Shown in pieces: positions 1 to 64,000 of a stretch of DNA of 64,000 bases. The notes below the pieces were generated by a model. That model saw only the letters and a list, made by a program, of their open reading frames with translations. It ran no database searches and was not told the DNA's origin. The stretch comes from Branchiostoma floridae (taxonomy: Eukaryota > Chordata > Leptocardii > Amphioxiformes > Branchiostomatidae). The position numbers were made by a program, and so were the translations under genes. The DNA lies in NCBI RefSeq assembly GCF_000003815.2, contig NC_049993.1, positions 9,915,050 to 9,979,049 of the forward strand. Direction: 5' to 3'. Every line of letters starts with the position of its first letter. The stretch's first letter is position 1.

Positions 1-9
1 TCGTGAAAA

Positions 10-997
10 GAGCACCAGGGTTACTTACGTCAGTGGGTCACGAAAAAAATGTGCCCAAATTTCAATTTTTGTGTTCAACTCTGTATCATCCTGCTTGTAT
101 GGGTGTGGTTGTCAAGGATTCAATCTACTAGTATCCTTTTTTCACGTAATCTTTGGTATACAGAACATCCAAGTTTCTCTTCAACATTTGAGGAGAGTAT
201 ATGTGTATTTTGGGTGTTGGATGACCGATTCGAAGTGTGGATGCGGCAAGGAGAGTGCCACGCCGACTGTCGCACGGATAGAGCGTAACAGCGCGTAGCG
301 CTTGTTGTGGTGTATGTATGGCTGCCACAGGAAAAACAAGGTTGGCTATCATCCCAGACAAGACAACCTCAATACTGTGAGATACAGGGACACCATTCTC
401 CATTCAGTATTCAGTCGCAATGTCTTACCCCTTCAATATGCGGTCGAATGACATTCTGTAAGATTACACCGCCCGTCCACGCACACAGTCTGCATTGATC
501 CTTGCTCTGTGTGACGGGCGTTGTAGTCTAACACATGTAGAATTGCATTTGGTCCCCCACACACGCTGACGAGGTATGACATTGCGACTGCATTGAAAAT
601 GGTGTCCCTGTATCTCACAGCATTGAGGTTGTCTTGGCTGGGATGAGGGTGAACTTCGTTTTTCCTGTGGCAGCCATACATACACCACACCATGACACTG
701 CCTCCACCAAGCGCTACGCGCTGTTACGCTCTATCCGTGCGACAGTCAGCGTGGCATTCTCCTTGCCGCCTCCACACCTCGATTCGGTCATCAACAGCCA
801 AAAGGGCACACATACTCTTCTCAAATGTTAAAGATGAACTTGGATGCTCTGTATACCAAAGATTACGTGAAAAAAAGGGTAAATTGAATCATTGACACCC
901 ACACCCATACCAGCAGGATGATACAGAGTTGAACACAAAAATTGAAATTTGGGCACTTTTTTTTCGTGACCCACTGACGTAAGTAGCCCTGGTGCTC
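10..997. mobile_element. ~1 kb palindromic foldback element
   Basis: The two halves are inverted copies of each other with the axis near position 505. The left end (GAGCACCAGGG at 10) mirrors the right end (CCCTGGTGCTC ending at 997), and matching continues through the arms, for example GTGTCCCTGTATCTCAC near 602 against its complement near 375. No transposase is visible, and the short open frames here mirror each other because of the palindrome. It lies in the FZR1 intron upstream of the exon at 1388. I see no clear target-site duplication, so the superfamily is unassigned. Confidence 0.85.
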
Positions 998-1387
998 GTT
1001 CCAAGAATTTATAGCCATAAGGAGTTAGATACCATATGAAAGGAAATCACACACGCTTTCTATTGATATATAACACATCAAAATTGATGCAGAAACAACG
1101 GAAATATGATCAGCCAAAGTTAATATTCCAAACTTTTTGTGCCGAGTTTAGTTTTGTAAAGCAGTACTGCCAGGGCAGGCTTGAAATATTCACCTGCAAC
1201 CTACTAGTTGCAGAAAAATTGAGATTGCAGGTGAAATTCTAAACAATTTTGCAGGCTAAAATCATTTGCAGGAAATGGAAATTAAGTATTACAAACTCGG
1301 ACTCTTTTGGTTGAAGTGCCAAAGTGCAAGAATATGATGATGCTATTTTGTATTTATGATGTTAATTTATTTGTTTATCTATTACAG

Positions 1388-3145
1388 GTTTGTGGCCTGA
1401 AGTGGTCTCCAGATCACCAGCACCTGGCCTCAGGTGGCAATGACAATAAGGTAAGAACAAAATCGAGTCTTCCTATATAAGCTTTTTCAATTCAACATCT
1501 TCTCTGAAGTTTGCTGTTTTCTATGTCTTTGTTGAAATCATAAATGTCTAAAAAGATAAATGCACAAATTTACATTATTTACAAAAACCATAACATAGGC
1601 AGGTCAGATATGAAAAGTCCAAATGCATCCCTTGACTGCAAAGGAAAATTAATTTCTTACATGGTAACCTTTGACTTGCAGAGGGAAAATGATCCCAATT
1701 CTAATGCTATGATCCTTTCCTCTCTCCACAGTTATTTGTATGGAACCTGACCAGTGTAAACCCAGTCCAGCAATACACAGAGCACCTGGCTGCAGTCAAG
1801 GCCATCGCCTGGTCACCCCACCAGCATGGCCTGCTGGCGTCCGGCGGGGGCACGGCTGACCGCTGCATCCGGTTCTGGAACACGCTGACATGCCAGCCGC
1901 TACAGTGTGTAGACACAGGCTCTCAGGTCTGCAACCTGGCCTGGTCCAAACATGCCAATGAGCTGGTAGGTTCCTCATGTCTTGTTAGGTTTATGTTGTT
2001 TACAGCGGAGCAAAACTTAGAATTGACAAGCCTACGTAAAGTATACTATCAGATAATGCTGAATATACCAGAAAGTCAAGTTGTCACTTGTTAGGCGTAA
2101 GTCTGTCGTAGTTCGGGGCTCTTCATTTGCATTTCGCACCGCGCTGATGGCTCAATTGACTGGTTGAATTTTGGTGACGCCAGTCATCTACATGTCCCCA
2201 TCAGTTCTGATATATATGAATAGGGCTTTTGATGCTGGCTTTTCTTGTGGACCTTCCCAACATTGGCCGTAACTTGAAACTCCTCAGATAATTTCTCNNN
2301 NNNNNNNNNNNNNNNNNNNNNNNNNNNNNNNNNNNNNNNNNNNNNNNNNNNNNNNNNNNNNNNNNNNNNNNNNNNNNNNNNNNNNNNNNNNNNNNNNAAG
2401 AATGGATACTACTACTACTACTACTATGAAGGTATTTTAATAGAGTAATGATGATGTTTGCCGTCCTCTTACAGGTGAGCACCCACGGGTACTCACAGAA
2501 CCAGATCCTGGTGTGGAAGTACCCCTCCCTGGTGCAGGTGGCCAAGCTGACGGGCCACTCCTACCGTGTGCTGTACCTCGCCATGTCTCCCGACGGGGAG
2601 GCCATTGTCACGGGCGCCGGCGACGAGACGCTGAGATTTTGGAACGTCTTCAGCAAGACTAGGTCTAATAAGGTAAGAGGTTTTCTTCTTGGTTCAGTTT
2701 TTGCAGTGTTGTTTGTTTGTTTGGAACTTGGAACTTAACTGAATAAAGGTGAAGTGCATCCCTTGAAATTAGCATCCCTTGAACATTTCTGATGATTATG
2801 AAGAACTTAATAATACAATTGCTTATGCAAAGAAATTAGTAGTCTATTTCTTTGTTTACTGAATTGCAGTTGAAGATCCTTTGCCACAATAATCTTTTAA
2901 GTAGAGCAAAATTCCAATTATTTGTTTAAAAAAATTCTATATATGTGTTAACCTATTTATGTCATCAACTTTTGATGTACAGTAGAAAGTTTTCTTGTAC
3001 CTAGCTTGATCTGTAATGCGTTGCTAACTTACTCGTAGTCCTTTATGTTTAATATGAGAGTTGTCATTCTGTTTTTACAAAGTTTTTTTTTTCTTTTTTT
3101 CAGGAATCTAAGTCAGTCCTCAACCTGTACACACACATCCGGTGA
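1388..3145 (+). CDS. FZR1: FZR1/Cdh1-like APC/C co-activator, C-terminal exons (5' partial)
   Basis: Four in-frame exons, all phase 0: 1388-1450, 1732-1965, 2475-2672 and 3104-3145. They encode the last WD40 blades and tail of a Fizzy-related protein. Diagnostic stretches are [57 protein letters not shown] and the end [10 protein letters not shown] followed by a stop. The terminal Ile-Arg is the IR motif by which Cdh1/Cdc20 dock on the anaphase-promoting complex. Known role: activating APC/C and recruiting D-box and KEN-box substrates at mitotic exit and in G1. Introns are GT-AG. The 100-N gap (2298-2397) falls inside an intron and appears to remove no coding sequence, because NEL and [10 protein letters not shown] join as in other family members. 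The N-terminal exons lie left of the window. Confidence 0.97.
2298..2397. other. Assembly gap (100 N) in FZR1 intron
   Basis: Exactly 100 N, probably a placeholder of unknown true size. A short ACT trinucleotide repeat sits just after it. The flanking FZR1 exons join in frame. Confidence 0.98.
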
Positions 3146-4600
3146 CCACAGAACAACAGTAGCACCAGTTCAAAGCCAAGGGTACCTCAGGGCTACAGCA
3201 AGAACAACTTTTTTTTTTCAACCTGAACAGTTTCTACACAAGAAAAAAACTGCAGGAAACAGCTTCAAGGTCTAAGGGAGAGAATATTGTTGTACATCAA
3301 AATTATGTCCATGTAACCAACCCTACATATACTTCACTAATCCTGCAGACATGGTATGATTATACAATGTAAAATTATGGTGAAGATCTAACAAGTAACC
3401 TTGCATAATCAATTATGTACAAATCAACAGTAGGCCAGAGGAATATGTCAAGTACCAAAATATTGGAATCAAGAAGTGGCATAAAAGCTGTTCTGATTAA
3501 AAAGTTTATTCTGAGCCAAGTAAGAACATTTTTAGACCCCGGCCCTTTTATTTCAATTCAACCTTCCTTTGTATTAAATTGTTTTTTGACCTTTTATTTT
3601 GAGAGTCTTTCTGATCTGTGGCCACACCACCTTTTTGACATTGATATTGCAAGAGACCTTTTCCAAAAGAAGAAAAAGTCATTTGAAGACAAGAAAACTT
3701 TGGACCCATTGTTGAACTGCCAGTATTACCCTGCTTACAAGTTAGCTTTACGCAAAACTGTTAAGATTTGAGTTTATTCCTCTGCAAAGCATGTGCTTTG
3801 GGTGTAGATACAGACTGTACATTCAAGGGTACCTTTTGTGTATATTTTTTTTTCTTTTTTTTTTAGCAACAAGAAGACTAAAGAAACAATAAGTTTGTGG
3901 TGTAAGGTAAAAGAAAACTGCACCATATGAGACCTCAGTCCTAAAGGATTGACAAGTTGGAGCTATATACGGTGGCAAAATCTTGCTCTGCCCATCCAGA
4001 GATTACTATATTATTGATATGTCCAAGCATGTATTAATACTAGGAGTACACCCAAGAGAAACTGGCACTGTGTATTCAAGATAAAAGAAACTACCTCTGG
4101 TTTACATTACTTCAAACTTGTCGTTAACAACAGCCAAATACTAGGAGCAAAGCTCTTTGTGGTAGTTGTGTTGAAAACCCCCTTTTTTGTTGTTCAAGTC
4201 AACTTTTATGTGTTTGTTTCGTATGTAAAATGAAATATGGCCAACAGAGATGATTTCAGATGTACTTTCAGTTTGGTGTATACCTTGTATTTTAGAAACC
4301 AGTAGAGGCAACAAGGTCTATATAAATGTACCATGTCCCGGATTCTGAGGACTCTAGCAACAAATGCTAACAGAAACGCGATGTAAGGAGAGAGATTTAA
4401 ACTATTGTATGGTTCTGTTATGGTATAAGGGAAATGCCATTTCCTTCACACTATCCCCAATAAATCATGTAACATCTGTACACAGGGTACATGGAGTTGG
4501 GGTGTGCTTGTGTTTTCCAGTAGTTACTGACCATACCTTTGGAGTTCATGAGTTTGAAACCTGGCTGTTGTGACTCACCCAACATGCATGCTAGTGGATT
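3146..4600 (+). other. FZR1 3' UTR and flank
   Basis: There is no conserved coding sequence after the FZR1 stop. The stretch has T-rich tracts and several short open frames, the longest at 3415-3771, which lacks recognisable domains. An AATAAA at 4459-4464 is a candidate poly(A) signal, which would make the 3' UTR about 1.3 kb. Confidence 0.5.
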
Positions 4601-4650
4601 ACAGCATATTATACCATATAGCCTATCATCATATAAGCAGGTGACATCCA

Positions 4651-4741
4651 CCAATCAGAAAGCTCCATTGCTTGTTGGTTATGACGCGCCTAACCGGACC
4701 CAATCAGAAGTAGCGGTACACAGGGCATTGACCAATCAGAA
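4651..4741. promoter_or_regulatory. Cluster of three CCAAT boxes
   Basis: The same decamer CCAATCAGAA occurs at 4651, 4700 and 4732 on the + strand. Closely spaced CCAAT boxes are typical NF-Y targets in promoters. I see no convincing protein-coding start just downstream (an ATG near 4819 opens only a very short frame), so this may be a non-coding promoter or a repeat-borne motif. Confidence 0.3.
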
Positions 4742-5239
4742 TGAGTGATATACACGCAGTCAGGGACGGTTCCCAAATGGCGCCACTGTTGAAACACGTC
4801 GGACGCGTAGGATTCGATCATGAACAAAAACTGCAACGCCAAAATGAACAGATAGATGCGCCATTGAGAGTTGTTATGGCAAGGTATATCTTATGCTAAG
4901 GGTACGATGATTAACCCGCCCTAACGTGTATAAGGTGCCATAGTTCATGGTCGGTTCCTATAACCACCGAATGAACGACCGAGCGAGCGAAAGAAAAACC
5001 CTTAAATTCAAACATCACCAGATAATCGTGCTGTGAAGCTTGGATATTAGAATAACTTACTCTCAGACTTATGACATGTATGATATAGTAACAAGAAGCG
5101 TTTCAAATGGGGGCTTCTGATATTACTCAGGAAACTTACAGGCGCGCGTAAGAGGAGCGCGCCTGTAAATTTCCCCACTACTAGGACTCCGCGACTCAAC
5201 CTCTGCTTGGAGAGTATTCTGATATATAGCTAGGTTGTT

Positions 5240-5710
5240 TGGAATAGCAACACAGATAAACCTCCAGTCTGTTTACATAACAGTTAAGTAAAGGTCGTCC
5301 TCCAGTATGATCGGAAATAGTTCCGCAGGTGGTTCTAGATTGTTTGAAATACTAGTAGTGCCATAAGTTGTCCTCTAGATTGTTTAAATAAGCGTCTGTA
5401 GTACGATCGGAAACAGTGATAGTGGGTAGTTCTGTCCTCTAGTATTATCGGTACGTTACGCAGGCAGTCTTCTCAGATTGTTTGAAATAGTGACATAAGT
5501 TGTCCTCTAGATTGTTTGAGTTATCAATATACACAAGGTAGTCCTCGGTCCGTAGTACGATCGGAAACAGTGATAGTGGGCAGTTTTGTAGTTTGACACA
5601 TAACATGCCATAGACACATAACATTTAGTTAGCTGTCCGAGGATTATGGTTTGCATGTTATTCGGCAATATTGAGGATTGTGGATGGCATGTTATTCGGC
5701 AATATTGTAC
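5240..5710. repeat. Diverged tandem repeats upstream of the GH9 promoter
   Basis: Phrases such as TTGTCCTCTAGATTGTTT and GTACGATCGGAAACAGTGAT recur several times between 5270 and 5600. A 30-40 bp unit containing CATGTTATTCGGCAATATTG is directly duplicated at 5640-5707. No coding potential is seen. Confidence 0.6.
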
Positions 5711-5937
5711 AATTTCTACTAAATTTCCAGCGACCTGAGGAGCCTGGTAGAGGCTGAGACGAATATATACGCACGTGTGAACCCACATTATCAAACTGAT
5801 GGGAATACGCCATATGTCCATGCAGATAACCACAATCTAAAAGTGCCTGATGATCTAAGCCGCACGAGAGAAAAAAACAAAGTCGTCCAATCGCAAAGCT
5901 CACCAATACGTGACTACGTACCCCACCAAGCGAATAG

Positions 5938-5945
5938 TATATAAG
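5938..5945 (+). promoter_or_regulatory. TATA box of the GH9 cellulase gene
   Basis: TATATAAG lies 44 bp before the chosen ATG at 5982, which predicts transcription starting near 5968 and a very short 5' UTR. This argues against the in-frame upstream ATG at 5910, which would precede the TATA box. Confidence 0.7.
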
Positions 5946-5981
5946 AAGGGTACCTCCGTGGACAGTATTAGACCAACCAAC

Positions 5982-16685
<10,704 letters not shown>

Positions 16686-16800
16686 TCCCGGGAAGAGGAT
16701 ACAAGCTGAAGAAATCAGTTAAGTTTTTGGAATGAAGACCACCAAGGAAGCCTCTTTCTTCTCACTAAATGCAATGTGATTCTTAGTCTCGTTAGTTCGA

Positions 16801-16806
16801 AATAAA
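16801..16806 (+). terminator. Candidate poly(A) signal of the GH9 gene
   Basis: AATAAA lies about 115 bp after the GH9 stop codon, giving a short 3' UTR. Confidence 0.6.
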
Positions 16807-18311
16807 TTGAAACTTTACATGGTGCCAGTGTATTGCGTATTTTTGTATGAGATGACAAAGCCTTTGTCAGTAAGCAACAGGAAATGACGTAGGCTTTGAT
16901 TGCAAAGCTATGTGAATGAAGCGTCACTGAAACTGGAATCTAAAAATCAAAAGGACAGACAAGCTGTATTCAACCGTTCATTTTAGGCTTAGACCTTGAT
17001 ACTTGGTTGGACCACCGCAATACCGAGAATCGACAATGCATAAACTATGCTTTCTAGTTTGGGGACATATTTTACTTGATTGCCTGAAATTAACGGTTGA
17101 AGTTTTTTTAGGCCACATTTCAGTTTGACTAATGCTCTATAATAGCTTTCTAATCGATGTGTATACATGTATTTAATATCCAGTCGCTTCATTGAAATAC
17201 TAAGAAAGGGATTTGAAGTCAGAAGATCATTTGTAGCAGTTTTAGACGAAACCATGAAGTAGGAATAGAATGCAGTTCACTCAAGAAGACACTCAAGAAC
17301 GTACGCACAACATACGCATAATAGGTATTAGTTACCTTTATTACATGATCTGATGTACATGCACGTTTTCCAAGCGTCCTCAGTACATCTCAACATTTTA
17401 TACAGTTATGAAAACGATGAAATCTTAAAAGTATGGATAGCATCTTAACTAGATAATCCATAAACACTGTGTTCACTATAAACTTAGAGGGACAGTTGTC
17501 AATAAGATGATGAAATACTTATAACTCCAGTTAAATAACCAGCAGTAAAAACGACAAAGGCATCGCCCTTAAATGCATACAAAACAGCCAAAATATCAAA
17601 TGATGAACGTAGGACAATCATACATGTAGATGTAGTTAGTTATATACATAACTATCCACGACCACTTGGTGCATGTTGTTTTTACAAATGTATGAAATGT
17701 AGTTAAGTATGCAAGTAAGAGTTCATACACCTTTTGTAAACTTGAGTAACACACTATCATATTTAATGTAAACTTGTCTGTTTCTATACACAACGCAGCA
17801 TATGATGTCTGATTTGATAATCTGATATTTTCCTTTCCTCTATACATTCGATTTCTCTTGATAGTTCAAGGCATTTTTCCTGTTCAGAATAGAACTGATA
17901 GAAATCAGTTGAATCTGCTTCTTACATTTCAGTTCTTTGTGCCCTCTAAGTAACAAATATATAGTATCTTTCTATCTACATTGAAAGCAGTCATTGGAAC
18001 TACATTAATTAATTTGTTCACAATATATCATTTGCCATGACACTATTATCAGTACCAATGCGATGTTGGCGCTCAAAGAAAGCACAACATGAGATACAAC
18101 TGTACCAACTCTCTCCTTACCATCAATGGGATTTCAATGGACTGACTAGTTTTAACACTGTCTTCCAAGGTATTTCATTTTCATTTGGTCCATGTTCCAG
18201 CATGTAAAACTAACTTAACGCATCTAAGAGAGAACATAAATGTCACACCGGGATAAAATCCATCTGAATATACATCTGATCAAACTGGCAAAGCGCCTGA
18301 TAGTATCAGGA
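16807..18311. other. Convergent intergenic region
   Basis: This lies between the 3' ends of the GH9 gene and the minus-strand LPMO-like/DOMON gene. It is AT-rich with only short open frames. I see no exon or RNA gene. Confidence 0.5.
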
Positions 18312-18460
18312 TAGGGCGTGGCCACATAGGTCGTGCGATGGTCGTACGATTGCTACATTCGGGCATTTTGGAGGACAGCCATGTACATGTCTTGCAAATT
18401 TCATCTGCCTTGGTACACAAAAAGCATCAAAATCGCACGACCTATGTGACCTCACCCTTA
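18312..18460. mobile_element. Palindromic MITE in the DOMON gene 3' region
   Basis: Inverted ends TAGGGCGTGGCCACATAGG and CCTATGTGACCTCACCCTTA enclose about 150 bp; the inner arms share GTCGTGCGA/TCGCACGAC. It has no coding capacity. Confidence 0.75.
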
Positions 18461-18475
18461 GAAAACTAATCACTT

Positions 18476-18481
18476 TTTATT
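18476..18481 (-). terminator. Candidate poly(A) signal of the LPMO-like/DOMON gene
   Basis: TTTATT on the + strand, AATAAA on the minus strand, lies about 180 bp past the stop of the minus-strand gene. Confidence 0.4.
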
Positions 18482-18657
18482 ATCTAAATATTGTTTGTAC
18501 TCTATTACTTGCATCACTCAATAGGTATGGTGTTTGTATGGTATGGTACTGTGTCAAACTTCCTTCCATGGTTAGGATGAAAGTTTTAGCGAGTTGCTGT
18601 TGTGCTAATTATTGTTGAGTGTCCAGTGTGTTGACTGGTCCGTGTGTTGGCTGGTCA

Positions 18658-21600
18658 CTACTTCAGTAGTCCCCATATGGCCAGTACCAGGGTCAGAAGG
18701 ACGGCAGCAGAGGGCTTGACGGTGGACCCTTCACCAACAGGACCTTCAAAACAAACATGAAATATGAATAAGTCTTTTTTCTTGATCAGTTTTACTTCAA
18801 ATTTACTTGTTGTGAGTCTGGTCTAAATCTGGTCTGCTATGTAACTGCACATCGTTGTAAAGTTTTAATGAACTGTCTGGGGACGATGTTGTAGCATGTG
18901 TACCATTCAGTATTTACTGTTGGCTTAGTTTTTCGTACTTACCAAAGGACCAGGCGTTATGACACCATATACACATCGGGGCGGGTCATTAACCCTTAAT
19001 TTTTATATGACATAATAGATAATGGAACCAACCAGTTTAAATTGTTTGACTGGACCACCAAAACTAGCCACAATAAGTGGTCACTACATATAGTACAGGT
19101 TTGGCTTTATCAAGTTGATTCAAACTATTGTTAATGTAGCAGACTTCACCCCTTTATTTCCATGACTGACATATAAGACACAAGGTACCCACCTCCACCT
19201 GCTCCACAAGCCCGGATGCAGATCCTCTGTGAGCTGATGATGGGGGTGTTAGCGTGCTGGGAAAAGGTCTCCTCTGCGTGGTTATAGCTGCCCCCTTGCG
19301 GGTAGAACATGTACAGGCAGTTGCTGTCCGTGAAGGCTCGGTCGTTGCTGTCACCTGATTCAAAACAGATTAGCGTAGATAAACATTAGTAGCAGCAATA
19401 ATGATAGAAAATACTTTTCTCGTGTTGTAGAGACAATGTACCTGTCCTTTGGTATAACTCCTAACGATACGTTTCCAAGGGCCTGAATGGACTCTAGTAG
19501 AGACACACTTCAGCCGATTTTGCACGTTCGACCGCAACTGTCCCAAAGTGCAATAAATTTGTTGTTGTAAACTATCGCAGGAAGTGTTAAACAGACACTT
19601 GAAAATGTACAAAACAGAATGCCCAGTTAAGTTATTTAAAACACAATGTTCTGCTTAGAACAGAATACCCAGTTCTTGACTTTGGAACAAAGTTCCCTTC
19701 TTCAGAACAGAATACCCATTCTTCGGAACAGAATGCCCTTCTATAGAACAGATAGAATGCCCAGTTCTGCAGAACATAACGCCTACCCGTGTTCCGTTTG
19801 CGAGTGAAGCTGAGAGTGACCATGCCGTCCGTGAACGAGCCTTGAGGATTCTCAATGTCATCTGTGGAGTCCTCGCCCGGGCGGGAATATCCAGTTGCAA
19901 ACCTGCAAGAAAAGGTCAAGTTAAACAAAATAATGTTAAACGATAGTTGTTTAAAGAAAAAAAGAACAGTTCTAGTTTTGTACATTGAATCACATTGCAG
20001 TTAGCTTGTACATCTCTATGTACCATACATTTTGCATATCTATTTCAGATAGAGCTTTTACTTCTAAAGCATTTTACGATATTTTCCTAAGATAGTGTGC
20101 AAATTTCCTTGATATAGCTGATATGTTTGCAAGTTAATTAGTGTTCTATATATAACCATTAGCCTGCACTTGCAACATTTTCATTCCAACACATACACAC
20201 AATCCAGGCAGTACGCCATAGAAACTACTGACCTATCACTGACGTACACGTCACCGTCGCCATTCACCCAGCCGACAATGGCATCAGTTTGGGCCTGGAA
20301 AAAAGGAAAACATCAGCGAATAGTTCCCTGAAGAACGGTTGACAAAGTATTTAATTAACATCTATGATGCACAATTAATTATACTAATACCGAGTATACA
20401 GAAATGAGGGAGAGTTAGATGTACTCTCCAAGCAGAGGTTAGGCTCAGGCTGTTTTTTAACGTTTTTTTATCGGGCTTTCTATTTTGTCATTTTTCTTGA
20501 AGTACGCCAGCCAATACAAGATACAATACAGAATAGAAAGCCCAATAAAAACGACTAAAAACGTTAACAAATCAACCGGAGCCTAACCTTTGCTTGGAGA
20601 GTATTACTAAGTTAAATGGGCATTAGTAGTACTTACCATGCTTCTGTCCTCGGAGAATCCGATCCCGACCCACCTGTCATTGGGCTGCCTGCTTTGGATC
20701 TGGAAGTCGACCTAAAGAAACCACAGAACGCACCAAACGGGTTGAAGAAGTTTGCAAAATTTTAAAAGGGATCATCGCTCTAACGGTACAAAAATTTCTC
20801 TCAAAGAAACATTTCGCCCTTTCACAATGTCTAAGAATCCTTAAAACACTCCTTATATCTGAATTTGGTTCTCTTAAAGATATTCAATTCCTTTATTGGA
20901 GAGGCCCAAAGCCTTTACAAAAAATACGAGACATTCGCGAAAGACACGTTGAGATACATGTAATGTAAAGACTATATTTCATATTGACTTATTGTCCACA
21001 AATCTACAAAGCATACGTTAAGCAAAAGCAATAATATTTGTGTTCCAAGTCGTTCCGTGGAAAGAAAAATGCACCTTGTCAGTACGGGAGTTGTAAGTCC
21101 AGGACACGGAGTGGTCACAGGCCAGGCCCTGGCAGTTGGCGGGAGAACTCCACCGTCCGCGGCAGTCTCCAGCGATACCGGCCTGGTTCGGGTCCTCTGT
21201 AACAACCCAAACATACGATAAACATGCTTGGTCTTTTAAGCCTGCGTCAGAATTAAATAAAACACCGGCTTAAGTTTTAGATCGGAACTCCAGCCGAATT
21301 TCAAAATCGCCCCTAGCGACGATAGTATTTTTCGTAGTTGTCCCATCACAAATTTGGCTGGGCTCGTTGTGTCCTTCCGGAAATTTATGGTCTCTTCTGC
21401 CTTTTTCGTGCACAGCTGACATTACTCGGAGGTTTCTCAATGCTTGCTGGAGCAAAAAGAGATAGTCAGCAAAGTTTTTCAGACGCTATCAACACTTACC
21501 AAACTTTAGAAAATGTACCACCACGTACCGAAGACGTTGAAAGTAGCGGCGCCCCTCTGTGCTCGGGAGGTGCCGTGGTACTTCAGTTCATCCCGGCGGT

Positions 21601-24600
21601 AAAACCTACAGAAACGGGAGTCAATAACCGTAAACGGCGATTAGAAATGTTCTCATGAATGTTTATGTGTGAAGCAGGCAAGATGATCTGTGTATTTCGT
21701 TTTAAATAACCCTTGCACCTAGCTTAGCCTTTTTGGCATGCAAACATTTTATACAAAATCGATCAAGTAATGGGTCGTTTTCATATGCTCCCGAGAAAGA
21801 ACCTGGTCTATGCACGAATGAACCAGGATGCATGATGAAATTATAAAGGGTGACAATGTGATCAAACACGTTAACAAAGACGACCATGTCCCCAAAACGA
21901 AGGGATACTTGTGGTAGATCGATGTACAATGATTTATCTATTCATTTGTTTCATAATGTGTTATGCTGTAACGTTGCCACACTTTTGGGCACAATCAGCG
22001 GTCGGTTTTGAATCCGGGACCTCTGGGGATTGGGCCAAACACCTTACCGATAGGGCCACACGATGCCACCCCGTGTGGAGCATTCTAGAAAACATTACCT
22101 ACATCAGTTGCTACTCACATGTAGTCCGTGGCGTTGCAGCTCTCCACCGCGGAGCCTGGTCTGTGAACGTACATGCCGTACTCCTGGCCACGGGCGTAGA
22201 TAAAGTGCATCGGAGCATTGTAGAAACTGTGGTCTGGGTCTTCATTGCCTAGAATGGTCAAAGCGGTAAGTTACTATTAGTCAATCCATTTATTAATTTC
22301 TATCATACTCACTACACAAAAGTTACTCATGCAACTCGATAAAGATTTATCCGAGTTTCCAAACTAATCCAGATGCTCGTGTAACGTTAACGTTATCTCA
22401 TTATCTGGGTTTTGAACATTCATTGACATTTCTTGCTTGATAACTGTATATGATACAATATATGACAATTTCTACAACAATCATAAAACAGAGATCCACT
22501 CTACAAAAGACAGTGTGGTATAAGTTGAAATCATGAACATGTAACGTTATATGTACGTGTATAATTTGGGGAAATTTTTAATGTCTATGCACCAATACTA
22601 GTAGTAGACCAATCCTGTCGAACACTATCTCGAACAGATAGAACTCCCTGTTCGGAGGTGTTCGAAATAGAACGATGATCGAACAGGGGCTGGGCTTCGG
22701 GATCGGTCTATTCTTACACAACACAGACTGGGATTTTTTTTCTATTTGCTTTTGGACAGACAAGGACAATGTGGCACTGCACTCAAGTTTTGTAACTTAT
22801 ATCAACAGTGCCACATACACGGTACCCATTTTTACACCTGGGTGAAGTGAGGAAAGTCGTGTAAAGTGCCTTTCCCAAGGGCACAACGTCGGGGGCATGG
22901 CGGGGATCGAACTCAGAACCTCTAGATTTCGAGCTGAACGCTCTACCAGTTACGCCACGCCCGACGCCACTGGGATTTTTGGGAACGCATGAGGCAATGT
23001 TACTCACTGATGAGTTTCCTGCGGAACATGATGGTTGTTTTGCCGTCCCGCTGTTCTCCGTAGGCGGCGGTGAGGCTGTCCCTGCCGTTATACCAGCGGT
23101 CCATCTGCGGTGTGGACCGGTCCCGGGTGTAGTAGTCCCCGATACGGTGGGTGTTCCCTATCGCTGTGCCGATCACCATGTCCACACAGTCCATAGCGTG
23201 GAGGCCTCCCCCTGAGGACAGCACAAGTCAAATATTTTAAAACAAATCGAAAGCATGTCCAGATGAGAAGACATGAAATCGGACGTACCACTGGAATCAC
23301 GGAAATGACTAGGAGGCAAACAAACGACACACAAAATGTATTTTCCTGCGGTTGGGAATATTCCCCATATTAGCTGAAGGTGTACAAAAACTGCGCTGAC
23401 CTCCTTGCTCTGGCTCGCCCTCGGGCTCGGGTTCACCCGAAGGTTCAGGCTCGCCCTCGGGTTCGCCCGAGGGTTCAGGTTCGCCCGAGGGTTCGGGTTC
23501 GCCTTCGGGCTCAGGCTCCGGTCGACCTGCGATAGTAGAAAAACAACACTTCATAGCACTTCATACCTCAATTGCTGATAAAACATTAAGGCCTACGGCA
23601 CGTTTCCAAACTGGGGCCCGGCCAGGCAGCTTTGGGGAACGAAAAGTATGATATAAGAGACACCAAACTACACAAAATGTAAAGAGAATAGATTCGTGGG
23701 CATTATCTGTGTAGATGTTTAGTTATACATGTCTATTTTCGTTTCCACAATTAGCCCAGCCGGGCCCCGGTTTGAAAATATGATGTTAGCCTACAAGGCT
23801 CTTGCCTCCCAGACTCTATGTGGGCCCTTCTCGCAGAAGAGTCTGACCAATGACATGGCTGCTGGAAGCGTGATTTACAATCAGCTAGATTTATGAAGCA
23901 TATGGTGGCATTTCTTTACCAACACAACAGATACTTTAATTCACTCAGATAGAGACGTGGGTTCCAATGGATAGATGTGAAGTTTGAAATGATTCTAGAG
24001 TCTGATCTTTTAGGACCTTAGTTTCTGTAGGCCTTACTTCCGTTTGCCCGGCACTGCCATGGGATGAAGGCTTCTGGCTCGGCCTCGGGTTCGGCCTCGG
24101 GTTCAGCCGAGGGTTCCGCCCGGGGAAAGCGCAGATGGTGGACAGCCCGGCGGCCTCGGTTCTGTAGGCATCAAACGTGTGTCAGTGTCACTGACGAAAG
24201 GCAGTAGATTCTACCTGAAACGTCTGACCGTTTCCAAAATCATACCTAGTTGTTTGAGTAATTACTACTTGACGTATCAAACGTGTTATCTATCGTTTTG
24301 TCATAAAAATTATTCACAATGAAAAGTTCTTAAGAAGTCACACTCGTGCACCATCTCTCTGCAACGGATCGACATTCTAGAAACTTAGCCTTCTAGTTTG
24401 TGAGAGGAGTGAAACAGGCTGCCTTCATCGGGTCACGCCAGCGTTAACCTTTTTTCAGCCGAGACGGGGGACGGTACTAACTTCTGGCGAATTTTGACCC
24501 AATGCTTTAGTCTCGTGCGAAAAAATCTAAACGTTTCCACAGCACCCAGGGCTGTACAACACTGATAGCTGAAGAAGACTGACACAGATTCGGTAGAAAA

Positions 24601-27600
24601 ATCCGGTGAGTGAGACAACAATCTAGTCGTTCAATACTAGATGGATGGACAGTTAGCCTGTGTTTACACAAGCTCTCGCCGGCTGGGCTTAATGACCCCC
24701 TCCCCCCGGCGGCAATCGTAGGGCCGGCCGCTAGGGGCGCGATTTTTGTCAGGCTAGATGGACAGTTACCTGAGGTGCCTGTGTCGGCTCTGCCTCTGGT
24801 TCTGGGGTAGCCTCTGCCTCTGCCTCCGGCTCTGCCTGCGGGTCCGAGCTGAAGTAGGTCACGGGGAAGTTACGGCAGGAGGCCGTCAAACCTGGAATAA
24901 CAAACGAGAAGTTAAGATTTCCTCTCGGATTGGGACTTAAAGCCGGCGGCCTCGTATACCGCCAGTCGTAAGCCTCATACGTTAAACCATTGCATGTAAA
25001 AGAACCCATGGCCATCACAGGTATCGAGAGGAGCAGGGAGTGACCCGATGTGTTTGGCGACAACGCGAGCCACAGTATAATTGCACTCATACCNNNNNNN
25101 NNNNNNNNNNNNNNNNNNNNNNNNNNNNNNNNNNNNNNNNNNNNNNNNNNNNNNNNNNNNNNNNNNNNNNNNNNNNNNNNNNNNNNNNNNNNNNNNNNNN
25201 NNNNNNNNNNNNNNNNNNNNNNNNNNNNNNNNNNNNNNNNNNNNNNNNNNNNNNNNNNNNNNNNNNNNNNNNNNNNNNNNNNNNNNNNNNNNNNCAACAG
25301 TTCTGTAGAAGGTTTTTTAGATAGCTTTTGGTAAGAAGTCTGAAACTCCTACCTTGTGGTCTCCATCCCAGACCAACCCATGTCGTTCCCTCTACCTGCA
25401 GGGCCACTTCGATCTCGTTCCCAGTCTGGAAGAGATTTTTTAGAATGGCGTCAACGGAATGAAGCATATATCTAAAACAAACTGTTACAAATGACCTATA
25501 TTTAATGGTACAAACTACAAAGTGGTGTAAACCACATACTTTTTGTACAATTTGGATACCTATTAAGGCTGCCCGACAGCTTTTGGGATCGCTAAGTAGG
25601 ATATAAAGACAAACAAAACACACAGAACGTAAAATGATTAGTCGTCAGCATAATTCGTATATATTCCTTGATAAACACTTTAATTTTTCGTTTTTCTGCA
25701 AACATCCCGGCCGGGCCCCGGTTTGAAAATTGGACCTTAGCCTAAAGCTGCCAAGTCTCTTCATCTTTAATTCTCACACAAGTAGGACGAAGAACTTGAC
25801 TAGATTGGTAGCCGTCATCTGTTTGGATGCCGTGCAGAGGATACTGTAACGTTACCTATTTGTAATTTGCATGTTCATAAGAGAAGAACGAGAGAATCTG
25901 TAAATATTGTACAGGAAAAGCAGTGGAAGATGAAATGCACTTTATTTGTCATTTTCCACACTACAGTGCCGAAAGAGACAAACTATTCAAACTAGTCAAA
26001 AAAATTTTCCCCAGCATTGCACATCGTACCAAACTACAAAAAAAACTGTTTTCCTGTTAGCACCACCCAATGCATATGTCTCCCAAAATGTCGGGAATTT
26101 CATCCTCCACTGTATACGGAAAAGAAATCAAACCCAATAGTTTTCATTTTAGATTAGAAGTATCACTAATTGATGATCCCTATTTCACTTAATGTCCACT
26201 TTGTTATTGTATCATTATCATCATTGTACTTCCATACATGTATTTTTGCAATTAGCCTTCGGGCATGAGTTTGCAATAAAAGATTATTATAATCTCGAGC
26301 TTGTCTTAAAGGCATACTACGCAGTTTTTTGCGCTCAAATTTGAAATATTCTAGAATTAAGAAATATCAGATTTACTACTACTTTTTGTCACTTTTTGAC
26401 ACTTTTGTGTCATTATTTCACGTTTGCAACGTAAAGGATTAGCCTACAAACATTCCGCTCTAGGCACCCTGTAACCTTGTGTCCCCCCAAGTTAGACCCA
26501 CCGGGTCTTGCTTGCCACTGGTAGGTCCCCCGGGGTGGGGTAATCAGTTAGCACATGCATGGCAGACTGCAGATAAAGAACACAATGGAGACCTTCTTTG
26601 GAAACACCTATCATTCTAAAATAGCATATAATCATGAACTTATTAGTCTATTTCGTAGGATATCAACAAGCTAAGGTCATATTCCCTTCAAAACTGCAAG
26701 AAACCTTGTACAGAAAGCTAGTCTACTGTACTCAGAGGAACTGTCAACTGGCCCCCCACTGGGAAGCCAGGCTGATAAGCAAGAAACAACAACACACAGA
26801 GGCAGTAACCAGCCTGTGCCCATCTGTTTCTTGGAAGATCACAATTTTTATACATCATGCTAATGTGGTGCATTGATGTCGCAGCATCTCTCAATGAATA
26901 TTGGTATGCAATGCTATAGGGTTGATTGAACTAACAATGTAAAGAAAAAGTAGGAAAAGCTACTTTTTGTTTTGTTCAAAAATCCCGTAGTATGCCTTTA
27001 AGAATCCGTTATATGATACATACGTCCATCGTCAGGATCTTCCAGTACATGTCCATCCCGTTCGTGAGTTCCCGGCGGTAGTAGCCGCGGAAGTTGGAGG
27101 GGATCGCAGTCAGCGGGGACTCTGAAAACAAGGAGCACAAAAAATAGTCAATCATAGTGAATATATTAATAACGAATCACGGTATCATCAATGAAAATGA
27201 TACCATTATGAGAAACAATAAACACGGCAATAATGAAAAAGATGGTAGCAAGAGCGAGGGCCGTGCGCATGCAGGTTGGTTAAGGTAAAATTGGAGGTTT
27301 GCAAGTACATTATTTTTAAAAAGATTTTCTGTATCTAAGCTGTACTTCTACATGCACTGAGTACATAAGATATAGGTACATGTATGCGGATTTAACTGTA
27401 CTGATGGTTACCTTCTGTGAATTGTTAGATAAAGATGAATGGATAACGTTTTTACACAGTTACTTGTTCCATGTACAGTCTCTAAAACTCTATATCTTAG
27501 CTGCACCGGGTAGGGATCTAGTATGCAGAATGGAGTATTTCGAAGTTAGAATGTACCTTTCGAGCAGTCGCGTCCAAAGTAGCCACTGTGGCAGTAGCAC

Positions 27601-30600
27601 TGCTTCTTGGGGTACGAGGTGGAGTCCACATTCACGCACACGCCGTTCCCGCTGCAGTCTGAGGCGTTCAGGCAGTCATCTGATGCACAATAGGCAATAC
27701 ATACAAGAAAGGTGAAGATCATGTGAACAGTCATCCTCCTACGCACGGTCCCCAACGGCTAGCTGACTCAGCCTATGGGGCCCTGCTATCTCATGGCCTA
27801 CCCGCAGTTACTTACAGTTCCTCGTCGCCCTGCTTATAAATATTAATGAGCTTACCCTTATATGGGCAGTCAGCCGTTGGGGATCGGGCGTAGAACTTAG
27901 AAGGATGGTGCTATGTAAGACGTAACATGATTGGCTGATAGCTTCCCAGCGGCCTTTGGAGACAGCTTTCGACAACAAAAAGCCCAAGAAAAGCCTATTC
28001 TCCGATTGGTTGACAGCTGGTTTGTGGCGACAATCATAATAACCGCTGGTAGGCCATGAGATAGCAGGGCCCCATAGGCTAATACCGTTGGGGACCGGGC
28101 GTTAGGAGGATGGTGAACAGTCGGACATGGCTAGGGGCAGGGGGTTGTTAGTACGCTGTGTTTTTTTTGTAAGGTATTGAAGAGGGAGGCCCACCCTTTT
28201 GCCTTCCAGTCCATCTACGCCACTCAATACAAGGAAACGTGTATAGTTGAGTTGTCTCAAGATGTTTTAAGGATAGGGCTAAAACATGGACATGTAGGAA
28301 AATCTACCTAATGGGCCATCAGAAGTTTTGAAAAGTTAACTGGAACAACCACGGACTAAATGAATGGACCAAGGACGGTTCCTTGTGGAATGCTACTTTG
28401 TGGAAACAAGGAAAATATGATAGCAGATATGTTGAGACCGCAATTCCTGTGATGCGATAAACCGTGCCACATACTGACCTCTGTACTGACATCTGTCTCC
28501 GCTGTATAGCCTACGGCAGGTGCTGTTCCCACACTGTCCGCCAGGGCACGCTGTGGCAATACAAACATATCACACATTGTATGTTAGAACGCAGTAATAT
28601 CAACAGTAGCGCCGTGTAAGGTGCGTGTATCGATATCAACATCAGGTCTTTGTACGTACACTTGATAATCTTTTTGCATTGCCACAAATGCAACTAGTAC
28701 TATAAAAAAATTCATCTACCATTAACAGCATGCCTGGAAAATGTGCGTCACCTCGAAATAGCTACAGCTGCTCAAAGTGATCAACTCTCACGTCCATAGG
28801 AAAGTTTGGGCTAGTCTCTAACATGTACAACTGTCTCAAATGACAAATTATGATATTTATTTTTAATAAAGTGAAGTAATCTAGTGGAGTCTCATTTTGA
28901 GAAAAGTGACGTACTTGGGCTGCCTGTTGGGACGATAGTGACGTCAGCGCAGCTCCAGAAGATGTAGTCGTTCCCGTTTGTGAGGCGCCACTCTCCCGCC
29001 TGGCGGAGCAGCCGGATAGTGCAGCGGTCGCAGGTGAAGTCAGACGGCAGGGTCAGCTCGTACCTCTGCACGCTGTGCGAAGTACAAGAACAAGACCAAG
29101 AATGATTTTACTGTTTTCCTGTCTTGATCTTAATTCTTTAACCATTTATCTCCACAGCGCAAGTCTGAAATAGGTTAAGTATCTTTCAATGGCTACGAAC
29201 ACAAGCAGTAAACCCGACAAGAAATTTAGACTTATAACGTTACATATGCATTTCATATCACAGTCAAACCGTGTATCAGAGTCCTATGTTTCACATTCTT
29301 TTCCATTCATTGCATTGTATACAGCTTCCAGGAAAGAACTTGTACTTGCAATAAAATTATCATCAGTATCAATCACTAATGACAATGTCATGTACTTTCA
29401 ATCTACTCATGTCATGTCCAGACTACATTTCTTCGTATTTAGGCCAATACATTTGTAATGCTCTAAAAAAGAGAGAATCTATTGTACAGTAACAGACCAA
29501 CTTGTCAAACTTGCATATTACACCATGTCAATACGCCATTTATGTTCACATTTCTATACTATATTTGTATGTAGTTATAGAACTTAGACGAGTATCATAA
29601 TTGTATTAATTGACTTGTTACTGTTGCCTTACAATTGTACCATGTACAAATGTTGTGCAATAAAGTTCATTCATATGTATATATATGTATTATCAGTCCT
29701 TACGTGGCGTCGTGCGCGGCGGCCCAGCCGTCCCCAGGGGTCAGCACCCGCAGGACGTCCGTGGTCGCGTTAAAGTCTGGTCCGGTGTTGTTCAAGATCT
29801 CCAGACGGATCCCTCCCTAACAAAACACAGATGATCGTTAACTATACTACAACAAGCACGCTGGCACAAAGGATATCATCACTTTATCATCACTTTCGTT
29901 AAAGTCTGGCCCCGTGTTGTTCAAGATCTCCAGACGGATCCCTCCCTAACAAAATAGAGAAACAACGTTAACTACAAGAAGCACCCAGTCATGTCAACAA
30001 ATGATATCGTCACTTTATCATCATTTTAATCTAAGTCTGCTACAGTGTTGTTCAGGATCTCCAGCTAGGCGGATACTTCCCTGATGAACAACGTTAACTA
30101 CAGCAAGCACCCAGTCATTAAACAAATGATATCATCACTTCATCGTCACTTTCTTTAAAGTATGGTGCCTGGACATTGAGAGCTGTTCTTAGAAGTGTCA
30201 TATATGGAATGGAGACAGTTGGGAGGCGTGGATCAGCTATGTGTGAAAGGGGCTTACCACTGCAAGAAGCATATAGAAAGTAGCCTATCTCTGCCAGCAA
30301 CATTAGTAATGTCCAAGAAGTATACGCACTGGTCCAGCTTGCCTTCCTCATAATTTTTTCTAGATATATTGTACGTTTTCCAATTTGTCATAGTAGGAAT
30401 GATGTGCCATTAACCAAACTACAGTGCTGGAAATTACCATCTGCAATCAATAGTAAGCAACTTCTTGGTCCTATGAATATGCCCATATGTATAATAGCGC
30501 ATATGTACACCTAGTACCTGTTGACTCCGTTATGTTTCTGCTGTTAACAGCGCAACCTGTCGTACTGCACTGTCATTGCAGCTTGTTCTATTTTTGATGA

Positions 30601-33600
30601 CACAACAAACCCCTTCGTTGCTTTTGGCTGTGGTCTATGAACCATTTAGACCCCAAACAGACAAGCGAGTTGATGCTGCATTGCAAACATTTTTCCATCC
30701 ATGGGAGGGCGAGAGGGGTTGGCTGTGTGATTTATTACGTCGATGAAGGTTTATAGACATCCAGGTAGTAAGATACGCCAAATAGCAATTACTCAAGCAG
30801 CTGGATATGGTTTAGGAAGCCCGGTCAGACATTTCAGATAACGTTCGTTATCTTTCGTAAGTGACACTGATGAAAGTGTCATTTATTGTATTTTGTAACT
30901 ATCGATCGGGGAACGGTCATGGGTCACAGAACAATGCAAATACAAGTAGATGATGCATTCTTTATCTATAGAATACTTGTAGATCGCTTACAGAGAAAAC
31001 ATTTGTTTGAAATCAACAAAGCTCCAACGTGTCGGCAAATTATCAACATAAATCCAATCAAGTTTAGTTTAGTTTTGTACTCTTAAAGCATAGGTTAGGC
31101 TCCGGTTATTTGGGGACGTTTTTCTATGCGTTTTTATCGGGCTCTCTAGTTTGTTCGTGTGTTTTCTTGATGTCTCGCGACCTGTAAAAACGTTAAAAAA
31201 AACAGCCGGAGCCTAACCTCTGCTCGGAGAGTACTGTTGGTCTTCAATGTTTTTAACAACCTTCCCCTCCTCCCAGAAATGTTATATCTAGACATAATTG
31301 CTCGGTGCCAGGTACGGACGGCACGGTTGTCATGACGTCACTATGTATTGAAAAGCTGAAGGGCATTCTTTGCACGCAAGTCACTCAACAACTGCAACAC
31401 CTGCTAATGTATGCATAGACACACGGCACTGAATCACTCAGGACTTATGGTGGCATCTCACTGCTTCAATGACTTTCTGAACCCTTTTACTAATGAATAT
31501 ACTTGCTTTGCATGCTGAACATTGCGATGCCTTCTTAAAATAAATATTATGCTTCAAAGATAATCTAACGTATTTGGAAAACCACAATAAATTGATCTTG
31601 TGAGAGGTATTTCCAAACGGTTGAGCATATAGCTAAAGGTGGTATGTCATTGCACTTGGGGCACCGGTGCGGCACTGCGGGGTTCGAAAGATTCCTCAAC
31701 GAATTTCAGAAATGAAGAACAATTTCCTTACGTTGTGTGTACAGTATTTTGTTGTCTTCTAAGTCATACATTTACGTATTACGCAACATCTAAATTATCT
31801 AAAAAGATCGGCGAAAATGACACAACAGTGCCGCAGTGAACGAACCCTGCAGTGCCGCATCGGTGCCCCAANNNNNNNNNNNNNNNNNNNNNNNNNNNNN
31901 NNNNNNNNNNNNNNNNNNNNNNNNNNNNNNNNNNNNNNNNNNNNNNNNNNNNNNNNNNNNNNNNNNNNNNNAACCATGATATTCATTTTAAGAAGGCATC
32001 ACGTTTTCAGAATGCAAAGCTGGTAGTATGTTGAGTACTTAAAGGTACTAGGTTTCAGAAAGTCATTGAAGCGAAAACGCGGGACAACATTTCACTGTCC
32101 GAAACGTGACTTTGACAGAAACGTCGAGTCACTCGAGTGACTTTAATAGACATCACAGTTTTCATGCTGTGACCTCAGCAGTCCTAGTGAGTGGTTGGTT
32201 TGTCTTATCGAAAAAAAATAAACGATTTGAATGAAATTAAAAGACGGACTGTAACTCAAGATAGCAGTAAATCAAACTTAAAAATGTGGTTAACAGACAC
32301 GATAATTACTTAATCGCCAGGTTTGTTATTGACAGTCTGTGAATGCCACCGGGCAATCGTATGGCTCAAAGGTCACTGGTCTCGGCCTTGCACAATCCGT
32401 GTGATACGCCGGAGGGCAGTTATGTCGGCTGCACAATACAGGTCTACAGTTACTAAAAAACAAAATGATCAAGGTATCATGAAGGGGAAGGCCCGTACCC
32501 TTGCTGAGGTCATAGGGGCACTGTGCTATTAAATCATGTTGTCAATAGGCAACATGTATGAACTACGCCCCCCCCCCCCTTCATCTTGACTATTTTTACC
32601 TAGCCTAGACAAAGAATGGTCTTTAAATTGCATGGCGCTGAAGCCAAAACATGCATAGGGTATGTTGGTAGTGTATTTGCAAACAGGCTGGCAAGTTGAT
32701 GTTCCGGACATGCACGCATTAGCATGTATGGGAGGGGGCATTCAATAGGTGAAAAGGTTCGCTATTGAAAACTTCTGGCTATCTATTCTCTTTACATATA
32801 CCTTTCATTTCACATATCCACGCATGCGCAATAAACATGCGTTCTTCCTCCTTTGCACAATATCCAAAGTAACACGCAGCTACTTATTAAATCAAATTAG
32901 TGTTTCAGTTTTAAAATATCACCAGTTTCCTGAGAACAGAAAAGATTCATTTTCATTTATTTGCTCATCCGGGAAACGCATTTGTTGCTTTAGCTGTTGG
33001 GCGACCTCAACAGAAAAATTACTTCACACATAAAGATAACGGAACGTATGGCAGACATATAAACTAGCACCATATGATAAACAAAAGTTGGCGTAAAAAA
33101 TGAAATTTTCCAAAGAGTGTACGACAAAAGCCAGTTAATTACACAACGGATAACGCACACTTCTGTTAACTGCATGCAATCCCAAAATCCCAAGCCGGTG
33201 CGGTCCAGCTGGATAACTTCGCATTATTGCACTACCCGGATAATTGCATGAAATATGAACTACGCTAACAAATAGGCTGTGCAATTGAACGGTACTGTAG
33301 TACCAAATGACGTCAGTGCTCACCACGTGCGCGTACGCCATGTGCCAGGTGACGTTGAACGTGGAGCCGGCCAGGAAGGTCGTCATCGGGCCCATTCCTG
33401 TGGACAAAAACATATTAGATCATCTTAAGATACAAGAATCTGAGAGTTCTACAAAGAGCCTAGCCTCCTTAGCAGATTTCTGAAGCGGAGGCGGTTATTA
33501 CTCGGGGGAGCGCCGGTTCACAATTTCAAAACCTTTTCCCACCACCACCACAACCGACAAAAATCAACGCCACTGATCCAGAAATCTAGTTTGTGAGTAG

Positions 33601-34476
33601 GTCTTGATGAGATCTTGTAGTGATTCGATTTTGGGCCCCCTAGTGGCTTGATACAGTTTCGATACCTTGAATTTGTGAATGGTGGATAGTTTATATATAT
33701 ATACATGAAGAAAGGTGGATATTAGTAGTTTATACACAATAATCATAAGTCGGAAGACATTCCACTTAGGGTATTCAAGATTTCAATCTTGTTCTCGGGA
33801 ACTTGACCTTACCTCATGCCAAGACAAGTTGCCAGGTTAATGCAAACATTTTATTTATAGTGTTACTTTAGTATTTAATTTAGTATTATTATGTACAGGA
33901 CGTCCAAGCAAACTGAATCAGCTAAAAGGCAAAATATTTCTATTCTTTCATACGTTAAGTGTCACATATATTCAAGACTAAAAAAACAACGGAATCCACA
34001 ATATAACGACATTGCCAATCTTAAAAGTATAGTGCAGGTTCATTGGGGCTAGCGCTGCTGGTTGAAAGCAGCACCTCTTACTGACTTCTGACAAATCCTT
34101 CCGGAATTCTCAAATTGGACACCAGACATACACATATACACATGGAACAAGTATATTTCATAGAGTAGTGACACAGTACTCTTCTCAGTTGGATATATAA
34201 GTCAGTTAGCCGTACCAGCTACTTCAAGGTCCTATTGAGCTCAAGAAGGAGGTTAATGAACTACAGACGACGTTTTCACAAAGAGAGAAAAATGCCAATC
34301 AATTATTTATAAGAAGATCTTTCTCCGTATCGTTTCATTATGGGCACATGTGAGGCTTAAAGAGAAATGCACGCAACTTTGTCGATATTACAGCACTCTC
34401 CCCTATTGCGTCAGACTCCTCAATGAAAACTTGTAGTGTTTTTTAAAGGAATGTCAGTGTAGCGTATTTAATATGT

Positions 34477-34512
<36 letters not shown>

Positions 34513-34577
34513 AAATGATCATTGTACAAAATTGCAATTCAGCCGTTAGGCTGCAACAGTTTTTAATCCAATAAACC

Positions 34578-34638
<61 letters not shown>

Positions 34639-37600
34639 TAGGGTGAAAACTGTCTGTGATCCAGCGCAACCTGGCCCTAACTTTTTGCATCGTTATACAT
34701 AAAATATTGATTACCAAATACCTTAGATACCATACGCGTGAATCAGTCTCGGTCTACATATCAATCGCTTGCCAATACATAAAAGACTGCTTTGGGAATT
34801 AAAAAAGATAGTGACACCCATGTTTATCCCCATGGAGGTTTTCGTATTTTCATATATAGTTTAGTTCGTAGAGTATTAAGATTTATTCTGTATCCTCTTT
34901 TTACAGTTTATATTTATTTGACCATACAGAAGTCACCGTGCTTTTTTGTCGTGCCAATAAAGCTTGCAGTATGAATGCTGTATGAACAGTATATCGTCTT
35001 AAGAAGTAACTGCGACCCTATCTTCTAAATGAATTTAGCTACATCTTGCAATGGAAAGAATTTCACATTTTGTGAATAATGCCGAATTATTTATGATGCT
35101 AATACACTAAAACGCTTTGTATTTTGTTTTTGTTTTGCTCCTGTATTAGTTAAAATGCGTATCCATTCTAAAAATCTCTCTAACACGTGTACAACGTACT
35201 CCCTGTATTTTCCCAAAAATATTCTCCTTAAGCCCCGTTTACAAATCAAGAATTTAGCTCGGCCGAGTTGTCAGCGAGCTCTAAATTACGAGGAGGCATG
35301 AACCTGATGCCTACGAAGAAATGGAAGAGTTTCTTCGTCGAAGGCTCCCTAAAGCCCCCTTTACAAATCAAGAATTTCGCTCGGCCGAGTTGTCAGCGAG
35401 CTGTGGATTACGAGGAGGCATGAACCTGATGCCGACGAAGAAATGGAAGAGTTTCTTCGTCGAAGGCTCCCTAACCTGATTACTAGTAATAACGGATACA
35501 CGCTCATCACACGGCTCCATTGTTTCGGTACCACCTGTACAAGACAGTTATGTCTGTCACGTCCTGTGCTCCTCCCTCTGACGTGAAATTGAAAGGTTCA
35601 GTCACGATCGCCTTTGTTGAATTTCACTCGGCCGTTGAGGCCAATGTTAAGATAACAACAATAGTGCAAAGTCATAAGTCTCCGGCTATACGGATGGTTA
35701 ATTTGAGGCGCGGTCGGTCATGGGCATTCCAGATGAAGTACGTAGCTTTTTGTTTCTTTTATTAACTGATTCAATGAAAAAAAAATCACTTGTATGAAAA
35801 TAAAAACTGGGCCGTGTTTATCCCTCAAACTGATTCAAGAAAAACGAAGATGTTTTTGTCTTTAATTTCGCACGACTTTTGAGGTCAATGTTAAGATAAC
35901 ATCTATATAACTGCAAAGTCATGGACAATACGGATAGTGATTTTACTGGCACAGAAAACTAGCGTCTACCAGGCTCCGCGGATCGGTGGTCTAATTGTAG
36001 GAAGGTGAGGAAACTGATCCTCTGGCCGGCCGACTCCCCTTGCGTAGATCTACAATAGACTCTATTTGTCCAATTTGTACAATTAGACCACCGATCCGTG
36101 GGGCCTGGCAGAGGCTAACAGAAAACCTAAAGCTAACACCATAAGAAACTAGAGTTCGGGGACCTCATACCTCCATGAAATATTTATTGCTTTTTTGTGG
36201 ATGGTATGTATGTTTATAGTCGGTTGTATTTGAGAGTAATGGTTATATAATATAAATGTTATGGGAAAGTAGTGGTGTATTTATTTAATGACACAGAGGA
36301 TGTCCATCTGATTAGTAATTATCAAAATGTGACACTTAATTGTGTAATGTGCGTTTAAGAGGTCGACGGCATATGGTAGCGTGGTGTTCCTTAAGCTTGA
36401 TGTTTGGCATTTAAACTGTCTAAGGTTGTCAGCATTATTGAGGTTCGACTATGTGCCTCAGAGCTGTGTGGTGGGAGGAAGTTGGGAAACTCAGAAAGAA
36501 GAAGGGATGTGGCCAACTTTAGTCAGATGGTGATTTGTTTTTCCACCAATATGTCATAACATCAGCTGTTCACACGGTACAAAAACGAGATGCACACTTT
36601 CCTCTGACAGCCCTACACCAACTGTAAGATGAATACTTGGCGCCAACCCCGTCTGCTAAAAAACAAGTACCATTGGCTACGAAAGAGACAACTAACAACA
36701 ATGAAAAGTTTGTTTCTTCTTCTTTTTTTGCCATACATTGTACCGTGTACGATCGTTGCGCAATAAAGTTCTTCATAACGACATGACCCGCTTGCATTGC
36801 GACGTTTTGCTAGTCACCGTAGCGGTGTGCTCAGCCTGGCACCGTTAATGTAATCGTAAGACCAACAACACGTTTTCATAGTAGTACTTCCCCGAATTTT
36901 CACCGTTACTTCCTGCACGCACCCCTCTCAATCAGTCAGTAAACTCATTGGAGATGTGAAGTACAATAAAGATAATAGAGTATAAATCTGTCAGTCATCT
37001 CTTGTGTTTCTTCCCCTATCAGTATTCGAATTGTTCTTAATGATCCTTAAACGACTCTTAATTCCTCCCAGAATTGTTAGCTAACGTAGCGACAATTTCC
37101 GTTTTTTTTCGGTGACATATGTGCCAGTCACTGCCGTGCCCGGACCAGCCTGTGCGTTTTTGACATATTGAACGGTCAACAATACAGTTTAATTTATTGT
37201 GGTACTTCCCCGAATTTTCACTGCTACTTTCGAGTGCAGGCACCTCTCTCAATCGTATAATTCAATTCTATAAAATAGTAGAATATAAATTATGCCAGTC
37301 ATCTCCCGTGGTTCTCCCTCAAACTGTTCTGAAACGAACCTTATTTCCTTTTAGTGCTGTTACTGTAGCTAACGTAACGACAATACTCGTTTTTCTGTGA
37401 CATATGTGCCAGTCACTTCCGTGCTGGGTCTAGCCTGGTACCGTTGTACGTTTTGTCATCTTTTAAACGACCAACAAAACGCGTTCATTGTGGTACTTCC
37501 CCGAATTTTCACCGCTACTTCCTGCACGCCCCCTGTCAAGGGTCGGGGCTACTGTTTTCTGTTTACTGTGTCAACAATGGCAATATAAATGGTCCGGTTA

Positions 37601-40600
37601 ATTATAAGGACTAGCCTGGATGCCAGACCCCAGCCCGATCTCTATCTATAACGTGTGGGGATATTTTTGAGATCGGTCTTGGGTCTGGTGTCCAGGCTAG
37701 TAAATGACGTTAGGTTAGGTCAAGGACATTAAATAATGTTCTTGTCCGACTCCGCGTTAAACGCGTGGTTCTGAGGCTTTTTACACGTGTTCCTAGTGGT
37801 CTGCATTTTAGAGTAAGATTAAAAGAAACGCAGATCACTTGAAGTACGTTTAAAAGGCCTCAAAATACACAAGCAAATACTGAGCGGGATCCTACCTCTG
37901 CTTGGAGATTAGATCCAATTCAGTATGCCTACCCGTGCGTTATAAGTGTTCGGCGCTCTGGCATTACCAAGTGCTTGAGAACCTTGTTGCCTTTGGCTAA
38001 TGGTTCTTTGATAATTTTGCTCCCGACATCGCGGACCGGTACGGTACCGCCCGTGCTAACAGTTGATTAACCGCTTAGTGACGTGTTCCTCAGCTTGTGA
38101 TTAGAGTATTTTAGAAAACAAACCTGAAGAGTCACCCAGTAGGAAAAATGCATCTGTATTCAATGTAGAAGGTTGTGACGGGTTTTCAATTATATGTATG
38201 TATGACTGTGGCCTAATTATAAAGTAAAGACTAAGAATAATGTGACATTCAAACAATACCGTCAGTGTTCTTAGATCCAGCTCTGATATGTGAATAGATA
38301 TGGACAAAGTCTGTTAAGAACCCGATCGGCAACTAAAGACAAAATGGCGTCGCGCAGACGTCATGGCCAAATCATGTAAAAGTCACTGCGCCATTTCTCC
38401 TTATTTTCAATGAATAAAATGTTTTGATTGCTGTCATTTGCATAATCGTAGACTCTTGTCTGCATCCCTTCTTAAAGGGGTCCTTAGGTAGTGTGTACTC
38501 GACAACCTTTAATGGGCCTTAACTGCCATTAATCGGGTGCCCTCAGGCACTGCACCTCCATGTGACAGCGGTAAACAGTCCGAGGCACCCCGCCCATTTT
38601 TTTGTATCATTTACGCTTCTTTGCCGCTGTGTTCTACAAGCTTAAGTTTATTAGCCGTGAGAGGCATAATTATGAACGATAGAAATGTCATTAGTATTGA
38701 TGATTGTGCCTTTTTGCCACTTCTGGTCATCATTTTTGAAAGCGGCATTTTACCCCGAAAGAAACTTTAAAGTCATTTTGTGAGTGGACATGCGACCAAC
38801 TGGGCCAATTATGACGCATGTGTATAATACATGTAAAATAGAAAGCCAAAGATTCATACGCAGTGTACAAAATACTTTTCTGAGCCTGGTTGCACAGTGT
38901 GCAACCTGGGTCAAAACTAGGTTGCACAACTGAATTTCAAGTTGCACCGCCTAGAATTCACTATTAAAAATGTCCATCTGCCAAGAAATCTGCAATTATT
39001 GACATGTTTGGCTGCTATGAAACGGAACTGCCTCGTTCCATTTATTTCTTCCAAGTAAATTGACAACAAAATCGAGTTCTGAGGCTCAAAATCAAAGTTG
39101 CGCCCTGTGCAACCTGAGTTTAGAAGTAAGTTGCGCCAAGCAAAAAGTGGTTGCAATGTGCAAGTGTGCAAGTGGGTATTTTGCACGCTGATACATGAAG
39201 ACTATGTTTAATATTCACCTTACACCTTTAGAACCAACCGCGCCTCAAAAGTCAACCATCCGTTCAAGTGACGTCCGAGAGAGATCATTGCTGTTTACCT
39301 GACGTTGGCCCCAATGGTTGGGTGAAACTTAAGAAGAAAGTCGTGACTGGGTCTTATTCATCTTTTTTGAGGGGGCGTCGGAGGTATAGGGGAAACGACT
39401 AAGCACAGTAATGAAACAAAGTGATTAAATCCTTATTATAAGAGAGTCATGGCCATCCGTGCAACCAGCAAGCCAGGATGATGATGATGATGATGATAAG
39501 ACTTTAAAACTAATTTCAAACATGAAGAATATTGTGTTCTAATTCTGTCGTTACTCTACATCTAACGTCTTAGACGTGAGGTGAAAGTTAAAAAAAAATA
39601 ACTACTGTAATAGGATAACGTATTGGAAAAGATCGGAACAAAACAACGATACACAAAAGAAAGTCCAATTTGAAACCTGAGACACTCTACATCTATTAAA
39701 CACGATGTTTCTAGACGAATCACAGGATTAGAGACATCGTTGATCTGACAATACAGCGACTGTAGTTTCTCTACGACTCAGGGAACATGGACAGGAGTTC
39801 GTCTTGAATCGTACATCGATTACAAGGTTTTAAATAGAACATAGTAGGTGCTCTATTATCAAGAATCATCAGTTCCTCGGGGCAAATTACTTCCGAGACT
39901 GCGGGCATAAAGAATGATATTTTACGTGTCGTACGTATACGCTGTAGCCATTGTATCAAATCTATATAAATGGCATCTATCATTAATAAGCTAGCGTCTC
40001 CTATGGTATCCTAATAATGTTGTGGTGCATCAGCAGCTGAATACTGACAATGACAACCTGACATATAGAATGTGTAGAAAGATTAGGTTTTAAAGTCTCG
40101 GATTTTCAGCCTGTACCCACCCCAGTTGTCGAAAGCTGTTGTTATACGGTTCTGTGGTTTTCACCCACAAAACAGGACCACCACCACCACACAGACACAC
40201 CGCTCCCGGACCACTACAGAGGTACATGGAGCGGTAGACCATGTCTGTCAGCTTGAAAGGGTTTTGTGGCTGCCAAAATGGAGACTTTTTTGGTCCGTGT
40301 TTTTAAGTTGTCGCCAAGGGCTATTGTAGTGTACGTAGTCCGGGGTAGCTTAATACCGTACGGTTGTGAAACGTGAAACCAGGCAGCGCTACAAGTCGGC
40401 ACGCCAGGCGACTCAAGACCACCGATCCTCCGCGCTCCGTGTGTATTGTGGACACTTTTTTTTTTAGATTTTCCGGGTAGTTTACTGGCTACATTTACGT
40501 CCTTGAACCCGTGCTCATAAACAAGGGAGAAGGAAGCTACACGCAACTGTAGGTAGGTCAAGGATTGTCAACAGCAAAACAAAAATGTTTCTCAAGAAAA

Positions 40601-40848
40601 TACCCGTCTCCTTTCTCTGTGGATTTTGTAAACTGCGATGTAATGTATAACGATAGGTAATAAAATAGATATGATCATGATGAATCAGTAAAGAACGTAC
40701 CAGGTCCGACGCCGCAGGGCGCGCGGGTTCGAGTGTTGTCCAAGAAGTCGAAGGCGAAGCGGCGAGCCGGCGGGAACGTCAGGCGAATGTGGGCGGACGT
40801 CAGTGCGACCAGGCCCGCCAACACGAACAGACCCGTTCGGTAACCCAT
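18658..40848 (-). CDS. Secreted LPMO-like / EGF / DOMON multidomain protein with GPI-like tail
   Basis: Twenty exons (high to low): 40701-40848, 33324-33397, 29704-29816, 28915-29072, 28479-28550, 27557-27679, 27024-27121, 25353-25425, 24770-24891, 24038-24161, 23401-23526, 23008-23211, 22119-22248, 21529-21605, 21075-21196, 20637-20711, 20233-20294, 19787-19902, 19193-19354, 18658-18743. All phases agree (754 aa). Signal peptide 1-19 leaves a mature N-terminal His ([11 protein letters not shown]). Residues 20-165 look like a copper monooxygenase (LPMO) fold: His20, His73 in [11 protein letters not shown], and FTCDRC...[11 protein letters not shown]. Then come a 4-Cys motif (166-188), an EGF-like domain (191-227), DOMON-1 (231-286 and 412-525) split by a Glu/Pro-rich insert (304-411), DOMON-2 (549-726; [28 protein letters not shown]) and a hydrophobic end ([15 protein letters not shown]). 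DOMON domains bind haem or sugars. The LPMO assignment is inference from motifs; the enzyme activity is unproven. Confidence 0.9.
20421..20604. mobile_element. TA-flanked MITE, CTCTCC family, copy 1
   Basis: Termini TACTCTCCAAGCAGAGGTTA and its complement enclose about 180 bp, with inner arms TTTTTATCGGGCTTTCTATT and GAATAGAAAGCCC. The flanking TA suggests a Tc1/mariner-type target. Related copies lie at 31078 and 46291. It is in an intron of the minus-strand gene. Confidence 0.85.
21960..22065 (-). mobile_element. tRNA-derived SINE fragment
   Basis: Read on the minus strand, TGTGGCCCTATCGGTAAGGT leads to a box-B-like segment (complement of TTTTGAATCCGGGACCTC), which resembles a tRNA D-arm and T-arm in order. 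No complete cloverleaf or acceptor stem is seen. Confidence 0.45.
22749..22970 (-). mobile_element. tRNA-derived SINE copy 2
   Basis: The minus strand starts GGCGTCGGGCGTGGCGTAAC, with a box A-like TGGTAGAGCG and box B-like GAGTTCGATCCCC, followed by a body with CCTTGGGAAAGGCACTTTAC and the same GTGGCACTG tail as the copy at 9096. It lies in an intron of the DOMON gene. Confidence 0.75.
23603..23777. mobile_element. Palindromic MITE (GGGCCCGGC type), copy 1
   Basis: Ends TTTCCAAACTGGGGCCCGGC and GCCGGGCCCCGGTTTGAAA are inverted copies. A related element lies at 25566-25731 with the same right end. Both are in introns of the DOMON gene. Confidence 0.75.
24181..24275 (+). repeat. Retroelement-end repeat with hammerhead-like motif, copy 1
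   Basis: CTGACGA at 24191 and GAAAC at 24217 flank a stem with GTAG and CTAC arms, preceded by GTC. This is the CUGANGA / stem II / GAAA arrangement of a hammerhead ribozyme. The following CCAAAATCATACCTAGTTG recurs in related copies at 30765 (minus) and 42491. Confidence 0.5.
25094..25294. other. Assembly gap (201 N) in a DOMON gene intron
   Basis: The flanking exons (25353-25425 and 24770-24891) join in phase as [14 protein letters not shown], so the gap probably hides only intron, although a small phase-neutral exon cannot be excluded. Confidence 0.95.
25566..25731. mobile_element. Palindromic MITE (GGGCCCGGC type), copy 2
   Basis: The right end CGGCCGGGCCCCGGTTTGAAA matches the element at 23603-23777, and the interior also carries a similar ACAAAACACACAGAACGTAA stretch. 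The left end is degraded. Confidence 0.6.
26310..26997. mobile_element. 688-bp TTAA-flanked non-autonomous element
   Basis: A perfect 12-bp inverted repeat (AGGCATACTACG ... CGTAGTATGCCT) is bounded on both sides by TTAA (26306-26309 and 26998-27001), the target-site signature of piggyBac-type transposons. There is no transposase inside. It lies in the intron between DOMON gene exons 7 and 8. Confidence 0.8.
27732..28112. mobile_element. 381-bp foldback element with 9-bp target duplication
   Basis: The arms (27732-27800 and 28047-28112) are inverted copies starting CATCCTCCTA and including GGGGCCCTGCTATCTCATGG. GTGAACAGT is duplicated on both sides (27723-27731 and 28113-28121). A 9-bp duplication is typical of Mutator-like elements. 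It lies in the intron just upstream of the EGF exon. Confidence 0.87.
28365..28412 (-). pseudogene. Reverse transcriptase relic
   Basis: A minus-strand frame reads [13 protein letters not shown], matching the conserved non-LTR RT motif [14 protein letters not shown]. Flanking sequence is not recognisable, so only a short decayed fragment is left. Confidence 0.5.
29817..30110 (-). repeat. Acceptor-spanning partial copies of DOMON gene exon 3
   Basis: The start of exon 3 (minus strand GGAGGGATCCGTCTGGAGAT) with its preceding intron end is repeated upstream. One close copy has its acceptor near 29946 and a diverged one near 30084. Units are about 130 bp and share AACGTTAACTAC with the intron part. 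Only the copy at 29704-29816 reaches a donor. Confidence 0.8.
30765..30875 (-). repeat. Retroelement-end repeat with hammerhead-like motif, copy 2
   Basis: On the minus strand GTGTCACTTACGA is followed by a strong hairpin (AGATAACG ... CGTTATCT), then GAAATGTC and CCATATCCAGCTGCTTGAG. The order matches the copy at 24181, with one change in the CUGANGA core. Confidence 0.45.
31078..31233. mobile_element. TA-flanked MITE, CTCTCC family, copy 2
   Basis: Left end TACTCTTAAAGCATAGGTTA (degraded) and right end CCTAACCTCTGCTCGGAGAG enclose GTTTTTATCGGGCTCTCTAG. It is the same family as 20421-20604. Confidence 0.8.
31455..32070. mobile_element. Nested foldback element interrupted by a gap
   Basis: Outer arms share CTTCAATGACTTTCTGAA (31466) and its complement (32052), then ATGCCTTCTTAAAAT and its complement near 31985. 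Inner arms share TTGGGGCACCGGTGCGGCAC (31656) and its complement ending at the N gap (31872-31971). The gap lies inside an inner arm and may mark a collapsed hairpin. Confidence 0.65.
31872..31971. other. Assembly gap (100 N)
   Basis: The gap lies within a palindromic element in DOMON gene intron 2. No coding sequence appears to be lost. Confidence 0.98.
34479..34634 (+). repeat. (TA)n and (CT)n microsatellites
   Basis: TA repeats at 34479-34510 and CT repeats at 34580-34634 are separated by about 70 bp of unique sequence. Confidence 0.95.
35228..35473 (+). repeat. 121-bp direct tandem duplication
   Basis: Two adjacent copies (35228-35348 and 35349-35473) share TTTACAAATCAAGAATTT, GCTCGGCCGAGTTGTCAGCG and GTTTCTTCGTCGAAGGCTCC with few differences. 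Confidence 0.93.
35967..36111. mobile_element. Palindromic MITE with ~32-bp arms
   Basis: Left arm TACCAGGCTCCGCGGATCGG and right arm CCGATCCGTGGGGCCTGGCA are inverted copies; the inner sequence includes a GCCGGCCGAC motif. No TSD is identified. Confidence 0.8.
36810..37570 (+). repeat. Three tandem copies of a ~300-bp unit
   Basis: GGTACTTCCCCGAATTTTCA recurs near 36885, 37200 and 37490. CATATGTGCCAGTCACT, CTAACGTA(G/A)CGACAAT and CCAGTCATCTCCCGTGG-like segments recur with the same spacing. It is diverged and non-coding. Confidence 0.8.
37611..37700. mobile_element. 90-bp palindromic MITE, TAGCCTGG family, copy 1
   Basis: Ends CTAGCCTGGATGCCAGACCC and GGGTCTGGTGTCCAGGCTAG are inverted copies around a short loop. 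A second member lies at 45543-45622. Confidence 0.85.
38861..39190. mobile_element. TTGCAC-rich interspersed repeat, copy 1
   Basis: About 330 bp bounded by CAGTGTACAAAATAC and GTATTTTGCACGCTG (inverted ends). The interior holds GGTTGCACAGTGTGCAACC, a perfect palindrome, plus several further TTGCAC words. A second copy is at 42637-42939. Confidence 0.8.
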
Positions 40849-42490
40849 CTTGTAGCACTCCAGGTAAGGTTGGAGGATTCTCTAAGCTGTAAATCTTCCG
40901 TTAAAGCTGTGCTGTACCGAGTTCTTTGTGAAGCGGCGTGCGTTCTCGCAGAGCACCCTACAGCTATCCAGGCGTACTCGTACTGAGGGAGGCCACGGTG
41001 TGTTGACCACTAGTATGTAGTGCTACCTGTATGTGCACACCTTTGACAGCTAATACAATAGGGCGATGCCAACTCCGGACGCAGATAGGGGGCAACAGGT
41101 GCCTGCGTGTGAAAGCATTCGGATGGGCGTGGTCTGTAAGTCTTTCAGCAGCGAATAACAAAAACGATTAGCCAATGTCAGCAATTACCAGGAACTGATG
41201 CTACATTTCAGAGTATGATACGTCGTTATAATCTGTCGCGTTCTTCGCTACATGTGTGGAGCGATGACCTGTTTACAACCGTCCTAATTATATATTACAT
41301 TGAATAGCTAGTGTCCTATGCACCTTCGCTAAAAGATGCTAACCTTTACAACTGACGTATTCTAAAGGTTTCTCATTGATTTTACAAATAGACAATATAT
41401 ATTGATGGTCTTCGTTAAGATGTACTTATAGTGTAGCATAGCATTAGTTGTTCTGTCTCTCCCACTGACACTGTAAAGATTCTTTACAGCAACGTTTTAT
41501 GTAACTACTGCATTTAGCCCATATGGGCAAGGTCATGCAAATAAAGATCATTGTCATTGTCATTGTTAAGCAAATAAGTTGTGAGAAGTATAAAAGTCTT
41601 ATCCAAGCAAAGAAAGCCGAAGGGAGAATGCTGGAGTGTCTTTCCAGGACTTTGAAATATATATCCGCTTATATATTTTACAATTGACCAATCATAGGCT
41701 TTTTGGCGTATCTTATTACCTGGATGTCTAACCTTTACCCTCATAAGCTACTTGCTTTACCATTGACCAATCACAGGCTCTGTATTCAATCGGCAGTGGC
41801 CTACTCGATCAGATGCTATGGCGACTTGCAGATGATACGAATGGGTAATTTTGAAGCAGGTCTATAATTACAGATCGTTTGCATTTGTTTTTGTGTCAAC
41901 GAGGTCTACACCTCTATATCTGTAGCTGCATTAATTGAGTGTTCAACTTTTACTGCAATTTCCGGTATTCCTTAAGCTTAAACTTTTCGGAAACGGGGCC
42001 ATGGAACCTATATGGCGGGGCCTCACGATGGAGAGGCTTTAACAGGTTAGCCCAGCTGGCTTTTGACCCAAACAGTCGAGTAGCACTTGAACAATTCATG
42101 TCAATCTCTGCACAGCTGCCAACCTCTCCTGCACATATTTGACCGCGCCCTGGTCAAGTTTTGTTACTAACTTACTTGTAACAAGCCACCTGTCGAGACT
42201 ATATGATATAAATAATAATCGTATGTAAAAATTGTCGAAATCTATGTTCTAGTATGTTAAAGTGGAAGACGAAAAGTCATGCGTGTTCTGTGATTTTGAG
42301 AGAGCATAAATCTATTATCGTCCGAAATCTCGGAGAAAACAGTATTTACATATCTAAAGGTTTTGCCAAGCTCAAGCTGGTAAAGGACTTACTGCAACAA
42401 CAAATAGAAGCCAGAATACTTGGAGATGATGCTATGTGTAGTGTTTCTCAATAGGATATAAAAACCCTAGGTCTCTCCAACAAGATCTCT
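40849..42490. other. 5' flank of the LPMO-like/DOMON gene
   Basis: I see no TATA box in the first 100 bp upstream of the minus-strand ATG at 40848, and an untranslated first exon could lie further up. The stretch near 41695-41735 carries a fragment (GCGTATCTTATTACCTGGAT) of the hammerhead-like repeat family. No coding exon is recognised. Confidence 0.5.
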
Positions 42491-42605
42491 GTAGTGTCAC
42501 TGACGAAAGACATCGGATGTTGTCTAAAACGTCTGTTTACAAAATCATATCCAGTTGCTCGAGTAATTGCTTTTTGGCTTACCTTATGACCTGGATGTCT
42601 AACGG
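42491..42605 (+). repeat. Retroelement-end repeat with hammerhead-like motif, copy 3
   Basis: GTGTCACTGACGAAAGACA, then a hairpin, TAAAACGTC, and AATCATATCCAGTTGCTCG. It is the same order as at 24181, with the GAAA core changed to TAAAA, so it is probably inactive. Confidence 0.45.
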
Positions 42606-42636
42606 CTTCACCGATGTAACATTATACATATAGTAG

Positions 42637-42939
42637 CAGTGTACAAAATACTTTTTGAGCTAAGTTGCACAGTGTGCAACCTTGGGCAAAAACTAGGTTG
42701 CACATCTGATTTTCAAGTTGCACCACCTACAATTCACTAATTTCTGAAAAAAAAGGTACAATACCTGCATACATACATAACCTTTTACTATCATGTTACT
42801 TATAAGCATGTTTGTTTCAAACTAAAAATCAAGTAACTGAGGCTCAAAATCTAGGTTGCACACTGTGCAACCTGAGTTTAGAAGTAAGCTGCACCAAGCG
42901 AAAAGAGGTTGCAATGTGCAAGTGGTATTTTGCGCGCTG
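42637..42939. mobile_element. TTGCAC-rich interspersed repeat, copy 2
   Basis: The left end CAGTGTACAAAATAC, right end TATTTTGCGCGCTG and interior GTTGCACAGTGTGCAACC match the copy at 38861-39190. Confidence 0.8.
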
Positions 42940-43079
42940 CGTAGTCTTTCTGACTTAAAATTAAACATCAATGACACTTGTCATGATCTGCCATATGTTC
43001 ATCAAAACTTGACAAAAGGGAAGGCTAGGATAATGTAAAATGAGAATAATTCAGATAGAAACTGTTGTACTATTGGCTA

Positions 43080-43085
43080 TTTATT
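43080..43085 (-). terminator. Candidate poly(A) signal of Kelch copy A
   Basis: AATAAA on the minus strand, about 580 bp past the stop of Kelch copy A. Other weak candidates exist. Confidence 0.3.
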
Positions 43086-43664
43086 CTTATGCATCTGCTG
43101 GATTCAGCAGCATCTACTTGTATTACAACATTTGCATTGGACTTGGCCTGAGCACCAACCATTGTGACTACCATCCTTATATAACATAATATTCAACTTT
43201 TTCCCTGAGCATATCGAGGGCATGGCATCTGTGACCAGAAAATTAACAACTCAGTACAGAATTTACTAAGATCTCAAAATAATTAGTCATGATGAGCCAT
43301 GCTCCCCTATAACAGCACATTCTGTACTTACACTTCAACCCCAGGCCATACCAAATTCAATTAGTTGGTTCTTAAATTTCACGAAATAAAATAAAAAATA
43401 GCATGAGGCAAATTTCAGTAACTCATAAGCACAGATTTCCACATGTCTTTCTTCCAGCACTCTAACTTCTGTTGTCCTCTTGCAGAGTTAATACATGTAA
43501 AAAAAACAATTTCATAAAAAATAATGACCATAAACTGCAACCTTCATAAGTGGGTAGATTTCATAAATTGAGAGTCCTCTATGTGCTGTGTCTCTGAAAA
43601 TACATACATGTAGACTTCTGGATGGGAAATAATTTTCTGACATACAGAATTCTCTTTAAGCCAT

Positions 43665-45350
43665 TCATGTCTTTGGTATTGTTACAGAGCAGTGCCCTTG
43701 TAGTGAGATAGGCATTGAGTCTTTCAGGACTATCATGGTACCACAGCTTGCATTGAAACACTGAACTGTAGATTCAGTAGTCTTGGTTGCATGGTTATAG
43801 CCACCGGTAATGTAGATCTCATGCCCACACAGAGTAGCGCTGCTTAGATCCCATGGAACCAGTGGTTCAGTCATTTCTGTATACGAATCCTCCTTAGGGT
43901 CGTAGCACAGAACACAGTCCAACCATCCACCCACCATGAAGATAAGAATGTTGATTGTGCATGCTGTTACACCCTTCTGTGGGGTTGGCAGTGGTGACAC
44001 AAATGTCCACTCCTCTTGAGTAGGGTCATAGCACTGGACTAGATCAGTCCCTCTACCAAGGGCAATCGAGCCTCCAAACACGTACAGCTTTTCACCACAG
44101 TTGGCTATGCCAAAATCACTGACTGCCTGTTTAAGGGGTACTGCTTCGTTCCAACTGTTTGCTGTGGCATCGTACACCTCAGTCGACTCTCTTACAACCA
44201 AGTCAGTAGGAAAACCCTCCTCATAAGAGAGGCCACCAACAACATACACCTGTCCCTGCAAGACGGCCATCTGGTGAAGACACCTCTTTTCCCTTAGGAG
44301 TGGCAGGAAAGTCCATGTATTGAGAGATGAGCTATACCTCCATGCCATTCTCATGCTCCAAGTACCCCCTGTCACAATCACATCACTGCCAAGAACACAT
44401 GCTGCAAACCCTCTGCTCCTCTCGAAGAACACTGGCAGTGTAGTTGTGTCAACGCAGTTGCCAAACACGTCAAGTCTGTACATGTCATTGTGATCTTCAT
44501 CTTCTTTGTCTCCATCTTCACTTATTCCACCGAGAAGGAGAATTTCTCCCTGAAAAGTCTGACAAGATCTTGCATGTGTGGACTGACCCTCCGATAGCTC
44601 CTTAATGATTTCTGTCGCCTCAGCAAACTCCTTGTCTGTCTCTATAATGTTCTTAAGATATTCTGGGTCCAGGTGTGAGAAGCGGACATACTCCAGAAGC
44701 TCCTTGAGGTGTTTCTGTCGTTCCTTGAGGTCATGTCTTGCCCAAAGCATGACGGCCTCGACCACTTCTTCCTCCTTCTTAGCGTAAAGGTCATCATATT
44801 TGATGAGCTTCTGAAGGAAGTTCACAGGCAGCTCAAGGAACTCCTCCATCTTTCGCACTTCTTCAAAATATTTTGCGGCATAACTTCTTGCCATCTCAGC
44901 CAAATATGTACACAGCATCTTGTCTGTCAGTACCCAAATTCCCAGGCATGTTTGAGGACTCATGTGGTCGATCAGGAATCTTTCGCAGTGTTGTTCAACA
45001 GGCCAAATCTGCAGCATGTTGGCTGCTTCGTACAGTGGCTGGATGTTGTCAGTAGTGATGGTGATCCTGGAAGTGTAGGCATAGTCCACCAGCTGTTGCA
45101 GTGCCTCTGCACTCACACCTAATATCTCTATCCTGTCCTTCTTACTCTCGCTGTGAACTCCACAGAACATGGCGTGGAAGTAGTCGGCGTAGGCAGACAG
45201 GACCAGGCGGTGGCAGGGGATCTCCCTCCCTTCCGCACACAGCGTCACGTCGAACATGAGACCCTCCGACCTCAGCCCCTCTAACCGGTTCAGGAACCAG
45301 GGTGGGTACTGGTGGTCACCCGGTCCCCAGTTTGCAAGACTGTCGTCCAT
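43665..45350 (-). CDS. BTB-BACK-Kelch protein, copy A (561 aa)
   Basis: A single-exon coding region. The BTB domain (about residues 25-130) has FDVTLCAEGREIPCHRLVLS, DYFHAMFCGVHSES and LVDYAYTS. BACK follows (QTCLGIWVL to about 270). Kelch repeats run from about 290 to 550 with paired Gly and spaced Tyr/Trp (VYVVGGLSYEEG, EEWTFVSPLPTPQKG, EIYITGGYNHAT). Family role: BTB and BACK bind Cullin-3 and the Kelch propeller recruits substrates for ubiquitination. The ATG at 45350 is chosen because GTCGTC plus ATG follow a splice-acceptor-like TTTTCAG, implying a 5' UTR intron. It is head to head with copy B. The exact KLHL orthologue is not recognised. Confidence 0.95.
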   Translation of the reverse strand: MDDSLANWGPGDHQYPPWFLNRLEGLRSEGLMFDVTLCAEGREIPCHRLVLSAYADYFHAMFCGVHSESKKDRIEILGVSAEALQQLVDYAYTSRITITTDNIQPLYEAANMLQIWPVEQHCERFLIDHMSPQTCLGIWVLTDKMLCTYLAEMARSYAAKYFEEVRKMEEFLELPVNFLQKLIKYDDLYAKKEEEVVEAVMLWARHDLKERQKHLKELLEYVRFSHLDPEYLKNIIETDKEFAEATEIIKELSEGQSTHARSCQTFQGEILLLGGISEDGDKEDEDHNDMYRLDVFGNCVDTTTLPVFFERSRGFAACVLGSDVIVTGGTWSMRMAWRYSSSLNTWTFLPLLREKRCLHQMAVLQGQVYVVGGLSYEEGFPTDLVVRESTEVYDATANSWNEAVPLKQAVSDFGIANCGEKLYVFGGSIALGRGTDLVQCYDPTQEEWTFVSPLPTPQKGVTACTINILIFMVGGWLDCVLCYDPKEDSYTEMTEPLVPWDLSSATLCGHEIYITGGYNHATKTTESTVQCFNASCGTMIVLKDSMPISLQGHCSVTIPKT

Positions 45351-45415
45351 GACGACCTGAAAAGTTTAAGGAAAATTTTTGGAAAAATTGCATATGTATC
45401 ATTTTGTAAATATAA

Positions 45416-45531
45416 AATACAACATGGTGTATTCATTATCACCCGTGTTACAAGCTCAGCCATTGGGCGATCCAACCCGCGGGAGGGCTTGGACCAAGGG
45501 TGATATGCAATACACCGTATTGTATTTTATT
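45416..45531. mobile_element. Short palindromic MITE in Kelch copy A 5' region
   Basis: Ends AATACAACATGGTGTATT and AATACACCGTATTGTATT are inverted, and inner arms share ATCACCC/GGGTGAT. It interrupts the left arm of the Kelch inverted duplication and is absent from the right arm. Confidence 0.6.
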
Positions 45532-45542
45532 AATGTTGTACC

Positions 45543-45622
45543 CTAGCCTGGTTACTAGACCCCAGCTCAAAATTATCTATCGTGTTGGAAATTTTTGAGG
45601 TTGGGGTCTGGTATCAAGGCTA
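45543..45622. mobile_element. 80-bp palindromic MITE, TAGCCTGG family, copy 2
   Basis: Ends CTAGCCTGGTTACTAGACCC and GGGTCTGGTATCAAGGCTA match the element at 37611-37700. Confidence 0.8.
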
Positions 45623-46290
45623 ACGTTAGTCATACTCACTAACTCAGGGCAAAAAAACAACAAAAATGATTTAGTGGCCAAAATACTCATAAAAAGCTTG
45701 TATATTTGCTCACAAAAGGATAAAACTTTTCACATCCAACCTGCGCCGCACATGCCTCTGTGAAACTTTGAAAGGGCTAAAATTCTGGCCTGCTAACGTT
45801 ACACAAGTATCTGCATATCTGCTGAATCTCCAGTGCCCCCCTCCCCCAGTTGTGCATCACGAAATACCCGGCAAATTGCCATCCATGCATCTCTTACTCA
45901 AGTATCAACATAGTTATTGGTGCAAACACATTACAGCTGATAACATCATGCTTACACTTTGCTAAAGACCTTGCAAATTTTCACGAAAGACAGAAAAGAC
46001 GCGCGGTCAGCGTAGCCACGCTGTAGCTCACCCCTATTTCGCAATGTGTTATGGGATTTTGACCTGGAGTGACCTCTGACGTAATCAACTGTCGATTCCC
46101 AAGAGATTTTGTGGGGATAGGCTTGACTGATTGAGTCCATAATTACTCTGACGTAATCAACAGTTTGTCTTATAAAGGTTAAACAATTAGTCGACCCCCG
46201 ATTTACGATTTATGGTAAATTTCCCCAAGGCAAGAGATTCTGAATGAATGGTCCGAGTGATGTAATGATTAAGTCCATAATTACTTTTAG

Positions 46291-46464
46291 TACTCTCCAG
46301 GCAGAGGTTAGGTTGCGGCTTTTTTTTATTACTTTCTTTCAGGCGTTTTTATCGGTATTTCCATTTTGTACCGTTTTCCAGATGTCTCGCGGCCAAGAAA
46401 ACGGTATAAAATAGAAAGCCCGATAAAAACGCATAAAAACAGTTTAACCTCTGCTTGGAGAGTA
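46291..46464. mobile_element. TA-flanked MITE, CTCTCC family, copy 3
   Basis: Ends TACTCTCCAGGCAGAGGTTA and AACCTCTGCTTGGAGAGTA enclose inner arms that contain GCGTTTTTATCGG and its complement. It is in the spacer between the two Kelch genes. A further single terminus (TACTCTCCAAGCAGAGG) lies at 46508. Confidence 0.85.
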
Positions 46465-47302
46465 CATAATTACCCAACTGCGCATCAGTCCTCAGGCTAT
46501 ACTGTTATACTCTCCAAGCAGAGGTTTGGTTGTGTTTTGACATGATTAATATGCGTTTTTTATATCGAGCTTTCCATTTGCGTCTTCACCTCGAACTAAA
46601 CGCACAAATTTTCCTCCTAATTTTCTTGTTTCAGCCGCAAACTTAAACACCGCCAAAACTTGATCTTCTTTCGTTCCTCTTTTATGAATCAATATGCAGA
46701 AAAAAGACGGAAACTTTTTTTGGGTAGCCAGAGGAAACAAGAGGAAACCATCTAACATTAAAGTCCTGTTTTGGTGGCCACACTTGGCCAAGGCACGTCG
46801 GAGGTGTTTGTTTTCGACTGTTTTGGCTTTGTCGTGATCAGAGGAAATGATGCTGTCTTCTCGTCTGAAATCGCGGATAAAATCATTAAGTATTCATTAA
46901 GTATTCAAACATTTAAAGGTATTGCTCTAAAGCTCAAGCTGGCAAAAGACAACAACAAATAGAAGCCTCATTGCTTAGAGATGAGTACGATGTGTTTGTT
47001 TTTACGCAGATAATTCACTCAGGAATCCAATGCTATGGCCCGAACACCTGCTGAAGATACGGCAAGAGAAGAAATGTTCGCGGTGATTAAAAAAATGCAT
47101 TAGCGGTGGTTTACATTTGTGGTGAAAACAAAGAACAAAAAAATTAGACAGTAGAAAAATTGCGGTTCGAGGTGAAGATAACCGCGGACATATAAAGCAA
47201 CATTCTCCTTCGATTCTTGAGAAAGACAAATAAATTCGAAACCGGTCGAATACCGTCTCTCTGAGTCTGAGCTGTCATTTTCCCAAAGCTACGCTTGATA
47301 TA

Positions 47303-47345
47303 AACAAGGAGGTTAAAACCTTTTTTAACCTCCTTGATATAAACC
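47303..47345. repeat. Near-perfect hairpin
   Basis: GATATAAACAAGGAGGTTAA and TTAACCTCCTTGATATAAAC surround a few bases. The inverted stem AAGGAGGTTAA pairs fully. It lies in the spacer between the Kelch genes. Confidence 0.7.
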
Positions 47346-48375
47346 ATCTCCTCTTATACTGTAATGCCTGAGGGCTGATGCCCATATTAGGTGATTATGG
47401 ACTTAATCACTCGGACCAGTCGTTCAAAATCCCTTGGGAAAAGTTACCGTAAATCGACTATTGAAGTATTGTTTAACCTGAATCACGTAAACTGTTGTTT
47501 ACGTCAGAGTAATTAATCATTCGGCTCATTAGTAAAAAATCTCTTGGGAAAATTTACCGTAAATCGACCAATTTAACTATTGATTACGTCAGAGGGTCAC
47601 TCAGGTCAAAATCTCCAAGTCCCACAACGCATTGCGACTTGAGGGTGAGCTACACGCTGACTGCACGTCTTTTCTGTCTTTTGTGATATTTGCTTTAGCA
47701 AACTTTGTGTAAGCACGAGTTGGAAGTATGTAACGCGTTTGCACCAGTATGTTTAATATAAATGGTTATAGAGAGGCATGGATGTCAATTTGTCGGGCAT
47801 TTTCTATTGCACAACTGGGGGAGGGGGGCACATTATACTTCTTTTCAGATACTCAGGCGTAGCTGAGCGGTTAAAAACGGCCCAGAGACAAGTTGCACGA
47901 GGATATTCCTTATTACCGTACCCCCCCAAAATAAGGACTTGATCTGTGTGCTAAAATAGTGCATTAGATGTCAATATTATACAGACTGCCTTATTCAGAA
48001 TATGATATTGCTTAGGTTGCCTTTAAACGTTACCCCTGGATAAAATGTAACCGTGGGTATATTGTAGTATAGGTTATATAGCCTGGCCTATAGTTCTTGC
48101 CCCCTCATCAGCTAATTACACACTTTGAATTATAAAATCAAATGTAATTCCAGTTGAATGAAAATAATATGATGCATTGTCCTAGATTTTTTGGACAATA
48201 AATATCTAAATGCTGTTCCAATTAAAAAAAGGGGGGGGGGGGGCATATAAACGTCATACTAATTTAAAAGCTTGTTGGTAAGCACTTTACTTTGTGTATG
48301 GTTAGACCACATAAAATTCTTTACAAAATGAATGATAGATATGCAATTTTATTGTCCTTTCCTTTTCAGGCCATC

Positions 48376-50055
48376 ATGGATGATTCTAGTCTAAGACTTG
48401 CATACTGGGGTGACCCCCACTATCCACGCCAGTTCCTGAATGGGTTAGAGGGCCTGAGGTCAGAGGGTCTCATGTTGGACGTGACGCTGTGTGCGGAAGG
48501 GAGGGAGATCCCCTGCCACCGCCTGGTCCTGTCTGCCTACGCTGACTACTTCCACGCCATGTTCTGTGGAGTTCACAGCGAGAGTAAGAAGGACAGGATA
48601 GAGATATTAGGTGTGAGTGCAGAGGCACTACAACAGCTGGTGGACTATGCCTACACTTCCAGGATCACCATCACTACTGACAACATCCAGCCACTGTACG
48701 AAGCAGCCAACATGCTGCAGATTTGGCCTGTTGAATCCCACTGCGAAAGATTCCTGATCGACCACATGAGTCCTCAAACATGCCTGGGGATTTGGGTACT
48801 GGCAGACAAGATGCTGTGTACATATTTGGCTGAGATGGCAAGAAGTTATGCCGCAAAATATTTTGAAGAAGTGCGCAAGACGGAGGAGTTCCTTGAGCTG
48901 CCTATGGACTTCCTGAAGAAGTACATCTCAGATGATGACCTTAATGCTATGAAGGAGGAAGAAGTGATCGAGGCTGTCATGCTTTGGGCAAGACATGACC
49001 TCAAGGAACGACAGAAACACCTCAAGGAGCTTCTGGAGTATGTCCGCTTCTCACACCTGGACTCAGAATATCTTAAGAACATCATAGAGACTGACAAGGA
49101 GTTTGCTGAGGCGTCGGGAATCATTAAGGAACTGATGAAGGGTCAGTCCAAGAAGGCAAGATCTTGTCAGACATTTCAGGGAGAGATTCTCCTTCTTGGC
49201 GGAACAAGTACAGATGACGACGATGAGGTAAAAGCTCAGGGTAATATCTACAGACTGGACACCTTTGGCAACTGTGTTGACACCACCCCACTGTACATAT
49301 TAGTGCAGAATAGCAGATGGTTTGCAGCGTGTGTTCTTGGTAGCGACGTGATCGTGACTGGCGGTCTTCGGTCACTAGCGTGGAGATACAGCCCGTCTCT
49401 CAACACGTGGACTCTCCTGGGGCTTCCGGGGCCAGCAAGGAGAGGTCTTCATGGAATGGCCGTCTTGCAGGGACAGGTGTACGTTGTTGGTGGCATGTCT
49501 TACAATCAGGATTCTCTTGAGTTGTTCCTGATGGAGTCTACTGAGGTGTACGATGAAACAGCAGACAGTTGGAACGAAGCAGCACCCCTTAAACAGGCAG
49601 TCAGTAATTTTGGCATAGCCAACTGTGTTGAAAAGCTGTACGTGTTTGGGGGCAAGATTTCCGTTGACAATCTGACAAATCTAGTCCAGTGCTACGACCC
49701 TGCCCGAGAGGAGTGGACGTTTGTGTCACCACTGCCAACACCACAGAATTGTGTGAACGCATGCGCTGTTAACAGCTGCATCTTCTTGGTCGGTGGACAG
49801 TTGAACTGCGTTCTGTGCTACAACACTGAGTATGACGAGTACACGGAAGTAACTGAACTACTGGTTCCATGGGATCTAAGCAGCGCTACTCTGTGTGGGC
49901 ATGAGATCTTCATAACCGGTGGCTATAACCATGCAACCAACACTCCTGTATCTACAGTTCAGTGTTTCGATGTGAACAGTGGTACCATCATGCGCCTCCA
50001 AGACTTGCCTGTTCCACTATGGGGGCACAGTGTTGTAACAATACCAAAGCTATAG
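48376..50055 (+). CDS. BTB-BACK-Kelch protein, copy B (559 aa)
   Basis: This paralogue of copy A has the same BTB-BACK-Kelch order. The ATG at 48376 is used, not the one at 48292: a TTTTCAG acceptor ends at 48369, and protein similarity to copy A starts at MDD. BTB carries LDVTLCAEGREIPCHRLVLS. Kelch motifs include VYVVGGMSYNQDS, REEWTFVSPLPTPQNCV and EIFITGGYNHATN. Over the BTB and early BACK region the two proteins differ at only four residues (copy A positions 33, 120, 142, 168), while Kelch loops differ heavily (GLRSLAWRYSP against GTWSMRMAWRYSS). Role by family: Cullin-3 substrate adaptor. Gene symbol not assigned. Confidence 0.95.
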   Translation: MDDSSLRLAYWGDPHYPRQFLNGLEGLRSEGLMLDVTLCAEGREIPCHRLVLSAYADYFHAMFCGVHSESKKDRIEILGVSAEALQQLVDYAYTSRITITTDNIQPLYEAANMLQIWPVESHCERFLIDHMSPQTCLGIWVLADKMLCTYLAEMARSYAAKYFEEVRKTEEFLELPMDFLKKYISDDDLNAMKEEEVIEAVMLWARHDLKERQKHLKELLEYVRFSHLDSEYLKNIIETDKEFAEASGIIKELMKGQSKKARSCQTFQGEILLLGGTSTDDDDEVKAQGNIYRLDTFGNCVDTTPLYILVQNSRWFAACVLGSDVIVTGGLRSLAWRYSPSLNTWTLLGLPGPARRGLHGMAVLQGQVYVVGGMSYNQDSLELFLMESTEVYDETADSWNEAAPLKQAVSNFGIANCVEKLYVFGGKISVDNLTNLVQCYDPAREEWTFVSPLPTPQNCVNACAVNSCIFLVGGQLNCVLCYNTEYDEYTEVTELLVPWDLSSATLCGHEIFITGGYNHATNTPVSTVQCFDVNSGTIMRLQDLPVPLWGHSVVTIPKL

Positions 50056-50632
50056 ATGGTTAGAAGAGATTTCTTTGGCAGCAAATTATAGATTGAGGAT
50101 GTTATGCATCTACAGATTATGATTTATTTTGATTTCATTTTATTTCATTTTACGATTTATTTATTATATTTTCAGAGGCACCACACAAACAGGACTAGGG
50201 ACTTGATGGAAGAAATCTTCCCACTTGAAAGGTTATTATGATAACGTATTGTGTGGTTTTTCACAAAAATGGACTTTAGTGCACTATGAGGACTGGTGTA
50301 GTAGGTATTATATGCTTGAATGTATGTGAGCCATATCTGAGTCTCTCAGTGTAAATTGATTTATACTTTTTCATCTGCTAGTCCAAAGGAACTAAAGTGT
50401 TGCTGAATTTAGCAGAATTCATATTTAAAAGAGGTTAATTTCGCAATGCCAAAGTCATAAGCTGGTGAAAAGATGTGTCGCTATCTTGTTTGAACCAGGT
50501 GCTATTGATCAGTGATATTGTATATCAAACTATATGATTATTTATTATTGCAAATTTGATTTTTTTTTTAATTTTTGATTTTGTTTGAAAACTCAGCAAA
50601 ATGACAACACTTGTAAGTTTGAGTGCTGGAAG

Positions 50633-51750
50633 TAGTGGTGCGTACCTAAACTCAATTTCAGGTTCAGGTCCGGATTCAGGTCCAGCAGTTTAGGTTCAGG
50701 TCCGGACTTAAAGTCCGGACCTGAACCCATCATTGCATATTATGTGCATTTTTGCATTGCCGCGCCAGTGGCAATGCCTTGTGGCCACGCGCCAGCGGCA
50801 ATGCCTTGTGGCCACTATTTTCTTGGTTGGATGGTTGGATGGATCAATGGTTCAAGCAATGTTAACCCAGCCCTTCCAAAGCCCCTTCCAAAGGCCCTTC
50901 TTTTTGCTGGAAGGTGACAGTTCAAAATTAGTAATGACCATTCGATACAATGACCATACTCATATGTAGTTGACCCCTAAGGGTACACAAACATTAGGGA
51001 GGCAAGCCAATCCACTGGACCACGCTCGCTCGCGGCTAATCGCTCGCTCGCTCACTCGCGGCTAATCGCGGCCGAGTTTCATGGCTTAGTTAGACAATGG
51101 TACATTCCAGGCGAGTATTAAAACTCTCTTCTAGACGCATGTTACTGTATGTGGTCCAGCGTAATAAAATCTATGCTTTAACTCACCATGTTTATATAAA
51201 GATATATCACAAATTGCATCAGAAGGAACTTATTTTGTAATTAAAAAATAATGCATATTCATTGTGGGTCAAAAAGTTTTACAAAACCTCTTTAATGTGC
51301 CAATAATTCATGTGACATAAATTATGATAATGAGGTAAATTTCCAATATCCCCTTTTGCTGCATTTCCTACTGAAGAAGCTAGGTGTCGCTCTCAGCAGT
51401 TCAGTCATAAAATACGCGGCAATGCACAGCTTTTCTTAAAAGATTTCTTGTTTTTAGGGGGATGGTGCATATAAAATTGCATGTTAGCATGAATTGAAAT
51501 GCAATGTGAAAAATACATGAAAATGATAGACAGCTAGGGTAAACACGAACTGTTTTTTGTCTTTTTCCAGTGCAAATTTCACTGTCTATGGAAGGTTTCA
51601 GATGGTTTAGAACAAAAAAAGGGAACATAAGTGACAGATTGCTTTTTGCAAGTCCGGACTTGGCTCCGGACATTTAGGTTTTTTTTTTGGACTTGGACCT
51701 AAACATTTTTAGGTCCAATTCCAAGTCCGGGCTTTAGGTACGCACCACTA
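50633..51750. mobile_element. 1.1-kb non-autonomous hAT-like element
   Basis: Inverted ends TAGTGGTGCGTACCTAAA are flanked by the 8-bp duplication GCTGGAAG (50625-50632 and 51751-51758). Subterminal repeats of AGGTCCGGA type lie at both ends. An 8-bp duplication and TAG-type end fit hAT transposons. No transposase frame is present. Confidence 0.92.
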
Positions 51751-51759
51751 GCTGGAAGA

Positions 51760-54270
51760 AAAGCTGGAATGTGACTACTCACAGAAGAAAACTGTGTGCT
51801 GAGGTAGAAAAATTTGCCTCTTGCTGATGTTTTTTTTTTAAAATCCAAGAACCAACCAATAACATTTGGTATGGCCTGAGATTGAAGTTTAAGCACAGGA
51901 TATACTGTTATAGGGGCACATGGTTTATTATATTGATCTCTCAGTAAATTCTGTAATCAGTTGTAAATTCTATGGTCACAGACAGAGGCCATGCCCTCTA
52001 AATCCGCTCAGGGAAAATGGAACTATTATATTATATGAGGATGTTGCTGATAATACATGTATGTTGGTGCTCCAATGCAAAACCAAAGCAATGGTGTAAT
52101 AGATGCTGCTGAATCTAGCAGGCACTAATATAATGATAAATAGGCAATAATATACAACAGTACCTGTGTTGTTTCTATTTGATTGATTATTCTTTGGTGA
52201 ATATATGGGAGACCATGACAAGTGTCGTAGATGACATTTTTAGATGTGAAAGACATGCAACTTATATATGCACACACCAAGCAAGGAATTTCCTTCATTC
52301 TACAACACAGTTATACAAATGTACATCGCAGTACAAAAGACACACCAATCTTATCGTTGAAGGTACTAGTGCTTGTAGTTTGACAGGCAAACAAACATGG
52401 CAAAGGACCACGCTGTACTGTAATTAGTTCCTGAAGACATCATTTTGCATGAGGAGGAGAAAGTAGGCATTCGCAGTGTTTAAAGTTGATGAAGGAAACA
52501 ATGTAGTACCAGCAGTACAATGTACATTTTTTTTAGTAATGTAAATGGGATTACTGAAACACAAACAAGTAGTACAGTCTTCTGTCTCCTGAGATTTGAA
52601 CCCGGACACGACAGCTCACAAAACCAATGCAATACCCCTACTTGTAGGCTAAAAAATACAGACCGAGTAGACTGGTCAGTTAGTAGAGCATGAACCCCAC
52701 TGTAAGTGCTACAGTAAGACAGTGCATGTTTACAGTGTAGGGAGTTTGCAGTGTATGAGGAGTGATCACGAAACCCACAAACCTAAAACCACTGCAAATA
52801 TTTCATGATTCACAGTACCTGATAAAACAGGTGTGACTAAGTCAGGCCTGTGAATTGGAAGGGGATTATTCTTACTTTGCGTGTCTTACTGCTTTCAGCC
52901 CACTTATAAACAGATGTACGGATTTTCAAAGAGTCAGACATAAACAGATTTGATTCTCCTTGCAGAAAAGATTAACACAAATCTTGGGTCTTCTCATTTA
53001 TCTATAGAAAAGTTTGAACTGTTTCTGTGTAACAAGAAGAAATCAGCCTTTGTTGAACAAGAAAGTCTTAGCAATGCTTTTAAGACACTTCAAGCTGGAT
53101 ACCTGAGTTTTTATTTTGAAATGTACTGTAGATACCCTGTGTGGTAAGTTTGGAAAGACTCAATTTTGCAGTAGGGGAAAATAGGGTGTTCATGATGGTT
53201 TTAAGTTTGCAGTGTAGGTGTAGGTGGAAGACGGAGCAAGCGCGTTTCTGGTGGTCTAAAGGTATTGGTGAAGATGTCACAACTAAACCTGCAAACATTA
53301 AACCACCAAAACATTTAGAAATCACTTATTGAAATTGGATACCTCAGTTGCAGGGAACACAGAACAGCAGAGATAACAATAGTGTGATGTAAACAACCAT
53401 TTAATTATGATTGGCCTGAGGAAGTGCTGTGCCAATAATGAGGTGACCTAAATACTTAATGAAGAGGAGACGAATTCTCAGAAGACAAAAGAAAGGAAAC
53501 CCTCGATTCACATGATTGATCAGCATCTCAGATTACTGACAGGAATGTCCTGGATCTAAGGTGATAAGTTCCCCCTAGGTTACAATTCCCTTGATGATGC
53601 TAATCAATGTGTCTTGATTTGTAATCATGAGTCTTCATACTGTAATTTGATCTAAGCTCACGGAGATCAGAATACAGACAAGAAAGTTCTAAGGTGACAA
53701 GTTCCCCTTGGTTGCCATTCTCTTGATGACACTAATTAATGTCTTAATTTGTAATAATGAAAGTCTTCATACTGTTATTGGATCTAGGATCACAGAGACT
53801 TAATTCATGGTAGGTCAGAGGAGATATTTGCAGTGTTTTTAAGTTCGCAGTAGTTGAAACAACTAGTGATGCAATGCAGTACAGAGCAAGTTTGCATTGT
53901 GAAGAGTATGTGGTGAGAGCTCCACTTAAAAATAAAACCATGAATATTTTGAAATTTACTGCAAATTGGTACAAACGTGTTATTCTATTCTTTCTAAAGT
54001 TTGTCTTGAAGAAAAGATCATGATTCAAAAGACTGCTCGAACCTTGTGCAAACAGAGATTCAAACAACTAGTTTGTATTCATCACTACTTGGAACACCTG
54101 TTACACCAAATAACATGTTCTGGAGAAATGGTTAACCAGGTCAAGTGGTGTCACTTATTTGGATAGGAATGTTAGTCCCTCTGACAAGCTTGCCATACTG
54201 TTGGACTCAAGTGTCTGCCCATTAAGAACTGGTTCAACTAACCCAGTGGCACACAAATACCTGCCAACAT
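51760..54270. other. Non-coding stretch with decayed MITE-like sequence
   Basis: Repeated words such as TTTGCAGTGT near 52740, 53205 and 53830, and AAACCAC(C/T) with CTGCAAA, suggest relics of elements related to the one at 61248. A SINE-like box B (TTTGAACCCGGACACG) is near 52596. No exon is recognised. Confidence 0.4.
53552..53803 (+). repeat. ~135-bp direct duplication
   Basis: Two diverged copies (53552-53668 and 53686-53803) share TCTAAGGTGA, AAGTTCCCC, CTTGATGA and GTCTTCATACTGT in the same order. Confidence 0.75.
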
Positions 54271-54369
54271 TTGGGTAGTCTGTCTGCTGCCTTCCTCAGG
54301 GTAGTTCCACTTCCCACTGCTAGGTGGCGCTGTAGTGGTGGTATGCAAAGGACCTTGCTACTCAGTGAT

Positions 54370-55315
54370 TTACTGGAGCGGCTGGAGCTGATGGGGCTGA
54401 AGCGGCTGGAGCTGAGGGGGCTAGAGCGGCTGGAGCTGAGGGGGCTAGAGCGGCTGGAGCAGAGGGGGCTAGAGCGGCTGGAGCTGAGGGGGCTAGAGCG
54501 GCTGGAGCAGAGGGGGCTAGAGCGGCTGGAGCTGAGGGGGCTAGAGCGGCTGGAGCTGAGGGGGCTAGAGCGGCTGGAGCTGAGGGGGCTAGAGCGGCTA
54601 GAGCGGCTGGAGCTGAGGGGGCTAGAGCGGCTGGAGCAGAGGGGGCTAGAGCGGCTGGAGCTGAGGGGGCTAGAGCGGCTGGAGCAGAGGGGGCTAGAGC
54701 GGCTGGAGTTGAGGGGGCTAGAGCGGCTGGAGCTGAGGGGGCTAGAGCGGCTGGAGCTGAGGAGGCTAGAGCGGCTAGAGCGGCTGGAGCTGAGGAGGCT
54801 AGAGCGGCTGGAGCTGAGGGGGCTAGAGTGGCTGGAGCAGAGGGGGCTAGAGCGGCTGGAGCTGAGGGGGCTAGAGTGGCTAGAGCGGCTGGAGCTGTAA
54901 GGGCTAAAGTGGCTAGAGCGGCTGGAGCTGAGGGAGCTAGAGTGGCTTGAGCTGAGGAGGCTAGAGCGGCCGCTGAGCGGCTTGAGCTGAGGGGGCTTGA
55001 ATGGCTAGAGCGGCTGGAGCTGTAAGTGGCTAGAGCGGCTGGAGCTGAGGGAGCTAGAGTGGCTTGAGCTGAGGGGGCTAAAGTGGCTAGAGCGGCTGGA
55101 GCTGAGGGGGCTAAAGTGGCTAGAGCGGCTGGAGCTGAGGGGGCTAGAGTGGCTTGAGCTGAGGGGGCTAAAGTGGCTAGAGCAGCTGGAGCTCAGGGGG
55201 CTAAAGTGGCTAGAGCGGCTGGAGCTGAGGGGGCTAGAGTGGCTGGAGCTGAGGGGGCTAGAGCGGCTGGAGCTGCTGGAGCTGAAGGGGCTAGAGTGGC
55301 TGAGGGTCTGTCAAC
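54370..55315 (+). repeat. 24-bp G-rich minisatellite
   Basis: Dozens of units of GAGCGGCTGGAGCTGAGGGG plus GCTA, with variants (CAGAG for TGAGG, an extra GGCTAGAGC). The unit is a multiple of three, so long repetitive open frames arise (Leu/Glu/Arg in one, Ala/Gly in another). There is no splice context or non-repeat coding sequence, so it is annotated as repeat. Confidence 0.95.
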
Positions 55316-55319
55316 AGAA

Positions 55320-55490
55320 TGTCCCAGTAGCTCAATTGGTAGCAGCTTCCAGTTGAGCTCCTCAGGTTCCAATTAGCTAGTAACTGGGAGAAGGGTATCT
55401 AGTTGGAGCAGTACCGTCTTTTGGAAGAGACGTAAAATGGGGGTCCCTGTTCAAGTGCCTCGAGCATGTTACAACAGCCTTATTATTCAG
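55320..55490 (+). mobile_element. tRNA-derived SINE copy 3
   Basis: A tRNA-like head, CCCAGTAGCTCAATTGGTAG (box A) and CAGGTTCCAATTAG (box B), is followed by a body with AGACGTAAAATGGGGGTCCC and CTCGAGCATGTTACA. The body is like the fragment at 15930. It abuts the minisatellite. Confidence 0.6.
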
Positions 55491-55543
55491 ATGGGCTGTA
55501 ATAAGACTGAAAGAATCAAATCTTAAGTACAGCCTTTTCTCTT

Positions 55544-55549
55544 TTTATT
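55544..55549 (-). terminator. Candidate poly(A) signal of the PAIP1-like gene
   Basis: AATAAA on the minus strand, about 1.9 kb past the stop. Others lie between, so the true 3' end is uncertain. Confidence 0.3.
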
Positions 55550-55799
55550 ATGTGCAAGAAACATCAACGATATAACAACTGTGAGAAATAGCCATCTGCA
55601 AACATATATATATACAAAACATTGACAAGAACACAATTGTTAATCAACTAAGGAACAAAAACAGAAAACATGTTGTTCTTGATTTTATCATATTTTTGAA
55701 GGAACAATACTGAATATATTCCACACGTAGCTGTCAATTTGCTGGGAGGTTCATTTCTTTGTTCTGCATAATTATCATGATATTGTGGCTGATGCTCCA

Positions 55800-57480
55800 A
55801 CTCTGTTGTGAGAAACTTAAGGAAAACACAACAACAACAACAAAATAAAAACAGAATACTAATTGCCTAAGCTACAAGGGTGCAACATAGCACCTTTCTA
55901 CATGAAATCTAAAGAACATTTATATTGATGTGAACGCATTTATTCCAGCATAGTACAGTTCACTTTCAAGAACAGACTCAACTAACTCTAGTCAAAAGTA
56001 ATGCTTGAGCTGTGCCTACTGGCAACATACACATGGATAGAGAATGTTTTAAGCACACACATTTGCTTTATACAACCTGAGTTAAGTTTGATCTTGATTG
56101 AAGTACAATCGGTTCTAATCTACACAGTGACAGGGACAACAATAGCATCATCCACAGCATGGGAAAGAAAAGTGCCTCCATATATGGTGCTATTACTCCT
56201 TAGCGATTAGCTCATATACAATCCTCACATATCTCTTTCAACACTTCCTCCCTTTCTTCTTTCCAAGATTTCAGTTTTCTTCATCTCACTACTTAAACAT
56301 TGCATTTTGTCGTAACGTGAAATCAAATTTCTTTTAGGCTGTCTATCCTTCTTTAGTGAACTTATCCATGCCAATTTCTATTTTACTTACTGCCTTCTCT
56401 TAGTTTTGTTTTGCTTCATCTCTATCTTTTTTTTTTATAACAACCAAACCAAATTCCATAATGCTTGTTGAAATGTAGAAATTAGTACCATTGCTAGTGT
56501 GGCATACAAAGCACACTCTAGTCTAAGTAGAACATGTTGACCAAACAAGATACAATGTACATTTATGAATAGACATCCAGGTAAACAATACTCAAATGTA
56601 ATTCCATCCCTACAACTGGATAAAAAAACGGAGAATTGCATCTGGAGGTTTCAAGTGACAGCCATCATTCAACTTCAGTGTCACTGGAATAAACTGGCTG
56701 AAGAATTCAATACACCTACCTGGAAAAAAACAGCTGAGCATGTCAAAGTCACTACACTCATAAAGACTGTATCTTTGACATGTTCCTCTGCTTGTCTTTG
56801 AAGTACTGAAATGTTTTGTCAGTTCATTCTAGTGACACTGAAGAAGAGTGATGAATGTCACTTGAAATGTCTGCAAGTAATTCTCCATTTTTTGTTTAGT
56901 AGTAGAGATTGAATTGTATTTGAAGATAGATTATGTACTACATATGTAAGCTTGCATGATAATGATGGGAATGGCAAAAGCAGATTATTTCTTAGACTTC
57001 TTAAGAAAAAGCAGGTTCTTAAAGCTATATAACACTCTTAGTCATCATCAATATGACTAGAATATACTTCATAAAACAAGAGCTCAGTTTTCTTCTTTCT
57101 TCTTTACAATTGAACTATGCTGGAGGTTCTCAACTTTTGTAAGATCACTACCATTTCATGACCTAACCGGTAGATATGTCCCTTTATTCTGTCCTTGAAA
57201 AACACTACAAATAAACAAAAACATGTCAAGGTACGTCAGCTAACTGTATCAAACTGTGACATTGTAAAATATATATTTTCTAGCAAATATATAAACGAGA
57301 AATCTACGGACATGTTGACCAAAACTTTGTATATCTTTATTCTTTGACTTTTCAAAGAATATTCTCTTTCCTGATTCTACTTTTCGGTCTCTTCAAGATG
57401 ACATATCTACAAGTAAGTCATGACAATGGCATTGTCTAAGTTTGATAAGTGTTTTTGTTGGTGGACCTTAGTCAGTAACT
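55800..57480 (-). other. Probable 3' UTR/flank of the PAIP1-like gene
   Basis: AT-rich with no conserved coding sequence. A hammerhead-like motif (CTGAAGA at 56838, hairpin AGTGA/TCACT, GAAA at 56864) lies within it. Confidence 0.4.
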
Positions 57481-57484
57481 TGAG

Positions 57485-60400
57485 TTATATCTGTTCACTG
57501 TCTCGGAGGAAGTCTTCAAAGGCCATGGCTGCTTCTTCATCCATCTCAGTTCCATCCTCAAGCTCAAATGGAGGGCTACAAGGAGGGGAGAATTGATAAA
57601 AAATATCACCAAAATCGAGTTCAAATGTCCAAAACAATATTGTCTACAGATAACAAGCATATAGTGTGCAGTATTTAATCTTAGAGGGGTGAAATGCACT
57701 CCCGAAGATGGCAGACTTATGTCTGCAATACAGTCTATATTGTAGAATGCCCAACTGCCACCACCTGGAGCCTCGTTCTGGTGCCATGACCCCGGATGAC
57801 CCCAGAAATCCAACATGGCCACCATAACTGGAATTAACTCTATTACATATCAGCCACTAGTATGTCAAGACAATGATAATGAATGTCATGTTTTGATTTT
57901 TCGAATATCATTCTGATGATAATAAAAAAACATACAGTCCTATGGACGCACATGAGGTAAATGCTGTCGTATTGAGTTAGCACCAAAGGGCAGCCACTCC
58001 AGACCATTGTGACGGTTGTATTGAGGTCATCTGAGTTAGCGCCAAATCGCAGCCACTCCAAAGCCTTGTGGATTTAGCCCCGGCTATTGTTAATTCCTCA
58101 AAATTCAGCTCCTGGCTGCCAGGAGAGAGTGGTCTGCCCACACAATAACAATTAAATTGAAGACAGGAAAAAAGATGACTCACTATGCCCCATCATAGTA
58201 CTCCTCCTCCCCATCAGCTGGGTAGTAGTCTCCGTAGTCACCATAGTCTCCATAGTAGTCCTCTGCTGCTGCACCTTCCCAGAAGGCTTGGGTATTGCAA
58301 TATGTTGCATGTAAAATCGACTCTCAGAATTTGCCCAGGTGCCATAATACTGTCACATCAAAAAACATTTGCTATATAATAGAGGTCTTCTGATGTTAGG
58401 TCCCATAATCTTTCAATTGGGGTTTACATTTACAAAGCATATCAGTGAGAAAGAAAGAATGTATGTATCTTATTGATATTTGGATCTGTTCACAAGTTCA
58501 TGTGCATAATTCTATTGCCTAAATGTTTAAAGTTTGACTGCCCAGTGTTACACATACACTTTGCAGGAATGTAACGGTCTGTAATATTAAACCTTAGCAC
58601 ATACAATTCTAGGAGTTGTCTAAAGCTTTCAATAATATACCCGTGTCTGTGAGCTCAATGGGTCTACAGCTTCATTATTTCAGTATCAGGGGGTCCAATA
58701 TCAATGGAACTACAGTAAACTGTAACCATTGTAGTGCTTTACCTGTGTCAGTGGGACCAATGGGCCTGCCATCCTTCCCAAAGTAGACAGGTTCTAGAGT
58801 TTGCAGATGGGAGGGTAGGGAGGCCTCAGCTGCGGGGGCTGACTCCTCCTTGTTCCAGTTTTTGGCTCGCAGCTCCACAACCGTTACTACTAGCAGCAGC
58901 ACGTTTCTTGGGAAAAATATCAAAACATAGATGAGCAAATAGGCTGTTTCTTCTACCAGCTTCTAATAGCTCAATTATCTAGTCCAAAGAGACTCTGCCC
59001 AGCATGCCCCACATGGTAAGGCTCATTACATGACATCATCACTAGATGGAATTGGAATAAGTGTCTTAAGACAATTTTTATATTAAGGCAAGCCATGTAG
59101 TAATCAGATGGAACCCTGGCTATGATAGACATTGTGGTAAATATTGATTTATGAGTCGTACATGGAAATTGAAAGTGTTTATTGTTAACTTGACTTCATT
59201 TCTGTAATTTCATGGGGTTGAACAATTGTAGTTTTTTATCCTTCAATGCCAAATATCGATGCAAGGGCAAGTGAGCAGAAAAAAGGGGAAGACAACATCA
59301 TGTCACATTGCTGCACTACATTGTATATAGAAGTTTAATGTGATCTCTGCATATTTGTAACTGACTCAATGACTCCATAATTTGCATATTTGTGACATAC
59401 TGATGATGTGATTTACATAGTGCAACCTACTTGCTAATGTCACTTCTCCTTTCAGCAGCACTTTTCTTAAGTTTGGAGAAAATCTCGTCCATTTCCTTCT
59501 TACTCTCCTCCACATTCTCCTCCTTCAGGTCCAAGTAGTCTTCAAAGGCACCTCCAGTCAGCTGGGGAGTTAACAAATGGAAATGTAAGTGGCTCAGTGG
59601 TTAAGCAATCCCACTGCTTGATCATATGTAGGGTTGGACAAGTCCACTAGTCCGATTGTCCCGGGCAAGTGAAAGTGTCTATCGGGCAAGTGACAGTGTC
59701 TATCGGGCAAGTGAATGTCCTTCCCCACTTGTAGGTTCGGGCAAGTAAGATTTTCCATGAAATTTTGATATACTTGTTGCTTATCACAGTTACCGCATCA
59801 AGCATTGGTCAACACAGAAAAATAGAGCCAATGATAAAAGAATTCCATTGCTGCACGTGAAAATACATAGTGAAAAATGTTAGTTAAATTTTTGGGCCAG
59901 CAGAAAGCTGGTTTGGGCAAGTAAATCTTGCATGTACTTGCCCGATAGGACAACCCTGAAGTGAATGTTAGAAAAGTTGTTAAACTCTGATATGGATCAA
60001 ATTCTATGGATCTATGGGCCTGAGTCCGATCCCAGGGTCGGCTCGTTTGGGACAAGTTGTAAGGGATTGTATTTGTCTTTCGGAATTGACGTGGGGTCCC
60101 GTGTTGGAAAAGCTGACTCGAGCACGCAAAACAGCCTCACTACAACTACTGGCTCCAATAATACATAGAGGTGAATTAAGGAATTCAAAAAATTAAAAAC
60201 ATTTGGGATGAAAATTTGGCTACCTGCTATAGTGTCAAAAAAATACAATGGATACTGGTACAAACAATGTCTGAAAAGTACATGTATATACATGTACATT
60301 TCTTGCTTGCAAGTTTAGCTGTATTCAACTTATAAGTACAAGTCATGGAAATAGATACAACATCAGAAGAAATTGGACTTCACTTTCAATCTAGTCTGTG

Positions 60401-63400
60401 TAACACCATCTTTCACCGAGTTTCACTCTAATACATAATTTCGGCGTGTTACATCGTATTTTCTGTCGCCGCCGATCGAAGCTGCCATCTTGAAAATCCC
60501 GCTCCGTCTGTCACGTGACCCCGGCAGTGGTTGCGCAATTTCGCATAAGGTTCGTGCAAATCTCATAAGGTTCATGTGAATCACAGTGATTCGTGCAAAT
60601 TTCATAATATTCGTGCGTTTTTGCATAGTGAGTCGTGTGAATTTCATAATATTCGTGCGTTTTCGCATAGTGATTCGTGTGTATCACATAAAATTATATT
60701 CGTACGAATTTCATAGGGTTCGTGCAAATGCTTAGGCACCCCTGATGTCCTACCTTTAGAGCCTGGGCAGCACATCTCAGTGTGCTATCAGAAGGATGGT
60801 CCAGAAGTGTGTTGATGAGGTCTCTCAGGGCCTTCCTCAGGATAACCATACGCTGCTGCTTACCGTTAACATGGATCTATACCGGGGAAACACAGTTCAT
60901 AAAAAAATCATTTCTATGTTACATGAATGGCAAAACTTCTCCATTTTTACCCTTTCTATCTGCTCCATTTTCTACTGGTACCACCTCATTTAACCCTTGG
61001 TAGGCTGCTCTCAGTACACCCCCAGTCTCACCCCCAAAACAAGGTATTATGTTGGGCTGGCTGAGTTTGAAACTTCATTACCGCAAACAATTTTAAACCC
61101 TGATTCACCATATCATGTTTATGGACTCTAGGAAGAATCAGATTTTACATGCAACAAGTAAAGTCTAATGGAAACCAAAATTAACAAACAAACACCTAAT
61201 CCCACCTGCAGTGCTAGGAAGAGTTCTGCCATGATGAGTGTGTATTACTGTAAATGCATTTAAGTTCGCGGGGATTTAATTTCGCGGTAGTGGGAAAATG
61301 GAATTTTCGCGGTGGTTTTAATTTCGCGGTAGAACCATGCACTGTAGTCTCTTACTGTTATGGAAAAATGTTTGCAGTGGTTTTAAATTCGCGCTGAAGC
61401 AGCCACCACAAAAACCGCGAACATTAATCTACCGCGAACATTTCTGCATTTACAGTATAACAACTGAACATACCTGTAGTGCTAATGAAGAGTTTAGCCA
61501 TGAAGAGTGTGTATTAGGGCTGGGTACCGGTACAGAAAATTCAGGTCCAGGTCCGGTTCAGGTCCAGAGGATTAGGTCCAGGTCCGGACCTGAACCTGGA
61601 CCTGATTACAGTAGAACAGCAGTACTATGTCATGCATATGAAATTTTGGAGAGATAGATTCAAACACAGGTCTCTATGAGTGTTTAGCTGTAGATGGGAA
61701 TGATAGCTATCTATACTCAAATAACTAATATGCAGGAAGGAAACGGATATGTTTTAAATACTGGTTCTTTTGCCTGAATCAAAATTATCTCGTTTGTTTT
61801 GCTGCGCGGCGATCGCCAGGTGTTGTTGTCATTGTATGGTGGATTTCGGCTATTCAAGCTCAAGGAAATAAGCTGAGTATGGGCACAACGGAGCGACAAA
61901 TATATAGGTAACTTGATTTGCGGTTTACTTGGTTTTAATTTTTGTTCCCAAGTTAGGCAAGTGTAAATTTACGCCAGTGCAAGTATATACAATCATGTGT
62001 CGCATCACTAGCCACTTAATTAAGTTGTAGGCTAGCCACTGTTGACACTTACCCAAAACTAAGTACCTTAACTGACATCTCCGTCTATTGATACATCCTT
62101 TAACCGTTTTAACTTCGAGATATTATTTACAGCTGCATGTAGCAGCTCTGTTTGGTCGTAATATATTATTAGTCTTGGTCTTGGACCGAAGATTGCCAGT
62201 AGCGATAGTCTGTTACTGACGTGAATTTTGGAATCGGTCCAACATCCGGTCCACGGATTTTTTTCAGGTCCGGTTTTTTCGGACCGGTCCAAGAAGAAAA
62301 AACGGTTTTGTACCGGTACACTGTACCGATACCCAGCCCTAGTGTGTATTAAAACACTTGAACATACCTGCAGTGCTAATGAAGAGTTTAGCCATGAAGA
62401 GTGTGTATTATAACACCTGAACATACCTGTAGTGCTAATGAACAGTTTAGCCATAAAGAGTGTGTATTATAACACCTGAACATACCTACAGTGCTGATGA
62501 AGAGTTTAGCCATGAAGAGTGTGTATTATAACACCTGAACATACCTACAGTGCTGATGAAGAGTTTAGCCATGAAGAGTGTGTATTATAACACCTGAACA
62601 TACCTACAGTGCTGATGAAGAGTTTAGCCATGAAGAGTGTGTATTATAACACCTGAACATACCTACAGTGCTAATGAAGAGTTTAGCCATGAAGAGTGTG
62701 TATTATAACACCTGAACATACCTACAGTGCTGATGAAGAGTTTAGCCATGAAGAGTGTGTATTATAACACCTGAACATACCTACAGTGCTGATGAAGAGT
62801 TTAGCCATGAAGAGTGTGTATTATAACACCTGATCATACCTGTAGTGCTAATGAAGAGTTTAGCCATGAAGAGTGTGTATTATAACACCTGAACATACCT
62901 GTAGTGCTAATGAAGAGTTTAGCCATGAAGAGTGTGTATTATAACACCTGAACATACCTGTAGTGCTAATGAAGAGTTTAGCCATGAAGAGTGTGTATTA
63001 TAACACCTGAACATACCTGTAGTGCTAATGAAGAGTTTAGCCATGAAGAGTGTGTATTATAACACCTGATCATACCTGTAGTGCTAATGAAGAGTTTAGC
63101 CATGAAGAGTGTGTATTATAACACCTGAACATACCTGCAGTGCTAATGAAGAGTTCTGCCATGAAGAGTGTGTATTATAACACCTGAACATACCTGTAGT
63201 GCTAATGAAGAGTTTAGCCATGAAGAGTGTGTATTATAACACCTGAACATACCTGTAGTGAAGAGTTCTGCCATGAAGAGTGTGTATTATAACACCTGAA
63301 CATACCTGCAGTGCTGATGAAGAGTTTAGCCATGAAGAGTGTGTATTATAACACCTGAACATACCTGAAGTGCCAGGAAGAGTTCTGCCATGAAGAGTGT

Positions 63401-63644
63401 GTATTATAACACCTGAACATACCTGAAGTGCCAGGAAGAGTTCTGCCATGAAGAGTGTGTATCTCTCCAGCCTGTGTAGTCTGGTGCGATCTTTTACCGC
63501 CTCTTCACGCTGTTCAAACTCCACGTGACATCGCTTCAGCAGGTGCTGCCGGAAGTTCCCTGTCTCGCTGGACACTGTCAGGTTGTGGGACAGGTGGTCG
63601 CAGAGCACAGCTCCCGTGTATCTAAAGTTGGGCTGCTCACAAGC
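57485..63644 (-). CDS. PAIP1: PAIP1-like poly(A)-binding protein-interacting protein, 3' part (5' partial)
   Basis: Six exons (high to low): 63423-63644, 60754-60876, 59431-59561, 58743-58906, 58184-58286 and 57485-57575, all in phase. They encode most of an MIF4G-type domain: FRYTGAVLCDHLSHNLTV, GNFRQHLLKRCHVEFEQREE, ILRKALRDLINTLLDHPSD, LTGGAFEDYLDLKEENVEES and LLLVVTVVELRAKNWNKEES. Then follow FGKDGRPIGPTD, a Tyr/Gly/Asp-rich stretch (EDYYGDYGDYGDYYPADGEE) and an acidic end (FELEDGTEMDEEAAMAFEDF). PAIP1 binds PABP and eIF4A/eIF3 and stimulates translation in the cytoplasm; the acidic C-terminus corresponds to a PABP contact. The 5' exons, including any PAM2 motif, are right of the window. 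The first visible exon is bracketed by partial-exon arrays on both sides. Confidence 0.92.
59629..59957. mobile_element. hAT-like MITE with GGGCAAGT internal repeats
   Basis: The left end TAGGGTTGGACAAG and right end CGATAGGACAACCCTG are inverted. The interior repeats TATCGGGCAAGTGA near the left end. I could not identify an 8-bp target duplication. It is in a PAIP1 intron. Confidence 0.6.
60535..60732 (+). repeat. AT-rich minisatellite (TTCGTGCAAATTTCATAA unit)
   Basis: About nine diverged units of 20-24 bp, alternating TTCGTGCAAATTTCATAA and ATTCGTGCGTTTTCGCATAG forms, directly downstream (in gene orientation) of PAIP1 exon 60754-60876. Confidence 0.8.
61248..61455. mobile_element. 208-bp TA-flanked MITE inside the PAIP1 array
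   Basis: Inverted ends CTGTAAATGCA and TGCATTTACAG, with TTCGCGG/CCGCGAA inner repeats, are flanked by TA (61246-61247 and 61456-61457). Removing it restores a normal array unit. Confidence 0.9.
61515..62341. mobile_element. 827-bp hAT-like element inside the PAIP1 array
   Basis: Inverted ends TAGGGCTGGGTACCGGTAC and GTACCGATACCCAGCCCTA are flanked by the 8-bp duplication GTGTGTAT (61507-61514 and 62342-62349), which is part of the array unit. AGGTCCGG repeats inside resemble those of the element at 50633. No transposase is seen. Confidence 0.95.
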
Positions 63645-63665
63645 CTAAACAAACAAACAAACATC

Positions 63666-64000
63666 AGTACAGTCATTGTCAGGTTGTGGGACAGGTGGTC
63701 GCAGAGCACAGCTCCTGTGTATCTAAAGTTGGGCTGCTCACAAGCCTTAACAAACAAACAAACATCAGTACAGTCATTGTCAGGTTGTGGGACAGGTGGT
63801 CGCAGAGCACTGCTCTTGTGTATCTGAAGTTGGGCTGTTCACAAGCCTAAACAAACAAACAAACAAACAAACATCAGTACAGCCATTGTCAGGTTGTGGG
63901 ACAGGTGGTCGCAGAGCACTGTTCTTCTGTATCTGAAGTTGGGCTGTTCAAAAGCCTAAACAAACAAACAAACAAACATCAGTACAGTCATTGTCAGGTT
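63666..64000 (-). repeat. Acceptor-spanning partial copies of the PAIP1 exon start
   Basis: Upstream (in gene orientation) of the exon at 63423-63644, the exon start with its acceptor is repeated at acceptor positions near 63745, 63847 and 63957, and the array runs off the window. Each unit (~100 bp) encodes ACEQPNFRYTGA through DHLSHNLT, then passes into intron-like ACTGATGTTTGTTTG. None reaches a donor. Confidence 0.93.

Follow-up and report, generated by a model that had tools for sequence, protein, structure and literature searches.

The window (the 64,000-nucleotide stretch of Branchiostoma floridae DNA analysed here) encodes a 754-residue protein in which an N-terminal, histidine-first domain homologous to an LPMO-fold family is followed on the same chain by an EGF-like region, two DOMON modules and a hydrophobic tail. 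Judged from its sequence, this architecture is real and joins two known kinds of module, and we hypothesise an enzymatic role for it. In fungi, histidine-brace domains and haem-bearing DOMONs cooperate across molecules, as in cellobiose dehydrogenase (CDH) and LPMOs, whereas here both seemingly reside on one animal chain. In the literature searched, to which preprints and most subscription papers do not belong, we found no study of a protein combining LPMO-like, EGF and DOMON parts, no paper treating AA15 together with amphioxus, no occurrence of the word SCE4755 (the bacterial family discussed below) and no assay of any of its members. One sentence in a 2019 paper suggests that the proteins it mentions probably have the same architecture; the available text of that paper contains no analysis of their residues, fold or function (PMC6950343).

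The gene lies on the minus strand at positions 18658..40848 of the window. Splicing its 20 exons from the window DNA by script gives 754 residues plus a stop in a single open frame, with GT-AG borders at 19/19 introns, which bears out the 20-exon gene proposed in an earlier note written from this DNA alone. Exon 1 (40701..40848) encodes the putative signal peptide (residues 1-19), which ends in TSA and directly precedes His20, and also Cys45. The short exon 2 (33324..33397) ends in AHV, the histidine of which is His73, the candidate second brace residue, and is followed by exon 3 (29704..29816; GGIRLEIL and onwards) within the LPMO-like domain. Exon 4 (28915..29072) completes this domain with FTCDRC (Cys126, Cys129) and, after GNDYI, FWSCADV (Phe150-Trp-Ser-Cys153-Ala-Asp155-Val), so that the motifs named in the earlier note all fall at the residues it gave. 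Exons 5-6 (27557..28550) encode a Cys-rich EGF-like region (residues 165-229), exons 7-14 (21529..27121) the first DOMON, exons 15-19 (19193..21196) the second, and exon 20 (18658..18743) the C-terminal tail, which by eye resembles a GPI signal; its residues 735-754 have a mean hydropathy of 1.66, compared with 0.96 for the highest 19-residue window within residues 26-718. The model was derived from genomic DNA, with signal-peptide cleavage and the GPI signal assigned by eye. The first intron is 7.3 kb long, and runs of N lie within introns 2 (31872-31971) and 8 (25094-25294), where a short exon could hide. Intron 2 also holds, at 29866-30189, three decaying copies, spaced 125-131 bases apart, of a segment comprising the 5' part of exon 3 with flanking sequence, the nearest of which still encodes a 16-residue stretch.

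When the N-terminal domain was used to query the organism's own genome (513 Mb, 431 contigs), the window gene and at least one other, on contig C4, were found. The C4 gene encodes a signal peptide with AHG as its last residues before a histidine and has the same brace residues; 60/133 residues of its N-terminal domain are identical to those of the window protein, and both domains are spread over four exons in the same layout, the 74-base second exon being identical. A tblastn search at this locus recovers, ordered as in the window protein, the EGF part, both DOMONs and a Pro/Glu-rich stretch, the last being similar to that of the window protein and repeated differently. The end of the first C4 DOMON falls near an assembly gap, the hydrophobic tail was read by eye, and all DOMON comparisons with this gene are alignments of hand-joined pieces. 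The shared layout, residues and order speak for the gene model and for selection acting on the architecture. Scanning the same genome with the profiles NF043005, LPMO_10 and BIM1-like gave no match; this negative carries little weight, the genes being cut by introns and two of these families being silent in control genomes too.

What kind of domain stands at the N-terminus? Over query residues 1-305 the best family assignment is NCBIfam NF043005 (SCE4755 family polysaccharide monooxygenase-like), with 41.1 bits (E 1.7e-10) below the curated cut-off of 75 bits, and the alignment runs from residue 17 to 156 on model positions 6-145 of 146. As a control, the same model matched 59/59 bacterial ORFs at E<=0.001 (best 2.2e-52) and gave a match above its cut-off in 3/3 myxobacterial genomes. 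The other profiles invoked earlier fared unevenly: DOMON is clearly above its cut-off, and the remaining two straddle theirs depending on the query, BIM1-like giving 31.0 bits on the whole protein and 26.5 on the N-terminal domain alone (cut-off 27) and LPMO_10 giving 23.3 bits on the domain alone (cut-off 23) and not being listed for the whole protein. Single-protein searches of viruses and plasmids, in plasmids also with the first DOMON, did not find relatives.

Bacterial members were gathered by scanning GTDB genomes with a motif-based DNA pattern, which yielded 70 loci. Seven of these (L003, L012, L026, L038, L052, L058 and L069) appeared by eye to be chance and were rejected; the other 63 were judged by eye to belong to the family. 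Of these, 59 were used for the counts, since L043 and L060 lack the N-terminus and L001 and L054 failed the spacing rule. Removal of near-duplicates (>85%) left 52 rows, and the alignment used for the profile and the tree consists of 39 of them, leaving out 13 rows with a wrong or doubtful first His (L070 included); the 59-row column counts include such rows. The profile from the 39 relatives gave 50.7 bits for the window domain and 42.5 bits for the C4 gene; among 500 shuffles, 310 of which were reported at all, the best reached 4.0 bits. The match of the window domain to the bacterial relatives is not chance. In an unrooted tree of 41 rows the two animal genes pair (100/100), and a branch of 2.64 separates them from every one of the 39 bacterial rows. 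The SCE4755 proteins, here mostly from Myxococcota, and the window protein share the same domain from end to end at 20-31% identity, with the brace histidines and four conserved cysteines in common; they differ in that the bacteria have Tyr at the axial place where the animal protein has Phe150, and in the long branch of the animal pair. Two oddities were met among these genomes. In the Nannocystis exedens genome (G002:C2:556505-557795; locus L009) about 430 bases separate two family genes that share a strand, and a metagenome-assembled genome labelled Bordetella parapertussis (L018), probably a mislabelled bin, carries a family member clustering with two rows from Acidobacteriota.

The alignment of 59 rows also allows individual residues to be compared. 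His20 falls on the first-residue histidine of the bacterial family, and the His20 and His73 columns are His in 58/59 rows, the single gap coming from a row with a wrong or doubtful first-His choice; the Phe150 column is Tyr in 59/59. Cys45, Cys126, Cys129 and Cys153 lie on conserved bacterial cysteines, and the conserved set kept in the window protein comprises His20, Cys45-Gly46, His73, Cys126/Cys129 and Cys153-Ala-Asp, with the proviso that the C-T-x-Q and CADI columns, and no others, were imposed by the search pattern. By contrast, three positions with little or no variation among the bacteria, Lys15, Glu46 and Asp84 (L055 numbering), are Thr, Met and Val in the window protein. An external reference is provided by the AA15 enzyme TdAA15A, whose copper ligands are His1 and His91, with Tyr184 as the axial residue (PMC5823890). 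His73 of the window protein aligns directly with His91 (E 0.051), and in the alignment of the bacterial profile, counted by hand, the second His matches chain position 91 and the Tyr of the family matches 184. Because these aligned positions are those of His91 and Tyr184, the window domain keeps the brace, with Phe replacing Tyr. An axial Phe is present in most AA10 enzymes. The alignments thus place His20, His73 and an axial aromatic at the copper-brace and axial positions, the arrangement that the earlier note had proposed to check, and a candidate copper site in the animal domain is supported. The N/Q/E-x-F/Y(W) motif given for LPMOs in PMC6950343 is absent, Tyr148-Ile-Phe150 standing in its place; in the bacteria the N/Q/E position is Glu in 2/59 rows and Asn or Gln in 0/59. 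Against a plain LPMO label stand this missing motif, the score below the SCE4755 cut-off and the resemblance to X325/BIM1 described below. At the level of sequence, homology of the His-first domain to an LPMO-fold family and the identity of its brace residues are solid.

The fold and its neighbours were assessed via the bacterial proteins. The predicted structure of a bacterial relative, on which the fold test was run rather than on the animal domain itself, has the LPMO beta-sandwich fold. Searching the PDB with the bacterial profile gave eight matches: TdAA15A (1.1e-7), an AA13 (1.4e-4), an AA9 and an AA10 (0.015 each), 7p3u (0.06), titled a chitin-active fungal AA11, another GH61 protein (0.6) and, last, two prostaglandin synthases that we took as chance. 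TdAA15A (5MSZ) differs from the family in several respects: it has 21% identity, measured to the bacterial relative only, a domain of 195 as against 141 residues, an axial Tyr, five disulphides and proven cleavage (PMC5823890).

C-terminal to this domain, the EGF-like region reported earlier is present, one model (EGF_2) giving 23.8 bits with the piece alone (cut-off 22.1) and falling short of that value when the whole protein is the query. Pfam DOMON matches the whole protein at 3.1e-46 in three stretches, and both DOMON-like regions exceed the cut-off of 32.7 bits when run alone, at 59.3 bits for the first (with its insert cut out) and 107.1 for the second. The insert, a Pro/Glu-rich segment of about residues 303-410 encoded by exons 9-11 (23401-24891, minus strand), sits inside the first DOMON. 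CDH-cyt gives 28.1 bits for the second DOMON piece (cut-off 27); the whole protein, at 26.5, stays just below. The best PDB match of the second DOMON is the cellobiose dehydrogenase 4qi3, at a weak E of 0.064; Met613 aligns there with a Met, and the RFATGY stretch is identical. With a two-sequence profile this enzyme is lost and dopamine beta-hydroxylase is the only match (E 0.073). The first DOMON alone had no PDB match, and those of its two-sequence profile all look like chance. Met613 and His706 are kept in the second DOMON of the C4 gene, and the position of His706 is assigned without alignment to a known haem His; Met417 and His507 of the first DOMON were placed by eye, Met417 being kept in the C4 gene. 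The haem ligands of the CDH cytochrome, itself a DOMON-family member, are Met and His, and cytochrome b561-class animal DOMONs keep both (PMC10691727), whereas sugar-binding DOMONs and dopamine beta-hydroxylase are without them (PMC4846438). Both DOMONs therefore carry a candidate Met/His pair, and haem binding is plausible given the DOMON and CDH-cyt scores, these residues and the b561-class precedent. CDH has a flavin dehydrogenase domain and donates electrons to separate LPMOs (PMC10726044), whereas the window protein has an LPMO-like domain on the same chain as its DOMONs and no dehydrogenase. Two other DOMON proteins considered, coral protein B5 (PMC3204972) and a diatom gene product (PMC8027222), could not be linked to the LPMO-like/DOMON architecture.

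Taking these data together, we tentatively propose, with confidence a little short of even, a secreted and probably GPI-anchored protein in which a histidine-brace copper domain is fed by DOMON haems to oxidise an extracellular glycan. The N-terminal domain would represent an animal offshoot of the bacterial SCE4755 family, with an LPMO-type fold and histidine brace. Once the signal peptide is removed, a single copper ion would be bound by His20, through both its amino group and its ring, and by His73, with Phe150 occupying the axial position, and the EGF-like repeats would space this copper domain from the two DOMON modules, in each of which the Met/His pair may hold a b-type haem. Electrons could then pass from an outside donor to the haem of one or both DOMONs and on to the copper, much as the CDH cytochrome serves fungal LPMOs, and the reduced copper, with oxygen or peroxide, would oxidise nearby glycan at the membrane. 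Since neither a dehydrogenase nor a membrane cytochrome is present on the chain, we infer that the first electron donor is a partner protein or ascorbate. A polysaccharide substrate is favoured by the aromatic axial residue, the sequence kinship with AA15 and the dockerins on 2/59 bacterial relatives, and weakly by the presence in the window of a GH9/CBM2 cellulase gene. The earlier suggestion of oxidase and electron-transfer modules on one surface chain finds partial backing in the brace positions, the candidate Met/His pairs and the weak CDH-cyt match; a plain LPMO label does not fit. The more specific version, that of a self-fuelled surface copper monooxygenase whose GPI-anchored chain combines an LPMO-type site with its own b-type cytochromes, needs no separate cytochrome partner to supply the copper with electrons and acts on animal or dietary glycan, in a lineage apart from the compared LPMOs that spans Myxococcota to animals, is possible but on the unlikely side.

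Copper acquisition is a comparably doubtful alternative and the foremost rival. As in fungal BIM1/X325 proteins, the domain would bind copper at the surface and the DOMON haems would reduce Cu(II) to Cu(I) for a transporter, and polysaccharide would not be cleaved. Cleavage activity went undetected in several X325 members (PMC7924993). By structure and by Pfam, X325/BIM1 is just as good a neighbour, X325 ranking second by VIA-align and tying with AA15 in fold, and BIM1 is GPI-anchored (PMC10952591). X325 is nevertheless not among the best 50 Foldseek matches listed, the bacterial profile search of the PDB finds LPMOs and no X325 at E<=10, and the fourth copper ligand of X325 is Asp (PMC10952591), whereas the window family has an aromatic at the LPMO axial place. 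The descriptions available of the X325/BIM1 fungal proteins mention no DOMON. The gene surroundings and domains of the bacterial members also bear on this question. In the 59 ORFs, which are trimmed N-terminally and in some cases cut by locus ends, the MYXO-CTERM surface-anchor model matches 21/59, the two dockerin-bearing members again argue against copper acquisition, and neither EGF nor DOMON models match the ORFs as trimmed. Ten neighbouring ORFs from 4/70 loci have no common theme and, in what is a weak test, include no copper gene at E 1e-6.

A non-catalytic part in glycan binding or adhesion, with the LPMO-like domain and DOMONs binding sugars or proteins, the EGF repeats acting as spacers and no redox chemistry, strikes us as improbable. 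Sugar binding is known in DOMONs (PMC4846438), the insect DOMON protein Knickkopf organises chitin (PMC11354708) and the missing LPMO motif would fit; however, binding alone would not demand the brace histidines seen in both amphioxus genes and in nearly all bacterial rows, nor do the candidate haem ligands kept in the second DOMON of both genes favour it. Finally, that the model fuses two genes or starts from a wrong first exon, so that the chain is not one protein or not His-first, is very unlikely despite the long first intron, the N runs and a model built from genomic DNA, as the C4 gene has the same domain order within about 8 kb and shares the layout of the first four exons.

Should the copper site of the proposed glycan-oxidising protein be active, this would be a second type of animal LPMO besides AA15, membrane-held and with an attached electron relay. 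The named family SCE4755 and the residues His20, His73, Phe150, Met417/His507 and Met613/His706 make the idea directly testable, and the small, intronless bacterial homologues offer an experimental starting point.

The remainder of the window contains several other features. At 5972-10015 on the plus strand, some 9 kb beyond the 3' end of the LPMO-like gene, lies the cellulase gene mentioned above, with CBM2 at 26.3 bits (cut-off 24) and GH9 pieces at 62.2 and 72.7 bits (cut-off 27.7); one GH9 stretch occurs twice in the ORF at 9626-10015. TdAA15A worked with a GH9 in vitro (PMC5823890). A partial CDC20/Fizzy-type WD40 gene at 1705-2735 (plus strand) gives 214 bits (cut-off 200) from two hand-joined pieces, and a reverse-transcriptase-like ORF of 373 residues at 14516-15637 (minus strand) is, by eye, probably a retrotransposon remnant. 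Two very similar long ORFs, BTB-Kelch-like by eye, stand head-to-head at 43665-45350 (minus) and 48292-50055 (plus). Repetitive DNA occupies 54226-55372, with short repeated units open in several frames, and 62391-63644, with a 45-residue pattern on the minus strand.
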